A DNA stretch of 64,000 nucleotides from Micromonospora sp. WMMD1102 (lineage in GTDB: Bacteria; Actinomycetota; Actinomycetes; Mycobacteriales; Micromonosporaceae): assembly GCF_029626265.1 (NCBI RefSeq), contig NZ_JARUBN010000001.1, positions 744,001 to 808,000 on the forward strand, read 5' to 3'. Shown here one piece after another: positions 1 through 64,000 of the stretch. The stretch's first letter is position 1; the number at the start of each line of letters is the position of its first letter. A model generated the notes under the pieces. That model searched no databases and was not told where the DNA came from. It worked only from the letters and a program-made list of their open reading frames with translations. Position numbers and translations under genes: made by a program.

Positions 1-25
1 GGATGCGCCGGTGGCGGGTGCTCAT
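1..25 (-). CDS. Start of second ABC permease subunit (partial, NikC/OppC position)
   Basis: An ATG on the minus strand overlaps the TGA of the upstream permease (ATGA junction). The eight codons visible read MSTRHRRI and then run off the window edge. In nickel/peptide importers the second permease (NikC/OppC) normally follows NikB/OppB, so position and coupling suggest that identity. Too little sequence is present to test it. Confidence 0.4.
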
Positions 26-1077
26 GCCGTCTCCGCCCCACGGCGCGCGGAGGTGTCTCCGGTACCGGTGCGGCCCGGCCGGGCCCACGGCAGCCGGGGC
101 GGGCAGCGCTGGCTGTCGGTGCCCCGGCGGACTCGGGGGTCGATGATGATCTGCGCCACGTCGGCGAGCCGGTTGGCCAGGATGAACCCGCCGCCCAGGA
201 TGAGGGTGCTGGCCTGTAGTGCCGGTATGTCGCGGCCGGCGGCGGCCTTGACGAAGTAGGCGCCGAGGCCGGGCCAGCCGAAGATCTGCTCCACCACGAC
301 GGTGCCGACCAGCAGGGTGCCGACGGTGAACCCGGCGACGGACAGGATCGGTCCGGCGGCGTTCGGCAGGCCGTCGCGGAGCACGATCGACGCCGGTCGG
401 CTGCCGCGGGCCAGCGCGGCGAGCACGTACGGCTGGTCGAGGGCCTCGCGTAGCGTCACGGCCACCACCCGGCTCAGCACTCCGGCGGCCGGCAGGCCGA
501 GCACCGCCAACGGCATCACCCAGGTCGCCGGACCCGCCATTCCGGACGTCGGCACCAGACTCATCCGCAGGGCCAGCACCAGTACGAGGAGATAGCTGAG
601 CCAGAACGCCGGCACCGAGGTGGCCAGCAGTGCTCCGGTGCGCAGCGCTCCACGCAGCAGGCCACGCTCCAACACCGCCCCGGCGACCCCGACGAGCACA
701 CCGACGATCAGCGCTACCACGGCGGAGCCGGCGACCAGCCACAGCGTGACACCCATCCGGTCCGCGATCTCCGGGCCGATCGGTGTGTTCGTCCGCAGCG
801 ACAGTCCGAAGTCGCCCGTCGCGGCGTCGGCGAGCCAGCGCAGATACCGCAGCAGGGCGGGGGCGTCCAGGCCGAGTTCGGTGCGGACGGCGTCGACCTG
901 TTCGGGGGTGGCGGGACGGCCGGCCCGGGTCGCCGCCAGCATCGCCGCCGGGTCACCGCGCGCGAGCAGTACGAGCGCGAAGGTGCCGGCGGACACCGCG
1001 ACGAGCACACCGGCGGTGTCGACGAGCCACCGCGCCACGTACCCTCCGGCGGAGCGCAGCCGTTGCGGCGCCCTCAC
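22..1077 (-). CDS. ABC transporter permease, nickel/peptide (NikB/OppB) type
   Basis: This is an inner-membrane subunit of a family-5 (nickel/dipeptide/oligopeptide) importer. The 351-residue product opens with a hydrophobic segment (about residues 10-35), has the usual periplasmic loop (LGLDAPALLRYLRWLADA region) and then several membrane spans. The cytoplasmic coupling motif is seen as VTLREALDQPYVLAALARG, followed by DGLPNAAGPI. The start is the GTG that overlaps the TGA of the binding-protein gene, so the two are translationally coupled. Family and topology are clear. Whether the cargo is nickel, cobalt or peptide cannot be read from the permease; the NikA-like binding protein beside it favours metal, as does the metal-rich window. 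Confidence 0.85.
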   Translation of the reverse strand: MRAPQRLRSAGGYVARWLVDTAGVLVAVSAGTFALVLLARGDPAAMLAATRAGRPATPEQVDAVRTELGLDAPALLRYLRWLADAATGDFGLSLRTNTPIGPEIADRMGVTLWLVAGSAVVALIVGVLVGVAGAVLERGLLRGALRTGALLATSVPAFWLSYLLVLVLALRMSLVPTSGMAGPATWVMPLAVLGLPAAGVLSRVVAVTLREALDQPYVLAALARGSRPASIVLRDGLPNAAGPILSVAGFTVGTLLVGTVVVEQIFGWPGLGAYFVKAAAGRDIPALQASTLILGGGFILANRLADVAQIIIDPRVRRGTDSQRCPPRLPWARPGRTGTGDTSARRGAETA

Positions 1078-2630
1078 CCGACGGTGACCCCGGTCAGTTC
1101 GAGATCGACGTCGCTCGGCGGGACCGCGAAGCCGTCCACCCCGGCGCGCACCGCCCACATCCGGGGCCGGTAGACCAACGGCACGAACCCGGCGTCGGCG
1201 GCGACGGCGTCGTACAGGCTTCGGTAGGCCGCTGCCCGGGCGCCAGGATCACCGGCGAACAGCGCCTTGTCGACCAGACCCTCGATGGCGGGCGTCGTCC
1301 ACAGCGGCGCCCGCGCCTCGTCGGTGAACAGGGACACGATCGAGCTGGACGGGTCGTACGGCGCGCCGAGGGTTTCGAAGAACGTGATGTCGTACCGGCC
1401 CTCGGCCCGCTCGTCGTAGTAGACGGCGGCGTCGACCGGGACGATCTCGACCGCGATCCCCACCTCCTTCAAAGCGGCGGCGATCGCCGCGGCCATGGTG
1501 CGCGGGTCGAGTTGTCCCTCGGCCGGGGTCGCGGGAACGAGGAGCCGCAGCGAGAGCCGCTTACCGGCCTTGACCCGGCCCTCGCCGTCGCGGACGTAAC
1601 CGGCCGCGTCGAGCACGCTGCCGGCGGCGCCCTTGTCGAAGCCGACCGGCAGGTCGTTGCCGGAGTCCGGCACGCCGGGCGGGAACACCCGCCGAGCGGG
1701 CTCGGCGTAGTCCAGGAACAGTGCCTTGGCCATCGAGGCGGTGTCGATCGCCTTGCCGACGGCCTGGCGTACCGCCTTGTCGCCGGCCGGACCGTCGGGA
1801 TTGAACCCGAGCATGATGGAGACGTCCGGGGCGCCGGTGAGGAGTTCGACGTCGTCGCGGCCGTCGAGGGACTTCGCCTCCACCGGGGTGATCGGGGCCA
1901 GGTAGGGGCCGCCGATCAGGTCGATCTCGTTGTTGGCGAGTGCGTCGACCCGGGCCTGCGAGTCCGGGATGACCTTGAACTCGAGGCGTTCCAGGCGCGG
2001 TTTCTCGCCCCAGTAGTCGCCGTTGCGTTCCAGTACCGCACCGGTGGCCGTGTTGGACGCCAGCTTCCACGCTCCGGTGCCGACCGGCGTCTGGAACTTC
2101 CCGTCGGCGGTGGCCGACTTCGGGCTGAGCAGCCGGACGGGCCGTACGATCGACAGTTCCTGCAGCAGCGGCTCGTACGGCTCGGACAGGGTCAGCCGGA
2201 CGGTGTCCGGGTCCGAGGCCTCCACCGTGGAAATGACCTGCGACGCCCGGAAGAACGAGAAGCGTTTGTTGCCCACCCAGCGCTCGAAGTTCCACTTGAC
2301 GGCGGCGGCATCCAGTGGTGTGCCGTCGGTGAAGCGGACGCCGTCGCGCAGGTCGAAGGTCACCTGCTTGCCACCCTCGGCGACGGCCCAGGACTCCGCC
2401 AGACCGGGCCCCAGCCGCCCGTCCTTGCCATAGCTGACCAGCGGTTCGTAGATCGCGTCGAGCAGCAGGAAGTTGCCGGTGAACGCGTGCGGGTCCAGCG
2501 CACCCGACTCCGCGCTCAGACCCACGCGGAGCACAGTGGACGACGCGGTGCCGCCGGAGCCGGGACTGCAGGCGGTGACGAGCGCTACCGACGCGGCGAG
2601 GCAGGCGACAAGGGGACGTGATCGCGGCAC
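1074..2630 (-). CDS. ABC transporter substrate-binding lipoprotein, family 5, NikA-like
   Basis: This is the extracellular solute-binding lipoprotein of the importer encoded with the downstream permease. The GTG at 2630 has a GGAGAG ribosome binding site six bases upstream and gives a 518-residue lipoprotein. A basic start and hydrophobic stretch lead to the lipobox VTAC (Cys about residue 20). Family-5 hallmarks follow: IYEPLVSYGKDG, GLAESW and TFDLRDGVRFTDGTPLDA, which resemble E. coli NikA more than long oligopeptide binders. The ligand, nickel chelate or peptide, is not proven. An upstream ATG would add a poorly supported N-terminus ahead of the lipoprotein signal, so it was not used. Confidence 0.82.
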   Translation of the reverse strand: MPRSRPLVACLAASVALVTACSPGSGGTASSTVLRVGLSAESGALDPHAFTGNFLLLDAIYEPLVSYGKDGRLGPGLAESWAVAEGGKQVTFDLRDGVRFTDGTPLDAAAVKWNFERWVGNKRFSFFRASQVISTVEASDPDTVRLTLSEPYEPLLQELSIVRPVRLLSPKSATADGKFQTPVGTGAWKLASNTATGAVLERNGDYWGEKPRLERLEFKVIPDSQARVDALANNEIDLIGGPYLAPITPVEAKSLDGRDDVELLTGAPDVSIMLGFNPDGPAGDKAVRQAVGKAIDTASMAKALFLDYAEPARRVFPPGVPDSGNDLPVGFDKGAAGSVLDAAGYVRDGEGRVKAGKRLSLRLLVPATPAEGQLDPRTMAAAIAAALKEVGIAVEIVPVDAAVYYDERAEGRYDITFFETLGAPYDPSSSIVSLFTDEARAPLWTTPAIEGLVDKALFAGDPGARAAAYRSLYDAVAADAGFVPLVYRPRMWAVRAGVDGFAVPPSDVDLELTGVTVG

Positions 2631-2639
2631 AGACTCTCC

Positions 2640-2960
2640 AGGTGGGGCGGTGGCTGGCGGTACGACGGGCTGCCGGGGACGCTGCCCCATCACTGGTCGG
2701 TTCCATCAGCCGGATGGTTCCCGACAACTTCCGATAACGGGACGGTTGGCACAGGATCAGCCTCCTTCCGTGTCGCGGCCGGCCGGCCGGCCAGCCAGCC
2801 CGGCAGGGCTCCTCGCGGTCGTCCTGGCGTGGTTCGCCGGTGACGCCGCTGCGGGCCGTCGGTGACATCGCCGGATGCGGTGCCGAACCGGTTCCGCCCG
2901 GGCGCGAGGCGGTCGGCGTGTGCGTGGAGTAGAGGCGTGCACGGCGGCACCTTCGCAGAG
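2640..2960 (-). promoter_or_regulatory. Long leader of the NikA-like operon, possibly a degenerate cobalamin riboswitch
   Basis: No gene is seen in the stretch from 2631 to 3016. Read on the minus strand, it holds CCGGCGATGTCACCG followed by GGCCCGCAGCGG, then about 45 bases later GAGGAGCCCTGCC, which resembles the B12 box. These elements come in the order found in cobalamin riboswitches. The GGGAA element is missing, so the match is weak and may be chance. A covariance-model scan would decide. Confidence 0.22.
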
Positions 2961-3016
2961 CGGAGGTGCGGGGTGGCTGGGGCCGGAGGAGCAGCCCCCG
3001 GCCCCAGCCGGGGAGG

Positions 3017-3808
3017 TTAGCTGGCGAGCACCGCGCCGAGTCGTTCGGCGTTGGTGCGGAAGACGGCGAGCAGGTTGAGGTCTGCGCCGGGGTAGTTGAC
3101 GATGTCGACCCGCTTGGCGCCGGGGATCTCCGGGTTGGCGCCGGGCAGGTGTGCGTTTGCCAGTACCACCGCCGGCTTCTTCGCGGTCAGTTCGGCGAGC
3201 TGGCCGGCGCTGACCGGCTGCGGCCCGTACGTGCCGACGACCTTGAACCCGACGAACTCCGCCCAGTACGCCATGAAGAGGTGGGAAACCGCGGTCTTCG
3301 GTGGGATGGGCGCGACGTCTTTCAACCCGGAGCTGAGGTTGACGTACTCCCGGTCGAACGTGGTCAGCCAGGCGGCGGCCTTGTCTGCGGTGCCGAACAG
3401 ACCACCGAGCCGGGTCACCTCGGACCGGATCTTCGCCGGAGTGTTCTCCAGCTCGACCGGTACCAGTTGTCCCTTGCCGCCAGCGGCGTCCTTGAGCTTC
3501 GCGGCGAAGCCGTCGAACTCGGCGAAGAGCACGTAGTCGGCGCCGGCGACGGCGGCCAGGTCGCTCGGCTTCGGGTCGTAGTCCGGCGGGTGCTGGACAT
3601 TGGCCGGTGCTACCACGGTGATGTCGGTGACTCCGGCGGCCTTGGCCAGCGAGCCGACCCAGGAGGTGGAGGCGACGACCTTCGGTCCGCCGGGAGCGGG
3701 TGCGCTGGCCTCGCCGCTCGGCTCGTCGTCAGTGCTGCCACACCCGGTCGTCAGCAGCGCGAGCGTCAGGGCCGACGCGGCCAGCGCCGCGAGACGAGTG
3801 GATCGCAT
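3017..3808 (-). CDS. Metal ABC transporter substrate-binding lipoprotein (ZnuA/TroA type)
   Basis: This is a cluster A-I (Zn/Mn) metal-binding lipoprotein of 263 residues. An AAGGAG site precedes the ATG. The signal peptide ends in the lipobox TTGC (Cys at about 23). The mature part opens with VVASTSWVGSLAKAAG, typical of the family, and NVQHPPDYDPKPSDL supplies the first metal-ligand region. There is no long His-rich loop like that in many ZnuA proteins. Its 5' end overlaps the permease gene by 80 bases, which is unusual, but signal peptide and ribosome site leave no better start. It is the last gene of an ATPase-permease-binding-protein operon. Confidence 0.85.
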   Translation of the reverse strand: MRSTRLAALAASALTLALLTTGCGSTDDEPSGEASAPAPGGPKVVASTSWVGSLAKAAGVTDITVVAPANVQHPPDYDPKPSDLAAVAGADYVLFAEFDGFAAKLKDAAGGKGQLVPVELENTPAKIRSEVTRLGGLFGTADKAAAWLTTFDREYVNLSSGLKDVAPIPPKTAVSHLFMAYWAEFVGFKVVGTYGPQPVSAGQLAELTAKKPAVVLANAHLPGANPEIPGAKRVDIVNYPGADLNLLAVFRTNAERLGAVLAS

Positions 3809-4616
3809 CCAGTACTCCTTGGGGAATCAGATAGGTGAGCAGGGTCAGGGTGCCGGCCACCAGCACGAGGACCGGTCCCGGCGGCTGGTTGAGCAGCAGC
3901 GCCACGACGAAGCCGGCGGTGTTACCGAGCACGCCGAGCAGGACGGCCCAGACCGCCATCGACCGCAGTGAGCGGCCGAGGTTGCGGGCGCCGAGGGCGG
4001 GCAGGATGGTCAGCGCGTCGACCAGCAGCGCGCCGGTGAGCCGGATCGACGCGCCGATCGACACCGCCACCACGACGAGCAGGACCAGCATGAGCGGACC
4101 GGCGGCGACCCCGGAGCAGAGCGCGAGTTCCCGGTCGAACAGCAACAAGGCGAGCTGGCGACGGTAGCGCCAGAACAGGACGTGCACTACCACCACCAGC
4201 ACCGCGATGATCGCGATGTCGGTGTCGCGGGTGGCCAGGATCGAGCCCCAGAGCAGCTCGAACGCGCCGGTGGCGTTCACCCCGGACAGCGACAGCACCA
4301 GCAGCGCGCCGGCGATGGCGAACGTCATCAGCAGGCCCATCGCGCCGGGCAGGCCGGTCGGGCGGCGGGCCAGTGGGGCGACGCCGGCGCCGGCGAGGGC
4401 ACAGGCGAGCAGACCGCACAGCACCGGGTCGAGGCCGACCAGCAGGCCGACGGCGATGCCGAGCAGCGCCACGTGCATCATCGCGAACCGGACCGCGATG
4501 ATGTCCAGACCGACGATGAACACCCCGACGATCGGCAGGCCGACGGCGGCGATGAGCAGCCCGATCGCGGAGCGTTGCACGGCGGGCAGGGCGAGCAAGT
4601 CGACGAGCTGGTCCAC
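3729..4616 (-). CDS. Metal ABC transporter permease (ZnuB type)
   Basis: This is the membrane subunit of the Zn/Mn-type importer. The 295-residue product has about eight hydrophobic segments spread over its length, and the ABC-3 family core GLDIIAVRFAMMHVALLGIAVG near residue 37. It starts with GTG three bases after the ATPase stop codon. The C-terminus (about 27 residues) is read from DNA that also encodes the start of the binding protein in another frame, so the tail may be poorly conserved. Operon position and family are clear; zinc versus manganese is not. Confidence 0.85.
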   Translation of the reverse strand: MDQLVDLLALPAVQRSAIGLLIAAVGLPIVGVFIVGLDIIAVRFAMMHVALLGIAVGLLVGLDPVLCGLLACALAGAGVAPLARRPTGLPGAMGLLMTFAIAGALLVLSLSGVNATGAFELLWGSILATRDTDIAIIAVLVVVVHVLFWRYRRQLALLLFDRELALCSGVAAGPLMLVLLVVVAVSIGASIRLTGALLVDALTILPALGARNLGRSLRSMAVWAVLLGVLGNTAGFVVALLLNQPPGPVLVLVAGTLTLLTYLIPQGVLDAIHSSRGAGRVGPDARAADDRVWQH

Positions 4617-4619
4617 GCC

Positions 4620-5255
4620 TCAGATCACCCGCAGCCGGCCGGCGGCCATCTCGGCGACGCGGTCGCAGGCGTTGGACATGGCGCGGTCGTGCGAGACCAC
4701 GACGACGGTGATCGGCAGGCCGGCGAGCAGGGCGGCGACCTGTTCCTGCCCGGCGAAGTCGAGCGCGGCGGTGGGTTCGTCGGCGAACAGCACCCGGGCA
4801 CCGGCGGCGACGGCGCCGAGTGCGCGGGCGAGGAAGGCCCGTTGTAGCTGCCCGCCGGAGAGGGTGTGCAGGGGACGGCGGCCGAGACCCGCGGTGCCGA
4901 GCCGTTCGGCCGCGTCGCGGGCGGCGTCCGGGTGCCCGCCGCTGTCGAGCAGTTCGTCGACGAGTAGCGGGAAGCGGCCCGGGGCGAGTCGTTGCGGTAC
5001 CCAGGCGACGTCGCGGCGCCGGGCGGCCCAGTCCGTCGGGGTCCGGGCGACGGTGCCGCCGACCCGGACGTCGCCGCCCGTCAGGGGGTGCAGGCCCAGC
5101 GCGGCGCGTAGCAGGGTGGTCTTGCCGGAGCCGTTCGCTCCGGTCAGTGCCACATGCTCGCCGGCGGCGACGTCGAGGTCGATCTCCCGCACGACGGTAC
5201 GGCGGCCGTAGCGGCAGGTGACTGCGGTGAAGGTGACTGGTGCTGCGGCGGTCAT
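4620..5255 (-). CDS. Metal ABC transporter ATP-binding protein (ZnuC type)
   Basis: This is the ATPase that drives the importer formed with the two downstream genes. Walker A is GANGSGKTT, the signature is LSGGQLQR, Walker B is VLFADEPTAALD and the switch His is in VVVSHDR. The ATG at 5255 gives 211 residues; an in-frame GTG at 5279 would add eight. No good ribosome site marks either. A CACCT-TTTC-AGGTG inverted repeat lies 39 bases upstream of the chosen start. It is the first gene of the operon. Confidence 0.85.
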   Translation of the reverse strand: MTAAAPVTFTAVTCRYGRRTVVREIDLDVAAGEHVALTGANGSGKTTLLRAALGLHPLTGGDVRVGGTVARTPTDWAARRRDVAWVPQRLAPGRFPLLVDELLDSGGHPDAARDAAERLGTAGLGRRPLHTLSGGQLQRAFLARALGAVAAGARVLFADEPTAALDFAGQEQVAALLAGLPITVVVVSHDRAMSNACDRVAEMAAGRLRVI

Positions 5256-5293
5256 CCGGCCCGCTGCCCCAGACGGCACCGGAGCGACCGTCG

Positions 5294-5307
5294 CACCTTT
5301 TCAGGTG
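5294..5307. promoter_or_regulatory. Inverted repeat upstream of the Zn/Mn-type importer
   Basis: CACCT-TTTC-AGGTG is a perfect 5-bp inverted repeat 39 bases before the ATPase start. It could be an operator or an RNA hairpin. It does not match the AT-rich Zur or MntR consensus known from actinobacteria, so no regulator is assigned. Confidence 0.25.
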
Positions 5308-5506
5308 ACCGGCGGCGCGCGGGGGCAACCGCGCACCGCCGGCCCGTCCGGCCCGACTTCCGGACGACCAAGGGTTCGTCCGACGCCGGCGTCGATCGCA
5401 GACTGTTGCTCCGCACGACCACTAGTCGTACCCGGGCGGCGATCGGTTCCCGAAGAGTGGTGCAGGACGACCGGTTGTCCGATTCATCCCCCGGGGGGCG
5501 TCGGCC

Positions 5507-5668
5507 TCATGCCGGCTTCCGGGGCTTGCGGATCTGCCAGATGGTGTCGAACGGCCAGCAGGACAACCAGTGCCGCCACGCGGCCTGGTCGAGATGGGAC
5601 GGGATGACGATGTCGGGCTCGGGCACCGGTTCGAGCAGCGCCTTGATGGTGCCGGAACTTTTCCGCAT
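5507..5668 (-). CDS. Small ORF, 53 residues, unknown
   Basis: This 53-residue reading frame lies between the Zn/Mn-type importer and the divergent DJ-1 gene. It starts MRKSSGTIKALLEPVPEP, ends IWQIRKPRKPA, and has a Trp-rich middle (AWRHWLSCWPF) flanked by basic ends. Wobble positions are GC-rich, as in real genes here, and the composition is not that of a shadow frame. No clear Shine-Dalgarno sequence precedes the ATG, which weakens the call. It could be a small regulatory or peptide gene, or chance. No function is proposed. Confidence 0.35.
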   Translation of the reverse strand: MRKSSGTIKALLEPVPEPDIVIPSHLDQAAWRHWLSCWPFDTIWQIRKPRKPA

Positions 5669-5730
5669 CGGTGGGCGACTATCTCTGCGAGTCGACGTGA
5701 CGCAGCCACCACCACGATGAGGAGCAGCTG

Positions 5731-6450
5731 ATGGATCGCCGGAACGTTCTTCGAGCCACGGTCGCGGCCGGAGCCGTCGCGGGTGGTGCGGTACTGGCGC
5801 AGGGAAGCGCCTCGGCGGCGCCGTCCTTCACCCCGGCCCGACCGTTGCGGGTGCAGGTCGTCACGTTCGGCGGGGTCGAGGAGCTGGACTTCATCGCCCC
5901 GATCGAGGTGTTCGGCATGGCGAAGGGCATTGGTGGCGGGGCGATCACCACCAGCATGGTGACAGTGGACGGTGACGATCCGGTCGTCGCGTTCCACGGC
6001 AGTCAGGTCGGACCGATCGGACAGTGGGCACCACGTGAGGCGGACGTGCTGCTCGTTCCCGGTGGTGGTTACCGCCGGGCCGACGCACCGGGGGTGTTGT
6101 ACGAGATCCAGCGGGGTGTGGTCCCGGCCGCGATCGCCGCCGCCCGACGGCGTGGGCTGACGATCGCGGGGGTCTGTACCGGCACGATGCTGCTCTCGGC
6201 GGCCGGTCTGACCGCTGGCCGGCCGTGCATCACCCATCACCGGGCGGTCGAGGACCTGCGCGCCCAGGGCGGTGTCGTCACCGAGGCGCGGGTCGTCGAC
6301 GACGGTGATCTGGTCACCGCCGGTGGGATCACCTCCGGCCTCGACCTGGCGCTCTGGATCGTCGAGCGGTTCCTCGGCGCCGACCTCGCCGTCCAGGTCG
6401 AGCAGGTCCTGGAGTACGAGCGGCGCGGCACCGTCTGGCGGCGCCGATGA
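5731..6450 (+). CDS. DJ-1/PfpI family protein with Tat-type signal
   Basis: This 239-residue DJ-1/PfpI (class I glutamine amidotransferase-like) protein starts with MDRRNVLRA, a twin-arginine-like signal that ends near QGSASA. The body has VVTFGGVEELDFIAPIEVFG, with the conserved acidic residue region, then VLLVPGGG and the nucleophile elbow AGVCTGTMLLSAAGL with the conserved Cys. A GAGGAG site precedes the ATG. Members act as isocyanide hydratases, glyoxalases or chaperones, or form the ligand domain of AraC regulators; this one lacks a DNA-binding domain. Secretion of such a protein is uncommon. The substrate is unknown. Confidence 0.8.
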   Translation: MDRRNVLRATVAAGAVAGGAVLAQGSASAAPSFTPARPLRVQVVTFGGVEELDFIAPIEVFGMAKGIGGGAITTSMVTVDGDDPVVAFHGSQVGPIGQWAPREADVLLVPGGGYRRADAPGVLYEIQRGVVPAAIAAARRRGLTIAGVCTGTMLLSAAGLTAGRPCITHHRAVEDLRAQGGVVTEARVVDDGDLVTAGGITSGLDLALWIVERFLGADLAVQVEQVLEYERRGTVWRRR

Positions 6451-6508
6451 CACTGGCCGACCGGCAGCAGGACCGAGCCCAGCGGGGCGACCAGAGGAGG
6501 GGTCTTCG

Positions 6509-7082
6509 ATGACGCGGTGGGACGAGGGGCGACGGACGGTACTGCGGGCCCGGTCCGGTGCGTACCGACACGAACGTGTTGGCGTTGACCGCCGACCGGT
6601 CGCTGCGGCAGGTGCCGACGGCGGACGTGCTGGTGGTGCCCGGGGCCGGCGACCGTGGCGTGCTCGGCGCGATGGACGACGCCGAAACGCTGGAGTGGAT
6701 TCGCCGGATCCACCGGGGCTCGACCTGGACGACCTCGGTGTGCACGGGCTCGCTGCTGCTCGCCGCGGCGGGCCTGCTGCGGGGCGTACGCGCCACCACG
6801 TACTGGGCGTCGCGGAGTTATCTGGCGTCGCAGTTCGGAGCGGTCGTCGTACCGGAGCGGGTGGTCGAGGCCGGTAAGATCATTACGGCCGCCGGGGTGT
6901 CCGCCGGGATCGACATGGCCCTGCGCCTCGCCGCCCGGCTGGCCGACGAGCAGGTCGCCCAGGCGCTGCAACTCGCCGTCGAATACGACCCGCAGCCGCC
7001 CTACGACACCGGCAGGCCGGAGAAGGCCGGACCCGAACTTCAACAGTTGGCGTTGAAACTGCTCGCCGACGCGGCACGGTAG
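6509..7082 (+). pseudogene. N-terminally truncated DJ-1/PfpI gene
   Basis: A strong AGAGGAGGGG site precedes the ATG at 6509, but that frame soon turns into nonsense. The DJ-1 sequence is read in another frame from about 6540: VRTDTNVLALTADRSL, DVLVVPGAG, the elbow SVCTGSLLLAAAGLL and a C-terminus at 7082. The first strand and helix of the fold (about 45-50 residues) are missing, and an in-frame TGA lies at 6510. Deletion plus frameshift is the simplest reading. A shorter product from the GTG at 6558 (174 residues) is possible but would lack the conserved acidic residue. It is a tandem paralogue of the gene before it. Confidence 0.6.
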
Positions 7083-7128
7083 CGCGTCAGCGAGCCAGGC
7101 AGCAGCCCGATCACGCGGCGAACCGCCC

Positions 7129-9177
7129 CTAATGCGGCTCCCGGCCGGTGCCTCCGTTCCGGCCGGGAGCACCGCCGCCGTCGACGTGGGCGGCGGCGTG
7201 CAGGAAGGCGTTGTAGCGGGCGAGGTCGTCCTCCTCGCCGGTGGCGTCGGCGCGGTCGGCGGCGCGATCGAGCCGGGCCTGTTCCCGCTGGTCGGCGCGG
7301 ATCCACTGACGGAGCAGGATGATCATGACGATGGCGGCGGGGAGTTCGCCGAACGCCCAGGCGATGCCCGCGCCGAGGCGCTGATCGGCCAGCAGCGAGG
7401 ATGCCCAGTCGGGATGCACGGCGGTGTACCAGTCCGGGGCGAGGACGGTGGTCGACTGCATCAGGACCAGGCCGAAGAAGCCGTGCGCCATCATGGCCGC
7501 GAAGTGGATGATCACCAGCAGGGGCGGGGGGAGTCGTGGCCGTCCGGGGTCGACGCCGATGAGTACCCAGAAGAGCAGGTATCCGGCGACGACGATGTGG
7601 GTGAGCATGGCCAGGTGGCCGAGGTGGTAGCGCATCAGGGTGCCGAGCAGGTCGCTGAAGTACAGGCCGAAGAGGCTGGCCGTGTAGATGCCGAGGGCGA
7701 CCAGTGGGTGGGTGAGCAGGCGGAGCGGTCGGCTGTGGATGAGCAGCAGCAGCCATTCCCGGGCGCCGCGCAGCTGCCGGTCGGCGGGCCGGCGCAGGGC
7801 CCGTAGCGCGAGGGTGATCGGGGCGCCGCAGACGAGGAGGATCGGTACCGCCATCGACAGCACCATGTGCTGAACCATGTGCGCGCTGAACAGTACGTAG
7901 GCGTAGCGGGCGAGGCCGAGGTTGGTGACGGCGGCGAGCAGCAGTATTCCGGCCAGCCAGCTCGCGGTGCGCGACGGCGGCCAGCGGTGTCCGGCGCGGT
8001 GCAGCCGCCACACGCCGGCCAGATAGCCGGCGATGGCGAGGGTGCAGCCGGTGAGGAAGAACAGGTCGGGCAGCGGGTCGCCGAGCAGCCGGGCCGGGCT
8101 GGGTGGGGCGGGTGGGGTGAAGCCGAGCAGTTCGACCAGCGGGTCCGCCCCGACCGGGTCGGTCGGGATCGGGGTGGGGGTGCGCGACAGCGCCACCGCC
8201 AGGCCGAAGGTGGCGGCGAAGAGCAGCAGTTCCCCAGCGGCGAGCCGGATGAACGCTCCGCGTCGTCCGGCGTGCAGCGCGGGAAGGGTACGGCGGCGGT
8301 GTGCGGCGCCGAGCGCGCCGAGCAGCAGTAGGGCGGCGAGTTTGCCGAGGATGAGCCAGCCGTAGCGGGACTGCCAGAGCTGATCGAAGGCGCCGAGGCG
8401 TACCCAGGCGTTGGTCAGGCCGCTGACCGCGACGGCGACGCAGCAGGCCAGGGCGAGCCGGCTGTACCGGGCGGCCGCGTCGGCGAGCAGCCGGTGCCGG
8501 CGGATCATCAGTAGTGCGGCGAGCCCGCCGACCCAGACGGTGGCGGCGAGGATGTGCAGGGCGAGGCTGGTGACCGCGATCTGGTGGTTGCCGGCCCCGG
8601 CGGCGTGCCCGGTGAACGCGGGCGGCAGCACTCCGACGAGGGCCAGTGCGGCGGTGGTGGCTGCGGTTGTCCGGGACACCCCGACCCAGGACAGCGCTGC
8701 CACCAGCCCGGCGAGGCCGGCCTGGAGCAGCAGGGCCTGTCCCTGGGAGATCGAGGTGGCGAAACTGACCACGGTGGCGATGCCGAGCTGCGACGGCGGG
8801 GCGCCGAGCAGGTCCGAGACGGTCAGCACGATCAGGACCAGGGCGGTGGCCGTCCAGCCGGCGGCCAGCACGGCGACCCGGCGCAGCAGCAGGTAGCCGG
8901 GCGCGGAGACGCTGGGGCCGTCGCCGGGCAGCAGGAACGCGGCGGTCACCGCCAAGCCGACGGTGAGGGTGGCCAGCACGTCGAGCAGCAGCCGGACCAG
9001 CGGCAGGCCGTAGCTGGTGACCGGTCCCGGGTCGGGCAGGCCGGAGACCGTGGTGGCGTTCAGGCCGTCGCCGACGGCGAGCCCGAGCAGCAGCACGCCG
9101 AGGCCGGCGAGCGCCACACCGGCGGGTAGCCACCGGCGCCGCTGTGCGATGTCCTGTCGTCGTTGTTGCGTGCTCAC
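7129..9177 (-). CDS. CopD-CtaG fusion: copper resistance D domain plus cytochrome c oxidase assembly domain
   Basis: This 682-residue polytopic membrane protein fuses two copper-handling families. The first half (to about residue 330) is CopD-like, with periplasmic and membrane His such as the FTGHAAGAGNHQIAVTSLALH region. The second half has CtaG/Caa3_CtaG features: YAYVLFSAHMVQHMVLSM, MRYHLGHLAMLTH and MMAHGFFGLVLMQSTTVLAPDWY. Copper is probably moved across the membrane toward oxidase assembly, with CopC as partner. It starts at a GTG that overlaps the CopC stop. The C-terminus is charged and ends in a Gly/Asp-rich tail. Such fusions are usual in actinobacteria. Confidence 0.88.
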   Translation of the reverse strand: MSTQQRRQDIAQRRRWLPAGVALAGLGVLLLGLAVGDGLNATTVSGLPDPGPVTSYGLPLVRLLLDVLATLTVGLAVTAAFLLPGDGPSVSAPGYLLLRRVAVLAAGWTATALVLIVLTVSDLLGAPPSQLGIATVVSFATSISQGQALLLQAGLAGLVAALSWVGVSRTTAATTAALALVGVLPPAFTGHAAGAGNHQIAVTSLALHILAATVWVGGLAALLMIRRHRLLADAAARYSRLALACCVAVAVSGLTNAWVRLGAFDQLWQSRYGWLILGKLAALLLLGALGAAHRRRTLPALHAGRRGAFIRLAAGELLLFAATFGLAVALSRTPTPIPTDPVGADPLVELLGFTPPAPPSPARLLGDPLPDLFFLTGCTLAIAGYLAGVWRLHRAGHRWPPSRTASWLAGILLLAAVTNLGLARYAYVLFSAHMVQHMVLSMAVPILLVCGAPITLALRALRRPADRQLRGAREWLLLLIHSRPLRLLTHPLVALGIYTASLFGLYFSDLLGTLMRYHLGHLAMLTHIVVAGYLLFWVLIGVDPGRPRLPPPLLVIIHFAAMMAHGFFGLVLMQSTTVLAPDWYTAVHPDWASSLLADQRLGAGIAWAFGELPAAIVMIILLRQWIRADQREQARLDRAADRADATGEEDDLARYNAFLHAAAHVDGGGAPGRNGGTGREPH

Positions 9178-9788
9178 CGGCCGGAAGTCCGGCGCTGGCG
9201 GCGTACCAGGAGATACCCGGCGGCGACGAGCGCGGCGGCACCGGCCCACCACCAGCCGGTGCCGGAGCCGGTCTCCTCGGGGGCTGCCGCGACCGGCGTG
9301 GCGTCGGCGGCGCCGGTCGCCGAGCCGCTGCCTGCGGGGGCGGGAGCCGGCTCCTGCCCGGGCGGCAGCGTGACGGTGAACCGGAACTGTCCCTGGATCG
9401 GATGCCCGTCGGCGGAGACGACGCGGTACGCGACCCGGTAGCTTCCAGACCGCATCGGCTCGACGGGCAGGTGTACCTGCTTGTCGACCACGCGGGGCTG
9501 GCCGGCGCCGTGCCGGACCCCGTCCGGTGCGGTGACGACGACGGTGCTGAAATTGGCCCGAACCAGTTCGTTGAAGGTGAGGGTGATCTCGTCGAGCTGA
9601 GTGGTGACGGTCGAGTCCGCCCGGGGATCGCTGCCCAGTAGCTGGGCGTGCGCCGCCGCCGGGCGGGCACCGAACAGCCCGCCCGCCATGGCGGCGGCGA
9701 GGGTGAGTACGGCCAGCGTCGCCGTCCTTTGTCGGACGCGGCGCATCGGTCGTCCGTCCTGGTGGTTGCTTGTCATCGTGTCGTTCAT
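9174..9788 (-). CDS. copC: CopC-domain copper-binding protein, membrane-anchored
   Basis: This is an extracytoplasmic copper protein of 204 residues from the ATG at 9788, which overlaps the peroxidase stop; the ATG at 9746 is an alternative. After the signal peptide, the mature N-terminus begins with His right after Ala (AHAQLLGSDP), the conserved CopC Cu(II) ligand. The C-terminal ligand region is SADGHPIQGQFRFTV. A Pro/Ala linker leads to a C-terminal membrane span (WWWAGAAALVAAGYLLV) and a basic tail. It is encoded directly before the CopD-CtaG gene, its expected partner. Confidence 0.88.
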   Translation of the reverse strand: MNDTMTSNHQDGRPMRRVRQRTATLAVLTLAAAMAGGLFGARPAAAHAQLLGSDPRADSTVTTQLDEITLTFNELVRANFSTVVVTAPDGVRHGAGQPRVVDKQVHLPVEPMRSGSYRVAYRVVSADGHPIQGQFRFTVTLPPGQEPAPAPAGSGSATGAADATPVAAAPEETGSGTGWWWAGAAALVAAGYLLVRRQRRTSGR

Positions 9789-11065
9789 CCGAGTATCTGT
9801 TGGCCGATCCAGCCGTCGGGTTCGCAGCCGGGTGGGATGGCGAAGACGGCGGAGCCGATCGGGGTGATCCAGTCGTTGAGCAGGTCCCGTTCGGCGAGCC
9901 GGCGCTGGATCGGTAGGTATTGGCGGGTGATGTCGGCCTGGTAGGCGGCAAAGATGAGGCCGCTGTCGGCCCGCCCGTCGGCGTCCGGCACGCCGTCGTA
10001 GTTGTACGGCCGGCGCAAGATCTTGAGCCGGTCGTCCATCACCCTGGCCCGGGTCACGTGGGCGAAGTCCGGCATGACCGGCAGTCCGGCCTCGTTCAGG
10101 GCGGAGAAGTCGGGCTCGTCCTGCTCGTGCCGGCCGCTCAGCGGTGCTCCGGTGTCCAGCCGACGGCCGACCGCGAGTTCCTTGTCGGCCCGGCCGAGCT
10201 TGTCCCAGGTCTCCAACTCGGCGCGGATCCGCCGCAGCACCAGGGTGCTGCCGTCGCGCAGCCAGTCCGGGCCGTCACCGATCCAGACGGACTGTTCGAA
10301 GGCGGCGGTGCCGGGGCGGGGGTTGGCGGTGCCGTCGAGTTGTCCCATCACGTTGCGTTGGGTGTGCCCGTCGGTCTGCGCGCCTCGGCTGCGTCGGAAG
10401 CCCCGCTGCACCCAGCGGACGGTGGCGAACGGTCGGGCGTCCTTGACCAGCATCCGCTGGGCGTGCGTGACGGTGAGCGGGTCGTCGGCGCAGATCTGGA
10501 GCAGCAGGTCACCGCCGGACCAGGCCGGTTGCAGCCGGTCGATGCCGAAGACCGGCAGTGCGGCGACGGACGGCGGGCGGCGGTCGTCCCGCCCGGCCGC
10601 CGTGTAGAGGGCGGGGCCGAAGCCGAAGGTGATGGTGAGCCGGGCCGGTAGGACGGCGAGTTCCGGTTCGGTGTCGGCGAGCGGCGGCCGGCCCTGGGTG
10701 AGTCGGGCGGCGTCGTCGGTGAGCAGCCGCATCAGCCGGCCCAGTGCGGCCCGGTCGACGCCCCGGTGCAGGGTGAAGGCGACGAACGCCGCGTGCGCCT
10801 GCGGGTCGGTGGCGATGCCGGCCTGCCGTCGGCCGTGGAACGGCACGGTGTCCGTACCGACGGCGGTGGCGGCGGCCGGATCGACCGGGGCCGGTGCCGG
10901 CGGCTGCCGGCCGGCGGCGGTCGCGGCGACCCCCGCCGCCGCTCCGGCGACGGCGCCGCCGATACCCAGGGCACCGCCGGTGAGCAGCCGCCGCCTGCTC
11001 ACCGAGCGAGTGTCCGCCGACCGGCCGGAGACCCCGTCCCCAGCGGTCTCGGAACGGTCGGTCAC
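9785..11065 (-). CDS. DyP-type heme peroxidase with Tat signal
   Basis: This is a secreted dye-decolorizing peroxidase of 426 residues. The Tat motif SRRRLLTGGALGIGGAV lies near residue 22. The family hallmark GxxDG appears as GQLDGTANP with the catalytic Asp, and the heme-proximal His lies in the C-terminal half (MPDFAHVTRAR region). It is of the EfeB-like class that uses H2O2 to oxidise substrates outside the membrane. It sits between the PCuAC chaperone and CopC in a four-gene operon with 4-base overlaps, so it is likely co-made with copper proteins, an arrangement known from copper-linked clusters of actinomycetes. Confidence 0.87.
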   Translation of the reverse strand: MTDRSETAGDGVSGRSADTRSVSRRRLLTGGALGIGGAVAGAAAGVAATAAGRQPPAPAPVDPAAATAVGTDTVPFHGRRQAGIATDPQAHAAFVAFTLHRGVDRAALGRLMRLLTDDAARLTQGRPPLADTEPELAVLPARLTITFGFGPALYTAAGRDDRRPPSVAALPVFGIDRLQPAWSGGDLLLQICADDPLTVTHAQRMLVKDARPFATVRWVQRGFRRSRGAQTDGHTQRNVMGQLDGTANPRPGTAAFEQSVWIGDGPDWLRDGSTLVLRRIRAELETWDKLGRADKELAVGRRLDTGAPLSGRHEQDEPDFSALNEAGLPVMPDFAHVTRARVMDDRLKILRRPYNYDGVPDADGRADSGLIFAAYQADITRQYLPIQRRLAERDLLNDWITPIGSAVFAIPPGCEPDGWIGQQILG

Positions 11066-11649
11066 GGTGCCGGGCTCATCGTCATGCCCTGGCCGGGGGT
11101 CATCGGCATGCCGGAACTCGGGTCGTAGCTCTCCTCGGCGCCGGTGAACGGCTTGGCGACCGCCGTGAAGTCGGTGGTCTTCCCGTCGGCGAAGGTGAGC
11201 GTGAAGGTGAGTTCGTCACCGGCCCGGACCGGCTTGGTCAGCTCCATCAACATCAGGTGGTCGCCGCCGGGCGCCAACTCGTGGCTGCCGCCGGCCTCGA
11301 TCGTGATGCCGCCGGTCTTCGGCTGCATCACCATCTTGCCGTCTTTCATGGCCATCTCGTGCAGTTCCATCGGCGAGACGGTCGTGCTCACGCTGGTGAT
11401 GGTGACATCGCTGGTGGTGTTGTTGACCAGGGTGCCGAAGGCGGCCGTCATCCCCTTGTCGGCCGCCTTGATCCACGGGTCCCGCACCATGAACCTGGCG
11501 CTGTCGGTGCTCGCCGACGGGGCAGGGCTGGGCGCGGCCCCCGATGTGTCGCCGTTCCCGCCGCAGCCAGCCACGGCGAGTACCGCCGCCACGGTGACGG
11601 CGAACGTGGTCGCCCAGCCTCGTACGCCGGGTGTTACCGACCTGCGCAT
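11062..11649 (-). CDS. PCuAC-type copper chaperone lipoprotein (DUF461)
   Basis: This is a periplasm-side Cu(I) chaperone of 195 residues. A GGAGGA site precedes the ATG. The lipobox is VAGC (Cys about 27). The copper site H(M)X10M-X21-HXM is visible as ELHEMAMKDGKMVM and GGDHLMLM. The C-terminus ends in a Met/Pro-rich tail (SGMPMTPGQGMTMSPAP) that may add weak copper sites. It is the first gene of the operon with DyP, CopC and CopD-CtaG, and members of this family deliver copper to the CuA site of cytochrome oxidase. Confidence 0.9.
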   Translation of the reverse strand: MRRSVTPGVRGWATTFAVTVAAVLAVAGCGGNGDTSGAAPSPAPSASTDSARFMVRDPWIKAADKGMTAAFGTLVNNTTSDVTITSVSTTVSPMELHEMAMKDGKMVMQPKTGGITIEAGGSHELAPGGDHLMLMELTKPVRAGDELTFTLTFADGKTTDFTAVAKPFTGAEESYDPSSGMPMTPGQGMTMSPAP

Positions 11650-12306
11650 CTGTATTCCTCCGGTTCTCGGTCCGAGTTCTACTACTGGTCGTCGTGGATC
11701 GGTGGTTGGTTCCCGCCCGTTCGGTGGATTTGCCGGCTGGGCCGAGTGGTCAGGTTGTCCGCGCCCAACCTCGCCGGAAACCGATGCCCGGGGCGATCCG
11801 ACTACGCAGTGGCGGACGAACGGGAGCCGTCGCCGGATGACGGTGCGGAGCGGTCGATGGGACGGTGCGGCTGATGGGATGGGATGGACCGGGTGATGGC
11901 GCTGGACGGCGCGGCAGGGCTGGTACTTCTGGCTCTTCTCGCGGTGGCCGTTTCGATCGTGCCGGGTCGGCGTGGACGTACGCCGCTGGTTGATCCTGTC
12001 GAGTCGTCGCGCGGGAATCCGCCCGCCGGCGGCGCGGCGATCGGACACCGGGCAAGGACCCACCAGCGGCTACGTCTCCGGTCCGCCCGGCGGATCCCGC
12101 TGCCGCTGCCGCCCGTGCGGGCCCACCGCCGGGGGTGCGGACGGAACCGGGGGCCGGTGCTGCGCCACCAGGTGGTCGCGGTGGCCGCCGCGCCAGATGT
12201 CCTGCCGGGCACCTCTGGCGGTCCGGATCGGCACCTGCTGGCCCTGGCCGGGTGTACCGGCGGCTGCCGGGAGGCCGCAGAGCCGCACCGGCGGCGCTCA
12301 CCCACG
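11650..12306. other. Intergenic stretch without a convincing gene
   Basis: Several frames are open here, but they are Arg/Pro-rich and look like shadows. The promoter of the minus-strand copper operon must lie at the left end. A hydrophobic stretch starting at 11884 on the plus strand is in frame with the next gene, but the sequence between them does not look coded. A decayed gene is possible. Confidence 0.4.
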
Positions 12307-12729
12307 ATGCTCCGGGCCGCACTCCTGGTCCTCCTGCCGATCCTGCTCGTCTCGGTCGGGACCGGCCTTCTCCTGCACAGCCGATCACCGGCTGCGGACC
12401 GTTCACCCTGCCCGCCCCGTCGCTCGATGACGGTCAGCGATTCCGACTACACCCTGCGGATCCGGCCGGAGACCGGCCCTGGAGCGCTGGTCGTGCGACT
12501 CTGCGTCATCGCCGGCCCCGGATCGGCCGGTCCGGTCCGGGGTTGGTCGGCTACCGCGGAAAGTGGCGGAGACTCGCGGACCCGGTTGGCGCTCGCCATT
12601 CTTCCGCTGGGTGACGACACGGCGATCGGTACCGGCAGCCTCGCGCCGGGCAGGTCCTGGCTCCTGACGTTCCGCCTGACGGCACCGAACGGCCGGCACT
12701 CGGTGATGTCCACCGGCTTGTGGACCTGA
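12307..12729 (+). CDS. Putative membrane-anchored protein, unknown
   Basis: The 140-residue reading frame begins with a hydrophobic anchor (LRAALLVLLPILLVSVGTGLLL) followed by a soluble part of mixed composition with two Cys. Codon wobble is GC-rich. The frame is open back to 11884, but the upstream part is Arg-rich and not gene-like, so the ATG at 12307 was chosen; no ribosome site supports it. It lies between the copper operon and the DsbA gene. No family is recognised. Confidence 0.4.
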   Translation: MLRAALLVLLPILLVSVGTGLLLHSRSPAADRSPCPPRRSMTVSDSDYTLRIRPETGPGALVVRLCVIAGPGSAGPVRGWSATAESGGDSRTRLALAILPLGDDTAIGTGSLAPGRSWLLTFRLTAPNGRHSVMSTGLWT

Positions 12730-12924
12730 CGGCGGGGCGGTCCCCGCGAGGGGACGGCCACCGGCTTCTGGCGGTTCGGGAACCCGGTGACGGTCCGGGA
12801 CGACTAAACACGGGACGCCCACCTGGGGCGTCCGTCCGGCACCGGACGCACCGACGTCGGCTGCCCGCGACACCGGTACGGCGTGACCTGCCGGTACCGG
12901 GATCCCTCTGAGAGGAGATTTGGA

Positions 12925-13698
12925 GTGCCCAAGAACACCGGCGGGCGATCCGCGGTCCGGGCCCCTGGCCCAGGTCGCCCGAATGGGGGAAAGGGCGGCA
13001 GCCGGAACAAGAGCGGTGCGAAGGCGGCCAGGGCGATGAGCCGGCGGGGGATGAGCGGTAACACGAAGATCACTTTGGGTTTTCTCGCGGTCATCCTCGT
13101 CGGCCTGACCGTGCTCCTCGTGGTGGTCCGCAACACCGAGGACGGCGCGGGCCAGGCCGCTGCCGAACGGCTGGTGCGTGCCGACAGCCACCGGCTCACC
13201 TCGGCCCCGGACGATCGGGTCACCGTGGTGGAGTTCCTCGACTACGAATGCCCCTCCTGCGGTGCCGCCTATCCCGGGGTCGAGCAGCTCCGGGCCGAGT
13301 ACGCGGACCGGATCACCTACGTGATCCGCAACTTCCCGCTCGACTCGCACGCCAACGCCGAGAACGCGGCCCGGGCCGCCGAAGCCGCCGCCCGGCAGGA
13401 CAAGTTCGAGGAGATGTACCGCAGGCTGTTCGAGACTCAGCAGTCCTGGGGCGGGAAGCAGGAGAGTCTGCAGCCGGTTTTCGAGGAGCACGCCCGCGCC
13501 ATCGGGCTGGACCTGGCCCGGTACCAGGCCGATCTGACCGATCCCGCGATCGCCGAACGGATTCGGGTCGATCGTGAGGACGGCATCGCGGTCGGCGTAC
13601 AGGGCACGCCGACGTTCTTCGTCAACGGTGAGCGCTTCGAGGGGCAGCCGACGTACGCCGGACTGAAGGCGGCCGTTGACGCGGCCCTGGCCAAGTGA
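12925..13698 (+). CDS. DsbA-family thiol oxidoreductase, membrane-anchored
   Basis: This is an extracytoplasmic disulfide oxidoreductase of 257 residues. A GTG start follows AGAGGAGA. A basic Gly/Lys-rich N-terminus leads to one membrane anchor (about residues 48-70: ITLGFLAVILVGLTVLLVVV). The thioredoxin-fold domain has the active site ECPSCGAAYPG (CPSC) and the cis-Pro loop GTPTFFVNG. It overlaps the VKOR gene by four bases. DsbA plus VKOR is the standard actinobacterial oxidative-folding pair: DsbA oxidises exported Cys pairs and VKOR reoxidises DsbA. The cysteine-rich secreted proteins elsewhere in the window are possible clients. Confidence 0.9.
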   Translation: MPKNTGGRSAVRAPGPGRPNGGKGGSRNKSGAKAARAMSRRGMSGNTKITLGFLAVILVGLTVLLVVVRNTEDGAGQAAAERLVRADSHRLTSAPDDRVTVVEFLDYECPSCGAAYPGVEQLRAEYADRITYVIRNFPLDSHANAENAARAAEAAARQDKFEEMYRRLFETQQSWGGKQESLQPVFEEHARAIGLDLARYQADLTDPAIAERIRVDREDGIAVGVQGTPTFFVNGERFEGQPTYAGLKAAVDAALAK

Positions 13699-14345
13699 GC
13701 GTTCCGACGGCGGTCCCGGTGGACGCCGGGCCACCTGGCGAGGCGACCGAAGCGGTGCCGTTCGCCGTACGGATCATCGGGTGGGTACTCGCCGTCTGCG
13801 GCGTGCTCGGCGGCGTCGCCGCGTTCACCCTCGCAGTGGAGAAGTTCCACGTCCTGGCCGACCCGACCTACCGGCCGAGTTGCAGCATCAACCCGGTGCT
13901 CTCCTGCGGCTCGGTTATGTCCACGCCACAGGCCGAGGTGTTCGGGTTCCCGAATCCGCTGATCGGCGTGGCCGGGTTCGCCGTGGTCGCCACGCTCGGG
14001 GTGGTCGTGCTCGCGGGTGCGGTGCTGCCCCGGTGGTGCTGGCTGGGGCTCCAGGCGGGGACGGTCTTCGGCGTGGTCTTCGTGCACTGGCTGTTCTTCC
14101 AGAGCCTCTACCGGATCGGTGCGCTGTGTCCGTACTGCATGGTCGTCTGGGTGGTCATGATCGTGCTGTTCTGGTACGTCACGCTCCACAACCTGCACGA
14201 CGCACACCTGCCGGTGCCGTCCTGGTTACGCAGGCCGGTTTCGGCGGTGGTCGATTACCACACGGTGGCGGTCATGCTCTGGTTCTTCCTGCTGGCGGGC
14301 CTGATCGGACAGCGGTTCTGGGACTATTGGCGCACGCTCTGGTGA
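13695..14345 (+). CDS. Vitamin K epoxide reductase (VKOR) family protein
   Basis: This 216-residue integral membrane protein reoxidises DsbA and passes electrons to menaquinone. It has the loop Cys pair (RPSCSINPVLSCGS) and the membrane CXXC motif ALCPYCMVVW, with about five membrane spans. The GTG start overlaps the DsbA stop (GTGA). The pairing with the membrane-anchored DsbA confirms the function. Confidence 0.92.
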   Translation: MSVPTAVPVDAGPPGEATEAVPFAVRIIGWVLAVCGVLGGVAAFTLAVEKFHVLADPTYRPSCSINPVLSCGSVMSTPQAEVFGFPNPLIGVAGFAVVATLGVVVLAGAVLPRWCWLGLQAGTVFGVVFVHWLFFQSLYRIGALCPYCMVVWVVMIVLFWYVTLHNLHDAHLPVPSWLRRPVSAVVDYHTVAVMLWFFLLAGLIGQRFWDYWRTLW

Positions 14346-14692
14346 GGGGAAGAGGCCCGATCGGGAGCAGGTCGGTCGGCGGCACGGGCGGTGCCGGCGC
14401 CTGGCACACGGGCTTCGCGGGCGCGATGACAGGACATGTTGACACGATCGGCGGAAGTGTGCGGAAGGATCGAGGAACGATGCGGCGTGGTGCGGGGCGG
14501 CGTCGGCCGGGCTGATCGGCGCGGTGGTGTCGGCGGCACCCGCTGCGGCCCAAGGCGCTGCTCGGGAGGCCACCGACTGTCGCGGGCTGGTCGCCGCTGC
14601 GGTTGGTCAAGCCTGCCGCGTACCGGGACGGCCGCCCGGACCGGAAGGGGATTGCCGGGAACCGGGCGGCGTTCGCGGCCGACTACCGGTGC
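14346..14692. other. Intergenic stretch before the anti-sigma gene
   Basis: No convincing gene is seen. One plus-strand frame (about 14500-14630) encodes a short hydrophobic, Ala-rich piece with Cys residues but has no start codon in context. The promoter of the anti-sigma gene presumably lies here. Confidence 0.4.
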
Positions 14693-15448
14693 ATGGGGTG
14701 TGAGCAGTTCCGAGAGCTTCTTTCGGCGTGCCTCGACGGCGAGGACAGCCTGGCCGAGCGCGCCGCCACCGACATTCACCTGGCCGAATGCTCTGCCTGC
14801 CGCCGCTGGTACGAGGCCGCCGCCAGGATCACCCGCCTGGCCCGCACCGGCCCGGCACGGACGAACGTCCGGGTCGACGACATGGTCCTCGACGCGGCAC
14901 CCGGTCCGGCCGGAGCCCGTCTGGTGACCGTGCTCCGGCTCCTGCTCGGCACCCTCGGTATCGCCCAGTTCCTCCTCGGCGCTGCCCAGATCGGGGGCTC
15001 CACCGTCGCCCACCGTCTGCATTCCGCCAGCGCCGATGCCGGCGGCCATCTGTGGCACGAGTCCGCCGCGTGGAATGTCGCGATCGGCGCCGGCTTCGCC
15101 TGGATCGCCCTGCGTCGCACCCGCCCGGCCGGCATCGTGCCCATGCTCACCGTCTTCGTCGGCGTGCTGAGCCTGCTCACCACCAACGATCTGATAGCCG
15201 GTCGGGTCGACCTCGCCCGGGTTCTCAGCCACGGCATCGTCGCCGCCGGCTACGTGGTCATCCTGGTCATGTCACGGCTCGGCGGCGGCTCCGAGACGCC
15301 GCCCGCCGATCGGCAGGACTCCCGGCGGCGGTGGCGGGCCACCTTCGACCCAGAGCCGCCACCGGTGCCAGACCTGCGGCTGATCTCGGGGCAGAGCCGA
15401 CCGTCCGGAACCGCACACGCCTGTGCCGGCGAACGCCGGGCCGCCTGA
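14693..15448 (+). CDS. Zinc-finger (zf-HC2) anti-sigma-like membrane protein
   Basis: This 251-residue protein starts with a ZAS-type zinc-binding domain: MGCEQFRELLSACLDGE, then HLAECSACRRW (HX3CX2C). Four membrane segments follow (about residues 80-195), then a polar cytoplasmic tail. It converges with the ECF sigma gene, with only two bases between the stop codons. The likely role is to hold that sigma factor at the membrane until a signal arrives. An upstream in-frame ATG at 14603 would add 30 residues that do not look coded. The convergent rather than operonic arrangement is less usual for a sigma and anti-sigma pair. Confidence 0.75.
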   Translation: MGCEQFRELLSACLDGEDSLAERAATDIHLAECSACRRWYEAAARITRLARTGPARTNVRVDDMVLDAAPGPAGARLVTVLRLLLGTLGIAQFLLGAAQIGGSTVAHRLHSASADAGGHLWHESAAWNVAIGAGFAWIALRRTRPAGIVPMLTVFVGVLSLLTTNDLIAGRVDLARVLSHGIVAAGYVVILVMSRLGGGSETPPADRQDSRRRWRATFDPEPPPVPDLRLISGQSRPSGTAHACAGERRAA

Positions 15449-15450
15449 CG

Positions 15451-16020
15451 TCAGATGGCTCGGAGCCTGCGCGGCGGTTCGGCCATCGCGGTGAGCAGGT
15501 CCTCCCGGGCACGGGCGACCCGGGACCGGATCGTGCCTACCGGGCAGTCACACACCCGTGCCGCCTCCTCGTACGAGAGTCCGAGCACCTGGGTGGCCAC
15601 GAACGCCTCCCGTCGGTCCGTGGACAGGCCGTCGAGTAGGTGGCGTAGCACCACGCTTTCCTCGAACCGGGCAGCTTCGTCGGTCCGGCCGGTATCGGCG
15701 GCCTTGCTCCAGTCGCTGGCCCCGACCAGCCTGGAGCGGCTCGCGGCGGCGCGGACCTGGTCGGCCGCGACCCGGCGGGCGATGGTGAACAGCCAGGTGG
15801 CGGCCGAGGAGCGGCCGGCGAACGTGGGCAGGCTGCGTAGTGCCCGCAGGTACGTCTCCTGGGTCAGGTCGTCCGCCTCGGCGGCGCCGGACAGATGGGC
15901 TAGGAACCGCCATACGTCTCGCTGGGTCGCGGCCACGAACGCCGCGGCCGCCTTCCGGTCGCCCCGGCCCGCTGCCAGCGCCAACTCGGTGACGGTCGCG
16001 TTGCTGCTGATGCCGGTCAT
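15451..16020 (-). CDS. ECF-type RNA polymerase sigma factor
   Basis: This 189-residue sigma-70 family group IV factor has region 2 (VWRFLAHLSGAAEADDLTQETYLRAL, with TFAGRSSAATWLFTIARRV) and region 4 (LSYEEAARVCDCPVGTIRSRVARAREDLL). There is no SnoaL or other extra domain. GAGGAA precedes the ATG at 16020. The nearby zf-HC2 protein is the likely anti-sigma factor. The architecture resembles the SigC-like group, which in Mycobacterium tuberculosis has been linked to copper acquisition; with copper genes on one side and a possible metallophore cluster on the other, the parallel is suggestive but inferred. Confidence 0.85.
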   Translation of the reverse strand: MTGISSNATVTELALAAGRGDRKAAAAFVAATQRDVWRFLAHLSGAAEADDLTQETYLRALRSLPTFAGRSSAATWLFTIARRVAADQVRAAASRSRLVGASDWSKAADTGRTDEAARFEESVVLRHLLDGLSTDRREAFVATQVLGLSYEEAARVCDCPVGTIRSRVARAREDLLTAMAEPPRRLRAI

Positions 16021-16435
16021 CGCGCCACGATTCCTCAATCCACGCATGCTCAAGGGCGCCGGGACAGCCGATGGACCACCATCGTCCTCGTTCCTCACCC
16101 TCGCCGTCCAAGGCCAGGGTTAAGAAGACTTCATCAAATCGAAACAAGTCAATAGCCGACCAGCTGATGAGATATGCGAACACGGCGTCGTTCAGTCGCT
16201 GGTAGGACCGGCCGGCTCTGGAGACTGGTGGGCATGCCCGCAACGTCAGGACTCGTGGCTCGGGCTCCGTCCCGGCAAGCGGGTAGTGTCCGCCTGATAG
16301 CCGTCACCACGAGCACGCAGCCGAGTCGTGCCGCCCGTGGGCTGGGGCCGGGAGGTAGCTGGTGAGCTGGTGCGACGAGCGGCACTCCGGCCCCGGCGAG
16401 GCGGCCTCGGGCGCGGCGCGCGTACGGGTCGGCTG
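16021..16435. other. Intergenic stretch between sigma factor and MFS gene
   Basis: About 415 bases. The part near 16110-16170 is AT-richer than its surroundings and probably carries the sigma promoter. The MFS reading frame is open from 16328, but no good start lies there. No other gene is seen. Confidence 0.4.
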
Positions 16436-17656
16436 ATGGCGGCTCCGGCCTCTCCCCGGACGGGGCCAGCCTCGCGCCGTTGGCCGGGCCCGTTGCGGCG
16501 CCACCCCTTCACGGGCGCCCAGTTCGCGTTGCTGGCGGGCGGTCTGCTGCTCAACGTCAGCTCCTTCTCCGTCTACCCGTACCTCGCCGTTCTGCTACGA
16601 GACCGGATGGGCGTCGGGATGGCCCAGGTCGGCGTCGTGCTCGGCGTCGCCACCCTGGTGCAGTTCGCCAGCGCACCGCTCAGCGCGGTGCTGGCCGAAC
16701 GGATCGGGTTGCAGCGCGCACTGCGTGGCGCCATGGTCCTCTACAGCCTCGGCGGCAGTGCGTTCCTTCTCGGGGCGGGCAACCCGATGTTCACCATCGC
16801 GGGCCTGTTCCTCATCTCCAGCGGCGGGTCGCTGTATTCACCGGCGTACCGCAGCTACCTCATATACGGAGCCGACCCCGAGCAGCGTCCCCGGCTGGTC
16901 TCGGCCGGCAATGCCGCAAGCAACCTCGGCGTTGCTCTCGGGCCGGTGCTGGGTGCTCTGCTCATTCGGCATCCGGGCAGCCTGTTCACCGTCGTCACCG
17001 TGGTCTACGTCATTCTCGGCGTCTGGCACTTCCTGCTGCCCAGGGAGCGGGTGGTGGAGAACGTCCCGCCGGTCGAGCCGTACTACCGGATGTTGCACGG
17101 CATCGCGGTGCTGCCATTCGTCGTCACGGCCCTGTCGATCTACCTCTACATGCAGTTCTACCAGTACCTCTCCAGCTACGCGGAGGGACGGGTGCCCGCG
17201 CTGTTCTACGGTGCGGCGATGATGGGGTACTCGCTCGGTCTGGTCCTCGTGCAACCTCTCGTGGCGCAGCGGGTCGAGCGAATGAGTTATCCAGCGGCGA
17301 TGATGCTCGGCTTTGGCTGCCTGGCGACGGGGATGGTCGCGTTCGCAGGCGGAGACATGTTCACCATCGGAGCCGGGGTCGCCGCGATCAGCGTCGGCAA
17401 CGCGGTACTGCTCCTCAAGAACGACCTGATGGCGCTGGCCGGCTCGAAACGGTCCGCGACCGTCGTCTTCGGACAGCAGCGTTTCGCGGTCGGGGTCGGT
17501 TCCTTCCTCAGCGGCGTCGTCGGCGGCACCGTGTACGGATCGTTCGAGCAGGCCGGTCAGCTGCCAGGGTTCTGGCTGGCCGTCGCCGCCCAGTGCATCC
17601 TGCTCCCGCCGCTCGTGCTGGCGGTGGCTCGGCGGCGGAGTCGGCCCGGCTCCTGA
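16436..17656 (+). CDS. MFS transporter
   Basis: This major facilitator protein has about 406 residues and twelve predicted membrane segments. Typical MFS loop features are visible after segment 2 (LAERIGLQRALRG) and in the middle loop (LPRERVVENVPPVEPYYR). The ATG at 16436 places about 20 residues before the first span; a start as far up as 16328 is possible. It runs in the same direction as the peptide/SagB cluster and ends 170 bases before the peptide gene, so it may export the same product. Substrate unknown. Confidence 0.75.
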   Translation: MAAPASPRTGPASRRWPGPLRRHPFTGAQFALLAGGLLLNVSSFSVYPYLAVLLRDRMGVGMAQVGVVLGVATLVQFASAPLSAVLAERIGLQRALRGAMVLYSLGGSAFLLGAGNPMFTIAGLFLISSGGSLYSPAYRSYLIYGADPEQRPRLVSAGNAASNLGVALGPVLGALLIRHPGSLFTVVTVVYVILGVWHFLLPRERVVENVPPVEPYYRMLHGIAVLPFVVTALSIYLYMQFYQYLSSYAEGRVPALFYGAAMMGYSLGLVLVQPLVAQRVERMSYPAAMMLGFGCLATGMVAFAGGDMFTIGAGVAAISVGNAVLLLKNDLMALAGSKRSATVVFGQQRFAVGVGSFLSGVVGGTVYGSFEQAGQLPGFWLAVAAQCILLPPLVLAVARRRSRPGS

Positions 17657-17826
17657 CTTACTGAACCCCTCGCGATCTCTTTTCCTTGATCAATCGTGCT
17701 TGCTTGCGACAGGTGGCATTGATGTTCCAAAATCACCCGGAACTACCGCCTGTCCCGGGGCGACTACTGGATTAACTGCTGTCCAGATCCGGGAGCCGAG
17801 GTGCTTCCGGGGGAGGAGGACCGACG
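17657..17826 (+). promoter_or_regulatory. AT-rich promoter region of the peptide gene
   Basis: The segment from about 17676 to 17740 is clearly more AT-rich than the rest of this region. It precedes the short peptide gene, which has its own strong ribosome site. It is the likely promoter that lets the peptide be made separately from the MFS gene before it. No operator is recognised. Confidence 0.45.
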
Positions 17827-17901
17827 ATGGTCAAGAAGCGAATCAAGATCGTGGTGCGTCGGAAGAAGACCCGTAGCTGGCTGTTGAACAACCACGGCTG
17901 A
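17827..17901 (+). CDS. 24-residue basic peptide, candidate RiPP precursor
   Basis: A near-perfect ribosome site (GGGGGAGGAGG) stands six bases before the ATG. The product begins MVKKRIKIVV, carries a second basic patch RRKKTR and ends SWLLNNHG. It has no Cys, Ser pairs or Thr-rich core, so it does not look like a classic thiazole or lanthipeptide precursor. The next gene encodes a SagB-type dehydrogenase, after a strong hairpin, which is a layout common for precursor peptides that must be made in excess. The conserved-looking end (Trp, Asn-Asn-His-Gly) is the best guess for a modified core. Alternatives are a small basic leader peptide or a ribosomal-type microprotein. Confidence 0.6.
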   Translation: MVKKRIKIVVRRKKTRSWLLNNHG

Positions 17902-17922
17902 CAGGTCGCCAGCAGGTAAGAA

Positions 17923-17956
17923 GGTCGCCGCCGGAGTTGCTCCTCCGGCGGCGACC
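17923..17956 (+). terminator. Hairpin between peptide gene and SagB gene
   Basis: GGTCGCCGCCGGAG pairs with CTCCGGCGGCGACC, a 14-bp stem with a six-base loop. No U-tract follows, so it may be a partial terminator or an RNA-stabilising element that raises peptide mRNA over the downstream genes. Confidence 0.7.
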
Positions 17957-17997
17957 CTTCGAGTTCGGAACGTGGCTCCTGCAGCAGGGAGAATGGC

Positions 17998-19185
17998 ATG
18001 ACGCAAGCGGAGTTCCGGCGTGCCCAGACCCTTATGATCTATTGGCACGACGGGGAGTTGACGGCCGAGAACTACCTGGAGAGCCGTTCGACAGATTCCG
18101 AGGCCGACAATGCGGTGGCCGTCGACGGGCAAGCGGTGGAACTGCTCGAGTATTTCACCGACTGGTCGACGGTGGACAAGGTGGCGGCCGGCCTCGGGGA
18201 GTTCGACGCCGGTTCGGTCCACGACGCGGTCGGGGCGTTGGTCGACGCCGGCCTGCTGCTCGACCGGACCGCCGCCGAACGCGAGGAGCGGTTCCTGCGG
18301 GCGTGGCGCGACTGGGGGGAGGAGGCCCGCTTCTTCCACTTCGGCACCCGCAACACCATCTACACCGGCGACAGCCTCGAACAGCGCCGCTCCGACGCCC
18401 GATGGGTACGGGAGACCGGCGGAACCCCTCCAGCGATCTTCAAGTCGTATCCCGACGCGCCGCGGGTGTACCTGCCGAGGGCGTTCCTGCCGCTGGCCGA
18501 CCCGTTCGGCGACGTGCTGACCCGTCGTCGGACGCACCGGGTGTTCACCGGTGCGGCGACAAGTCTGGCGCAGTTGTCGACGGTGCTGTTCTACACCTTC
18601 GCGCCGATGCAGCTCTACGACGCCGGTGACCTGGGCACGTTGATGTTGCGGACCAGCCCGTGCGGCGGTGCCCGGCACGAACTGGAGGGCTACGTCGCCG
18701 TCCTCGACGTGCAGGACGTCCCGCCAGGGCTCTACCACTACAACGCCGAGGCACACGCGCTGGAGTTGGTCGACGCCGCCTTCGACCGGGACCGGCTGCA
18801 CCGGCTGACCTACGAGTCGGAGATGTGCACGCCGTCGGCGTTCGTCTGCTTCGTCACCGTCGTCTTCGAACGGACCATGTACAAGTACCGGCACTCCCGG
18901 GCGCTGCGGGTGACCCTACTGTCGGCCGGGCACCTGGGGCAGACGTTCGTGCTCACCTCGACTGCGGTCGGGCTGGGCGCCTGGCAGAGCGCGGCGTTCC
19001 GCGACGAGGAACTCGACAGCGCCCTCGGCGTCGACGGCTTCGCCGAGGGATCCCTCTACATGTTCGGTGCCGGCGACCCGGTGCTGGCGGAGACCGGTAT
19101 GCCGGCGGGGATCACCCGAGCCCGGCTGACCGATCCGGCTCGCCTCGTCGCACCACATCCGGCGGACGAGCGCGCCGGCGGGTGA
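17998..19185 (+). CDS. SagB/ThcOx-type FMN-dependent dehydrogenase
   Basis: This 395-residue nitroreductase-fold protein belongs to the SagB (peptide dehydrogenase) group. The first 150 residues form a winged-helix-like extension. The flavin domain starts near RRRTHRVFTG and includes RTSPCGGARHELEGYVAVLDVQDVPPGLYHYN, a sequence diagnostic for SagB proteins, then AGHLGQTFVLTSTAVGLGAWQSAAF. Known members oxidise azolines to azoles in peptides. No YcaO cyclodehydratase is present here, so its reaction on the neighbouring peptide, if any, must differ or use a remote partner. GGGAGA precedes the ATG. It overlaps the following MFS gene. Confidence 0.85.
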   Translation: MTQAEFRRAQTLMIYWHDGELTAENYLESRSTDSEADNAVAVDGQAVELLEYFTDWSTVDKVAAGLGEFDAGSVHDAVGALVDAGLLLDRTAAEREERFLRAWRDWGEEARFFHFGTRNTIYTGDSLEQRRSDARWVRETGGTPPAIFKSYPDAPRVYLPRAFLPLADPFGDVLTRRRTHRVFTGAATSLAQLSTVLFYTFAPMQLYDAGDLGTLMLRTSPCGGARHELEGYVAVLDVQDVPPGLYHYNAEAHALELVDAAFDRDRLHRLTYESEMCTPSAFVCFVTVVFERTMYKYRHSRALRVTLLSAGHLGQTFVLTSTAVGLGAWQSAAFRDEELDSALGVDGFAEGSLYMFGAGDPVLAETGMPAGITRARLTDPARLVAPHPADERAGG

Positions 19186-20459
19186 GCGGCTCGTTGTCGG
19201 CGTATCGGCGGTTGTGGCGGCACCGGTGGGTGCCGTCACTGCTGCTTGTCGGTGTCTGTGCCCGGGTGCCGCTGCAGGCGTACGTCTTCGCGGTGCTGCT
19301 GCTGGCGGTGGACCGGACGGGCTCCTACCCGGCGGCGGGGGTGGTGACCGCCGCGACCGGAGTCGGTTACGGCGTCGGGGTGCCGGTGCACGGCCGGCTC
19401 GTCGACCGGTACGGCCAGACCTGGCCGCTTCTGCTCGCCGCCGGGGCCAACGCCGTCGCGTTCACCGGCCTGCTCGTGACCGCCCAGCTGCGGCCGACGA
19501 CCGTCGCCCTGACGGTCTGGTCGGCGGCGGTGGGCCTGTCGCTGCCCCCGGTGGCCGCCGCGGCCCGGGCGCTGTGGTCGCAGGTGATCACCGACGACGA
19601 CATCCGCCGCACCGCGCTGGCGGTGGACGCCATGGTCCTCGACGTCGCCCTCGTGGCCGGTCCACTGCTGGTCAGCGCCGTCAGCATATTGGCCGGGCCG
19701 GGCTGGGCGCTGGCCGGCTGCGCGGTCGTGCTGCTCGGCGGCACACTGTGGTTCAGTACCCTGCCGCCGTCGCGGTCCTGGATCCCGACCCGCCGCCGGG
19801 GCAGCCTGGCCGGTCCGCTGCGTTCCCCGGGCATCGGCGTGCTGCTGGCCATCGGCGTCCTGGCCGGGGCGCTGCTGGGAATGCTGCGGCTCGGCTTCGT
19901 GGAGTTCGCCGATCGGGAATCCACCCCGGCCGCGGGTGGCCTGGCGCTGGCCGCCTTCGGCGCGGGGAGCCTGCTCGGCGGACTGCTCTACGGCGCTCGG
20001 GCGTGGCGGGCGGACGCGGCCGTGCGAATCCGGCTGATCCTCGCCGGGTACGCCGGCGGGGTCGCGCTACTGGCGCTGGCGCCGAGCGTGCCCGCGCTGG
20101 TGGTGTTGTCGGTGTCGGCCGGGCTCTTCCTGGCCCCGCTGGTGATCTGCAACTTCGAACTCGTCGGCCGCTGCGCACCGCAGGGGACCCTGACCGAGGC
20201 GTTCGCGTGGGGGATCACCGCCACCTTCACCGGCTCAGCGCTCGGCAACCTCGTCGCCGGTCTGCTCTCCGACGCCGACGTGCCAGCGTCGGTGGTGTTC
20301 GCCGTCGCCGCCGGATTCGCCGCCCTTGCCGCCGCTGTCGCCAGCGCCGGTACACGCGCGCTCGGCAGAGGCCGAGCGGAGAAGAGCGTCGAGGCCACGC
20401 CGACAGCGCGACCACCGCTGGCGCCACCCACCCCCACCACCGAGAAAGGTGCCCGATGA
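19182..20459 (+). CDS. MFS transporter of the SagB cluster
   Basis: This 425-residue major facilitator has about twelve membrane spans and a Pro/Thr-rich C-terminal tail. The loop GRLVDRYGQTWPLLL is the MFS signature between segments 2 and 3. The GTG start overlaps the SagB stop (GTGA), and its own stop overlaps the start of the binding protein (ATGA), so it is locked into the operon. The coupling suggests that it exports the SagB product, which the next three genes would then recapture. Confidence 0.85.
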   Translation: MSGSLSAYRRLWRHRWVPSLLLVGVCARVPLQAYVFAVLLLAVDRTGSYPAAGVVTAATGVGYGVGVPVHGRLVDRYGQTWPLLLAAGANAVAFTGLLVTAQLRPTTVALTVWSAAVGLSLPPVAAAARALWSQVITDDDIRRTALAVDAMVLDVALVAGPLLVSAVSILAGPGWALAGCAVVLLGGTLWFSTLPPSRSWIPTRRRGSLAGPLRSPGIGVLLAIGVLAGALLGMLRLGFVEFADRESTPAAGGLALAAFGAGSLLGGLLYGARAWRADAAVRIRLILAGYAGGVALLALAPSVPALVVLSVSAGLFLAPLVICNFELVGRCAPQGTLTEAFAWGITATFTGSALGNLVAGLLSDADVPASVVFAVAAGFAALAAAVASAGTRALGRGRAEKSVEATPTARPPLAPPTPTTEKGAR

Positions 20460-21586
20460 AATTTCCCCCCGCGTCACCCACCCGCCGTCGCTCCGCACGC
20501 GAAACCGTCAACCATTCGCGTGACCTCGCCACAGCTGCTCGCGCCGTCGTCGCCGCGACGGCTGCCCTGCTGCTGACCGCAGGCTGTGCGGACCGGCCGG
20601 AGCGCGCGGGGCAGGCCGAGGCGCCGGCAGGCTTCACCCCGGTCACCGTCACCGACTGCAACGGAGTCGAGGTGGCCATCAAGGCACCGCCTCGCCGGGC
20701 AGTGGTGCTCACCCCGAGCGTCCTCGAACTGCTGCTCTGGCTCGATCTCGGTGACCGCGTCGCGGCGCTCGGGCAGGCGCCCCGCCCCGGCAGCCTGCCG
20801 ACCCGATTCGCCGCCCAGGTCGCGAAACTCCCGTCACTGTCCGGTAAGTACACCGCCGGCAGCGGCTACAAGCCAGTTCCCCGCGAGGAACTCCTGGCCG
20901 CCGAACCCGACCTCGTCCTGGGCGGGTTCAGCAGCAACTTCGAGGCCGCCGGTGCCATGTCGCAGCAGGAGCTGGCCGGCGACGGGATCCCGTCCTACCT
21001 GGCGCTGTCGACGGCGTGCAAGTCGGCCGTCACCAGCCCGCAGACCGGATTCGACCTGGTATGGCGGGACCTGGACAACCTCGGCCGGATGTTCGGCGTA
21101 CCGGACCGGGCCGCCCGGGTCGCGACCGAGATGCGGCAGAAGATCACCACGGTGACCGAGAAGGTCGGGAAGCTCGGCGACGGCGACCGCCCCACCGTCT
21201 TCCCATTCGAGTACGACGAGGGCACCGCCACCCCGTACGCCCCGGGAAACCGGCAGGCGGTCAACGCGGTCATCGAAACCGCCGGCGGCCGTAACGTCTT
21301 CAGCGACCGTAACGAGGCCTACACCAAGGTCGGCTGGGAAGAGGTCGTCGCCCGTAACCCACAGGTCATCCTGATCGTCATCTACGACCAGGGCGACCCT
21401 GCCGCGAACGCGTCCCGGTTCGCCGAGGCCGAGAAGTTCGTGCGTACCAGCGCGGCACTGCGCGGCGTCGCGGCCGTGACCCAGCAACGGTTCGCCCGAC
21501 TCGTCTACGAGCAGGCATCCGTCGGCGGGGTCCGCAACGCCGACGCGGTCGTCGACCTCACCGGACAACTGCACCCCGCCAGGTGA
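20456..21586 (+). CDS. Metallophore/B12-type substrate-binding lipoprotein (importer A)
   Basis: This is a helical-backbone (cluster A-II, FepB/BtuF-like) binding lipoprotein of 376 residues. The lipobox is LTAGC (Cys about 42), preceded by an unusually long N-terminus. The core has VTDCNGVEVAI, PRRAVVLTPSVLELLLWL and KVGWEEVVARNPQVILIVIYDQG. Its closest relatives in the window are the binding proteins of importers B and C, with which it shares the DCNG/NCG start and the GWEEVV motif. Ligand unknown; the peptide/SagB/MFS context suggests a peptide-based metal chelate. Confidence 0.85.
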   Translation: MKFPPASPTRRRSARETVNHSRDLATAARAVVAATAALLLTAGCADRPERAGQAEAPAGFTPVTVTDCNGVEVAIKAPPRRAVVLTPSVLELLLWLDLGDRVAALGQAPRPGSLPTRFAAQVAKLPSLSGKYTAGSGYKPVPREELLAAEPDLVLGGFSSNFEAAGAMSQQELAGDGIPSYLALSTACKSAVTSPQTGFDLVWRDLDNLGRMFGVPDRAARVATEMRQKITTVTEKVGKLGDGDRPTVFPFEYDEGTATPYAPGNRQAVNAVIETAGGRNVFSDRNEAYTKVGWEEVVARNPQVILIVIYDQGDPAANASRFAEAEKFVRTSAALRGVAAVTQQRFARLVYEQASVGGVRNADAVVDLTGQLHPAR

Positions 21587-22668
21587 CAGCCACCCGACAC
21601 CCGGACGTCTCGGTGCCGACCCGCCCGGGCCGGCGCCGCCGCAGCACCTGGCTCATCTACGCCGCCCTGACCGGGCTGCTCGTCGCCGGACTGGCCGGCT
21701 CGGTGCTGCTCGGTACGGTCGACATCCCGGCCGACACGATAGCCCGGATCATCGTCTGGCACCTGACCGGCCACGGCGACCCGACCGCGTGGAGCGCCAG
21801 CCAGGACACCGTGGTCTGGAACCTGCGGCTGCCCCGGGCATTGCTCGCGGCACTGGTCGGCGCCGGTCTCGCCGTCTCCGGCGCCGCCACCCAGGCCCTC
21901 GTCCGCAACCCCCTCGCCGACCCGTACGTCCTGGGACTGACCTACGGCGGCGCGGTCGGCGCCGTCGCGGTCATCGTCACCGGCGTCACCCCACTCGGCG
22001 CAGCCACGCCCGGCCTGGCCGCCTTCGTCGGCGCGCTCGGCGCGTTCGCCGTCGTCTACACCATGGCCCGTGCCGGCGGCACCCTCGCCCCGCTGCGGCT
22101 CGTGCTCGCCGGCATGGCGGTCACCTACGCCCTGTCCGGGGTCACCAGCTTCCTCGTGCTGCAGGCCGACGACCCCGGCACCACCCACTCCGTGCTCTTC
22201 TGGCTCTTCGGCAGCCTCGCCGAAGCCAACTGGGCCGCCCTCGGCCTACCCGCCGCCGTCCTCACCGTGGCCGTGATCGCCCTGCTCGCCCAGGCCAGAC
22301 CACTCAACGCCCTGCTCCTCGGCGACGAGACCGCCGCCAGCCTCGGCATCCCCGCCGCCCGGATCCGCCGGCACCTGTTCCTGATCATCGCTCTGCTCAC
22401 CGGCGTCATGGTCGCCCTCGCCGGCGGCATCGGCTTCATCGGCCTGATCATCCCGCACGCCACCCGACTCCTCGTCGGCAGCGACCACCGCCGACTCCTA
22501 CCCCTGGCCGCGCTCGCCGGCGCCGCGTTCCTCGTCGCGGTCGACATCGCCGCCCGCACCGCCCTGCACCCTCAGGAACTACCGGTCGGTGTGGTCACCA
22601 GCATCATCGGTGCCCCACTGTTCCTCTGGCTCGTACACACCCGCGCCCGCGACACCACCGGACTGTAA
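21583..22668 (+). CDS. FecCD-type ABC permease (importer A)
   Basis: This 361-residue permease of the siderophore/B12 family probably forms a homodimer, since only one permease gene is present. Family motifs are seen: RLPRALLAALVGAGLAVSGAATQALVRNPLADPYVLG, GLTYGGAVGA, and GFIGLIIPHATRLLVGSDHR near the C-terminus. The GTG start overlaps the binding-protein stop. It ends exactly where the ATPase begins. Confidence 0.9.
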   Translation: MTATRHPDVSVPTRPGRRRRSTWLIYAALTGLLVAGLAGSVLLGTVDIPADTIARIIVWHLTGHGDPTAWSASQDTVVWNLRLPRALLAALVGAGLAVSGAATQALVRNPLADPYVLGLTYGGAVGAVAVIVTGVTPLGAATPGLAAFVGALGAFAVVYTMARAGGTLAPLRLVLAGMAVTYALSGVTSFLVLQADDPGTTHSVLFWLFGSLAEANWAALGLPAAVLTVAVIALLAQARPLNALLLGDETAASLGIPAARIRRHLFLIIALLTGVMVALAGGIGFIGLIIPHATRLLVGSDHRRLLPLAALAGAAFLVAVDIAARTALHPQELPVGVVTSIIGAPLFLWLVHTRARDTTGL

Positions 22669-23454
22669 ATGGCGACCCTGACCCTGCGCGACGTCCACAT
22701 CGCCCTCACCGGCATCCCGATCGTCAGCGGTGTCGACCTCACCGCTCGAACCGGACAGCGGGTCGGAATCATCGGCCCGAACGGCAGTGGCAAGTCCACC
22801 CTGCTGCGCGCCATCTACGGGCACCTGCCGCTGCGGCAGGGGAGCATCCTGGTCGACGGCGAAGATTTGTCGCGGCTTCCGCCACGCCGCGCCGCCCAAC
22901 TCGTCGCCGCGCTACCGCAGGAAACTCACTCCGACTTCGACGTCACCGTCTACGAGATGGCGGCGATGGGACGCACTCCGCACAAGCGCCCGTTCGCGCC
23001 GGACACCGCCGGGGACATCGGCATCGTCACCGACGCCCTCACCCACACCGGGGTCCTGCATCTGGCCGACCGCCGCTTCGCCACCCTCTCCGGCGGAGAG
23101 AAACAACGGGTACTGCTCGCCCGCGCCCTCAGCCAACAGGCACCCGTCCTGGTCCTCGACGAACCCACCAACCACCTCGACGTACGCCACCAGTTCGAAC
23201 TGCTCGACCTGGTCGCCGCCACCGACACCACCGTCCTGGCCGCCCTGCACGACCTCAACCTCGCCACCACCTACTGCGACCACGTCTACGTCCTCGCCGC
23301 CGGCCATCTCGTGGCGCAGGGCCACCCGCACACGATCCTCACCCCACAACTGATCAGCGACGTCTTCGGTGTGCACGCCCACGTGACCACCACACCAGAC
23401 ACCGGCGCACCCCACCTCATCCTGCGCCCCGGCACCCCCAGCAGGACCGGATAG
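22669..23454 (+). CDS. FecE/BtuD-type ABC ATPase (importer A)
   Basis: This is a 261-residue ATPase: Walker A GPNGSGKST, Q-loop in LPQETHSDFDVTVYEMAAMGRTPH, signature LSGGEKQR, Walker B VLVLDEPTNHLD and switch His in ALHDLNLA. The start codon follows the permease stop without a gap. It is the last gene of the peptide/SagB/MFS/importer operon. Confidence 0.9.
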   Translation: MATLTLRDVHIALTGIPIVSGVDLTARTGQRVGIIGPNGSGKSTLLRAIYGHLPLRQGSILVDGEDLSRLPPRRAAQLVAALPQETHSDFDVTVYEMAAMGRTPHKRPFAPDTAGDIGIVTDALTHTGVLHLADRRFATLSGGEKQRVLLARALSQQAPVLVLDEPTNHLDVRHQFELLDLVAATDTTVLAALHDLNLATTYCDHVYVLAAGHLVAQGHPHTILTPQLISDVFGVHAHVTTTPDTGAPHLILRPGTPSRTG

Positions 23455-23585
23455 CCAACTCGAACACGGCTTCGGCGAGCACCACCCGGCGGCACCGCCG
23501 GAGAAGGTCCGGAACTCGCGACCATCGATGATCGACTACTCCGAGAGACACGATCACCGTGCCGCCTTCGGGGAAGGAAGACCGT

Positions 23586-23993
23586 ATGGACGTCTGCCAC
23601 GCAAGCCGCCGCCGCCACCTCATCACCGGCACGCTGGCGATCGCCGCCGCAACGCTGGTCGTATCCCTCGCCGCCTGTGGCGGCGGTACCCGGTCAGACG
23701 CCGCCCGGCCGGCGCCGGCCGTCGCCGGGGCGCCGGTCGAGATCGCCGTCATCGTCAACGGGGGCCGGGTCACCCCCGCGACCGAGCGGGTCGACGTCGC
23801 CAGGGGCAGCACGGTCCGGATCACCGTCGCGACAGACATCGCCGACGAGGTCCATGTGCACGGCTACGACGTGCGCAAGGAACTGCCGGCACGCGGTGCG
23901 GCGACCCTTGAGTTCGTGGCCGACCAGGCCGGGCTGTTCGAGGTCGAAACTCACAGGTCAGGTGTGGTGATCTGCCAGCTGGTCGTCCGGTGA
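23586..23993 (+). CDS. Cupredoxin-like lipoprotein
   Basis: This 135-residue exported protein has GGGAAGGA before the ATG, a lipobox-like LAAC (Cys about 31) and a compact beta domain. The domain shows VHVHGYDVRKELP and ETHRSGVVICQLVV, the pattern of cupredoxin_1-type domains with a late Cys, so copper binding is plausible. It is 130 bases downstream of importer A and may be expressed separately. Its place between the importer and a CopC gene fits a metal role. Confidence 0.7.
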   Translation: MDVCHASRRRHLITGTLAIAAATLVVSLAACGGGTRSDAARPAPAVAGAPVEIAVIVNGGRVTPATERVDVARGSTVRITVATDIADEVHVHGYDVRKELPARGAATLEFVADQAGLFEVETHRSGVVICQLVVR

Positions 23994-24118
23994 TCGGCCG
24001 GGGGACGCGGTGCTCCCGTCCTGACCTCGCCGAGCCGGCGCACCTGACCTGAGCGGTGGTTCGCGACGGCCGGCCCGCGCGTTGTCGAATCGCCCGTCCG
24101 TCCCGGGCGGTCCTGACG

Positions 24119-24712
24119 TCAGGTAGTGGGCGACGACCTGCGGCGGCGCAGGAGCAGACCTCCGAGCAGGGCGAGTACGAGCAGCCCGACCACGCCCACC
24201 AGCCACCAAAGGGTCGAGGGCGTTCCGCTGTCGCTGCTGGCGGCAGCCGGTGCGGGCGACTGGGCCGACGGCGTCGTAGCAGCCGCCGTTGGGGTCGGGT
24301 CGGTCGTCGGCGTCGGTTCGGCGGTGGGGGTGGGGGCCGCGAACCTGTTGGTGAAGGTGAAGGTGCCCTTGATGGTGTGACCGTCGGCGGACACGGTGCG
24401 CCAGGTGACCGTGATGGTGCCGACGGGCAGTGCCTTCACCTTCTGCGTGATGGTCTTGTCCAGGACCTGCGCGTCGGCGTCGCTGTAGGAGACCTTGTCC
24501 GGGCCGGTTACCGCCACGCTGGTGCCGGGCTTCTTGATCAGCCCGCTGAAGGTGAGCGTCACGGCCGTCACCGCCTTGCTGACGGTGCTCTTGGCCGCGG
24601 GTGAGCTTCGGCTCAGCTCGGTGTGCGCGTGTGCCGGACCGGCCGGCGAGACGGCGAGGAGCGCCCCGACGAGGAGGGCGGCGGCGGTGGCGAGCAGGCG
24701 GTTCCGGGTCAC
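24119..24712 (-). CDS. copC: CopC-domain protein, second copy, membrane-anchored
   Basis: This is a secreted copper-binding protein of 197 residues. The signal peptide ends PAHA, leaving His as the mature first residue (HTELSRSSPAAKSTV), the canonical CopC ligand. SADGHTIKGTFTFT is the second ligand region. A Thr/Pro-rich linker and a C-terminal span (LWWLVGVVGLLVLALLGGLLL) with a basic tail follow. The GTG at 24712 is the best start; the longer open frame upstream is not gene-like. Unlike the CopC at 9.2 kb it stands alone. Confidence 0.85.
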   Translation of the reverse strand: MTRNRLLATAAALLVGALLAVSPAGPAHAHTELSRSSPAAKSTVSKAVTAVTLTFSGLIKKPGTSVAVTGPDKVSYSDADAQVLDKTITQKVKALPVGTITVTWRTVSADGHTIKGTFTFTNRFAAPTPTAEPTPTTDPTPTAAATTPSAQSPAPAAASSDSGTPSTLWWLVGVVGLLVLALLGGLLLRRRRSSPTT

Positions 24713-25022
24713 CGTGCCACGGTAGCTTCCCACCGCCGTCGAGACGAGAACGCACCCGGTCGGTTGGATAGCTGGCGAGTAGGTCCAATGGCGCCCAGGT
24801 CTCGTGGCAAGCCGTGGAGAACGCCGCGAGCGACTCCTGTGACGGCTCCGACTCGTACCGCAGCGCATGGTGCCCTTGGTTCCACTACCGGACATCGTGG
24901 CCTGGTGGCCCTGCGTCCGCTTCCTAGCGCGAAGCTGACGCACGGGCAGGCTTTCGCGGCTGCCGGATGACTGTCGGGACTGGTCGTCACGCGTTAGGTG
25001 TCGACCCGGGCGGTCGCTGACC
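24713..25022. other. Intergenic stretch, no gene seen
   Basis: About 310 bases between two minus-strand genes. Open frames are Arg/Ser-rich shadows. It carries the CopC promoter; no operator is recognised. Confidence 0.4.
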
Positions 25023-25784
25023 TCAGCGGACGCCGGCCACGGCGGCGTCGGCGCCACCTCGCCAGATGAGTCCGGCTTCGGTGTAGCCGGCGTCACGCAG
25101 GGCACGCAGGTGCCAGGAGGCCGGAGGGGTCCACTCGGCGGCGTGCCCGTCGGGGTAGATCCGCTCACGGCGTTCGACCAGCGGCGCCAGGGTGGGATCG
25201 GCGGCGACGTGGTCCCACCACGCTCGCCAGGACAGCACCGCGCCGGCGGTGTACCGGGCCTGGCGACGGGCCTCGGCGTCGGCGGACAGCCGTTTCGTCA
25301 GCGTCGGCAGCCCGTCGTCAGGCATGTGGTCTGCGTTGACGAACACCCCGCCCGGGCGCAACAACTCGCGGACCTCGGCATACAGCAGGGTGAGCCGGTT
25401 CGGGGGTAGCCAGTGCAGGGCGGTGGCGGTGAGCACGGCGTCGAAGTGCTCGCGCGGCAGCGTGGCAGCCCACTCGGGTTCGTTGAGGTCGGCGGTGACG
25501 ATGGCCGCGCGGTCAACCAGTGACGCAGCGGCGATGGCGAGCAGGACGGGATCCTGGTCGACGAGGGTGACCTCGGCGTCGGGGAACCGGGCCAGGGCAC
25601 GCAGGGTGATGGTGCCGGTGCCGCCAGCGAGGTCGAGGAGCCGTGGCGGGCGCCGATCGGTGTCAGCGGCCACGGCGTCGAGCATCGCGGCGATGCGCTG
25701 TTCCCGGTCCGGAAGGTACGCCTCTTGTTGACGGTCCCAGCTCTCCTGCCAGGCTGACGGCGCGGTGACCACGTAAGGATCCAT
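25023..25784 (-). CDS. Class I SAM-dependent methyltransferase
   Basis: This 253-residue Rossmann-fold methyltransferase has motif I RLLDLAGGTGTITLRAL, the acidic motif II VTLVDQDP and TALHWL after strand 4. The N-terminus AWQESWDRQQEAYLPDREQR is typical of small-molecule methyltransferases (UbiE-like). The substrate is unknown. An inverted repeat GTAAC-GGTA-GTTAC lies five bases before the start and could be an operator. About 100 bases of the 3' end occur again, diverged by roughly 10%, near 57.8 kb. Confidence 0.82.
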   Translation of the reverse strand: MDPYVVTAPSAWQESWDRQQEAYLPDREQRIAAMLDAVAADTDRRPPRLLDLAGGTGTITLRALARFPDAEVTLVDQDPVLLAIAAASLVDRAAIVTADLNEPEWAATLPREHFDAVLTATALHWLPPNRLTLLYAEVRELLRPGGVFVNADHMPDDGLPTLTKRLSADAEARRQARYTAGAVLSWRAWWDHVAADPTLAPLVERRERIYPDGHAAEWTPPASWHLRALRDAGYTEAGLIWRGGADAAVAGVR

Positions 25785-25788
25785 ATCC

Positions 25789-25802
25789 GTAACGGTAGTT
25801 AC
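25789..25802. promoter_or_regulatory. Operator-like inverted repeat before the methyltransferase
   Basis: GTAAC-GGTA-GTTAC is a perfect 5-bp inverted repeat that almost touches the start codon. A bound repressor would block translation initiation or early transcription. The binding protein is unknown; a TetR- or MerR-type regulator is the usual kind. Confidence 0.4.
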
Positions 25803-25839
25803 CTGGCCGGTTGGCGTCCAGACCTCGTCGGCGCGCCGC

Positions 25840-26037
25840 GTTCGTCGAGACGACGCGTCCGCCGCCGATAGCCGTCACGGCTTGGAGTTCGCGGTCGGTG
25901 CGCTGTGGTGCCCGATGTTCGCGCAGGTTGTCACGTTGCGCCAGGACAACGTCACAGGGCAGAGGTCGGACGCCAACGCCGTTGCGGACCGGACTGCTGA
26001 GGTCGTGACGCCGGAACTGATCCTGGTCGGGTACTGA
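25840..26037 (+). pseudogene. Orphan C-terminal coding fragment
   Basis: A frame ending at TGA 26037 reads like a genuine protein end (LEFAVGALWCPMFAQVVTL, later VVTPELILVGY) with GC-rich wobble positions, but it has no start codon or N-terminal part. It may be the remnant of a gene that once stood divergent to the methyltransferase, perhaps its regulator. The family is not recognised. Confidence 0.35.
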
Positions 26038-26113
26038 ACGCCGCCACGGCGTCGTGCGACCGCCCTAACAGTTACGCACACCTCGTCGAAGAGCAGGAAG
26101 TATGTAGCGCTCC

Positions 26114-26126
26114 CTACCGTAGGTAG
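26114..26126. promoter_or_regulatory. Inverted repeat upstream of importer B
   Basis: CTACC-GTA-GGTAG is a perfect inverted repeat about 70 bases before the Nur-like box and 117 bases before the first gene of importer B. It might be a second operator. Its core resembles, but does not match, the repeat before the methyltransferase. Confidence 0.3.
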
Positions 26127-26196
26127 TCGTCCGGGCATGGTGTGAATGAACACCGACTCGGATGCCTTCCACCTCCTTTGATCTTGCTGCTAGTTT

Positions 26197-26213
26197 TTGC
26201 CATATTCTGGCAA
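26197..26213. promoter_or_regulatory. Nur-like operator of importer B
   Basis: TTGCCATATTCTGGCAA is a perfect 6-5-6 palindrome. It matches the TTGC-N9-GCAA frame of the published Streptomyces Nur box. A near-identical site stands before the superoxide dismutase gene at 32928. It lies 30 bases before the permease start, a repressing position. Confidence 0.65.
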
Positions 26214-26242
26214 GAACCACGAGAGTGCATCTGGGAGTCGCG

Positions 26243-27328
26243 ATGGCCACCGCCCTGGAGAAGGGCCAGCAGGACCTGCTCGGGGTCGGGGCTCAGCGAC
26301 GCCGGACCGGGCTCTGGCTGATCGCGCTGGTGGTCGGGCTGGTCCTGACCGGGGTGGTCGCGGTGGGGTCCGGCGCGATCGGCATCGCCCCGGTGACCGT
26401 GGCCCGGATCATCGGCCATCAGCTCGTGGGCGTGCCCGGCGAGGTGACCTGGACCCTGCCGCAGGAGGCGATCGTGTGGCAGGTTCGCCTGCCGAGGGTG
26501 CTGCTCGGCATGCTCGTCGGTGCCGGGCTGGCGGTGTGCGGTGTGGCGTTGCAGGCCATGGTGCGCAATGTGCTGGCCGACCCGTACCTGTTGGGTATCA
26601 ATTCCGGGGCGTCCAGCGGTGCCGCTGCCGCGATCCTGTTCGGGGCCGGTGCCGGCTTCGGGGAGTACGCGTTGCCATCGAGCGCCTTCGTCGGCGCGCT
26701 GGCGGCGTCGTTGCTGGTCTTCCTGATCGCCCGCAGCGGTGGTCGGGTTACCTCGATTCGGCTGCTGCTCTCCGGGGTCGCGGTCGGCTACGCCCTGTAC
26801 GCCACCACCAGCTTCCTGATCTTCGCGTCCGGGTCGGCCGAGGGCGCCCGGTCGGTGATGTTCTGGCTTCTCGGGTCGCTCGGGCTGGCGCGGTGGGACG
26901 CCCTGCTTCTGGTGGCCGCGGTCGTGCTGGGTGGCACGATCCTCTACCTGACCGTCGCCGGACGGCGGCTCGACGTACTGGCCATCGGTGACGAGACCGC
27001 GCAGACTCTGGGTGTCTCGCCGGACAGGTTCCGGATGCGGTTGCTCGTGGCGGTCTCGCTCAGCGTCGGCGTGCTGGTCTCCGCCGCCGGCAGTATCGGA
27101 TTCATCGGGCTCGTCGTCCCGCACCTGGCCCGACGCCTCGTCGGCGCCCCGCACGTGCGGGTGGTACCTGTCGCCGCGCTGCTCGGAGCCATCCTGCTGG
27201 TCTGGGCCGATGTGCTTGCCCGGGTCCTACTGGCCCCGCAGGAGATCCCGATCGGGATCATCACCTCCCTGCTCGGTGCGCCGTTCCTGGTCATCCTGAT
27301 TCGTCGTCTGCACGCCACCGGCGCCTGA
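26243..27328 (+). CDS. FecCD-type ABC permease (importer B, probably nickel-regulated)
   Basis: This 361-residue permease has the family motifs RLPRVLLGMLVGAGLAVCGV, RNVLADPYLLGINSGASSGA and IGFIGLVVPHLARRLVGAPH. It is the first gene of an operon with binding protein, ATPase and methyltransferase. The ATG at 26243 follows GGGAG and lies downstream of the Nur-like box; a longer in-frame start would run across that operator. The operator suggests import of nickel, possibly as a chelate, but the FecCD family is better known for siderophores and cobalamin, so the cargo is inferred from regulation only. Confidence 0.88.
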   Translation: MATALEKGQQDLLGVGAQRRRTGLWLIALVVGLVLTGVVAVGSGAIGIAPVTVARIIGHQLVGVPGEVTWTLPQEAIVWQVRLPRVLLGMLVGAGLAVCGVALQAMVRNVLADPYLLGINSGASSGAAAAILFGAGAGFGEYALPSSAFVGALAASLLVFLIARSGGRVTSIRLLLSGVAVGYALYATTSFLIFASGSAEGARSVMFWLLGSLGLARWDALLLVAAVVLGGTILYLTVAGRRLDVLAIGDETAQTLGVSPDRFRMRLLVAVSLSVGVLVSAAGSIGFIGLVVPHLARRLVGAPHVRVVPVAALLGAILLVWADVLARVLLAPQEIPIGIITSLLGAPFLVILIRRLHATGA

Positions 27329-27349
27329 GCCCCCGATCCGTCGAGGAGA

Positions 27350-28336
27350 ATGATGAAGACGATCCGTCTGGCTGTCGCCGTCGCCGCGTCCGCCACCCTG
27401 ATGCTCGTCGCCGGGTGCGGTGGTGGTGACGGACCGACGGCGGCGGGCGGCGGGTACCCGCTCACCGTCACCAACTGCGGTGCGCAGGTCACCTTCGACG
27501 CCGCGCCGCAGCGGGTGGTCCTGCTCAAGAGCGCGGCCGTGCCGTACCTGCACTCGCTCGGCGTCATGGACCGGGTCACCGCGCGGGCCGGTCAGTACCC
27601 GAAGGAGTACTACGACGCCGCGACCATCGCCGAGCTGGACCGGATTCCACTGCTGACCGACAAGACCGACACCAGCGGCCACCTGCAAATCTCCAAGGAG
27701 GTGGTGATCAGCCAACAGCCGGACCTGGTGCTCGGTGAGGTCGACAACCTGTCCCGCGACACCCTCTCCGCGGTGAACATCCCCCTGTTGGAGGAGCCCG
27801 CGATGTGTCCTGACAGTAAGGCGGTGCCGACCTTCGACGACATCTACGCCCAGATGCAGAGCTACGGCAAGGTGTTCGACCGCGAAGCGGAAGCCACCGC
27901 CGCGGTGACCGCTCTGAAGGAGCGGATGGCCAAAGTCCAGGCAGAGGCGGGTACGGCGTCCGGGCGGACCGCGGCGGTGCTGTATCCGACGGTCGGTGGC
28001 GGTGTCACGTACGCCTATGGCACGGCCAGCATGGCGCACCCCCAGTTGGAGGCGGCGGGCCTGCGTAACGTCTTCGGCGACGTCAAGGAACGGGTCTTCG
28101 AGGTCACCATCGAGGAGCTGCTCGGCCGCAACCCCGACGTGCTGATCCTGCTGTACGGCGACGGTGACCCCAAGGCCGTCGAGCAGGGCCTGACCGGCCT
28201 TCCCGGCGCGCAGAACCTCAACGCCGTCCGCAACGGCAACGTCATGACGCAGCTGTTCAACTTCACCGAACCGCCGACCCCGCTGTCGATCGACGGTCTG
28301 GAGCGGATCGCGCAGCGTTTCAAGGCGAAGCCGTGA
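27350..28336 (+). CDS. Metal-chelate substrate-binding lipoprotein (importer B)
   Basis: This cluster A-II binding lipoprotein has 328 residues. GAGGAGAA precedes the double ATG; the lipobox is VAGC (Cys about 23). The mature region has VTNCGAQVTF, QRVVLLKSAAVPYLHSLGV, and VTIEELLGRNPDVLILLYGDGD near the end, giving the two-lobe helical-backbone fold. Two internal residues that might contact metal, MCPDSK (Cys) and TYAYGTASMAHP, are not found in importer A. Its stop overlaps the ATPase start. Confidence 0.85.
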   Translation: MMKTIRLAVAVAASATLMLVAGCGGGDGPTAAGGGYPLTVTNCGAQVTFDAAPQRVVLLKSAAVPYLHSLGVMDRVTARAGQYPKEYYDAATIAELDRIPLLTDKTDTSGHLQISKEVVISQQPDLVLGEVDNLSRDTLSAVNIPLLEEPAMCPDSKAVPTFDDIYAQMQSYGKVFDREAEATAAVTALKERMAKVQAEAGTASGRTAAVLYPTVGGGVTYAYGTASMAHPQLEAAGLRNVFGDVKERVFEVTIEELLGRNPDVLILLYGDGDPKAVEQGLTGLPGAQNLNAVRNGNVMTQLFNFTEPPTPLSIDGLERIAQRFKAKP

Positions 28337-29121
28337 TCGAGGCGACCGGGGTCACCTGGCACTACGGAGCCAACCCGGTCATCGACGGGGTCAGCGTGAC
28401 CGCGAATCCGGGCCGTGTCCTCGGGCTGATCGGCCCGAACGGCAGCGGCAAGACGACCCTGCTGCGGCTGCTCTACGGCGCCCTGCGCAGCAGCACCGGA
28501 CAGGTCGTCGTCGACGGCGACGACCTGCGCACTCTGCCGTCGCGGGAAGCCGCACGCCGGCTCGCCGTCGTCGTCCAGGAGAGCGGCGGCGAAACAGCGT
28601 TGACCGTGGCGGAGCTGGTGCTGCTGGGCCGGGGCCCGCACCTGTCGACCTTCCAGCGCACGGGTACGGCCGACCGCGAGATCGCGGCCCGCTGCCTGGG
28701 CCGGGTCGCTGCCGCCCACCTCGGGCCCCGGGCGTTCGGCCACCTCTCCGGCGGCGAGCGTCAGCGGGTGCTGATCGCCCGCGCCCTTGCCCAGCAGGCC
28801 ACCCACCTACTGCTCGACGAGCCGACCAACCACCTCGACATCCGTTACCAGCACGAGATCCTGCACCTGATCCGCACCCTGGACACCTGCTGCGTCGTCG
28901 TGCTGCACGACCTCAACCTCGCCGCCCGGTACTGCGACGACCTGGTGCTGCTCGGCAACGGTGGGGTCGTCGCCGCCGGCACCACCGACGAGGTGCTGGA
29001 CCCTGCGCTCCTCGAACCCGTCTACGGCATCGGGATCCGGCGCCTGGACCTGGAGGGTGCCATCCACCTGCTGTTCCAGCCCGTCGAGCGGGCCGCCGAG
29101 GAAAGGAGCGCTGCGGCATGA
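28333..29121 (+). CDS. FecE/BtuD-type ABC ATPase (importer B)
   Basis: This 262-residue ATPase shows Walker A GPNGSGKTT, signature LSGGERQR, Walker B LLLDEPTNHLD and switch His VLHDLNLA. It begins with GTG overlapping the binding-protein stop and ends overlapping the methyltransferase start (ATGA), so the four genes are one transcription and translation unit. Confidence 0.9.
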   Translation: MIEATGVTWHYGANPVIDGVSVTANPGRVLGLIGPNGSGKTTLLRLLYGALRSSTGQVVVDGDDLRTLPSREAARRLAVVVQESGGETALTVAELVLLGRGPHLSTFQRTGTADREIAARCLGRVAAAHLGPRAFGHLSGGERQRVLIARALAQQATHLLLDEPTNHLDIRYQHEILHLIRTLDTCCVVVLHDLNLAARYCDDLVLLGNGGVVAAGTTDEVLDPALLEPVYGIGIRRLDLEGAIHLLFQPVERAAEERSAAA

Positions 29122-29813
29122 GTGCGCAGGACCGCATCAACGCCTACTGGACCGGCCGTGCGCCGAGCTACGACGAGTACCAGCAGCGCCCCGACCGTTT
29201 CGCCGACGACCAGCAGGTCTGGTCGGCGATCTGGGAGCGGGCCCTGCCACCGGCCCCCCTCGACGTGCTCGACGTCGGCACCGGCACCGGGCAGGCCGCC
29301 ATCGTCCTAGCCGGCCTCGGTCACCGGGTCACCGGAATCGACCTCGCGGACGGCATGCTGGAGCGGGCCCGCCAACACGCCGCCGCCATCGCGAACGGGC
29401 CGGTCATCCGGCACGGCGACGCCGTCCACCCGGACTTCCCGGCCGCCAGCTTCGACGCGGTGACCAGCCGGTACCTGATGTGGACCCTACGAGAACCGCA
29501 GGTCGCCGTGGCGAACTGGGTCCGCCTGCTGCGCCCGGGCGGCACGGTCGCGGTGGTCGACAGCACCTGGTTCCCCAACGGCCTCGACAACGCCTCGGAG
29601 GACTTCGCCGGCCACTACGACGCACAGGTCCAAGCCGTGCTGCCCCTGGCCACCGCCAAGTCCATCGACCAGACCGTCGCGGTCATGGAGGAGGCGGGTC
29701 TGCGGGACGTCACCGTCACGCCCCTGACGTCGATCTACGAACTGGACCGGCGCTTCGGGGTGGCCCCGAACCACGAGCATCAGATGCAGTTCCTCATCAC
29801 CGGCCAACGGTAG
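29118..29813 (+). CDS. Class I SAM-dependent methyltransferase of importer B operon
   Basis: This is a 231-residue methyltransferase with motif I VLDVGTGTGQAAIVLA, the acidic motif VTGIDLADGMLERA, and TSRYLMWTLREPQVAVANWVRLLRPGG. The fourth position in a metal-importer operon is not usual for this enzyme. It may build or inactivate a chelator taken up by importer B, or act on an unrelated metabolite. AAAGGAG stands before the ATG. Confidence 0.85.
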   Translation: MSAQDRINAYWTGRAPSYDEYQQRPDRFADDQQVWSAIWERALPPAPLDVLDVGTGTGQAAIVLAGLGHRVTGIDLADGMLERARQHAAAIANGPVIRHGDAVHPDFPAASFDAVTSRYLMWTLREPQVAVANWVRLLRPGGTVAVVDSTWFPNGLDNASEDFAGHYDAQVQAVLPLATAKSIDQTVAVMEEAGLRDVTVTPLTSIYELDRRFGVAPNHEHQMQFLITGQR

Positions 29814-29944
29814 GGCTGCGACCCAGCTTCGTACCGGAAGCTGCTCACCCGACATCGGATGTGGGCAGGGTTTGTGTAGGTGCTCGTGCCGGCCCGGCCG
29901 CCTGCCGGTGGTGGTCCTATCCGGGCCTGGGTTCAGCGAGTGGC

Positions 29945-30493
29945 TTATGGATGTTGTCGTGACGTCGGCGGGGTCAGCAGTCCGGCGACGGTGGGGCTGA
30001 ACCGCTCGATGTGCCGCCACAGATCCGGCAGGTCGGCCGCCAAGCCGGCCACCAGCGGGTCGGTGTGGCGCAGGAAGGCCAGGTGCCGGCAGGCGTGCAC
30101 CGCGACATCGACCGGCCGGACCGTGACCGACGCAGGCGTGAGCGGGTCGTCCTGGCCGGCGATCGCACCGGAGTGGACGGGGGTCCACTGCCCGGTCTCC
30201 AGGTCCGGGTCGGGCAACGCCACGTAGGTGAGGACGATTCCGGTGCCCTGGAAGCGCCACGACGTCGAGTGGAGCAGGGCGTGCGGGTGTCGGCGAGACA
30301 GACCGGCGAGGTTCCGGGCCAGGGCGTCCGGGTGCTCGCCCTCGACCAGCGGGCCGCTGCGTACCCGGAACCGCAGTCCGTCCCGGACGGCACTGAGCAG
30401 GATGGTCTCTACCTCGACCGGCACCGCCGGTGCAGCCGGAGGGTCGGTCAGGTCGGGACGCGCCGTCGTTCGGTATGCCACGATGCGCAGCAT
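29945..30493 (-). CDS. Conserved hypothetical protein
   Basis: This 182-residue soluble protein begins MLRIVAYRTTARPDLTDPP, followed by VEVETILLSAVRDGLRFRV and a His-containing middle (RRHPHALLHSTSW, VHACRHLAFLRHTDPLV). An upstream ATG would add 23 residues. No signal or membrane span. It does not fit a family I can name with certainty. It is encoded upstream-convergent to importer B and downstream of the cyanophycinase-like gene. Confidence 0.6.
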   Translation of the reverse strand: MLRIVAYRTTARPDLTDPPAAPAVPVEVETILLSAVRDGLRFRVRSGPLVEGEHPDALARNLAGLSRRHPHALLHSTSWRFQGTGIVLTYVALPDPDLETGQWTPVHSGAIAGQDDPLTPASVTVRPVDVAVHACRHLAFLRHTDPLVAGLAADLPDLWRHIERFSPTVAGLLTPPTSRQHP

Positions 30494-30542
30494 ATGCAAC
30501 TGCGAAAAGGCGGCAGTAACGTTCGCGGGTGTCCGGTGACGG

Positions 30543-31814
30543 TCACTCGGTCGGAACGACACGCAGGGCCCAGCGCGGACCGTCGGGCGTGTCGCTGAGC
30601 TGGACGCCCCCGACGGCGAGCGATTCCCGGATGCCGTCCGCGGCGCCGTAGTCGTTGCGCTGCCGTAAACGCTCGCGTAGCGCGACGAGTGGCTCCACCA
30701 GCGGGCGGAGCCGCTCGTCGGGATCCTGTAGCCCGATCGTGGCCGCCTGGCCGAGCCGGACGACGAGGGTACGCAGCACGGTACGGGCCTGCGTGGTGCC
30801 GTCGTCCTCCTCGGTGTCGGCCGCCCAGGTGTGTACCGCCGTCTCCAGGTCGAGGACGGCGCCGACCATCGCCTCGGCGTCGCCGCGCCGCAGGCCGTCG
30901 TCGAACCTCGCCGTGCAACGTGTGGCCGTCTCGGTCAGCGTGGCCGGCGCCGGCTGGACCGGTGCCCGCGGCCTCTGGCCCGCCGTGCGGGGCTGGGGAA
31001 TCCGGGATCGGCCGTGGACCAGGTCGCGCAGGTCGGTCAGGGTCAAGGTCGCGCCGGCCGGGAAGACCTGGCTGCGCCCGTCGCGGCGTACGGTCATCCC
31101 ACCGCGGCCGACCACCTCCAGGTCAGCGGTGCCGAGGTCGAGCAGCACGGCGGTGTGCTCGTCGACACCGAGGACGGCGGCGTCGGCGGGTAGCTGCTGT
31201 TCGAGGACACGCATGCGCGGTTCGCCAAGGTAGGCGTACCGGGTGTCGTGGGTGCCGCCCTCGGTGTTGTCGTAGTGCGGGACGACCGCCACCGGTAGGC
31301 CGAGGTGGCCGAACAGGTCGAGCCCGTCGAGCCAGTGGGGCGCCGCGCCGACCTTGTAGATCTCGTACACCGGCACCGTGAACCGGCCCATTGTGGCCGC
31401 GGCGGCGGAGGCGAACACGACCACACCGTGTGGCCGGGCGAACCGATCGTGCAGGACGTGTGCGGTCCGGTTAGCGCGCCAGCACGCCAGTGCGTACGTC
31501 GGGCTGCCCGGACCGGAAAAGATCCAGTCGGCGCGGGTCAACGCCGCCAGCGCCCGGTCGGTGTCGTCGTCACCGCCACCGTGCAGACCGGCGGGAACGG
31601 TGACCCGCAGGCCGACACTGGTGAGGAAGTACGACCGGGCCTTGGCGGATATCTCGGCCGCGTTCTGCTGGAAGCCGTACGGTGTGTCCAGCAGCACAGC
31701 CCGGGGATCAGACCGGTTGATCAAATCGACGAGTCGACGATGGACGCTGACCATCGTCGGGCTGGTCTCACCGGATCCCATGATCGCGACGACACCAGAT
31801 GCCCCGGACCGCAT
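30543..31814 (-). CDS. Peptidase S51-like protein fused to a CysS/YqeB C-terminal domain
   Basis: This 423-residue two-domain protein starts with VVAIMGSGETSPTM and the catalytic-elbow-like FSGPGSPTYALACW typical of the cyanophycinase/S51 class I glutamine amidotransferase-like fold; VVVFASAAAATMG follows. The C-terminal 110 residues resemble the end of cysteinyl-tRNA synthetase (LRQRNDYGAADGIRESLAVGGVQLSDTPDGPRW). Proteins of this architecture exist in actinobacteria, with no proven function. The elbow has Ala at the place where active S51 enzymes carry the nucleophilic Ser, so peptidase activity is doubtful. Confidence 0.75.
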   Translation of the reverse strand: MRSGASGVVAIMGSGETSPTMVSVHRRLVDLINRSDPRAVLLDTPYGFQQNAAEISAKARSYFLTSVGLRVTVPAGLHGGGDDDTDRALAALTRADWIFSGPGSPTYALACWRANRTAHVLHDRFARPHGVVVFASAAAATMGRFTVPVYEIYKVGAAPHWLDGLDLFGHLGLPVAVVPHYDNTEGGTHDTRYAYLGEPRMRVLEQQLPADAAVLGVDEHTAVLLDLGTADLEVVGRGGMTVRRDGRSQVFPAGATLTLTDLRDLVHGRSRIPQPRTAGQRPRAPVQPAPATLTETATRCTARFDDGLRRGDAEAMVGAVLDLETAVHTWAADTEEDDGTTQARTVLRTLVVRLGQAATIGLQDPDERLRPLVEPLVALRERLRQRNDYGAADGIRESLAVGGVQLSDTPDGPRWALRVVPTE

Positions 31815-31997
31815 AGGCCACCTCCCGGCTGGGGCCCGAACGACACCTCGACGCGCTGCAACCGTAGCCCGCCGTACGCGGCCACGTCACGGCGGCGGCG
31901 CTCCTAACCGCTACCCCCGGGGCATCCGGATCCTGGCCGACGGGCCGGAAGGGAACCCCTTCCGGCCCGTGCGACGGTGGGCCGCGCTCGACCGCCG

Positions 31998-32270
31998 CTA
32001 CCGGCCTCCCGACGGTGGCTGGTCCGCGGCCGTGGCGAGGTGCAAGGACAGCTCCCGGACAAGGTCGTCCATCGACTGCCCAGACTGCGCCTGTAGCAGG
32101 CCGAGGGCGAGGTCGGCGAGGAGATAGAAGCCCAGCGTTTTCGCCTGTTCGGTGGGGAAGGTGGAGAGGAGGGCTTCGGCGCCGTCGAGATCGCCGCGTC
32201 GGCGTGCGGCGATGACTCCGGCGGCGCGTTGCACCGTCTCGGCGGTGTGGACCGGGTCGGGGTGGCCCAC
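31998..32270 (-). CDS. Small hypothetical protein downstream of superoxide dismutase
   Basis: This 90-residue helical protein starts with a GTG five bases after the dismutase stop codon (VGHPDPVHTAETVQRAAGV). It continues through TFPTEQAKTLGFYLLADLALGLLQAQSG and ends in a short polar tail. It is evidently translated with the dismutase and would share its Nur-like control. Function unknown. Confidence 0.65.
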   Translation of the reverse strand: MGHPDPVHTAETVQRAAGVIAARRRGDLDGAEALLSTFPTEQAKTLGFYLLADLALGLLQAQSGQSMDDLVRELSLHLATAADQPPSGGR

Positions 32271-32275
32271 CGGGG

Positions 32276-32890
32276 TCAGATCTTCGGCTGGCTGGCTCGG
32301 GCGGCGTCGAACCGGGCGGTGACGTCGGTCCAGTTGACCAGATTCCAGAGTCGGTCGACGTAGTCGGGGCGGACGTTGCGGTATTGCAGGTAGTAGGCGT
32401 GCTCCCAGGCGTCGAAGACGAGGATCGGGGTGGAGCCCTGGCCGACGTTGCCGTGGTGGTCGTAGACCTGCTCGACGATCAGTCGGCGGCTCAGCGGTTC
32501 CCAGGCGAGGACACCCCAGCCGGAGCCTTGGACGCTCTTCGTGGCGGCGGAGAGCTGCTTGCCGAACGCGTCGAAGGAGCCGAAGTGTTCGTCGATGGCG
32601 GCGGCGAGGTCGCCGTCGGGGCGGTCGCCGCCGTCGGGGGAGAGGTTGTTCCAGAAGATCGAGTGGAGTACGTGGCCGGAAAGGTTGAACGCGAAGCTTT
32701 TCTCCAGCCCGACCAGGGTCTCGTAGTCGCCCTTGTCCCGGGCCTCGGCGAGTCGGTCGAGGGCGTCGTTGCTGCCCTTGACGTACGCGGCGTGGTGCTT
32801 GCTGTGGTGCAGCTCCAGGATCTCGCCGGACATGGCAGGTTCGAGTGCGCCGTAGTCGTAGGGCATGTCGGGGAGCGTGTAGACGGCCAT
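32276..32890 (-). CDS. sodF: Superoxide dismutase, Fe/Mn family
   Basis: This cytoplasmic enzyme disproportionates superoxide. The 204-residue product from ATG 32890 (AAGGAA ahead) has the first ligand motif [15 protein letters not shown], the second His in [16 protein letters not shown] and the Asp/His pair in [13 protein letters not shown]. The upstream alternative start would add nine residues that belong to the leader. The promoter carries a Nur-like box. In Streptomyces, nickel-bound Nur represses the iron dismutase sodF, which is why this symbol is used; metal preference cannot be read directly from the sequence. Confidence 0.88.
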
Positions 32891-32927
32891 CCGTGAATTC
32901 CTTCCCGGTTCTGCCAAAGGGTTGCTT

Positions 32928-32944
32928 CTGCCACACTATGGCAA
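32928..32944. promoter_or_regulatory. Nur-like operator between sod and the Fur-family gene
   Basis: CTGCCACACTATGGCAA shares both half-sites and the five-base spacing with the box before importer B (one mismatch at the outer left base). It lies between two divergent genes, 37 bases before sod and 21 before the regulator, so it could control both. Confidence 0.65.
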
Positions 32945-32965
32945 GAATGGTGATCGGAGGGCGAC

Positions 32966-33268
32966 TTGGCCGGCGTGACGGAAGACGCACACGAACGCGT
33001 GGCAACAGCCCTTGCCGCGTTGCGAGACAGCGGCGGGCGTCGGACCGCGGGGCGGCAGGCGGTCCTGCAAGCGCTCGCGAACGCCACCCACCTCAGCGCC
33101 GCGCAGGTACGCGACCGGATCGCCACCCTCGGCGTCTGTGTCGACCTGTCCACGGTGCACCGCACCCTGAACGCTCTGGTCACGGCCGGGGCCGTGCACG
33201 CGAGCCGATCGGCCAGCACCAGGGTCGGTCACGCGGGTGGCTGGACCGTGACGAATGCCGAGCCGTGA
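32966..33268 (+). CDS. Short Fur-family regulator (DNA-binding domain only), candidate Nur
   Basis: The 100-residue product matches the N-terminal winged-helix half of Fur proteins: RRTAGRQAVLQALAN, THLSAAQVRDRI, and CVDLSTVHRTLNALVTAGAV in place of the usual ATVYRTL recognition helix. The C-terminal dimerisation and metal-binding half is missing; the protein stops soon after the winged helix. A TTG start is supported by GGAGGG five bases upstream. Divergent to sod across a Nur-like box, it is the natural candidate regulator, but without a metal site it would need a partner or work differently. A full-length Nur elsewhere is possible. Confidence 0.7.
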   Translation: MAGVTEDAHERVATALAALRDSGGRRTAGRQAVLQALANATHLSAAQVRDRIATLGVCVDLSTVHRTLNALVTAGAVHASRSASTRVGHAGGWTVTNAEP

Positions 33269-33287
33269 CCGGACCGCCGCGAAGCTG

Positions 33288-34019
33288 TCAGTGCGGGGCT
33301 TTGCGGGCCGGCCGGGTGAGCTGGGCGGTCAGCAGTCGGGGTGCTTCGGCGAGTGAGGGGCCGTACCAGGTGAGGTGTCGTCCGGAGACCAGGGCGCAGG
33401 GGGTGTCGGGGAATGCCTCGGGGCCGTCAGTGGGAGAGAACGGGTAGGGCTCGTCGGGCAGTACGACCAGGTCGGGTGCTGCGGCGCGCAGGTCGTCGAG
33501 GGTCGGCCGAGGGTACCGGTCGGAGGTGTCGTCGTAGAGGTTGCGTAGGCCGAGCCGGAGTAGCACGTCGGAGGTGAAGGTGTCGCCGCCGGCAACGATC
33601 CAGGGGCGCCGCCAGACTGGAACGATGACGGTGCGTGGCGGGATGGCCGGGGTGACGGCGGCCCAGGCGGCGCGGGCCTGTGCCAGCCACTCGGGCTCCT
33701 GACTGGTGCCGAGGTCTCGCAGCAGGTCGGCGAGTTCGTCGAGCGCCTGGTCGACGGTGCGGGGGTAGGTGAGCCGGACACGTACCCCGGCCGCCTCGAT
33801 CGCCTCGGCGTCGGAGCGCTGGTTCTCCTCGACGTTCATGAGTACGACGTCGGGGTGCAGGGCGAAAATGCGGTCGAGATCCGGGTACTTGCTGCCGCCG
33901 ACGCGGGGCACGTCCAGTCCGGCGGGGTGGGTGCAGTAGTCGGTGGCGCCGACGAGGAGCCCGGGCAGGGTGGCCGCGACGGCTTCGGTCAGCGACGGGA
34001 CCAGGGACACCACTCGCAT
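33288..34019 (-). CDS. Helical-backbone metal receptor (BtuF-like) without signal peptide
   Basis: This 243-residue protein of the cluster A-II binding fold starts directly with MRVVSLVPSLTEAVAATLPG, the mature-type N-terminus of BtuF, and has no signal peptide or lipobox. Later motifs are GGSKYPDLDRIFALHPDVVLMNVEENQ, RRPWIVAGGDTF and YPRPTLDDLRAAAPDLVVLPDEPYPF. Such cytoplasmic versions are often annotated as cobalamin-binding proteins; their role is unknown. It stands next to the cobalamin island and is transcribed in the same direction as the capture-protein gene behind it, but a strong hairpin separates the two. Confidence 0.75.
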   Translation of the reverse strand: MRVVSLVPSLTEAVAATLPGLLVGATDYCTHPAGLDVPRVGGSKYPDLDRIFALHPDVVLMNVEENQRSDAEAIEAAGVRVRLTYPRTVDQALDELADLLRDLGTSQEPEWLAQARAAWAAVTPAIPPRTVIVPVWRRPWIVAGGDTFTSDVLLRLGLRNLYDDTSDRYPRPTLDDLRAAAPDLVVLPDEPYPFSPTDGPEAFPDTPCALVSGRHLTWYGPSLAEAPRLLTAQLTRPARKAPH

Positions 34020-34061
34020 CGCTGTTCCTCCTGTCCGCGCTGGTGCCGGCCTATTCTGGCC

Positions 34062-34101
34062 GGTGCCGCGAGCCCACGCCCGGAGCGGGGCTCGCGGCAC
34101 C
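34062..34101 (-). terminator. Strong hairpin after the minus-strand capture-protein gene
   Basis: GGTGCCGCGAGCCC pairs with GGGCTCGCGGCACC (14 bp) across an 11- to 12-base loop. It lies 58 bases past the stop codon of the 34.2-35.6 kb gene. No U-tract is evident, as is usual in actinomycetes. Confidence 0.65.
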
Positions 34102-34158
34102 AGCAGTAGCGGGCGTGCAAGGAGCTACCGCAGGAGCGGGCGGCGGTGAGGGGTCAGG

Positions 34159-35574
34159 TCACGAACCGTAACGCAGGTGGACGACGTCGCCGACGGTGAT
34201 GGTTCCGCCGCGGGTGGCGCTCGTCGGGCTGCCGCCGTCGCGGGACATCTTCCAGGTGGTGGTGCCGGTGTTGGCGAGTCCGTTGATCGCGGTGATCGTG
34301 CCGGTGCCCGAGCTGGGGGTGACGCTGGTGACGCAGCCGGCTGGCGCGGCGCTGGTCGCGGCGGCGGTCAGGACGGTGCCGAGCGTCGTAGTGGCGGCGG
34401 TCGGGGTGAGGGTGACCGCGCAGGGCAGGACGGTGGTGCCGTTGTCGACGACGAGGGTGATCTTCGCCGGGGTGCCGGCGGTGAATCCGCTCGCCGCGAC
34501 CCATCTCGGGGCGCCGGCCGTGACCGGGGTGGGCGGTGCGGCGGTGAAGCCGCCGCCGCCGAGGGCGCGGACGGCGTCGACGGAGGCGTACCCGGAAGGG
34601 CTGGTGTCCGACGGCAGGTACTTGAAGCCGCCGCTGGACAGTTGCTGGGCGCGGAGGAAGTCGATCGGGGTGCGCCCGGCGGGGGTGGTGAAGTCGGCGC
34701 CCTGGCTCGGGATGCCGCAGGCGTTGAGGCCGGAGACGGCCCAGCCGTTGGAGTCGGTGTTCGCCCCGAACATGGAGTTGAACGCGCCGGTGGTGTTGAC
34801 CAGTTTGCCCTTGAGGAATGTCTTCGCCTGGACCACGTCGGCGTCGGTGTTCGGGACTCCGGCCGCGCAGAGGGCGGCCATGGCGGCGCCGGTCATGTCG
34901 ATGTCACTGGGCGCGGCGAGCTGAGACGGGTTGCCCTCGGCCTGGCTGTAGTTCCAGCCGCCGTCGTTGTGCTGGTTGTTGCGGATCCGGGTGACGGACA
35001 GGTCGAGCAGCCGTTGCGGGATCCGGGCGCTACCGGCCTGGGTCTTGGCCCCGGCGAGGGCGAGGACCGCGAAGACGGTGCCGTTGAAGTTCGCCGGTGG
35101 GCCGTAGTAGCCGGTGGTGCCGGTCTGCCAGTAGCCGACGACGTCGGCGATGAGGTTGCGGGAGGCGGAGACGCGGGCGGGGTCGATGCCGGCGGCGTAG
35201 GCGTTGAGGATGCCGCGTTCGTAGTCGGTGACGACGGGTGAGCCGCCGGGCCAGGAGACGGCGGACAGGTGGGTCTGGTACGCGGTGCGGGCGTTCTTGC
35301 TGGGGTCGCCGCCCGGGTACACGTCGACCGGGTGGGTGCCGGCGGCGGCGAAGGCGCTGAACGCCCATTCCAGGGACAGGCCGGCGCCGGCGTAGCTGCC
35401 GTCGGCGGCTTGCAGGGTTTTCAGGTACGCGACGCCGTTGTTCTTGGCCGTGGTGATCTGGGCCGGTGTGGACGTCGCGGCGGCCGGCGTGGCCACTGCC
35501 ACGACCAGTGCGGTGGCGGCCAGCGCGGTGGCGGCCAGTGCGGCCAGGGTGAGAGCAGGGCGCTTGCGGCGCAT
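34159..35574 (-). CDS. Secreted transcobalamin/intrinsic-factor-like protein, alpha barrel plus C-terminal beta domain
   Basis: This 471-residue exported protein is preceded by GGAGGA. The signal peptide (1-34) ends ATPAAATS. Residues about 40-370 form prenyltransferase/squalene-oxidase-type repeats: NNGVAYLKTLQAADGSYAG, then RIRNNQHNDGGWNYSQ, then IDFLRAQQLSSGGFKYLP. The last 95 residues form a separate beta domain ending GGTITVGDVVHLRYG, which resembles the C-terminal beta domain (DUF4430 fold) of transcobalamin. Eukaryotic B12 carriers have exactly this alpha-then-beta order. The gene stands behind a cobalamin riboswitch and divergent from a second gene of this kind. B12 binding is inferred from fold and control, not shown. 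Confidence 0.7.
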   Translation of the reverse strand: MRRKRPALTLAALAATALAATALVVAVATPAAATSTPAQITTAKNNGVAYLKTLQAADGSYAGAGLSLEWAFSAFAAAGTHPVDVYPGGDPSKNARTAYQTHLSAVSWPGGSPVVTDYERGILNAYAAGIDPARVSASRNLIADVVGYWQTGTTGYYGPPANFNGTVFAVLALAGAKTQAGSARIPQRLLDLSVTRIRNNQHNDGGWNYSQAEGNPSQLAAPSDIDMTGAAMAALCAAGVPNTDADVVQAKTFLKGKLVNTTGAFNSMFGANTDSNGWAVSGLNACGIPSQGADFTTPAGRTPIDFLRAQQLSSGGFKYLPSDTSPSGYASVDAVRALGGGGFTAAPPTPVTAGAPRWVAASGFTAGTPAKITLVVDNGTTVLPCAVTLTPTAATTTLGTVLTAAATSAAPAGCVTSVTPSSGTGTITAINGLANTGTTTWKMSRDGGSPTSATRGGTITVGDVVHLRYGS

Positions 35575-35689
35575 CGGGTTCCTCCAGGTCGGGGCGCGAC
35601 TCGGCCCCGAACCGCACCCGGACCGGACGGTGACGGGCGGCGGACTGCGAGGCGGGGCCGGACCCATGGGCGCGTGGGACGGATACCGC

Positions 35690-35830
35690 AGCTGGTACAT
35701 CGCCGCGTGGGTGTTCGGGCTCGGATGGTCACCCACCCCTACCGTTGCGCGTCAGCCCCGGACTTTGACCGGGTTCCCCCACACGTCGACGGCGGTGACG
35801 CTACGACAACGATCGACGTCGCGCTGTTAT
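35690..35830 (-). promoter_or_regulatory. Cobalamin riboswitch, compact type (minus strand)
   Basis: Read on the minus strand: GTGGGGGAACCCGGT, CAAAGTCCGGGG, CTGACGCGCAACGGTAG, and later GAGCCCGAACACCCAC, which closes on the first segment (GTGGG with CCCAC). These are the conserved core elements of the cobalamin family in the right order. The peripheral arms of the long class are missing. It lies about 120 bases before the secreted capture protein. Confidence 0.85.
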
Positions 35831-35869
35831 CCAGCCGACATCGGCGGGCGATTGACGCTGGCAAGACCA

Positions 35870-35990
35870 TTGTGTTGCGATGAAGTGCTCCAGCACCCAG
35901 GGGAAGCCGGTCAAATCCCGGCACTGGCCCGCAGCCGTAGGTTCCGCACCGTCGGGACGAGTCGGATTACCTGGCTGGAGATGCGTCAGC
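35870..35990 (+). promoter_or_regulatory. Cobalamin riboswitch, compact type (plus strand)
   Basis: Core elements: CCAGGGGAAGCCGGT, CAAATCCCGGC, CTGGCCCGCAGCCGTAG, and GAGTCGGATTACCTGGCTGG, which pairs back to CCAGCACCCAGG. It is set back to back with the minus-strand riboswitch, about 40 bases apart, so two divergent promoters must overlap between them. It controls the surface-anchored capture protein and probably the ECF operon behind it. Confidence 0.85.
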
Positions 35991-36080
35991 GTCGTCGAGG
36001 TCACGATGCGGGTACCGCACCGGGAAAGGCACCGGGCGGCGGCCGCGTCTACGCCGCTCACACCCCTGGAAGAGCCGCCC

Positions 36081-38780
36081 ATGCCGTCCCTCACCCGCCG
36101 ATGGTCCCGCCTCTGGGCCGCCGTCACCGCACTGCTCACCCTCGGCGTGACCGGGGTGGCGGTGGCGACCGTGGCCGCCGCCGATCCGATCGAGGCGTGC
36201 ACGCCGACCAGCGGCGCGGTCGTCGCCGTCGACTTCCGTCCGTGGGACGGTCAGGTGCTGCGGGGCTGCGACGCGACCCCGACGACCGGCTTCGACCTGT
36301 TGCACGAGGCCGGGTTCACCACGGCAGGCACGGCACACGACGGGCCGGGCTTCATCTGCCGGATCGGTAACGCGGCTTTCGACGGCGGCACCCAGTACCC
36401 GACGCCGGAGCGGGAGGCGTGCCAGCTCACCCCGCCCGCGACCGCGTACTGGTCGTACTGGTACGCCCCGCCGGGGCAGGACGGGTGGACGTACAGTCCG
36501 CTCGGTGCGATGGCGAAGGTGCCGGGGCCGGGGGAGGTGCAGGCGTGGGTCTACGGCGGCACCGACATCGGTGGTACGACAGGGAGGCCGACGTTCACCC
36601 CGGACGAGGTCCGAGCCGCCGGCCCCACGCCGTCTCCCACCGTCTCCCCGACTGCCGGTCCCGGCGGGCCGGGCGCCCCGCCGACCGAGGCGCAGATCGC
36701 CGCCGCCTCGTCCTACCTGGTGGGGAAGCTGACCGACGGTGACCATGTCTACAACCCGGATGGGCAGTTCGTCGACCACACCCGCAGCATCGTGGTCGCG
36801 ACGGCGCTCGCCGCCTCGGGCGGGCAGGACCCGACCCTGACGAAGATGCGCGACTACCTTGCCGCGCATGTGGAGGCGGCGGTCCTCCCCGACGGTGCCG
36901 ACGGGCTGCCCAACCAGTTCAACGCGGCCAACCTCGCGCTCCTGGTCACCATCACCGGCGGCGACCCGCATGACGTCGGCGGTCGAGACCTGTTGGCGGT
37001 GCTCACCGATCGGGTGTGTACGGCGGCCGACGCGGGCGCGGGCTGCACCGCGGCCGGGGACTTCGCCGGCTCGTACGCCCCGGTGACGCACGCGTTCGCG
37101 CTGCTCGCCCTGCGCCGCGCCGGGGTGACTCCACCGGCGGCCGCCTTCGAGCGGCTGTTGCAGTGGCAGTGCGCCGGGGGTGGGTTCGCCGACTCGCTGA
37201 TCGCGCCCGGTGACCCGTGCACACCGGATCCGGCGAACACCGGTGCGGCACTGCTTGCCCTGTCCGTACTCGGCGGGCACGATAGCGAGGTCACGGCCGC
37301 GAAGGCGTACCTGACGGGGGCGCAGCAGGCCGACGGCGGCTACCTGCCCTATGCCGGTGCCGGGGCGTCGGACAGCTACACCACCGCGATGGCGGCGCAG
37401 GGGCTACTCGCGGTCGGGGCGGCGGAGCCGGTCGCCGCGGCGCGCGGTTTCCTCGCCGCCCGGACGGCCGCCGACGGCGGCCTGAGCCCGGATGCGACGG
37501 TGACCGAGTCGGACCTGGTCGCGACCTCGGGCGCGCTGCCGACCCTGGCCGGGCAGAATCTCGCCACGCTGACGCATCCGCCGGGTGGGGAGCCGCCGCA
37601 GGGTCCGACACCGGATCTGGCCAAGGGTGTGGCGTGGCTCGTCGCCCCGACGCAGCTCGTCGACGGCCGCTACTACGAATCGTTCCCCGGCTTCCCCGAG
37701 TTCGGGCTGACGATCGACGGCGCGTTCGCGCTGGCCGCCGCCGGTCTCGACGACGCCAAGCTGCGGGCGATCACCGATTTCATCCGCAGCGGCGGCAAGG
37801 TCGGCGACAGTGAGTTCACCGTCGACAGTTGGCTGGGGATCGGCACCGAGTTTCCGTCCGGCGGCGCGATCGGCAAGGTCGCGCTCCTCGCCCAGGTCAC
37901 CGGCTACGACCCGGGCACCTTCGGCGGCCACGACCTGATCACCGCCCTGCACGACATCACCTGCACCACGGCCGACCCGGCGACCGGCTGCGCCGCCGCC
38001 GGGAACTACCGCAACGCGCCGTCGGTGTTCGCGCAGGTCCTGGGCATCATCGCGCAACTGCGGGCCGGGCGGACGCAGGACGCCGCCGCCCCGATCGAGT
38101 TCCTCAAGAGTCTCCAGCGGGCAAACGGCGCGTTCCCGAGCCTGATCCCGGCCGAGGGCAGCGGTGACGAGGTCGACAGTACGGCGATGGCCGCGATGGC
38201 CCTGGCGATGCTCCCCGACGACCCGGATGCCGTTACCGCCGTCGACAGGGCCCTCGGCTGGATCGCCAGCCAGCAACAGGCCGACGGCGGGTTCCCGGGC
38301 GCGGCCGGCATCTCCACCAACTCCACCGCGTTGGCGGTCCAGGGGATGACGCTGCGGCGCGGGACCTACAGCAACCAGATCGGTAAGGCGCTGGCGTTCC
38401 TGGCCGGGCAGCAGAACCTTGACGGCGGGTTCAATGTCGCCGCCGACGGGCAGGCAGGCTCCGACGTACGCGCCTCGACCCAGGTCGTCGGCGGCGCGAC
38501 CGGGATCTCGTTCGGCACGCTGCTACGGGACGTACACGACCTCGACCCTTCCCCGACGCCGTCCCCGTCGCACACCCCGTCCCCGTCGACCTCACCAACC
38601 CCGTCACCGTCGGTATCCAGCGAATCGAGCGCGACGCCGCCGCCGGACGCGATGCCGGTGACGGGCGCTTCGATCGTCTCGCTGACCCTCGGCGCGCTCT
38701 TCCTGATCATCGCCGGTGTGGTCCTGCTCGTCCTCGCCCGCCGCCGCCGGACCACCATCGACACGGCAGGCCGGTCATGA
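36081..38780 (+). CDS. Surface-anchored capture protein: beta domain, two alpha-repeat domains, sorting-type tail
   Basis: This 899-residue exported protein has a signal peptide (1-34), then a beta domain (35-155) with four Cys and the motif TAYWSYWYAPPGQDGWTYS. After a Pro/Thr linker come two prenyltransferase/squalene-oxidase-type repeat domains (about 190-500 and 515-800; repeats such as QQADGGYLPYAGAG and QQQADGGFPGAAG). A Ser/Pro/Thr stalk leads to MPVTG, a hydrophobic span and RRRR, the layout of a sortase-type or membrane anchor. Compared with transcobalamin, the domain order is reversed and the alpha part doubled. A role in B12 capture at the cell surface is inferred from fold, riboswitch and the ECF genes that follow with a 4-base overlap. 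Confidence 0.72.
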   Translation: MPSLTRRWSRLWAAVTALLTLGVTGVAVATVAAADPIEACTPTSGAVVAVDFRPWDGQVLRGCDATPTTGFDLLHEAGFTTAGTAHDGPGFICRIGNAAFDGGTQYPTPEREACQLTPPATAYWSYWYAPPGQDGWTYSPLGAMAKVPGPGEVQAWVYGGTDIGGTTGRPTFTPDEVRAAGPTPSPTVSPTAGPGGPGAPPTEAQIAAASSYLVGKLTDGDHVYNPDGQFVDHTRSIVVATALAASGGQDPTLTKMRDYLAAHVEAAVLPDGADGLPNQFNAANLALLVTITGGDPHDVGGRDLLAVLTDRVCTAADAGAGCTAAGDFAGSYAPVTHAFALLALRRAGVTPPAAAFERLLQWQCAGGGFADSLIAPGDPCTPDPANTGAALLALSVLGGHDSEVTAAKAYLTGAQQADGGYLPYAGAGASDSYTTAMAAQGLLAVGAAEPVAAARGFLAARTAADGGLSPDATVTESDLVATSGALPTLAGQNLATLTHPPGGEPPQGPTPDLAKGVAWLVAPTQLVDGRYYESFPGFPEFGLTIDGAFALAAAGLDDAKLRAITDFIRSGGKVGDSEFTVDSWLGIGTEFPSGGAIGKVALLAQVTGYDPGTFGGHDLITALHDITCTTADPATGCAAAGNYRNAPSVFAQVLGIIAQLRAGRTQDAAAPIEFLKSLQRANGAFPSLIPAEGSGDEVDSTAMAAMALAMLPDDPDAVTAVDRALGWIASQQQADGGFPGAAGISTNSTALAVQGMTLRRGTYSNQIGKALAFLAGQQNLDGGFNVAADGQAGSDVRASTQVVGGATGISFGTLLRDVHDLDPSPTPSPSHTPSPSTSPTPSPSVSSESSATPPPDAMPVTGASIVSLTLGALFLIIAGVVLLVLARRRRTTIDTAGRS

Positions 38781-39739
38781 TCCGCCGTATCGGCGTCGCC
38801 GTCGCCGCGTTGGCCGTGGTGCAGGCGGCGGCGGTCATCGCCCCGGCGTCCGCGTACGCGGCGCCGATGCCGTTGGGCCAGTGCACCACCCGCTCCGGGG
38901 TGATCCTCGCCGTCGACTTCAGCCGGTGGGGCGGTCCGCTGCTGCGCTCCTGCGGCACCACCCCGACGACCGGCTACCAGCTGCTCAACCAGGGTGGTTG
39001 GAAGACCGCCGGCACCGGACACGACGGGCCGGCGTTCATCTGCCGGATCGGGTACTCCGGCTTCCGCAACGGCACCCAGTACCCGCCGCCGAGCGAGGAG
39101 CGGTGTGTGCTGACTCCGCCGGCGTCGGCGTACTGGTCGTACTGGCATGCCGACCCTGGCACGAACACGTGGGAGTACAGCCAGCTCGGGGCGATGAGCT
39201 ACAAACCGAAGCCGGGCAGTGTCGATCTGTGGATCTTCGGGGGAACCGACATCGGCGGTACGAAGGGCCGGCCGACGTTCAGCCCGGACAGCGTCCGGGC
39301 CCACAACACCGCCCCGGTCCCGAATCCACCGCCGGCCCCGGCTCCGACCACCAACCGGCCCGCCCCCGGCGGCAACCCACCTCCGGCGCAGGCGCCCGCA
39401 CCACCCGCGACAGCCGACGACGCCACCACGGTGCCGGTGCCGACCGGTCCGACCGGCACCCTCGGCGGGACCCCGCCCGCCACGGTGTGGCCGTCCGGCG
39501 CACCGAGCCCGACGGCCTCGAACAGCGGCGCCGGGCCGACCGACACCGAGGGCAGCGGCGGCCCGACGGTGGTCGACGCCGTCCCCACCCGGGCCGCACC
39601 CGCCGACCGTGGCTCGGCCGGCCCGCTGCTGATCACCCTCGGCGTACTCGCGCTGCTCGGGAGCGGCGGCGCGGTACTCGGCTGGCGTCGCCGCCGTACC
39701 GGCTCGGACGCCGCGCCACCGGTGGAACCGGCACCGTGA
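38777..39739 (+). CDS. Membrane-anchored beta-domain protein (transcobalamin C-domain-like)
   Basis: This 320-residue exported protein overlaps the preceding gene (ATGA). After the signal peptide (1-29) a beta domain (about 33-150) closely resembles that of its neighbour: FICRIGYSGFRNGTQYP, ASAYWSYWHADPGTNTWEYS, with the same Cys pattern. Then come a Pro/Ala/Thr-rich stalk of about 130 residues, one membrane span (LLITLGVLALLGSGGAVLGW) and a basic tail. It may act as a docking or transfer partner that hands ligand from the larger capture protein to the ECF importer encoded next. Confidence 0.72.
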   Translation: MIRRIGVAVAALAVVQAAAVIAPASAYAAPMPLGQCTTRSGVILAVDFSRWGGPLLRSCGTTPTTGYQLLNQGGWKTAGTGHDGPAFICRIGYSGFRNGTQYPPPSEERCVLTPPASAYWSYWHADPGTNTWEYSQLGAMSYKPKPGSVDLWIFGGTDIGGTKGRPTFSPDSVRAHNTAPVPNPPPAPAPTTNRPAPGGNPPPAQAPAPPATADDATTVPVPTGPTGTLGGTPPATVWPSGAPSPTASNSGAGPTDTEGSGGPTVVDAVPTRAAPADRGSAGPLLITLGVLALLGSGGAVLGWRRRRTGSDAAPPVEPAP

Positions 39740-39785
39740 CCCGCGCTCGGTTCAGCACGCGGCCGCGCGTGGCGCCCGATCCGGC

Positions 39786-40922
39786 GTGAACACGGCGAGT
39801 CTTCGCGCCGCGCGGCTGCCCCGAGGGCTGCATCCGGTCGCCTGGTGGCTGTGGGCACTCGCCCTGGCCACGGCGGCCAGCCGCACCAGCAACCCGCTGC
39901 TGCTGGCCCTCATTTTCGCCGTACTCGGCTTCGTCGTCACCGTCCGCCGCACCGACGCGCCCTGGGCCAGGGCGTTCCACTACTACCTGATCCTCGCGCT
40001 GTCGGTCATCGTCATCCGGGTCGCGTTCCGGATCGTCTTCGCCACCGGCATCTCCCCCGAGGACCACATCCTGTTCCGGCTGCCGCATGTGCCGACCCCC
40101 GACTGGTATGCCGGAATCCAGATCGGCGGCCCGGTGTCGCTGGAGGCGACGCTGTCTGCCGCGCTGGACGGGCTCCGGTTGGCCTGCCTGCTGTGCTGCA
40201 TCGGCGCGGCGAACAGCCTCGCCAACCCGAAACGGGCGCTGAAGGTGCTGCCCGGCGCTCTCTACGAACTCGGCGTGGCCGTCACCGTCGCACTCAGCGT
40301 CGCACCGCAATTGGTGGAGAGCGTGCAGCGGGTCGCCCGGGCCCGCCGGCTGCGCGCCGGCCGCTCGCGGGGGCTGCGGGCGGTACGCGCGATCGCGCTG
40401 CCGGTGCTGCACGACGCGCTGGACCGGTCCCTGCGGCTGGCCGCCGCGATGGACTCCCGAGGCTACGGCCGGACCGGCACCGCCACCCGCACCTCCCGGC
40501 GCCTCACCGGCGCCCTGATGCTCACCGGCATGGCCGGCCTCTGCGTCGGCGTCTACGGCCTGCTCGATCCGAGCGTGCCCCGGCCCGTCAGCCTCGGCGC
40601 CCTGGCCACCGGCATCGTTCTGAGCGTCATCGGCCTGGCCGTCGGTGGGCGGCGGGTCTCCCGCAGCCGCTACCGTCCCGACCCGTGGCAGTGGCCGGAA
40701 TGGGTCGTCGCTGGCTGCGGCATTGTCACCGCCGTCGTCCTCACCGCCGGGACCGGTTACGACCCCGCCGAGCTGAACCCCGGCCTGTACCCGCTGACGT
40801 GGCCGACCCTGCCCCTGCTACCCACCGCCGCGATCCTCCTCGCGGCGCTCGCCGCGTTCGCCGCACCCCCACCACCACGGCCCAGACCGATCGCCGTTCC
40901 CGCCGCCGGAGCCCACCCGTGA
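39786..40922 (+). CDS. ecfT: ECF transporter T component (EcfT/CbiQ family)
   Basis: This 378-residue membrane protein couples the ATPase to the substrate-binding S protein. Several N-terminal spans are followed by the cytoplasmic coupling helices; the Ala-Arg-Gly-type motifs appear as RARRLRAG and AAAMDSRGYG. A GTG start is used. A hydrophobic C-terminal part with a Pro-rich tail is longer than in typical EcfT. It overlaps the ATPase gene by four bases. Confidence 0.85.
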   Translation: MNTASLRAARLPRGLHPVAWWLWALALATAASRTSNPLLLALIFAVLGFVVTVRRTDAPWARAFHYYLILALSVIVIRVAFRIVFATGISPEDHILFRLPHVPTPDWYAGIQIGGPVSLEATLSAALDGLRLACLLCCIGAANSLANPKRALKVLPGALYELGVAVTVALSVAPQLVESVQRVARARRLRAGRSRGLRAVRAIALPVLHDALDRSLRLAAAMDSRGYGRTGTATRTSRRLTGALMLTGMAGLCVGVYGLLDPSVPRPVSLGALATGIVLSVIGLAVGGRRVSRSRYRPDPWQWPEWVVAGCGIVTAVVLTAGTGYDPAELNPGLYPLTWPTLPLLPTAAILLAALAAFAAPPPPRPRPIAVPAAGAHP

Positions 40923-42538
40923 TCCGCTTCGACCACGTCAGCATCACCTACGCCGACAGCCCCCGACCGGCGCTGCGCGACGTCACCCTCATGATCGACG
41001 AGGGCGAACTGTGCCTGGTCGTCGGGCACACCGGCTCCGGCAAGTCGACCCTCCTCGGCGCGATCAACGGCCTCGTCCCGCACTTCACCGGCGGCACCCT
41101 CACCGGCCGGGTCACCGTCGCCGACCGGTCGACCGCCGAGCACCCGCCGCGCGAGTTCGCCGAACTCGTCGGCGTCGTCGGACAGGATCCGGTCGCCGGG
41201 TTCGTCACCGACACCGTCGAGGAGGAACTCGCCTACGGCATGGAACAACTCGCCCTCACCCCGACGGTGATGCGGACCCGGGTCGAGGAGACCCTCGACC
41301 TGCTCGGCCTCGCCGACCTGCGCCACCGGGGCCTGCACGAACTCTCCGGCGGCCAGCAGCAGCGGGTGGCGATCGGCGCCGCCCTCACCGCCCACCCCCG
41401 GGTACTCGTCCTCGACGAACCCACCTCCGCCCTGGATCCGACCAGCGCCGAGGACGTCCTCGCCACCATCACCCGCCTCGTGCACGACCTCGGCATCACC
41501 GTCGTCCTCGCCGAACACCGCCTCGAACGCGTCATCCCGTACGCCGACCGCCTCATCCGCCTCGACGGCGACGGCACCGCCCGTTACGGCGACCCGGCCA
41601 CCCTCCTTGCTGAAAGCACCGTCGCCCCACCGATCGTGCACCTCGGCCGCCTCGCCGGGTGGGCACCGCCACCGCTGTCCGTCCGCGACGCCCGCCGACA
41701 CACTCCCACCCTGCGGCAGCGGCTACCCGCCACACCACCGGTCCCACACCGTCCCGCATGCGCCGACGGCGAGGTGACGCTGACCGCCAGGGGAGTGGTG
41801 GTCCGGCACGGCCCGGTCGTCGCCGTTCGCGGCGCCACCCTCGATCTGCACGCCGGCGAGGTGGTGGCGTTGATGGGCCGTAACGGATCGGGCAAGTCGT
41901 CCCTGCTGTGGGCGTTGCAGGGCGCCGGCCGCCGCGCCGGCGGCACCGTCCGCACCGGCGGCAGCGACCCGGCCAAGCTGTCGCCCGTCGAAGCGCGACG
42001 CCTGGTCGGGCTGGTGCCACAGACCGCCACCGACCTGCTCTACCTCGACACCGTCGGCGCCGAACTCGACCAGGCCGACCGCGACGGCGCCACCCCCGGA
42101 ACCGCCCGGCGGCTACTCGACGACCTCGCTCCCGGCATCGCCGACACCGCACACCCGCGCGACCTCTCCGCCGGACAGCAGTTGGCGTTGGTCCTGGCCA
42201 TCCAACTGGCCGTCACACCCCGGGTGGTGCTGCTCGACGAACCGACCCGAGGACTCGACTACACCGCGAAAGCCGCCCTGGTCCGCACCCTGAACCAACT
42301 CGCTGGGCAACGACACGCCATCGTCGTGGCCACCCACGACGTCGAGTTCGCCACCGCCGCCGCCGACCGGGTCGTGGTGATGGCTGACGGCGACGTCGTC
42401 ACCGACGGCCCCGCCCCGACGGTCCTGACCGCGTCACCGACCTTCGCCCCACAGATCGCGAAGATCCTCGCCCCGCTGCCGTACCTCACCGTCGGCCAGG
42501 TCGCCGCCGCCCTCGACACACCCCAGGCACAGCCGTGA
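40919..42538 (+). CDS. ECF transporter fused A-A' ATPase
   Basis: This 539-residue protein carries two ABC ATPase domains in one chain. Domain 1: Walker A GHTGSGKST, signature LSGGQQQR, Walker B VLVLDEPTSALDP. Domain 2: GRNGSGKSS, DLSAGQQLALVL, VVLLDEPTRGLD. Separate EcfA and EcfA' subunits are usual in Firmicutes; fused forms are common in actinobacteria. GTG start overlapping the T-component stop; its stop overlaps the S-component start. It drives uptake by the T/S pair. Confidence 0.9.
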   Translation: MIRFDHVSITYADSPRPALRDVTLMIDEGELCLVVGHTGSGKSTLLGAINGLVPHFTGGTLTGRVTVADRSTAEHPPREFAELVGVVGQDPVAGFVTDTVEEELAYGMEQLALTPTVMRTRVEETLDLLGLADLRHRGLHELSGGQQQRVAIGAALTAHPRVLVLDEPTSALDPTSAEDVLATITRLVHDLGITVVLAEHRLERVIPYADRLIRLDGDGTARYGDPATLLAESTVAPPIVHLGRLAGWAPPPLSVRDARRHTPTLRQRLPATPPVPHRPACADGEVTLTARGVVVRHGPVVAVRGATLDLHAGEVVALMGRNGSGKSSLLWALQGAGRRAGGTVRTGGSDPAKLSPVEARRLVGLVPQTATDLLYLDTVGAELDQADRDGATPGTARRLLDDLAPGIADTAHPRDLSAGQQLALVLAIQLAVTPRVVLLDEPTRGLDYTAKAALVRTLNQLAGQRHAIVVATHDVEFATAAADRVVVMADGDVVTDGPAPTVLTASPTFAPQIAKILAPLPYLTVGQVAAALDTPQAQP

Positions 42539-43338
42539 CCGCCGTACAGGTCCCGGCCCGGGCGACCGCCACGATCGTGATGGCGTCGTTCGTCGGCCTC
42601 GTCGCCTTCCTCTGGCCGTTCGTCGTCGCCCCCGGCACGTTCGGCGCCGCCGAAACCCCACCACTGATGTTCGGCGCCCTCCTCGTCCTCGTCCTCGCCG
42701 TCGTCTTCGCCGAGATCGCCGACCGACGCATCGACGCCAAAGCCCTCGCCATGCTCGGCGTCCTCTCCGCCATCAACGCCGCCCTACGGCCCCTCGGCGC
42801 CGGCACCGCCGGAATCGAAACAGTGTTCTTCATCCTCGTCCTCGCCGGACGGGTCTTCGGCCCCGGATTCGGGTTCGCACTCGGCTGCACCTCCCTGTTC
42901 GCCTCCGCCCTCCTCACCGGCGGCGTCGGACCGTGGATGCCATACCAGATGTTCGGCTGCGCCTGGGTCGGCATGCTCGCCGGCCTACTACCCAAAGCAA
43001 GCGGCAAGGCGGAGATCGCGCTGCTGGCCGGCTACTCGGCGGTCAGCGGCTACCTGTTCGGGTTCATGCTCAACCTGTCCTTCTGGCCGTTCTCCCTCGA
43101 CCCCGACAGCTCCATCGCCTACCAACCCGGCCTGCCCCTGCTCGAACAGTTCCAGCGATACTTCGCCTTCTTCACCGTCACCTCACTCGGCTGGGACACC
43201 GGCCGCGCCGTCACCACCGCGATCCTCGTCACCCTCACCGGCCCAGCGGTCCTCGGTGCCTTCCGCCGCGCCGCACGGCGGGCGAACTTCCACACCACAC
43301 CGACCTTCGAACACACCCGGCAGGGCGCCGACCGGTGA
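42535..43338 (+). CDS. ECF transporter S component, predicted cobalamin
   Basis: This 267-residue membrane protein has six or so spans and the short cytoplasmic N-terminus typical of S components. AKALAMLGVLSAINAALRPLG and GFALGCTSLFASALLTGGVGPWMPYQMFGCAWVGM are characteristic of the ECF S family. It is the last gene of the T-A-S set behind the capture proteins. Riboswitch control of the operon points to cobalamin, or possibly a precursor or cobalt. It resembles the predicted CbrT-type cobalamin S proteins, though that assignment rests on context. Confidence 0.82.
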   Translation: MTAVQVPARATATIVMASFVGLVAFLWPFVVAPGTFGAAETPPLMFGALLVLVLAVVFAEIADRRIDAKALAMLGVLSAINAALRPLGAGTAGIETVFFILVLAGRVFGPGFGFALGCTSLFASALLTGGVGPWMPYQMFGCAWVGMLAGLLPKASGKAEIALLAGYSAVSGYLFGFMLNLSFWPFSLDPDSSIAYQPGLPLLEQFQRYFAFFTVTSLGWDTGRAVTTAILVTLTGPAVLGAFRRAARRANFHTTPTFEHTRQGADR

Positions 43339-43359
43339 GCGCAGTGACTGTCTCGCCCG

Positions 43360-43378
43360 AGCCGCCGGTCAGGCGGCC
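43360..43378 (+). terminator. Hairpin after the ECF operon
   Basis: GCCGCC-GGTCA-GGCGGC forms a short GC stem 22 bases after the S-component stop. It probably ends the ECF transcript before the next riboswitch. The stem is short, so termination may be partial. Confidence 0.45.
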
Positions 43379-43512
43379 CGGCCGTTGCGACCCGCAGGGG
43401 ATGACGGCGTACTCGCAGCTGTCGGCGCCGCGTCGGTGAGACGATCCGCACACTCCGGGCTGGAGGCCCCTTGCGAAGTCCACAACGTGGGACGGCGGCG
43501 GCTATCATCGGC

Positions 43513-43735
43513 GTCAGCGCTGGTTCGCCCCGCCCGTGCAGGCGGGGCGTCGTAAGAGGGAACCCGGTGTGAATCCGGGACTGCCCCGCAGCGGTGAGCA
43601 GGAACGACCGCCGTCAACGGCACTGGGCGCACCCGCGCCTGGGAAGCGACGGCCAGTAGGAGACCGGACCCTGGTCCGGACGTGCCCGCGAGTCCGAAGA
43701 CCTGCCCGCGCCGCACACACCGACCGGGTGTGTGC
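43513..43735 (+). promoter_or_regulatory. Cobalamin riboswitch, long class-I type, before thioesterase gene
   Basis: Core elements in order: GGGAACCCGGTG, GAATCCGGGACTG, CCCCGCAGCGGTGAG, a long peripheral arm and the B12 box AGTCCGAAGACCTGCC. A hairpin (GCACACACC with GGTGTGTGC) follows at once and can serve as the expression-platform element. It is closely similar to the riboswitches before nrdA and metE, which suggests duplication. Confidence 0.93.
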
Positions 43736-43862
43736 TGCCGCCGGCCTCGCGGGTGGGCCGGGCGGACCGCGTACCCGTCCGGTACCGCCTACCACGGCGC
43801 CCGACGGTCGGTGTGGTTTGTCCTTCCTGCCGCAGGTCACGACCACCTTCGGGGGACAACCC

Positions 43863-44372
43863 GTGCGCGACACGATTCTGCCCAGCCGCCCACCGTCCGC
43901 ATCGCAGCTGACCCTGTCGCAGATCATGGACCAGCACCACACCAACCTGATGGGCACCGTGCACGGCGGCCGGATCCTGAACCTGATCGACGCCGTCGCC
44001 GGCGTGGTCGCCGCCCGCCACTCCGAAGGCCCGGCCGTCACCGCCGCCATCGACGAAACCGCCTTCCTTCAGGCGGTACGCGTCGGCGACGTCGTCCACG
44101 TCGAGGCCCGGATCACCTGGGCCGGCCGGTCGTCGATGGAGATCGCCGTCACCGTCACCGCCGACCGGTGGGACCGCGCCGTTCCACCCACCCTCGTCGC
44201 CACCGCCCACCTGGTGATGGTCGCCGTCGACGACAACGGACAACCCCGACCGGTCCCCGCACTACTGCCGGAAACTGACGACGACCGCCGCCGCTACCAG
44301 GAGGCGCAGATCCGCCGCGAGCACCGCCTGACGCTGCGCCGCGCCCTCGCCAGCCAGGCCGGCCTGGCGTGA
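43863..44372 (+). CDS. Acyl-CoA thioesterase (hotdog fold) under B12 riboswitch control
   Basis: This 169-residue cytoplasmic hotdog-fold protein of the YciA/BFIT-type acyl-CoA hydrolase group has the motif QIMDQHHTNLMGTVHGGRI followed by LIDAVAGVVAARHS, and VRVGDVVHVEARITWAGRSSMEI in the central strand region. Start GTG at 43863. The only recognisable control is the cobalamin riboswitch directly upstream. A thioesterase is not a known B12-linked gene. It may hydrolyse methylmalonyl-CoA or propionyl-CoA that build up when the B12-dependent mutase fails; this is inference. Substrate range cannot be read from sequence. Confidence 0.85.
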   Translation: MRDTILPSRPPSASQLTLSQIMDQHHTNLMGTVHGGRILNLIDAVAGVVAARHSEGPAVTAAIDETAFLQAVRVGDVVHVEARITWAGRSSMEIAVTVTADRWDRAVPPTLVATAHLVMVAVDDNGQPRPVPALLPETDDDRRRYQEAQIRREHRLTLRRALASQAGLA

Positions 44373-44474
44373 GCGAGTTCGGGTACGTGCCGGCCGGAAC
44401 CCTCGTCGGCTACCTGGCCATGATCACCTTGACGACACGAGCCGGGATGGGCACACTGACTGCAACATCATGAT

Positions 44475-44600
44475 ACCTGTGCGTTGATGGGGGAAGTCCG
44501 GTACAAGCCGGCGCTGGCCCGCAACGGTAGGCGGCGAACATACGCCGCGAGCCCGAGTACCCATCGACGTACCGCAAGGTTCCCCCACCCGTCGTGGCCC
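44475..44600 (+). promoter_or_regulatory. Cobalamin riboswitch, compact type, before split capture genes
   Basis: Core: GTTGATGGGGGAAGTCCGGT, ACAAGCCGGCG, CTGGCCCGCAACGGTAG, a hairpin GGCGGCG with CGCCGC, then GAGCCCGAGTACCCATCGAC. The last segment pairs with GTTGATGGG at the start. No long peripheral arm or standard B12 box is present. It lies 70 bases before the alpha-domain protein. Confidence 0.85.
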
Positions 44601-44667
44601 ACGGGTCGGAGCCGCCCGGGAGCGGTCCCGGGTCGCGTCGACCGTCGGGCCGGAAAGGCACCGATTG

Positions 44668-45708
44668 ATGGCCGCCCTCCTCCGGCACCGCACCCGCACT
44701 CTCCTCACCGGCGTACTCGCCACTCTCACCCTGTGCATAGCTGTCGCCCCACCGGCCGCCGCGCAATCCACCCTCAACCGTGTCGACGCCGCCGCCGGAT
44801 GGCTCGCCCGCCAGATGGTCGACGGCGAACGGTTCGAGGTCGTCTTCGACGGCGTCGCCTACCCCGATCAGGGACTCACCCTCGACGCGATCTTCGCCTT
44901 CGCCGCCGCGAAGGTCGCCGACACGAACGCCGCCAGCGCCACCGCCTGGTTGGCGCAACCGGCGGTCACCACCGGCTACATCGGCGACGGCACCGAGGCG
45001 TACGCCGGAGCGACCGCCAAACTCGCCCTCGGCGTACAGGTCCGCGGCCTGAATCCGGCAGCGTTCGGCGGTGTCGACCTGATCGCCCGCCTCCACACCC
45101 TGATGGCACCAACCGGTAGGTTCACCGACCGGTCCGCCTTCGGCGACTTCAGCAACATGTTCAGCCAGTCCTTCGCGGTGCTGGCATTCGACCGGGCGGG
45201 CGAAGCACCCCCGGCGGCGGTGGCCTTCCTGGCCGGCGCCCGCTGCCCCGACGGCGGCTTCCCCCTGCTATTCGCCCAGGCCACCTGCGTCAGCGACGTG
45301 GACGCCACCGCACTGGCGATCCAGGCACTCCTCGCCGCCGACCGTCCCCTCGTCGCCCAGGCGGCGGCTCGATGGCTGGTCTCCGTACAGGCCGACGACG
45401 GGTCGTTCACCGCGAACGGGGTGGCCAACGCCAACAGCACCGGACTGGCCGCGCAGGCGCTCGCCGCTGCCGGTCGGGCCGTGCCGTGGCTGCACGCCCG
45501 TCAGTACCTGACCAGCCTCCAACAGACCTGCACCGCACCCGCCGTGGACCGGGGCGCGATCGCCTACACCGACGGCGGGTACGACCCCAGCACCGCGACC
45601 CGCGCCACCGCCCAAGCCGTCTCCGGACTGGCGGGGGTGGGCTTCGCCACCCTGTCCGCCGCCGGCTCCCGTCCGGCCGCCCCGACCCTGGCGTGTCCGC
45701 ACCGATGA
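44668..45708 (+). CDS. Secreted alpha-barrel protein (intrinsic-factor alpha-domain-like)
   Basis: This 346-residue exported protein has GGAAAGG before the ATG. The signal peptide (1-32) ends PAAAQS. The rest is a single repeat domain of the prenyltransferase/squalene-oxidase type: VDAAAGWLARQMVDGERFE, GARCPDGGFPLLFA, VSVQADDGSFTANG, YDPSTATRATAQAVSGLAG. No beta domain is attached; the next gene encodes one. The pair therefore looks like a transcobalamin split into two chains. Riboswitch control supports a cobalamin role. Confidence 0.72.
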   Translation: MAALLRHRTRTLLTGVLATLTLCIAVAPPAAAQSTLNRVDAAAGWLARQMVDGERFEVVFDGVAYPDQGLTLDAIFAFAAAKVADTNAASATAWLAQPAVTTGYIGDGTEAYAGATAKLALGVQVRGLNPAAFGGVDLIARLHTLMAPTGRFTDRSAFGDFSNMFSQSFAVLAFDRAGEAPPAAVAFLAGARCPDGGFPLLFAQATCVSDVDATALAIQALLAADRPLVAQAAARWLVSVQADDGSFTANGVANANSTGLAAQALAAAGRAVPWLHARQYLTSLQQTCTAPAVDRGAIAYTDGGYDPSTATRATAQAVSGLAGVGFATLSAAGSRPAAPTLACPHR

Positions 45709-45728
45709 CCACCACGGGAGGTTCACCA

Positions 45729-46205
45729 ATGCCCATCCGGATCCGCCGCCACCTCGCCGCGCTGATCGCCATCATCGTCGTCGCGGCCGGGCTGGTCGCC
45801 GCCGACCCGACGCCCCGCCCGGCGCACGCCGCTGCGTGCAGCCCCGGCACCGGGGTCACCGTCGTCGTCGACTTCACCGCCTTCGGCCTCGGCGTGCAGA
45901 CCGCGTGCTACCTCGGCGACCCGCCCACCGGCCTGGCTGCCCTGCAAGGCGCCGGCTACACCGTCACCGGCACCCAACGCTGGGGTCTCGCGTTCGTCTG
46001 CCGCATCGACGGACGACCGCTACCGGCGGCCGAACCGTGCGTCAACACGCCCCCGGCCAGCGCCTACTGGTCCTACTGGCACGCCCCGCCCGGCGGCACC
46101 TGGTCCTACAGCACCCTCGGCGCCACCAGCTACAACCCCGCCCAGGGCACCGTCGAAGGCTGGCGATTCGGGTCCGGCCAGGCACCCTCGATTTCCCCGC
46201 CGTGA
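45729..46205 (+). CDS. Secreted single beta-domain protein (transcobalamin C-domain-like)
   Basis: This 158-residue exported protein starts 20 bases after the alpha-domain gene (GGAGG ahead). After the signal peptide (to about residue 35) the domain reads CSPGTGVTVVVDFTAFG, ending ASAYWSYWHAPPGGTWSYS and GTVEGWRFG. Four Cys match those in the beta domains at 36.2 and 38.9 kb. It has no anchor, so it would be released or bind its alpha partner. It probably caps the ligand, as the beta domain does in transcobalamin. Confidence 0.7.
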   Translation: MPIRIRRHLAALIAIIVVAAGLVAADPTPRPAHAAACSPGTGVTVVVDFTAFGLGVQTACYLGDPPTGLAALQGAGYTVTGTQRWGLAFVCRIDGRPLPAAEPCVNTPPASAYWSYWHAPPGGTWSYSTLGATSYNPAQGTVEGWRFGSGQAPSISPP

Positions 46206-46212
46206 CCCGGCT

Positions 46213-46250
46213 CGCCTGGCCGACCGCCGTACCGGTGGCCGGCCAGGCAT
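46213..46250 (+). terminator. Terminator-like hairpin after the split capture genes
   Basis: GCCTGGCCG pairs with CGGCCAGGC across a GC-rich loop. It begins eight bases after the stop codon, in the expected place for an intrinsic terminator. Confidence 0.65.
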
Positions 46251-46555
46251 GTCACCACCATCCGATGCCTCGGACCAGGACGGGGTGGGAATCCGGCACG
46301 ACGCTCGGTCGGCGGACGGTCATCGTCGAGGGGTTCCTGCCACTACGGCGGGTCAAGGGCCAGGGGACGACCGGGCCACGTCGGGTTCCGCTTCTGACCG
46401 GTCACCGGCCCGCCGCCGACCCGTCCGCGTCGCCGATGGCGCGCGCCCGACTCCCACCGCGCTGGGGAAGTCGGGCGCAAATCCTGCACCGTGACACGCC
46501 CGACACAGCATCTGGTGTTTCCTCCTTTCGTCGTGCCCATATATGGTGTTGTCCG
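46251..46555. other. Intergenic stretch before the nrdA riboswitch
   Basis: About 300 bases. An AT-richer segment near 46515-46556 (CCTTTCGTCGTGCCCATATA) is the likely promoter for the nrdAB transcript. No gene is seen. Confidence 0.45.
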
Positions 46556-46762
46556 TAGCTGGTTCGACCGTCAATCCATGGTGGTCGAGGCAAGAGGGAA
46601 CCCGGTGGGAATCCGGGACTGCCCCGCAGCGGTGAGTGGGAACGACCGCCGTCAACGAAGCACTGGACCCTCGGGTCTGGGAAGCGACGGCCAGTAGGGA
46701 TGAGTGCGACGCCCGCGAGTCCGAAGACCTGCCAGCGCGCCGCACGCGTCGCGTGCGGCGGT
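46556..46762 (+). promoter_or_regulatory. Cobalamin riboswitch, long class-I type, before nrdAB
   Basis: Core: GGGAACCCGGTGGGAATCCG, GACTGCCCCGCAGCGGTGAG, peripheral arm GGGAACGACCGCCGTCAACG, B12 box AGTCCGAAGACCTGCC, then a hairpin CGCCGCACGC with GCGTGCGGCG. B12 control of class Ia nrdAB is known from Streptomyces. Repression when B12 is plentiful fits the presence of a B12-dependent class II enzyme elsewhere in the genome. Confidence 0.95.
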
Positions 46763-46878
46763 CGAAGGCCGCGCGGGACGGCCGACGCCATCAGCCGGAC
46801 CGTCGGCAGGTATGCCGATGCCCGGTGGCGTCCCTCCGCGCGTCCGTCGACCTTCCGGACAGGTGTGAGGAGGGGGAC

Positions 46879-49269
46879 ATGGCCGCGACGCAGGAGCAGG
46901 TTGTGCCGGATCAGGCGGTGCCGGAGCAGCGCCGGCACGTGATGCGGGTCCGCAAGCGTAACGGCGACACCGAGCCGGTGGACGTCAACAAGATCGTCAG
47001 GGCGGTGGAACGCTGGGTCGCCGACCTGGACGAGGTGGATCCGCTGCGGGTGGCGACCAAGACGATCAGCGGGTTGTACGACGGGGCGACCACGGCCGAG
47101 TTGGACAAGTTGTCGATCCAGACGGCGGCCGAGCTGATCGGCGAGGAGCCCCAGTACTCGAAGCTGGCCGCGCGGCTGCTGGCCGCGTACGTGGACAAGG
47201 AGGTTCGCGGTCAGGGGGTGGCCAGCTTCAGCCAGTCCATCCGGTACGCGCACGGTCTGGGGTTGATCGGGGACGAGACGGCCGCGTTCGTGGCCCGCAA
47301 CGCCCGCAAGCTCGACGACGCCGTCGACCCGGACGGCGATCGGCGGTTCGAGTACTTCGGGCTGCGTACGGTCGCGGACAGGTATCTGCTGCGGCATCCG
47401 GATACGCGGCTGGTGGTGGAGACGCCGCAGTACTGGCTGCTGCGGGTCGCCTGTGGACTGTCACAGACACCCGGTGAGGCGATCGGCTTCTATCGACTGA
47501 TGTCGTCGCTGGCGTACCTGCCGAGTTCGCCGACGCTGTTCAACTCGGGCACCCGGCACACCCAGATGTCGTCGTGTTTCCTGGTCGACTCGCCGCGCGA
47601 CGAGCTCGACTCGATCTACGAGCGGTACCACCAGGTGGCGAAGCTGTCGAAGTTCTCCGGCGGGATCGGCATCTCCTGGTCCCGGGTCCGTGGTCGCGGC
47701 GCGTTGATCCGGGGCACCAACGGGCGGTCGAACGGCATCGTCCCGTTCCTCAAGACGCTCGACGCCGGGGTGGCCGCGGTCAACCAGGGTGGCCGGCGCA
47801 AGGGCGCGGCCTGCGTCTACCTGGAGCCGTGGCACCCGGACATCGAGGAGTTCCTGGAACTGCGGGACAACACCGGCGAGGACGCCCGGCGCACCCACAA
47901 CCTGAACCTGGCGAACTGGATCCCGGACGAGTTCATGCGCCGAGTGGAGGCGGACGGCGACTGGTCGTTGATCGACCCGTCCGACGCGCCCGAGTTGCCC
48001 GACCTGTTCGGGGAGGCGTTCGACGAGGCGTACCGGGCGGCGGAGAAGAAGGCCGTCCGGACGGTGAAGGCCCGGGACCTGTACGGGCGGATGATGCGCA
48101 CCCTGGCCCAGACCGGCAACGGGTGGATGACGTTCAAGGACGCCTCGAACCGGCTCTCCAACCAGACCGGCTCCCCAGGCAACACGATCCACCTGTCCAA
48201 CCTGTGCACGGAGATCCTGGAGGTGAACAGCGACGCCGAGACCGCCGTGTGCAACCTGGGATCGATCAACCTGGGCGCGCACGTCACCGCAGACGGCGTG
48301 GACTGGGAGAGGCTGCGGGCGACGGTCCGCACGGCGGTGGTGTTCCTCGACCGGGTGATCGACATCAACTACTACCCGGCGGAGCAGGCGGCGGCGTCGA
48401 ACCCCCGGTGGCGGCCGGTCGGGCTCGGGCTGATGGGGTTGCAGGACGCGTTCTTCACGCTGCGTCTGCCGTTCGACTCACCGCAGGCGCGAGAGCTGTC
48501 GACCCGGGTACAGGAAGAGATCTTCCTGACCGCGCTGGAGACCTCGGCCCAGCTGGCCGAGCGGTTCGGCCCGCATCCGGCGTACGCCGAGACCCGCGCG
48601 GCGCGGGGCGAGTTGCACCCGGACCTGTGGGGTGCCGAACCCACCCAGGTGGAGCGGTGGGCCGCGCTGCGGTCCGCGATCGCCGCGCACGGCCTGCGCA
48701 ACTCGCTGTTGGTGGCGATCGCGCCGACGGCGACGATCGCGTCGATCGCCGGCTGCTACGAGTGCATCGAGCCGCAGGTCTCCAACCTGTTCAAGCGCGA
48801 GACGATGTCCGGGGAGTTCCTCCAGATCAACACCTACCTCGTGCGGGAGCTGAAGTCACGAGGGCTGTGGACCGCCGCGATCCGCGAGCAGATCAAGCGC
48901 GCGGAGGGCTCCGTACAGGGCATCGCCGACCTTCCCGGCGACGTACGGGAGCTGTTCCGCACGGCGTGGGAGCTGCCGCAGCGGGCCCTGGTCGACCTGG
49001 CCGCCGCCCGTGCCCCGTACATCGACCAGTCGCAGTCGCTGAACCTGTTCATGAGCGCGCCGACCATCGGCAAGCTCTCCTCGATGTACCTGTACGCCTG
49101 GAAGTCCGGGCTGAAGACCACCTACTACCTGCGGTCGCGTCCCGCGACCCGGATCCAGCAGGCCACCGTCGCCGTCGCCCCGGTGGTCAAGCCGATCGTC
49201 GCAATGAGCGACGACGAGGCGTTGGCCTGTTCCCTGGAAAACCCCGAGAGCTGCGAGGCCTGCCAGTGA
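46879..49269 (+). CDS. nrdA: Ribonucleotide reductase class Ia, large subunit
   Basis: This catalytic subunit reduces ribonucleotides to deoxyribonucleotides without cobalamin. It has 796 residues, with an N-terminal ATP-cone (about 20-105: VRKRNGDTEPVDVNKIVRAVERW), active-site Cys in QMSSCFLVDS, the thiyl-radical Cys in HLSNLCTEILEV (NLCTE), the second redox Cys in AVCNLGSINL, and the C-terminal shuttle pair ESCEACQ. Start ATG 46879 follows GAGGAGGGGG; the longer open frame runs into the riboswitch and is not coding. The gene overlaps nrdB by four bases. Confidence 0.97.
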   Translation: MAATQEQVVPDQAVPEQRRHVMRVRKRNGDTEPVDVNKIVRAVERWVADLDEVDPLRVATKTISGLYDGATTAELDKLSIQTAAELIGEEPQYSKLAARLLAAYVDKEVRGQGVASFSQSIRYAHGLGLIGDETAAFVARNARKLDDAVDPDGDRRFEYFGLRTVADRYLLRHPDTRLVVETPQYWLLRVACGLSQTPGEAIGFYRLMSSLAYLPSSPTLFNSGTRHTQMSSCFLVDSPRDELDSIYERYHQVAKLSKFSGGIGISWSRVRGRGALIRGTNGRSNGIVPFLKTLDAGVAAVNQGGRRKGAACVYLEPWHPDIEEFLELRDNTGEDARRTHNLNLANWIPDEFMRRVEADGDWSLIDPSDAPELPDLFGEAFDEAYRAAEKKAVRTVKARDLYGRMMRTLAQTGNGWMTFKDASNRLSNQTGSPGNTIHLSNLCTEILEVNSDAETAVCNLGSINLGAHVTADGVDWERLRATVRTAVVFLDRVIDINYYPAEQAAASNPRWRPVGLGLMGLQDAFFTLRLPFDSPQARELSTRVQEEIFLTALETSAQLAERFGPHPAYAETRAARGELHPDLWGAEPTQVERWAALRSAIAAHGLRNSLLVAIAPTATIASIAGCYECIEPQVSNLFKRETMSGEFLQINTYLVRELKSRGLWTAAIREQIKRAEGSVQGIADLPGDVRELFRTAWELPQRALVDLAAARAPYIDQSQSLNLFMSAPTIGKLSSMYLYAWKSGLKTTYYLRSRPATRIQQATVAVAPVVKPIVAMSDDEALACSLENPESCEACQ

Positions 49270-50324
49270 CCACCACGTCCGAAACCCGCACCACCGCCAG
49301 CACCGGCACCAGCTCTGGTGAGCGGCACCTGCTGCTCGACCCGGGCATGGACCTGACCCTCCGCCCGATGCGCTATCCGCAGTTCTTCGACCGGTTCAAG
49401 GACGCGATCAAGAACACCTGGACCGTGGAGGAGGTCGACCTGCACTCCGACCTCGCCGACCTGGCCAGACTCTCCCCGGCGGAGCAGCACCTGGTCTCCC
49501 GGCTGGTTGCGTTCTTCGCCACCGGCGACACCATCGTCGCCAACAATCTCGTGCTCAACCTCTACCAGCACGTCAACTCCCCGGAAGGCCGCCTCTATCT
49601 CTCCCGGCAACTGTTCGAGGAGGCGGTGCACGTTCAGTTCTACCTGAACCTGCTCGACACCTACGTCCCGGACGAGAAGGAACGGTTCGAGGCGTTCGCG
49701 GCGGTGGAGAACATCCCCTCGATCGCCCGCAAGGCCGAATTCTGCTTCAAGTGGATCGACTCGATCTTCGAACTGCGGGAGCTGAAGACCCGCGACGACC
49801 GGCGGGCGTTCCTGCTCAACCTGATCTGCTTCGCCGCCTGCATCGAGGGACTCTTCTTCTACGGCGCGTTCGCGTACGTCTACTTCCTGCGCTCCCGGGG
49901 AGTGCTGCACGGGCTCGCCTCCGGCACCAACTGGGTGTTCCGCGACGAGTCCATGCACATGGCCTTCGCCTTCGACGTCGTCGACACCGTACGCGCGGAA
50001 GAGCCGGACCTGTTCGACGCCGACATGGAACAGCAGGTCAAGGACATGCTGGCCGAGGCCGTGGAATGCGAGGTCCAGTTCGCCGCCGACCTGCTCGAAC
50101 AGGGCGTCTCCGGTATGTCGCTGGCCGACATGCGCGAATACCTCCAGCACGTCGCCGACCGGCGCCTGGCCATGCTCGGCATCGAACCGATGTACGGCAG
50201 CCGCAATCCGTTCGCTTTCATGGAGTTGCAGGACGTGCAGGAGCTGTCGAACTTCTTCGAGCGGCGGGTGTCGGCCTACCAGGTCGGGGTGACCGGCTCG
50301 GTCAGCTTCGACGACGACTTCTGA
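49266..50324 (+). CDS. nrdB: Ribonucleotide reductase class Ia, small (radical) subunit
   Basis: This 352-residue ferritin-like R2 subunit houses the dimetal site and the tyrosyl radical. Metal ligands are seen in FATGDTIVANN (Asp), LFEEAVHVQFY (Glu, His), and RDESMHMAFAF (Glu, His); helix ECEVQFAADLL adds a further Glu. A GTG start overlaps the nrdA stop. The C-terminus ends SVSFDDDF, the tail that docks on NrdA. The last 23 bases overlap a converging small gene. Confidence 0.96.
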   Translation: MTTTSETRTTASTGTSSGERHLLLDPGMDLTLRPMRYPQFFDRFKDAIKNTWTVEEVDLHSDLADLARLSPAEQHLVSRLVAFFATGDTIVANNLVLNLYQHVNSPEGRLYLSRQLFEEAVHVQFYLNLLDTYVPDEKERFEAFAAVENIPSIARKAEFCFKWIDSIFELRELKTRDDRRAFLLNLICFAACIEGLFFYGAFAYVYFLRSRGVLHGLASGTNWVFRDESMHMAFAFDVVDTVRAEEPDLFDADMEQQVKDMLAEAVECEVQFAADLLEQGVSGMSLADMREYLQHVADRRLAMLGIEPMYGSRNPFAFMELQDVQELSNFFERRVSAYQVGVTGSVSFDDDF

Positions 50325-50625
50325 GCCGGCGACGAATTTCGGCCGGCTGAGCCGGGTCGCTGCCCTGGGCGGTGCTGTCGCCGCCCAGGACAGCGGCGAC
50401 CCGGTCACAGACACAGTCCGCGGGCCGGGTTGCGGTGACGATGGCGCGGATATGCGCGAGACGGTCCTCGGCGTCCCGCAACTGCTGGTGCAGCCGCATG
50501 GCCCGGGCGGCCCGGGCACCCACCTGTCGGCGGGACGCGTCGAGGCGTTCGAAGTCCGCGGGCGAGACTGCGATCATCTCCCGGCCATCGACAATCACGG
50601 CGCGCTTGTCGATCTTTCGGCCCAT
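50302..50625 (-). CDS. Small coiled-coil protein converging on nrdB
   Basis: This 107-residue soluble protein begins MGRKIDKRAVIVDGREMIAV, followed by a helical, Arg-rich stretch (FERLDASRRQVGARAARAMR) and a Cys pair VCD/CDR near the middle (PADCVCDRVAAVLGG). GGAAGG precedes the ATG. Wobble GC is high and the start is well supported, so it is probably real. It overlaps the nrdB 3' end tail to tail. Function unknown. Confidence 0.6.
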   Translation of the reverse strand: MGRKIDKRAVIVDGREMIAVSPADFERLDASRRQVGARAARAMRLHQQLRDAEDRLAHIRAIVTATRPADCVCDRVAAVLGGDSTAQGSDPAQPAEIRRRLRSRRRS

Positions 50626-50743
50626 GCGGCACCTTCCCGTGCGGACGAATATCGGACGACAAGTCAACCACGCAACGCCCGGACACCGGTCCCGTACGTC
50701 GGACAGCCTGGCGCCGATTCGACCATCAGGCCCGTACGATGGC

Positions 50744-50960
50744 GGGCGGTGCTGGTTCGTCCCACCCCGCCAGGATGGGACGTCGCAAGAGGGAACCCGG
50801 TGGAAGACCGGGACTGCCCCGCAGCGGTGAGTGGGAACGACCGCCGTCAACGAAGCACTGGACCGGAAGGTCTGGGAAGCGACGGCCAGTAGGCGACCTT
50901 GTGTCATGCCCACGAGTCCGAAGACCTGCCAGCGCTGCGCACACCGCCCGGTGTGCGCCG
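50744..50960 (+). promoter_or_regulatory. Cobalamin riboswitch, long class-I type, before metE
   Basis: Core: GGGAACCCGGTGGAAGACCG, GGACTGCCCCGCAGCGGTGAG, the same peripheral arm as before nrdA, B12 box AGTCCGAAGACCTGCC, then hairpin GCGCACACC with GGTGTGCGC. B12-riboswitch control of the B12-independent methionine synthase is well known. Similarity to the nrdA copy is high along the whole length. Confidence 0.95.
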
Positions 50961-51063
50961 CCGGCGGCCTCTCGGGAGGGCCAGGGCGGAAGCCGGTACC
51001 TCACGCGTACCCTCCCTTCCCCCTCCCGTGTCCGTCGGGCACTTCGAGGGAAGGACCCCTGTG

Positions 51064-53301
51064 ATGAATACCGCATTCGGGCAGAGCACCGTGCTCGGCT
51101 ACCCGCGTATCGGCGCCAACCGGGAGCTGAAGAAGGCCGTCGAGGCATACTGGGCCGGCGGCATCGACGCCGAGGCCCTGGAGGAGATCGCCGCCGGGCT
51201 ACGGGCCGAGGTGTGGCGGACGCTGGCCAACGCCCGCGTCGACGCGATCCCGTCGAACACGTTCTCCTTCTACGACCACATGCTGGACACCGCGGTGGCG
51301 GTCGGCGCGATCCCGGCCCGGTTCGCCCGGCTCGGGCTCTCCGCGCTGGACACCTACTTCGCGATGGCGCGCGGCGTCGATGCCGAGCCGGCGCTGGAGC
51401 TGACGAAGTGGTTCGCCACCAACTATCACTACCTGGTGCCGGAGATCGACCCGGACACCGTCTTCACGGCGAACCCGGCCAAGGCGCTGCGCGAGTACAC
51501 CGAGGCCCGTGACCTGGGTGTTTCCACCCGGCCGGTGCTTGTCGGTCCGGCCACGTTCCTGCTGCTGGCCAAGGGTGTCGGCCCGTTCGCCCGGCTCGAC
51601 GACCTGGTCGAGGCGTACGCCGGGATCCTCACCGCCCTTGCGGAGGCGGGCGTGGCCTGGGTGCAGCTCGATGAGCCCGCCTACGTCGCTGACCGCGACC
51701 CCGAGGAGATCAACGCCCTACGCCGCGCCTACACCCGGCTCGGCGAACTCACACACCGGCCGCAGATCTTCGTCGCCACGTACTTCGGTGAACTCGGCGA
51801 CGCCCTGCCGGCCCTGCTGGACACCCCGGTCGAGGCGGTCGGCCTGGACCTGGTCGCCGGGCCGGGCAACCTCGACCGACTCGCCGCCGCCGGCCCGCTG
51901 CGCGGCAAGACGATCGTGGCCGGCCTGGTGGACGGCCACAACATCTGGCGTACAGACCTGCGCGCCGCCATCGCCACCGGAGCGACCGTCACCGCGCTGG
52001 CCGATCACGTCGCCGTCTCCACCTCCTGCTCGCTGCTGCACGTCCCGGTCGACCTCTCCGTCGAGACCCGTCTCGACCCCGACTTGTACGCCCGGCTCGC
52101 TTTCGCCCGGCAGAAGGTCGACGAGGTCGTCCTGCTCGGCCGCGCGCTGCGCGACGGCACCGCCCACCTGCCCGAGCCGCTGCCGCCCGTTCCAGCGGCC
52201 TGGCGGCGTGACGACGTCCGGGCCCGGTTCGCCGCGCTCAGCCCGGTGGACCGGCAGCGCGGCGACTACGCGGGCCGGGCCGCCGCCCAGCAGCAGCGGC
52301 TGGGGCTGCCGGAGCTGCCCACCACCACGATCGGCTCCTTTCCGCAGACAGCCGAGCTGCGCAAGGCCCGCGCCGAGTACCGGGCCGGCCGGCTCGACGA
52401 CGCCGGCTACGTCCAGCGGATGCGCGCCGAGGTCGAACACGTCATCCGGCTCCAGGAGCAGCTTGGGCTGGACGTGCTCGTGCACGGTGAGCCGGAACGC
52501 AACGACATGGTCCAGTACTTTGGCGAGCAACTCGACGGGTTCGCCGCTACCGCGCACGGCTGGGTGCAGTCGTACGGCTCCCGCTGCGTGCGCCCGCCGA
52601 TCATCTACGCCGACGTCGCCCGCCGGGCGCCGATGACGGTCGAGTGGTCCACCTACGCCCAGTCCCTCACCGATCGGCCGGTCAAGGGGATGCTCACCGG
52701 CCCGGTCACCATCCTGGCCTGGTCGTTCGTCCGTACAGACCAACCCCTCGCGGAAACCGCCGACCAGGTCGCGCTCGCCCTGCGCGACGAGTGCCACGAC
52801 CTAGAGACCGCCGGGATCCGGGTCATCCAGGTCGACGAGCCGGCCCTGCGCGAAACCCTGCCACTGCGCAAGGCCGACCAGAAGGCGTACCTGGACTGGG
52901 CGGTGGGTGCCTTCCGGCTGGCCACCAGCGGCGTCGCCGACGACACGCAGATCCACACCCACCTGTGCTACTCCGAATTCGGCGAGGTCATCGGTGCGAT
53001 CGACGCCCTGGACGCCGACGTGACCAGCATCGAGGCGTCCCGCTCGAAGATGGAGGTCCTCGACGACCTTGCCGCGATCGGCTACCGCCGGGGCGTCGGC
53101 CCCGGGGTGTGGGACATCCACTCGCCCCGGGTCCCGTCGCGTGACGAGGTGGTCGAGGCCCTGCGGCGGGCGGTCGCCGCCGTGCCGGCCCAGCGGCTGT
53201 GGGCCAACCCGGACTGCGGCCTGAAGACCCGCGGCTACCCCGAGGTCGAGGCGTCGCTACGCCACCTGGTCACGGCCGCCGCCGAAGTCCGCGGTAACTG
53301 A
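51064..53301 (+). CDS. metE: Cobalamin-independent methionine synthase
   Basis: This enzyme transfers the methyl group from methyltetrahydropteroyl-polyglutamate to homocysteine, using zinc instead of B12. It has 745 residues, the usual length. N-terminal domain start [19 protein letters not shown]-terminal half starts at [17 protein letters not shown]. Zinc ligands lie in [10 protein letters not shown] (His, Cys) and NPDCGLKTR (Cys); the homocysteine-binding Glu is in [17 protein letters not shown] precedes GTG-ATG; the ATG was chosen. It is repressed through the riboswitch when B12 allows MetH to work. Confidence 0.97.
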
Positions 53302-53654
53302 CATCGCCGCGCCGGGTGGGCTCTCTCCGGAGAAACCCGCCCGGCCCGATCGGGAAGTGACATCGGTCACGCAGCGCCTCAGACCGCACTGCGGCGACCG
53401 TTGTTGAGGCTTGGGATGAAACCCGCGCCAGTACCGCCGGCCAATCGGCGGCACGTCATCGAACCCGGGAATGTACGGTGGCGACCGATCCTTGATCGCA
53501 GGTACCGGTCTCGCGGTCACATGGACACCAGAGCCTTCGCTGAAGGATCGTCGCTGTGCATGTCGATGGCGAAACGGCCGATGTCCGCTGTACCGGGTGA
53601 CCGCAGCGGCGGCGCCGGCGAGAGTCCGGCAGGGATTGGCGGCGTCGCCGCCGA
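53302..53654. other. Intergenic stretch between converging metE and btu operon
   Basis: About 350 bases with no credible gene. It contains several imperfect GC-rich inverted repeats, such as CCTTGATCGC/GAAGGATCGTCG nearby and GGCGTCGCCGCCGATCACGGC, which could serve as a bidirectional terminator. Confidence 0.4.
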
Positions 53655-54041
53655 TCACGGCGGTTTAGCTGCGGACGAGGGAGCTGGCGCACCCGGAGCG
53701 GCGATGACCGACAACTCGAGAACAGCCGGCAGGTCGGCTTTTCCGGGCCCACCGGCCTGGATCCACTCGATCAGGTCGGTGAGCACGGCGTCGTCGAGGA
53801 CCAGGCCGAACCACACCGGGCGGGCGCCGGCCCGCCGGGCGGCCGGGGTCGGGTTGACCACGAAGACGTTGGACTGAGTGCAGACGTCCAGGCAGTCGCT
53901 GGTGCGTATCTGATGCTCCCGACCCAGGGCCGCACGGACCCGGTCGAGCTGGGCATCATGGTCGAGCTGCGGATGTTTGGTCCGGCTGCCGCAGCAGCAG
54001 TCCCGGCACACGGTCACGGTGCAGCCCACGTCAACGCTCAA
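53655..54041 (-). CDS. (2Fe-2S) ferredoxin-domain protein at the end of the btu operon
   Basis: This 128-residue thioredoxin-like ferredoxin has VCRDCCCGSRTKHP near residue 11 and SDCLDVCTQSNVFVV about 37 residues later, giving the four-Cys spacing of the Shethna-type family. It lies 66 bases downstream of btuF on the same strand. Proteins of this kind often accompany cobalamin genes in actinomycetes. It could supply electrons to reduce the corrin cobalt after uptake, which is needed before adenosylation. That role is inferred. Confidence 0.72.
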   Translation of the reverse strand: MSVDVGCTVTVCRDCCCGSRTKHPQLDHDAQLDRVRAALGREHQIRTSDCLDVCTQSNVFVVNPTPAARRAGARPVWFGLVLDDAVLTDLIEWIQAGGPGKADLPAVLELSVIAAPGAPAPSSAAKPP

Positions 54042-54107
54042 AATGGACCACCACGGTAGCCGGTGCGGATTCGCGCATTCTCCGCGCCGCGATCAAGCTG
54101 CGGGCGG

Positions 54108-55180
54108 TCACTTGAGCCAGTCGTTGCCGGGCAGCTTGCTGAGCTGTCGGATGTCGAGCGTCGGCGAGACCGATGACTTCGGGGCCACGCCAAAATGCTC
54201 CACCGCTTTGCGTACCCACTCGGCCGCGTCGATGTTGAGAGGGCCGGAGACCCACATGGCGTACGGCAGGTTGACGAACCGTCCATCCTTGACCGCCTTG
54301 AGGTTGCGGGATGCCGGGTTGGCCTTCAGGGTGTCGATCTTCTGTTGGTACGACTGTCCCGGGTAGTCGACGAAGAAGATGACGTCCGGGTTCGAGGCGG
54401 CGAGCCGTTCCCAGCCCACCTCGGTCCAGGTGTCCTTCACGTCGGCGGTGGCGTTGGTGACCCCCGCGGCGTCGAAGATGGCCTGCGGGCCGCCGTACGA
54501 TCCGGAGGTGAAGACGGCGTCGGTCCCGGAGTCGAAGAGGAACGCCGTCGGCTTCTCGCCACTCGTGGGGGCCGCCGCCAGTGTTGCCCGCCGCTTTTCG
54601 ATGTCGGCGACGACGGCGTCCGCGGTCTCGCGGTGGCCGGTCAGCGTACCGACGTTGTGCAGGTCGGTGGTGAGGGCCGTCCACGCGTCCATCGTGCCGC
54701 GGGCGCCGTTGTCCTGCTTGCATGTCTCGCTGAGCAGGTAGGTCTTGATGCCGTGGGTCGTCAGGTCTTCGGGCATCAGGTTGCGGGACTCGCTGAACCC
54801 GTACCCGTAACCGGCGAACATCATCTCCGGCTTGACCGCCAGGACGTTCTCCAAGGTGGGGTACTCCTCCCCGACCTCCTTCAGCTGATCGATCCGGGCC
54901 TCGGGATAGGCGAGCTCTAGTACGTCCCGGTCCTGGTCGATGCCGGTGACGGCGGTCAGTTGGTCGCGTGCGCCGACGGACAGCACGATCGAGATGATGC
55001 CGCCGTCGTACGCGTACAGCCGGGTGACGGGCTTGTCGACACTCACGTCCTGCCCGCAGTTCTGGACGGTGATGGCGCCGCTGGTCGCGCTCGATCCGGC
55101 ATCGCCGGAGGCGCACGCGGTGAGGGTGGACAGGCCGAGCACAAGAGCGGTGAGACGGGTACGGCCGGGCGGAAAGACGG

Positions 55181-55184
<4 letters not shown>
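54108..55184 (-). CDS. btuF: Cobalamin ABC transporter substrate-binding lipoprotein (importer C)
   Basis: This 358-residue cluster A-II binding lipoprotein has the lipobox LTAC (Cys about 24) and the mature start VQNCGQDVSVDKPVTRLYAYD. The middle has TWTEVGWERLAASNPDVIFFVDYPGQ and the end is KLPGNDWLK. It is last but one in a riboswitch-led operon, which makes cobalamin the likely ligand. It is a paralogue of the binding proteins of importers A and B. ATG start overlapping the ATPase stop. Confidence 0.85.
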
Positions 55185-56010
<826 letters not shown>

Positions 56011-56014
<4 letters not shown>

Positions 56015-57045
56015 CGGTCACCACCGAACCGGTACGCGCCTCGGCCCATGAGCAGCAGGAACAGGGGCGCCCCGAGTACGCCGGTCACCACGCCCAGGGG
56101 TATTTCCTGCGGTCGCACCGCCACCCGGGCCAGCACGTCGACCCAGACGAGGAACACCGCACCCGCCACCGCCGCGACCGGCAGGACGACCCGGTGCCGG
56201 GCGCCCACGACCAGCCGCGCCGCGTGCGGAACGAGGAGTCCGACGAATCCCACTCCTCCGCTGACCGCCACCAGCACACCGACGACCACGGACAGGGTCA
56301 CGAACAGCGCCGTTCGCAGCGCGGTCACGTTGATCCCGAGAGCTGCGGCCGTCTCCGGCCCGGCTGCCAGCGCGTCCAGCCAGCGATGCACGGCCAGCAA
56401 GCCGGCCGCGAGGACGACGACGAACGCGGCGGGTATCCAGAGTTTCTCCCAGGTGGCTCCGCCGACGCTACCCAGCATCCAGAACATCACCGAGTCGGCC
56501 GCGCGCTCGTCGTCGCTGAGAAAGACCAGCAGCGAGGCGATCGCCGACAACCCGGAGGACAGGACGACGCCGGAGAGCACGAGCCGGATCGGGGTCAGTC
56601 CGCCCTGCGCGGTGGCGATCAGCCAGATCAGCAGCGCGGATCCCATCGCACCCAGCAGTGCTCCGATCGAGACTGCGTAGAGACCGAGCCCCGCGAGCGC
56701 GCCGGTGGTGAGGGCCGCGGTGGCGCCCACCGAGGCGCCCGAGCTGATGCCCAGCAGGTAGGGGTCGGCCAGTGAGTTACGTACCAGGGTCTGCATGCCG
56801 GCCCCGGCGATCGCCAGGCCCGCGCCCACGACCAGCGCCAGCAGCGCGCGGGGCAGGCGCAGTTCCCAGATGATGACGTCCCAGCGGCCGGCCGGCTCGC
56901 CAGCGAAACGATCCGTGACCGCCGCGACGACCTCGGCGAGCGGGACGCGCTCGGAACCGAAGGCCAGCGAGGCGATCACGCTGAGCACCGACATGACGGC
57001 CAGCACGAAAAGCAGCGGCCAGAACGGCAGCCGGCGCCGGGACAT
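56011..57045 (-). CDS. btuC: Cobalamin ABC transporter permease (importer C)
   Basis: This 344-residue FecCD/BtuC permease has motifs LRLPRALLALVVGAGLAIAGAG, RNSLADPYLLGISSGASVGA and GFVGLLVPHAARLVVGARHR. It is the first gene after the riboswitch; GAGAGG stands before the ATG. The longer open frame upstream runs through the riboswitch and is not coding. Confidence 0.88.
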
Positions 57046-57097
57046 GGTAATACCTCTCGGGTCTGGAGACCCTGATCGCGAGAGTCCACCGACGAGC

Positions 57098-57285
57098 GTG
57101 TGAGCCGACAGGTCTTCGGACTCGGGGTCAACCGGCGGCACGGCCTTCCCAGAGAAGCGTTCTCTAGTGGCGAAATCGTGCCGCCGTCGCCCTCACCGCT
57201 GCGCGCCAGTCCCGGAATCTCACCGGAGTTCCCTGGCATCCCAGAGGATGCGGTCGACTCGACCGGGACACTACACGCCGCACCA
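57098..57285 (-). promoter_or_regulatory. Cobalamin riboswitch, long class-I type, before btuCDF
   Basis: Minus strand: GCCAGGGAACTCCGGTGAGA, then TTCCGGGACTGGCGCGCAGC and GGTGAGGGC, a peripheral arm, and CCCGAGTCCGAAGACCTGTC (B12 box). The sequence diverges from the thioesterase/nrdA/metE trio, so it is of older or separate origin. Its 3' end lies about 50 bases before the btuC start codon. Confidence 0.93.
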
Positions 57286-57757
57286 GACGGATTCAGCAGC
57301 CGAGGATTCCATCCTCGGTGACGTCGACCACTTGGTCTGCATTGGGCCGGCCACTACGTGGGCGAGCTTCCCGGCGATCGCCGGAAACTCAGCGGCCGCG
57401 GGTGACGAGGCTCCTCTGTCGTTGGCCCACGCCGGAAACCGAAGGGGGCGCCGGATGATGCTGCTGCTGAACGGTTGACGCGCCTGGCGGCCGATGGTCG
57501 CCGCCGACGGAGGTGCTGCCCGCATCGGCGACGCCGGCCGGTCGCGTACCCGCCGGACAGCGCGGTGACGATGTCGCGGTCTCCGGCGAGCGTTGTCGCC
57601 GTCCGCAGGTCGGCGTCGGTCGCGGTAACGGTCCCGGCTGACGAGACCGCGTCACCTACGGCGCAAGGTGTCGACGCACGGGCAGCCTGCGGCACCGCCG
57701 TATGCATCCCCGCGACCGGCCGCCAGCCGCGAGGTGCGGCCAGGACGGTCGCCGAAG
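57286..57757. other. Non-coding or decayed stretch
   Basis: About 470 bases. A minus-strand frame near 57540-57680 reads ADLRTATTLAGDRDIVTALS and may be a decayed gene, but no start, stop or family supports it. The btu promoter must lie at its left edge. Nothing else is seen. Confidence 0.35.
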
Positions 57758-57857
57758 TCAGCGGACGCTGGTGACGGCGGCGTCCGCGCCGCCGCGCCAG
57801 ATGAGCCCGGCTTCGGTGTAGCCGGCGTCACGGAGGGCACGCAGATGCCAGGAGGCC
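57758..57857 (-). pseudogene. Partial copy of the 25 kb methyltransferase 3' end
   Basis: About 100 bases match the last codons of the methyltransferase at 25023-25122, including the stop codon, with roughly ten differences. It encodes RDAGYTEAGLIWRGGADA before the stop. The similarity ends abruptly at both sides, and no upstream methyltransferase sequence remains. It is a leftover of a duplicated or exchanged segment. Confidence 0.75.
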
Positions 57858-58256
57858 GATCATTCCGTTGAAGTGCGGAAATGCTAATGCGCGCATGCGT
57901 GGCTGGAGTGCTATTGACACCTCGGGGATGGTGAATAGCCTCGACGCGAGGTCGCTACTTCCGGCGGTGAACGCCTCGTCGTGGTTCGCCAGACTGACGC
58001 CGGAACTGCCGAAGTACGAGCTTGCCGTTGACGTCGCGGGGCCGGCCACCGCGACCGCCTGGTGCGGGCAGTGGCGGGCGGACGGGGTGGCACGAAGCCT
58101 TCCACACTGAGCGTGGTCACATTGGTGGTCACTGCCCAAGATCAAATAGCCATCATTGCGCAACATGTGGCGACAGGGGGTGTGAGTTGATGTAGAAAAT
58201 TTCCCCTGCTCAAAGCACCTGTCGGCATCCGGCGGTACGGCGTGACAGAATCGTTA
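57858..58256. other. Stretch without a gene before the tRNA remnant
   Basis: About 400 bases with lower GC than the window average. Open frames on both strands lack ribosome sites and recognisable family features. It may be acquired or decayed DNA ending at the tRNA remnant. Confidence 0.35.
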
Positions 58257-58305
58257 CCATACTGGCAGTGTGGGGGTCAGGGGTTCGAGTCCCCTCGGCT
58301 CCACC
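58257..58305 (+). tRNA. 3' half of tRNA-Ala(GGC), attachment-site-type remnant
   Basis: An anticodon arm (CCATA-CTGGCAG-TGTGG) with anticodon GGC is followed by a variable loop, a perfect T-arm (AGGGG-TTCGAGT-CCCCT), the acceptor strand CGGCTCC, discriminator A and CC. T at position 70 fits the G3-U70 pair of alanine tRNAs. The 26 bases upstream do not pair with the acceptor strand, so the 5' half is missing. Integrative elements that use tRNA genes leave exactly this portion. A terminator hairpin follows. No integrase is in the window. Confidence 0.6.
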
Positions 58306-58312
58306 CTTGCGG

Positions 58313-58352
58313 AACGCCCTGGTGAGAGAGCGACTCTCCGCCAGGGCGTTTG
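58313..58352 (+). terminator. Intrinsic terminator after the tRNA remnant
   Basis: ACGCCCTGG pairs with CCAGGGCGT across an 18-base, partly self-complementary loop (GAGAG/CTCTC), followed by TTTGTCGTTTCT. It is a typical tRNA terminator and suggests that the tRNA 3' end and its flank moved or stayed together. Confidence 0.75.
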
Positions 58353-58514
58353 TCGTTTCTGATCTCTGTGGGCCGACGCGTGCCAGATCAGGAGCTGATC
58401 TTGCCCCGCGCTCTCTTGCTCAGAGCGTCCAGCGCGGCGGCGATGGCGTGAACGCGGTCACGGTTCGCTTGTCGGCAAATCATGGTGGCGCGGGATCGGT
58501 CGCTGCCGTGGCCG

Positions 58515-59344
58515 CTACGTGACGTACCGCCTGGACATGGCGGCCCGCACCGGCGTGCGGCCAGCAACGGGGTGGTCGCCGGAGGGGCCGTGGCCGAATT
58601 TGAAGATGGTGGTGGCGTCTCCGCTGTTGGTGTCGCGGAGGTACCAGGTGGAGTTGCTGGGGCGGAAGACGCCGATGGTGTCCTTGCCGTCGCCGTTCCA
58701 GTCACCAGACACCGGAATGTCCTCCACCCGGGGGCCCGCCGCGTTCCACAGAGCGTTGACGATGATCTGCGCGTCCGACGCCTGAACCTGGTACTTGTCC
58801 GGATAGGCCGACACCTGCACCCGCTGGCAGACCTCGCCGACCGGGGCGGTGGCCCAGGAGCCGTTCGGGTACTTGTCCTGCATGGCATTGAGGAACTTGT
58901 TGGTGGCCGCGGTGGGGTTCAACCGTTCGGCCCGGGTGCCCCACCAGTCCTGCTGTTGGAAGAGGCCGAGACTGGTGTGGTCGACCTTCTCGCTGATGTT
59001 CTGTAGGTGGGTTTCGACGATCACGGTGGCGATCGCGATGACGCCGGCCCGGGCGGCGAGGTTGCGGGCGCGTACCGCCTCGATCACCTCCCGCGCGCAG
59101 GAGACCCGGTACGCGCTCATGTAGCCACGCATGTCGGACGGTAGCTGCGAGTTCGTTGGGTCGCCAGCGCCGCGTCCGTCGCGGTGGGGCCGTTGGGATC
59201 GCAGTCCACCGTCTCGTACATCGCGGTCAACGGAGCGAGGGCCGGTGGCAGATCCGGCTGTGATGCGACCTCGGCGCCGAGCGCCGGTGACGCGCCCACC
59301 AGGGCGGTCGTGGTCAGTGCGGCCGTGGCGCAGAGAAGCGGCAT
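58515..59344 (-). pseudogene. Frameshifted secreted protein with FG-GAP/VCBS-like end
   Basis: The N-terminal part (signal peptide MPLLCATAALTTTALVG, then YETVDCDPNGPTATDAALA) and the rest (DPTNSQLPSDMRGYMSAYR onward) are in different frames. They join near 59160-59165, where a one-base change breaks the gene. The C-terminal part has AIATVIVETHLQNISEKVDH, TSLGLFQQQDWWGTRAERLN and a repeat SGDWNGDGKDTIGVFRPSN of the FG-GAP kind, then ends early. Related intact proteins are common in Micromonosporaceae. A sequencing error could also explain the shift, but the short C-terminus near the tRNA remnant favours decay. Confidence 0.7.
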
Positions 59345-59599
59345 CTTCAACAGCCTGCTGTTCGCCAGTGGTAGTCCATTCGTAGGCAGCCTTCGGGTAT
59401 GGCCCCGGTCTTCTTGAACGGGCTCGTTCGATAGAGGCTGAGGCACGCCCCTGGAGGAGGGCTGAAGCACGGCCGACAGCACCAAAGCTGTACCCGACCG
59501 GCGCGGCGCCGGCATTCGGAATCCGGTCCGGGGGACGAGGCGACACCCCGTCCCATCCTCCGGATCAGCGGAGCCGGGTCAGCAGGGCCGGGCAGCAAC
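59345..59599. other. Stretch without a gene
   Basis: About 250 bases upstream of the frameshifted gene. It contains its promoter on the minus strand; frames are otherwise shadow-like. No regulatory element is recognised. Confidence 0.35.
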
Positions 59600-59810
59600 C
59601 CCGGCTCGGCCTGGCGGGCCGCTGGTCCTCGCACCGCACAAGGAGTTCGTCGCCGTCTGCCTGGACCGGGAGATGGCCCGATCCATGGGTCTGCCGGTCT
59701 TCTGGCTCGACATCGTCCACACCCGGGAAGTGCATCCGGGCGGACCACGGGCCCGGGCGTGCGGGCTGGACGGACGGCTGGCGATCAGGCAAGGTAGAAA
59801 TCGCGGTTAG
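59600..59810 (+). pseudogene. Orphan C-terminal coding fragment
   Basis: A frame ending at TAG 59810 reads GPLVLAPHKEFVAVCLDREM and later GLPVFWLDIVHTREVHPGG, with GC-rich wobble positions, but lacks any start or N-terminal part. It probably is the tail of a gene removed by rearrangement. Family not recognised. Confidence 0.35.
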
Positions 59811-59859
59811 TACATTTATCGACACCGACGGTGATGGTTCCGACCATTGAGGAGTCTGG

Positions 59860-60252
59860 ATGTCCCTCGACGTACCCACTGCCCTGCTGGAGCGGGCCGA
59901 GGCCGGTCCGGTCGACGACGCCGAGTTCGTCGCCTGCGTACGCGACTCGCTGCCCTATGCCTGGGCGGTGATCAGTGGGGTCGCCGGCGACCTCGACCGC
60001 GACGGCGGCGACTTCGCCGACCACGAGGTGCCGCCGCCGGGCGAGGCCGAGCGGGGCCAACTGCTGCGGGCGCTGGCCAGTGACGCGATCCGGGCAGCGT
60101 TGGAGCGCCACTTCGGGGTGAAGCTGGCGTTCCAGAACTGCCACCGGGTCGCCGCGTTCCCGCCCTCCGCGGTGGACGGCGAGCGTTACCGCGCCTTCGT
60201 CTCGCCCCGGGGGCAACTGCTCAACCAGTCACCCGAGCTGCGTGACTGCTGA
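59860..60252 (+). CDS. SCO5389 family protein
   Basis: This 130-residue soluble protein is widespread in actinobacteria and has no known function. The family pattern is clear: MSLDVPTALLERAEAG, DSLPYAWAVISGV, FADHEVPPPGEAERGQLLRA, and the strongly conserved LERHFGVKLAFQNCHRVAAF and QLLNQSPELRDC ends. It overlaps the following oxidoreductase gene by 11 bases, so the two are translated together. GAGGAG stands eight bases before the ATG. Confidence 0.88.
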   Translation: MSLDVPTALLERAEAGPVDDAEFVACVRDSLPYAWAVISGVAGDLDRDGGDFADHEVPPPGEAERGQLLRALASDAIRAALERHFGVKLAFQNCHRVAAFPPSAVDGERYRAFVSPRGQLLNQSPELRDC

Positions 60253-61291
60253 CCCGTCCGGCGACGCGCGGCCGTCCCGGCCGCGCGTCGACCTGTTCCT
60301 GCTCGCCGCCCAGTTCCCCGGTGCCGACCACACCGCCGCCCTCGGGCACGCCGTCGACTACGCCATCGCCGCGGAGACGGCCGGGTTCGACGGGGTCTGG
60401 CTCGCCGAACACCACTTCATCTCGTACGGCGTCTGCCCGTCGGCCGTCGCGCTGGCCGGCTTCCTGCTCGGTCGGACCAACCGGCTGCGGGTCGGCACGG
60501 CGGCGGCGATCCTGCCCAACCGCCACCCGGTGGCCCTCGCCGAGGAGGCGGCACTGCTCGACGCGGTTTCCGGCGGCCGGTTCGACCTGGGCGTGGCGCG
60601 CGGCGGCCCCTGGGTCGACCTGGAGGTCTTCGGCACCGGGCTGGACCGCAGCACGAGCGGCTTCCCGGAGTCGCTGGACCTGCTCCTGACGGCGCTCTCC
60701 GGACGGCCGACGGTGACCGGAAGCGGTCCGGTGCACCGGTTCCGGCAGGTCGCCATGGTGCCCCGCCCGAGCCGGCCGCTGCCGGTGTGGCTGGCCGCCA
60801 CCTCGACGCCGACCGTGGACCTCGCGGCTGCCCGAGGGCTCCCGCTGCTGCTCGGCATGCACGTCGACGACGCCGCCAAGGCCGCCACCCTCGACCGTCA
60901 CGCGCGGACCGCCACGGCCGCCGGCCGGAACGCGACGGGCGCGGAACACGTCAGTGCGCACCTGGCGTACGTCGCCGACACCGTCGCCGAGGCGGAGAAG
61001 GAACTGCGCGACACGCTGCCCGGCTGGCTCGCCCGCACCCGCGAGTACGTCCGGATCGACGGCAGCCCACCCGCGCACCGCGACCTGGACGCCTATCTGG
61101 AACACCTGCTCGCGATCCAGCCGGTCGGCCCGGCCGACCGCTGCGTGTCGCGGCTGGCCGGCACCCTCGCCGCCACCGGCGCCCGGCGGCTGATGCTGAC
61201 CGTCGAGGCCGCCGGGCACCCCGATCGCACCCTGGGGAACATCCGGCGACTGGGCGCGGAGGTCCTGCCGCACCTTGCGGTGACCGGCTGA
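60242..61291 (+). CDS. LLM class flavin-dependent oxidoreductase
   Basis: This 349-residue luciferase-like monooxygenase has a TIM barrel with an N-terminal strand DLFLLAAQFPGADHTAALG, then GFDGVWLAEHHFISYGVCPS and RLRVGTAAAILPNRHPVALAEE, and SGGRFDLGVARGGPWVDLEVFG, all hallmark segments. It starts with GTG inside the end of the SCO5389 gene. Flavin (FMNH2 or F420) type and substrate are not evident. This gene pair is conserved in Streptomyces, where SCO5389-type genes have similar neighbours. Confidence 0.88.
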   Translation: MTADPSGDARPSRPRVDLFLLAAQFPGADHTAALGHAVDYAIAAETAGFDGVWLAEHHFISYGVCPSAVALAGFLLGRTNRLRVGTAAAILPNRHPVALAEEAALLDAVSGGRFDLGVARGGPWVDLEVFGTGLDRSTSGFPESLDLLLTALSGRPTVTGSGPVHRFRQVAMVPRPSRPLPVWLAATSTPTVDLAAARGLPLLLGMHVDDAAKAATLDRHARTATAAGRNATGAEHVSAHLAYVADTVAEAEKELRDTLPGWLARTREYVRIDGSPPAHRDLDAYLEHLLAIQPVGPADRCVSRLAGTLAATGARRLMLTVEAAGHPDRTLGNIRRLGAEVLPHLAVTG

Positions 61292-61399
61292 GATCCGGGC
61301 CCGCCGACGGGCCGGTACTCGGGGTGGGTGCCGGGCCTCATGCGGGTTCTCCTTCGGCGTCGGTCGGCTCCTGGCCGGCTGGGTCCAGGTCCGGGGAGG

Positions 61400-61572
61400 G
61401 GGAAGCAGCCGGCGAACGGGTCGGGGTAGCCGCGCCAGGCTTCCTCGCCGTCGGCGAGCTCGGCGTCGGTGAGCAGGCAGCGGGTGAGGGTGCGGTGCAG
61501 GTCGGCCGGGTCGAGGTCCAGGCCGATGAAGTCACCGCCAACCCGCTCGTTTCGTTCCGGGCGCCGACCGGG
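61400..61572 (-). pseudogene. C-terminal remnant of a COG0523/CobW-type GTPase
   Basis: On the minus strand the frame reads RNERVGGDFIGLDLDPADLH, then TLTRCLLTDAELADGEEAWR and GYPDPF, which is the CobW C-terminal domain (typical ending PDPF). No GTPase domain, Walker motif or start codon is present. COG0523 proteins are metal chaperones (zinc, cobalt), which suits the theme of the window; here only the end survived. Confidence 0.7.
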
Positions 61573-61584
61573 TAGGTGAGGGCC

Positions 61585-62127
61585 ATGGATCGCAGTGTGG
61601 TCAGGGTGCTGCTCGCCGCCTGGGAACGACCCGACTTCCGGGCGGGCCTGCGGCACCTGATCGACCTTGACGAGGTGACGTCGCTGCTCGCCGCGCTGGC
61701 CGTCGACGATCCCGACCATCCCGACGACGAGGTGCGGCGCCGGGCGATGGAGCTGCTGCGGTCGGCGCTGGAGACGGCGGAGATCCGGGCTGCGGTCCTG
61801 CTGCTGGTGGAGACCGACGATATCCGGCACAGCCTCGCCGCCGCGATCTCGGAGAACCTCGCCGACCGCCCGGATCTCGCGGCGTCGATCCGGTCCGCTC
61901 TGGACGATCCCGCCGTCCGCGCCGAGATCCGGGACGCACTGGAGTCACCGGGGATGCGGACCCTGGTGTGGAAGGTGGTGGAGGACGAGTTCCGTGGCCG
62001 CCGACTGACCCTGGTCCGGGAGGCGACGCTGCTGCTCCTGCGGCACCGTCCGGCCCGCCGCCTGGCCTGGGCGCTGAAGCGGCACGGGGTCATCCGCGAG
62101 CTGCGCCGCCGGCCCGTGCCTGCCTGA
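61585..62127 (+). CDS. Hypothetical helical protein
   Basis: This 180-residue, all-helical, charged protein contains internal short repeats of the kind RPDFRAGLRHLI, TAEIRAAVLLLV, RPDLAASIRSAL and DPAVRAEIRDAL, spaced about 40 residues apart, suggesting a HEAT-like or tandem-helix design. GGTGAG stands before the ATG; a GTG nine bases upstream is an alternative. No known family. It is divergent to the CobW remnant. Confidence 0.6.
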   Translation: MDRSVVRVLLAAWERPDFRAGLRHLIDLDEVTSLLAALAVDDPDHPDDEVRRRAMELLRSALETAEIRAAVLLLVETDDIRHSLAAAISENLADRPDLAASIRSALDDPAVRAEIRDALESPGMRTLVWKVVEDEFRGRRLTLVREATLLLLRHRPARRLAWALKRHGVIRELRRRPVPA

Positions 62128-62289
62128 TCGCCCGGGGCCGCCCATGGTCCGGGTACGCGGACGGCCCCGTCCGACGACTCGTCATGGCGATGGCGGGCAA
62201 CTCGAACGCGGCAGGCATGGACCTTTGGCGCGACTCTTCCGACACGAACTCCGACCACCCTGAGGAACTCGGCGTTTGTGTCGGAGGAG

Positions 62290-62381
62290 TCAGGAAACGA
62301 TCCGCTCGCCCTTGTCGGTGGCCGGGTCGTACCGGCCTTCGAGGTAGTCGATGAACGCCGAGCGGAAGATCACTGGCAGTT
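62290..62381 (-). pseudogene. Short orphan C-terminal fragment
   Basis: The minus-strand frame ends LPVIFRSAFIDYLEGRYDPA plus TDKGERIVS and a stop, and looks like a real protein terminus. It has no start; the upstream part of the frame is a shadow of the secreted-protein gene. Low certainty. Confidence 0.3.
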
Positions 62382-62759
62382 GCGTGTGTGGAAGGCCACC
62401 CTCGTCACGGTCATGGGCACGTACAGGTGGCCGTCGCCAGAGGTGGCGCAGAGGGTGCCGGTGTAGACCGTCCCGGACCACGTGGCGGTCCAGGTGATGT
62501 CGACGTTGCGGGAGGTGTAGTTGTAGAAGTTGAACACCGTGACGTTCCCGGACCAGTCTGCGGTGGTCACCAGGGACGGAGGCGCGGTGGGACCCTCCGC
62601 CGGGTGATCCGTGTTGGCCCAACCGCAGAACGTGCCCTGCGTGCAGTTCCCGGGCGGCCAGATTCCGTAACCTCCTTCGGAGTCAGCCGCCGCCGAGGCG
62701 GGAGACGCGGTGGCCAGCACGCCTGCGACGGCTGCGGCGACAGCGAGGGATTTCAACAT
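62370..62759 (-). CDS. Small secreted protein, unknown
   Basis: This 129-residue exported protein has a signal peptide (to about residue 24, SPASAAADS) and a mature part with Cys pairs (GNCTQGTFCGWANTD, GTLCATSGD, RNCQ end) and many aromatic and Thr/Asn residues, a beta-rich pattern reminiscent of peptidase-inhibitor I36-like proteins. The family is not certain. It is transcribed toward the orphan fragment, and the intergenic region before it is AT-rich. Confidence 0.65.
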   Translation of the reverse strand: MLKSLAVAAAVAGVLATASPASAAADSEGGYGIWPPGNCTQGTFCGWANTDHPAEGPTAPPSLVTTADWSGNVTVFNFYNYTSRNVDITWTATWSGTVYTGTLCATSGDGHLYVPMTVTRVAFHTRNCQ

Positions 62760-62932
62760 GCCTCACCTACTTTCCAGCGAAAATATTGACGCATGTAAAT
62801 TTTATGTGCGGAAATTTGACCGGTCAAGCACCTGTCGTGACCCCGCTGGGTTGTGCGATCCGACCAACGCGGGACCGATTTTTCGTCCTGATCGACGAAC
62901 ACCGGGCCCGACCTCGAACTTTACGATCGCGC
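62760..62932. promoter_or_regulatory. AT-rich divergent promoter region
   Basis: The 173 bases between the small secreted protein and the hydrolase hold AAAATATTGACGCATGTAAA and TTTTATGTGCGGAAATTTGA, unusually AT-rich for this window. They probably carry the promoter of the secreted protein. The base composition hints at foreign or strongly regulated DNA. Confidence 0.4.
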
Positions 62933-64000
62933 ATGGCGACGGTCACAGAGGTCCAGGCCATCCTGACGGCCCGGGTTCCCGAACTCCTCCGCGAACACCG
63001 GATACCGGGCGCGGCCTGGGCCGTCCTGCACGACGGTCAGATCGTCGACGGCGCCGCCGGACTGCTGAACACCGGCACCGGGGTCGAGGCGACGCCCGAC
63101 TCGCTCTTCCAGATCGGCTCGATCACCAAGCTCTGGACGAGCACCCTCGTGCTGCAACTGGTCGACGAGGGCAGGGTCGAGCTGGACGCGCCGGTCCGGA
63201 CGTATCTGCCGGAGTTCCGGATCGGCGACGAGGCGGCAGCCGCCGTCGTCACCACCCGGCAACTGTTGAACCACACGGCGGGCTTCGAGGGCGACATCTT
63301 CACCGACACCGGCGTCGGCGACGACTGCCTGGCCAAATTCGTCGACACCCTGCACGACGTCCCGCAACTCTTCGCGCCCGGCGAACAGTTCTCGTACAAC
63401 AACGCCGGGTACTGCGTGCTCGGCCGGCTCGTCGAGGTGGTGCGCGGAATCCCGTACGACGAGTGCCTGCGGCGGCACCTGATCGGGCCGCTCGGCCTGA
63501 CCCACACGGCGACCGGGCCGTACGAGGCGATCCTGCACCGGGTCGCGGTCGGCCACCTGGAGCCGGAGCCGGGCGCCGATCCGCGTCCGGCGCCGATCTG
63601 GGCACTCGCCCGGTCCAACGCGCCGGCCGGCGCCATGCTCGCGATGCGTCCCCGCGACCTGCTCGGCTTCGCCCGGATGCACCTCGACGACGGCCGGGCC
63701 GCCGACGGCACGCAGGTGCTGGCGCCGGGCACCGCAGCCCGGATGCGGCGGCGCGAGGTGGGGCTGCCCGACCTCGGGCTGATGGGCACCTCGTGGGGGC
63801 TCGGCTTCGAGCGCTTCGACACCCCGGCCGGGGCGCTGGTCGGGCACGACGGCAACACCATCGGGCAGGCCGCCTTCCTGCGCGTCGTCGTCGAGGACGG
63901 GCTCGCGGTGACCCTGCTGACCAACGGTGGCGACGCGATGTCGCTATACCGGGACGTCTTCCGGCTCGTGCTCGGCGAACTCGGCAGCATCGCGCTGCCC
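62933..64000 (+). CDS. Serine hydrolase, beta-lactamase/penicillin-binding-protein-like (partial)
   Basis: The gene runs off the window end; 356 codons are visible. The class C beta-lactamase fold is shown by the SxxK motif GSITKLW (Ser about residue 63), LLNHTAGFEGD and the YxN motif SYNNAGYC. A possible third motif is GHDGNTIG (HxG) near the end. No signal peptide precedes MATVTEVQAILTARVPELLR, so it is probably cytoplasmic, as in esterase-like members. Substrate unknown. Confidence 0.85.
   Translation, partial: MATVTEVQAILTARVPELLREHRIPGAAWAVLHDGQIVDGAAGLLNTGTGVEATPDSLFQIGSITKLWTSTLVLQLVDEGRVELDAPVRTYLPEFRIGDEAAAAVVTTRQLLNHTAGFEGDIFTDTGVGDDCLAKFVDTLHDVPQLFAPGEQFSYNNAGYCVLGRLVEVVRGIPYDECLRRHLIGPLGLTHTATGPYEAILHRVAVGHLEPEPGADPRPAPIWALARSNAPAGAMLAMRPRDLLGFARMHLDDGRAADGTQVLAPGTAARMRRREVGLPDLGLMGTSWGLGFERFDTPAGALVGHDGNTIGQAAFLRVVVEDGLAVTLLTNGGDAMSLYRDVFRLVLGELGSIALP

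Follow-up and report, generated by a model that had tools for sequence, protein, structure and literature searches.

A candidate extracellular vitamin B12 capture and import locus in Micromonospora sp. WMMD1102

Gene content and layout of the locus

The DNA analysed here, called the window, is a stretch of 64,000 nt from Micromonospora sp. WMMD1102 (assembly GCF_029626265.1, contig NZ_JARUBN010000001.1, forward-strand positions 744,001–808,000), and all coordinates are window-based. The source organism of the locus is a soil actinomycete. Two divergent units and one additional unit are found at 34159–46205. Gene A points leftward, while B, C and the ECF genes T, A-A′ and S point rightward, and D and E, the additional unit, follow further right. 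The coordinates and gene order given by a first-pass annotation of this DNA were correct on recheck.

Protein A (34159–35574, minus strand, 471 aa) consists of a signal peptide, seen by hydropathy, an alpha-toroid and then a C-terminal, divergent DUF4430-like beta domain. The other genes are on the plus strand. B (36081–38780, 899 aa) is a predicted surface protein with a signal peptide, a beta domain (about 36174–36629), two toroids (about 36675–37604 and 37605–38489, all borders placed by eye), the motif MPVTG and a C-terminal membrane segment. In C (38777–39739) a beta domain is followed by a proline-rich stalk and, at the C-terminus, a membrane segment. D (44668–45708) is a predicted secreted protein made of a single alpha-toroid. 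E (45705–46205) is a predicted secreted lone beta domain with four conserved cysteines at positions 45, 68, 99 and 112. Plantactinospora proteins are among the closest to E and D, with 88–97% identity. The hydropathy scan finds an N-terminal hydrophobic segment in all five proteins and an additional C-terminal one in B and C. Thus export of A–E and membrane anchoring of B and C are predicted, in agreement with the initial description of five secreted or anchored proteins. The AYWSYW signature attributed to these proteins is present in B, C and E and does not occur in A.

The ECF genes follow directly after C, as had been proposed. The T component (39786–40922) matches PF02361 with 48.2 bits. 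The A-A′ gene (40919–42538) has a GTG start and encodes two fused ATPases, seen as two PF00005 (ABC_tran) domains; its match to TIGR04520 reaches 267.8 bits with a cut-off of 315. The S component (42535–43338) matches PF12822 with 34.4 bits. Four-base overlaps are observed between B and C, between A-A′ and S, and between D and E. The GTG start of A-A′ overlaps the stop of T, and the gap between C and T is 46 bases. The classical BtuCDF parts (FecCD permease, ATPase and binding protein) are absent from this operon, which has ECF parts instead. A separate btuCDF-like set, named by eye from the open reading frames, is located at 54108–57141.

Folds of the beta domains and toroids

The structure of E was predicted with AlphaFold2 (pLDDT 88.1) and shows the transcobalamin beta-domain fold. 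When this model is compared with known structures by Foldseek and VIA-align, transcobalamin, intrinsic factor and haptocorrin rank on top. A structural match to the transcobalamin beta domain, on which the first-pass annotation had staked its reading in advance, is therefore found for E, with Foldseek E-values against transcobalamin of only 0.039–0.2 and an identity to the animal carriers of 14–18% across the aligned part.

The suggested search with PF14478 (DUF4430) was negative, as neither E nor any of the 76 E-family members matches it and A reaches 13.1 bits, below the cut-off of 23.8. The E-family profile against PDB sequences gives nine matches, mostly HisF-type barrels, with no transcobalamin among them. 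E, C and B have weak matches to the NCBIfam family SCO2322_fam, below its curated cut-off. By profile–profile comparison the E family aligns with DUF4430, and the C-terminus of A aligns with the DUF4430 profile with an hhalign probability of 91.2. A direct comparison of the E-family profile with that C-terminus gives no alignment (hhalign probability 1.6), and the link between the two runs through DUF4430 only. The DUF4430 profile was built from 20 of 30 fetched loci, four of the 20 coming from genomes without an S match; the other ten were dropped because the fragment was too short or in the wrong frame.

The alpha-barrel repeats noted at first sight are borne out by domain and profile matches. 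B matches PF00432 with 50.6 bits. SCO2321_fam (NCBIfam) gives 108.7 bits for D and 110.9 for B, both below its cut-off of 300. Domain searches with A give just weak squalene-cyclase matches, and the profile of its N-terminus aligns with the D profile with an hhalign probability of 97.4. The D profile (A2) matches squalene-hopene cyclase at 2.7e-24 as well as other toroids, and a profile of five toroids from relatives of A (A6) likewise finds squalene-hopene cyclase and other toroids. The single sequence of B finds toroid enzymes and one chance match in the PDB. Transcobalamin is absent among the 60 listed of the 93 PDB matches of the D profile and among all 52 matches of the A6 profile, and it was not seen with a further toroid profile (A3). 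The proposed search with PF01122, the transcobalamin alpha domain, returned nothing at E ≤ 1 for ten proteins of the window. Thus the toroid fold in these proteins is certain, and no kinship with transcobalamin is seen among the sequence matches listed. The order of toroid then beta domain on a single chain is found in A and in a 566-residue open frame of one homologous locus (L048). No relative of D is found in viral contigs.

Riboswitches, pump and conservation

Three cobalamin riboswitches had been proposed to control these genes. With the Rfam cut-off of 31.5 bits for RF00174, the one before A (35689–35818, minus strand, 36.9 bits) is above it. The two short ones fall just below, namely that before D-E (44468–44582, plus strand, 31.0 bits, core pattern at 44494) and the riboswitch core before B-C-ECF (35901–35971, plus strand, 29.6 bits). 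A strong riboswitch at 43504–43723 sits before a thioesterase gene and not directly before D. Seven of the nine RF00174 matches in the genome lie inside this 64-kb window, others of the seven preceding a ribonucleotide reductase, metE and the btuCDF-like set (genes named by eye from reading frames).

The riboswitch linkage is also observed in relatives. In 72 homologous loci from named genomes, mostly Streptomyces, the aptamer core was sought within 1200 nt upstream of A. A strict core pattern, tried first, is found before A in 60 of 72 loci and towards B in one. A second, badly written pattern (9/72 and 4/72) was discarded. The third, a loosened core pattern chosen post hoc, is found upstream of A in 61/72 loci and, reading towards B on the opposite strand, in 69/72; the remaining parts of these loci give a background of 0.025 per 1200-nt window. 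Rfam applied to 13 of the 72 loci, hand-chosen to span taxa, gives 18 RF00174 matches above the cut-off in 11 loci and none in the remaining two (L102, L114). In a set of 20 hand-chosen loci, a riboswitch of the cobalamin or AdoCbl type is found in 15 (E ≤ 0.01), six of them above the family cut-off, and no riboswitch at this level is found in L059, L066, L072, L075 and L076. For the DUF4430 loci, 10 of 13 carry a riboswitch, a biased count as ten of the 13 were selected for a match already seen; we therefore prefer the count across the whole set of 34 genomes in the DUF4430 survey, which is at least 13 (from the best 150 rows).

When 33 S sequences (12 from DUF4430 loci) are combined into a profile, 6fnp_A is matched at 8.3e-21, and the next matches, at 0.94 and 1.1, are folate S components. 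By this profile the S component belongs to the ECF-CbrT family. 6FNP is ECF-CbrT, described in PMC5997447 as an importer of cobalamin and cobinamide, and chain A is most likely the CbrT chain, judged by its length and likeness to S components. An identity as a folate S component was considered, as the single S sequence gave weak folate-family matches; the 33-sequence profile decides for CbrT instead. Since the S profile matches ECF-CbrT and riboswitches are linked to these genes in relatives, B12 is the probable substrate.

Co-occurrence was counted in a phylum sample of 198 genomes, the window's own included. Of these genomes 37 have the E-type domain and 70 an S homologue (E ≤ 0.001), and therefore many S genes occur without an E-type domain. 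With the window genome left out, 40 genomes have an S of at least 115 bits; all 36 domain-bearing genomes are among these, and four of the 40 lack the domain. Domain and S gene are at most 5 kb apart in 30 of the 36 genomes and on different contigs in the other six, a count that ignores kinship among genomes. In the 20 hand-chosen loci (L075 was taken for its S only), similarity to the window proteins identifies S and A-A′ in every locus, T in 18, a beta domain in 16 and a toroid in 12. The toroid gene does not always lead, and in L058 it comes after S. Of the 72 homologous loci, 69 have the B-type beta domain, 63 have C and 56 have T, the last number being affected by their span of just 5 kb, since many end inside T. 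In other lineages a DUF4430 gene adjoins the S gene.

A proposed B12 capture system and its alternatives

We consider it quite likely that the locus serves to capture vitamin B12 (corrinoids) outside the cell and to import it. The B12 capture reading of the first-pass annotation is supported by the beta fold match of E, the S profile against ECF-CbrT and the riboswitch linkage in relatives; gene order and the co-occurrence in the phylum sample are observed in addition. At low B12, the cobalamin riboswitches would permit expression of the genes. A, D and E would be secreted, and B and C would be retained on the cell surface. A toroid (alpha) and a beta domain, either on the same chain (A, B) or on partner proteins (D with E), may close around B12 like the two domains of transcobalamin. 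From the loaded carriers B12 would then pass to the CbrT-like S component; import would be driven by the ECF T-A-A′ motor and would supply MetH and perhaps further B12-dependent enzymes. In this scheme we infer the binding of B12, the joint action of alpha and beta parts and the direction of the hand-over. The host genome has two MetH genes above the cut-off, no CbiC, and no CobI/CbiL above the cut-off. This profile would fit an organism that imports B12 and resorts to B12-free enzymes when it runs short.

The exported proteins could instead supply this pump with a B12-related ligand other than B12, for example cobalt, cobinamide or a lower-ligand base. Such a role is unlikely. A corrinoid is a more fitting ligand for a two-domain carrier of the transcobalamin type than a small base or an ion, and the S profile is nearest to a B12 transporter, although this transporter takes cobinamide too (PMC5997447) and the Foldseek match at rank 14 for E is named a putative metal-binding protein. 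The cobalt version is further weakened by the host, as free cobalt would hardly serve corrin synthesis in a genome without CbiC. Surface or wall proteins made at low B12 might also have a task other than binding it, such as adhesion, wall remodelling or an isoprenoid enzyme activity. The toroids match squalene-hopene cyclases best, and toroid folds serve many tasks. Against this, in 30 of 36 genomes the beta domain is linked to a single ECF S family, and its predicted fold is that of transcobalamin, which together make such a task very improbable. There is also a small chance that the beta resemblance is convergence at the fold level within the beta-grasp class, with the B12 link coming from the pump alone; the identity of 14–18% to the animal carriers in the aligned part and an E-family profile that does not directly find transcobalamin both speak for it.

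For the capture and import system proposed here, the likeness to transcobalamin, intrinsic factor and haptocorrin lies in the predicted beta fold of E, in the pairing of beta domains with an alpha-toroid within one protein (A, B) or from the adjacent gene (D-E), in predicted export and in the link to B12 by regulation and pump. The order alpha then beta in A is that of transcobalamin. The differences are that the locus is bacterial, that alpha and beta are often separate proteins, that the toroid is not recognisable as PF01122, and that B has one beta domain, placed first, and two toroids. With ECF-CbrT of Lactobacillus delbrueckii the locus shares the S family, by profile, and the T-A-A′ motor; PMC5997447 describes one module there that CbrT shares with other S components, whereas in this locus the genes for T, A-A′ and S lie in a single operon headed by those of the exported candidate carriers. 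Bacteroides BtuG, BtuH and BtuJ, according to PMC13398666, also capture B12 at the surface ahead of a transporter and belong to riboswitch-regulated loci; unlike the proteins here they are outer-membrane lipoproteins feeding BtuB TonB-dependent transporters, and BtuJ belongs to the DUF4465 family. The proteins resemble DUF4430 (PF14478) and 3u7z by the profile alignment of the E family and by the place of DUF4430 beside S genes; they differ in that PF14478 finds none of E, C and B and leaves A below its cut-off, and in the four conserved cysteines of E. The SCO2321 and SCO2322 families, resembled by D and B and weakly by E, C and B, respectively, are annotated in NCBIfam merely as 'membrane protein' and 'family protein'.

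Surface B12 capture by other proteins in Bacteroides and ECF-CbrT are thus already known separately, and no description of the combination was found in the open-access literature searched. We propose tentatively that the animal B12 carriers have bacterial relatives whose alpha and beta parts, fused or separate, still act as a clamp outside the cell and deliver B12 to a dedicated ECF-CbrT pump. If this is true, bacteria too would have B12 catchers like those of blood and stomach, linked to a pump and present in many actinobacteria, Streptomyces among them, and families without a stated function would gain a role. ECF S components bind their substrate themselves (PMC5997447), and therefore an extracellular carrier is not strictly required; an ECF importer would nonetheless be served here by dedicated extracellular binding proteins. 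The architecture of intrinsic factor and transcobalamin would have a bacterial model in this locus, perhaps even its source, and its origin would become testable with small bacterial proteins.

Neighbours of A and of the D–E pair

A comparison of the 72 loci with homologues of A, the secreted protein with an alpha-toroid and a C-terminal DUF4430-like beta domain, shows that A is adjoined by homologues of D (secreted alpha-toroid) and E (secreted beta domain) in six of them, found in Dactylosporangium, Kitasatospora and Streptomyces. In L079 the D and E homologues share the strand of A; in L130, L133, L136, L138 and L148 they are encoded on the other strand. As a side observation, some DUF4430 (PF14478) matches belong to long open frames, 851 to 1886 residues in length (G027, G054, G110, G120, G142); in four of the five genomes, a single frame contains several matches.

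Between the ECF operon and D–E, a 4HBT hot-dog thioesterase gene (PF03061) is preceded by a strong cobalamin riboswitch (85.9 bits), the two together spanning 43504-44372. The gene perhaps starts near 43926. A similar thioesterase is present in L096 and L134 among the 72 homologous loci.

Binding proteins and putative B12 import

A TroA-like/BtuF-like binding-protein gene (33288-34100, minus strand; PF01497, 38.2 bits; NF038402, 287.6 bits) is located immediately downstream of A. A signal peptide is not obvious in the listed reading of its product.

Cobalamin riboswitches also adjoin two ribonucleotide reductase loci in the genome, one at 46543-50324 in the window, named by eye, and one at C1:1652469-1652681.

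btuC-, btuD- and btuF-like genes, also named by eye, are found at 54108-57273 on the minus strand with a cobalamin riboswitch ahead. In L007, too, a binding protein of this kind is located close to a riboswitch. The btuCDF-like set is a predicted second, classical B12 importer within the window.
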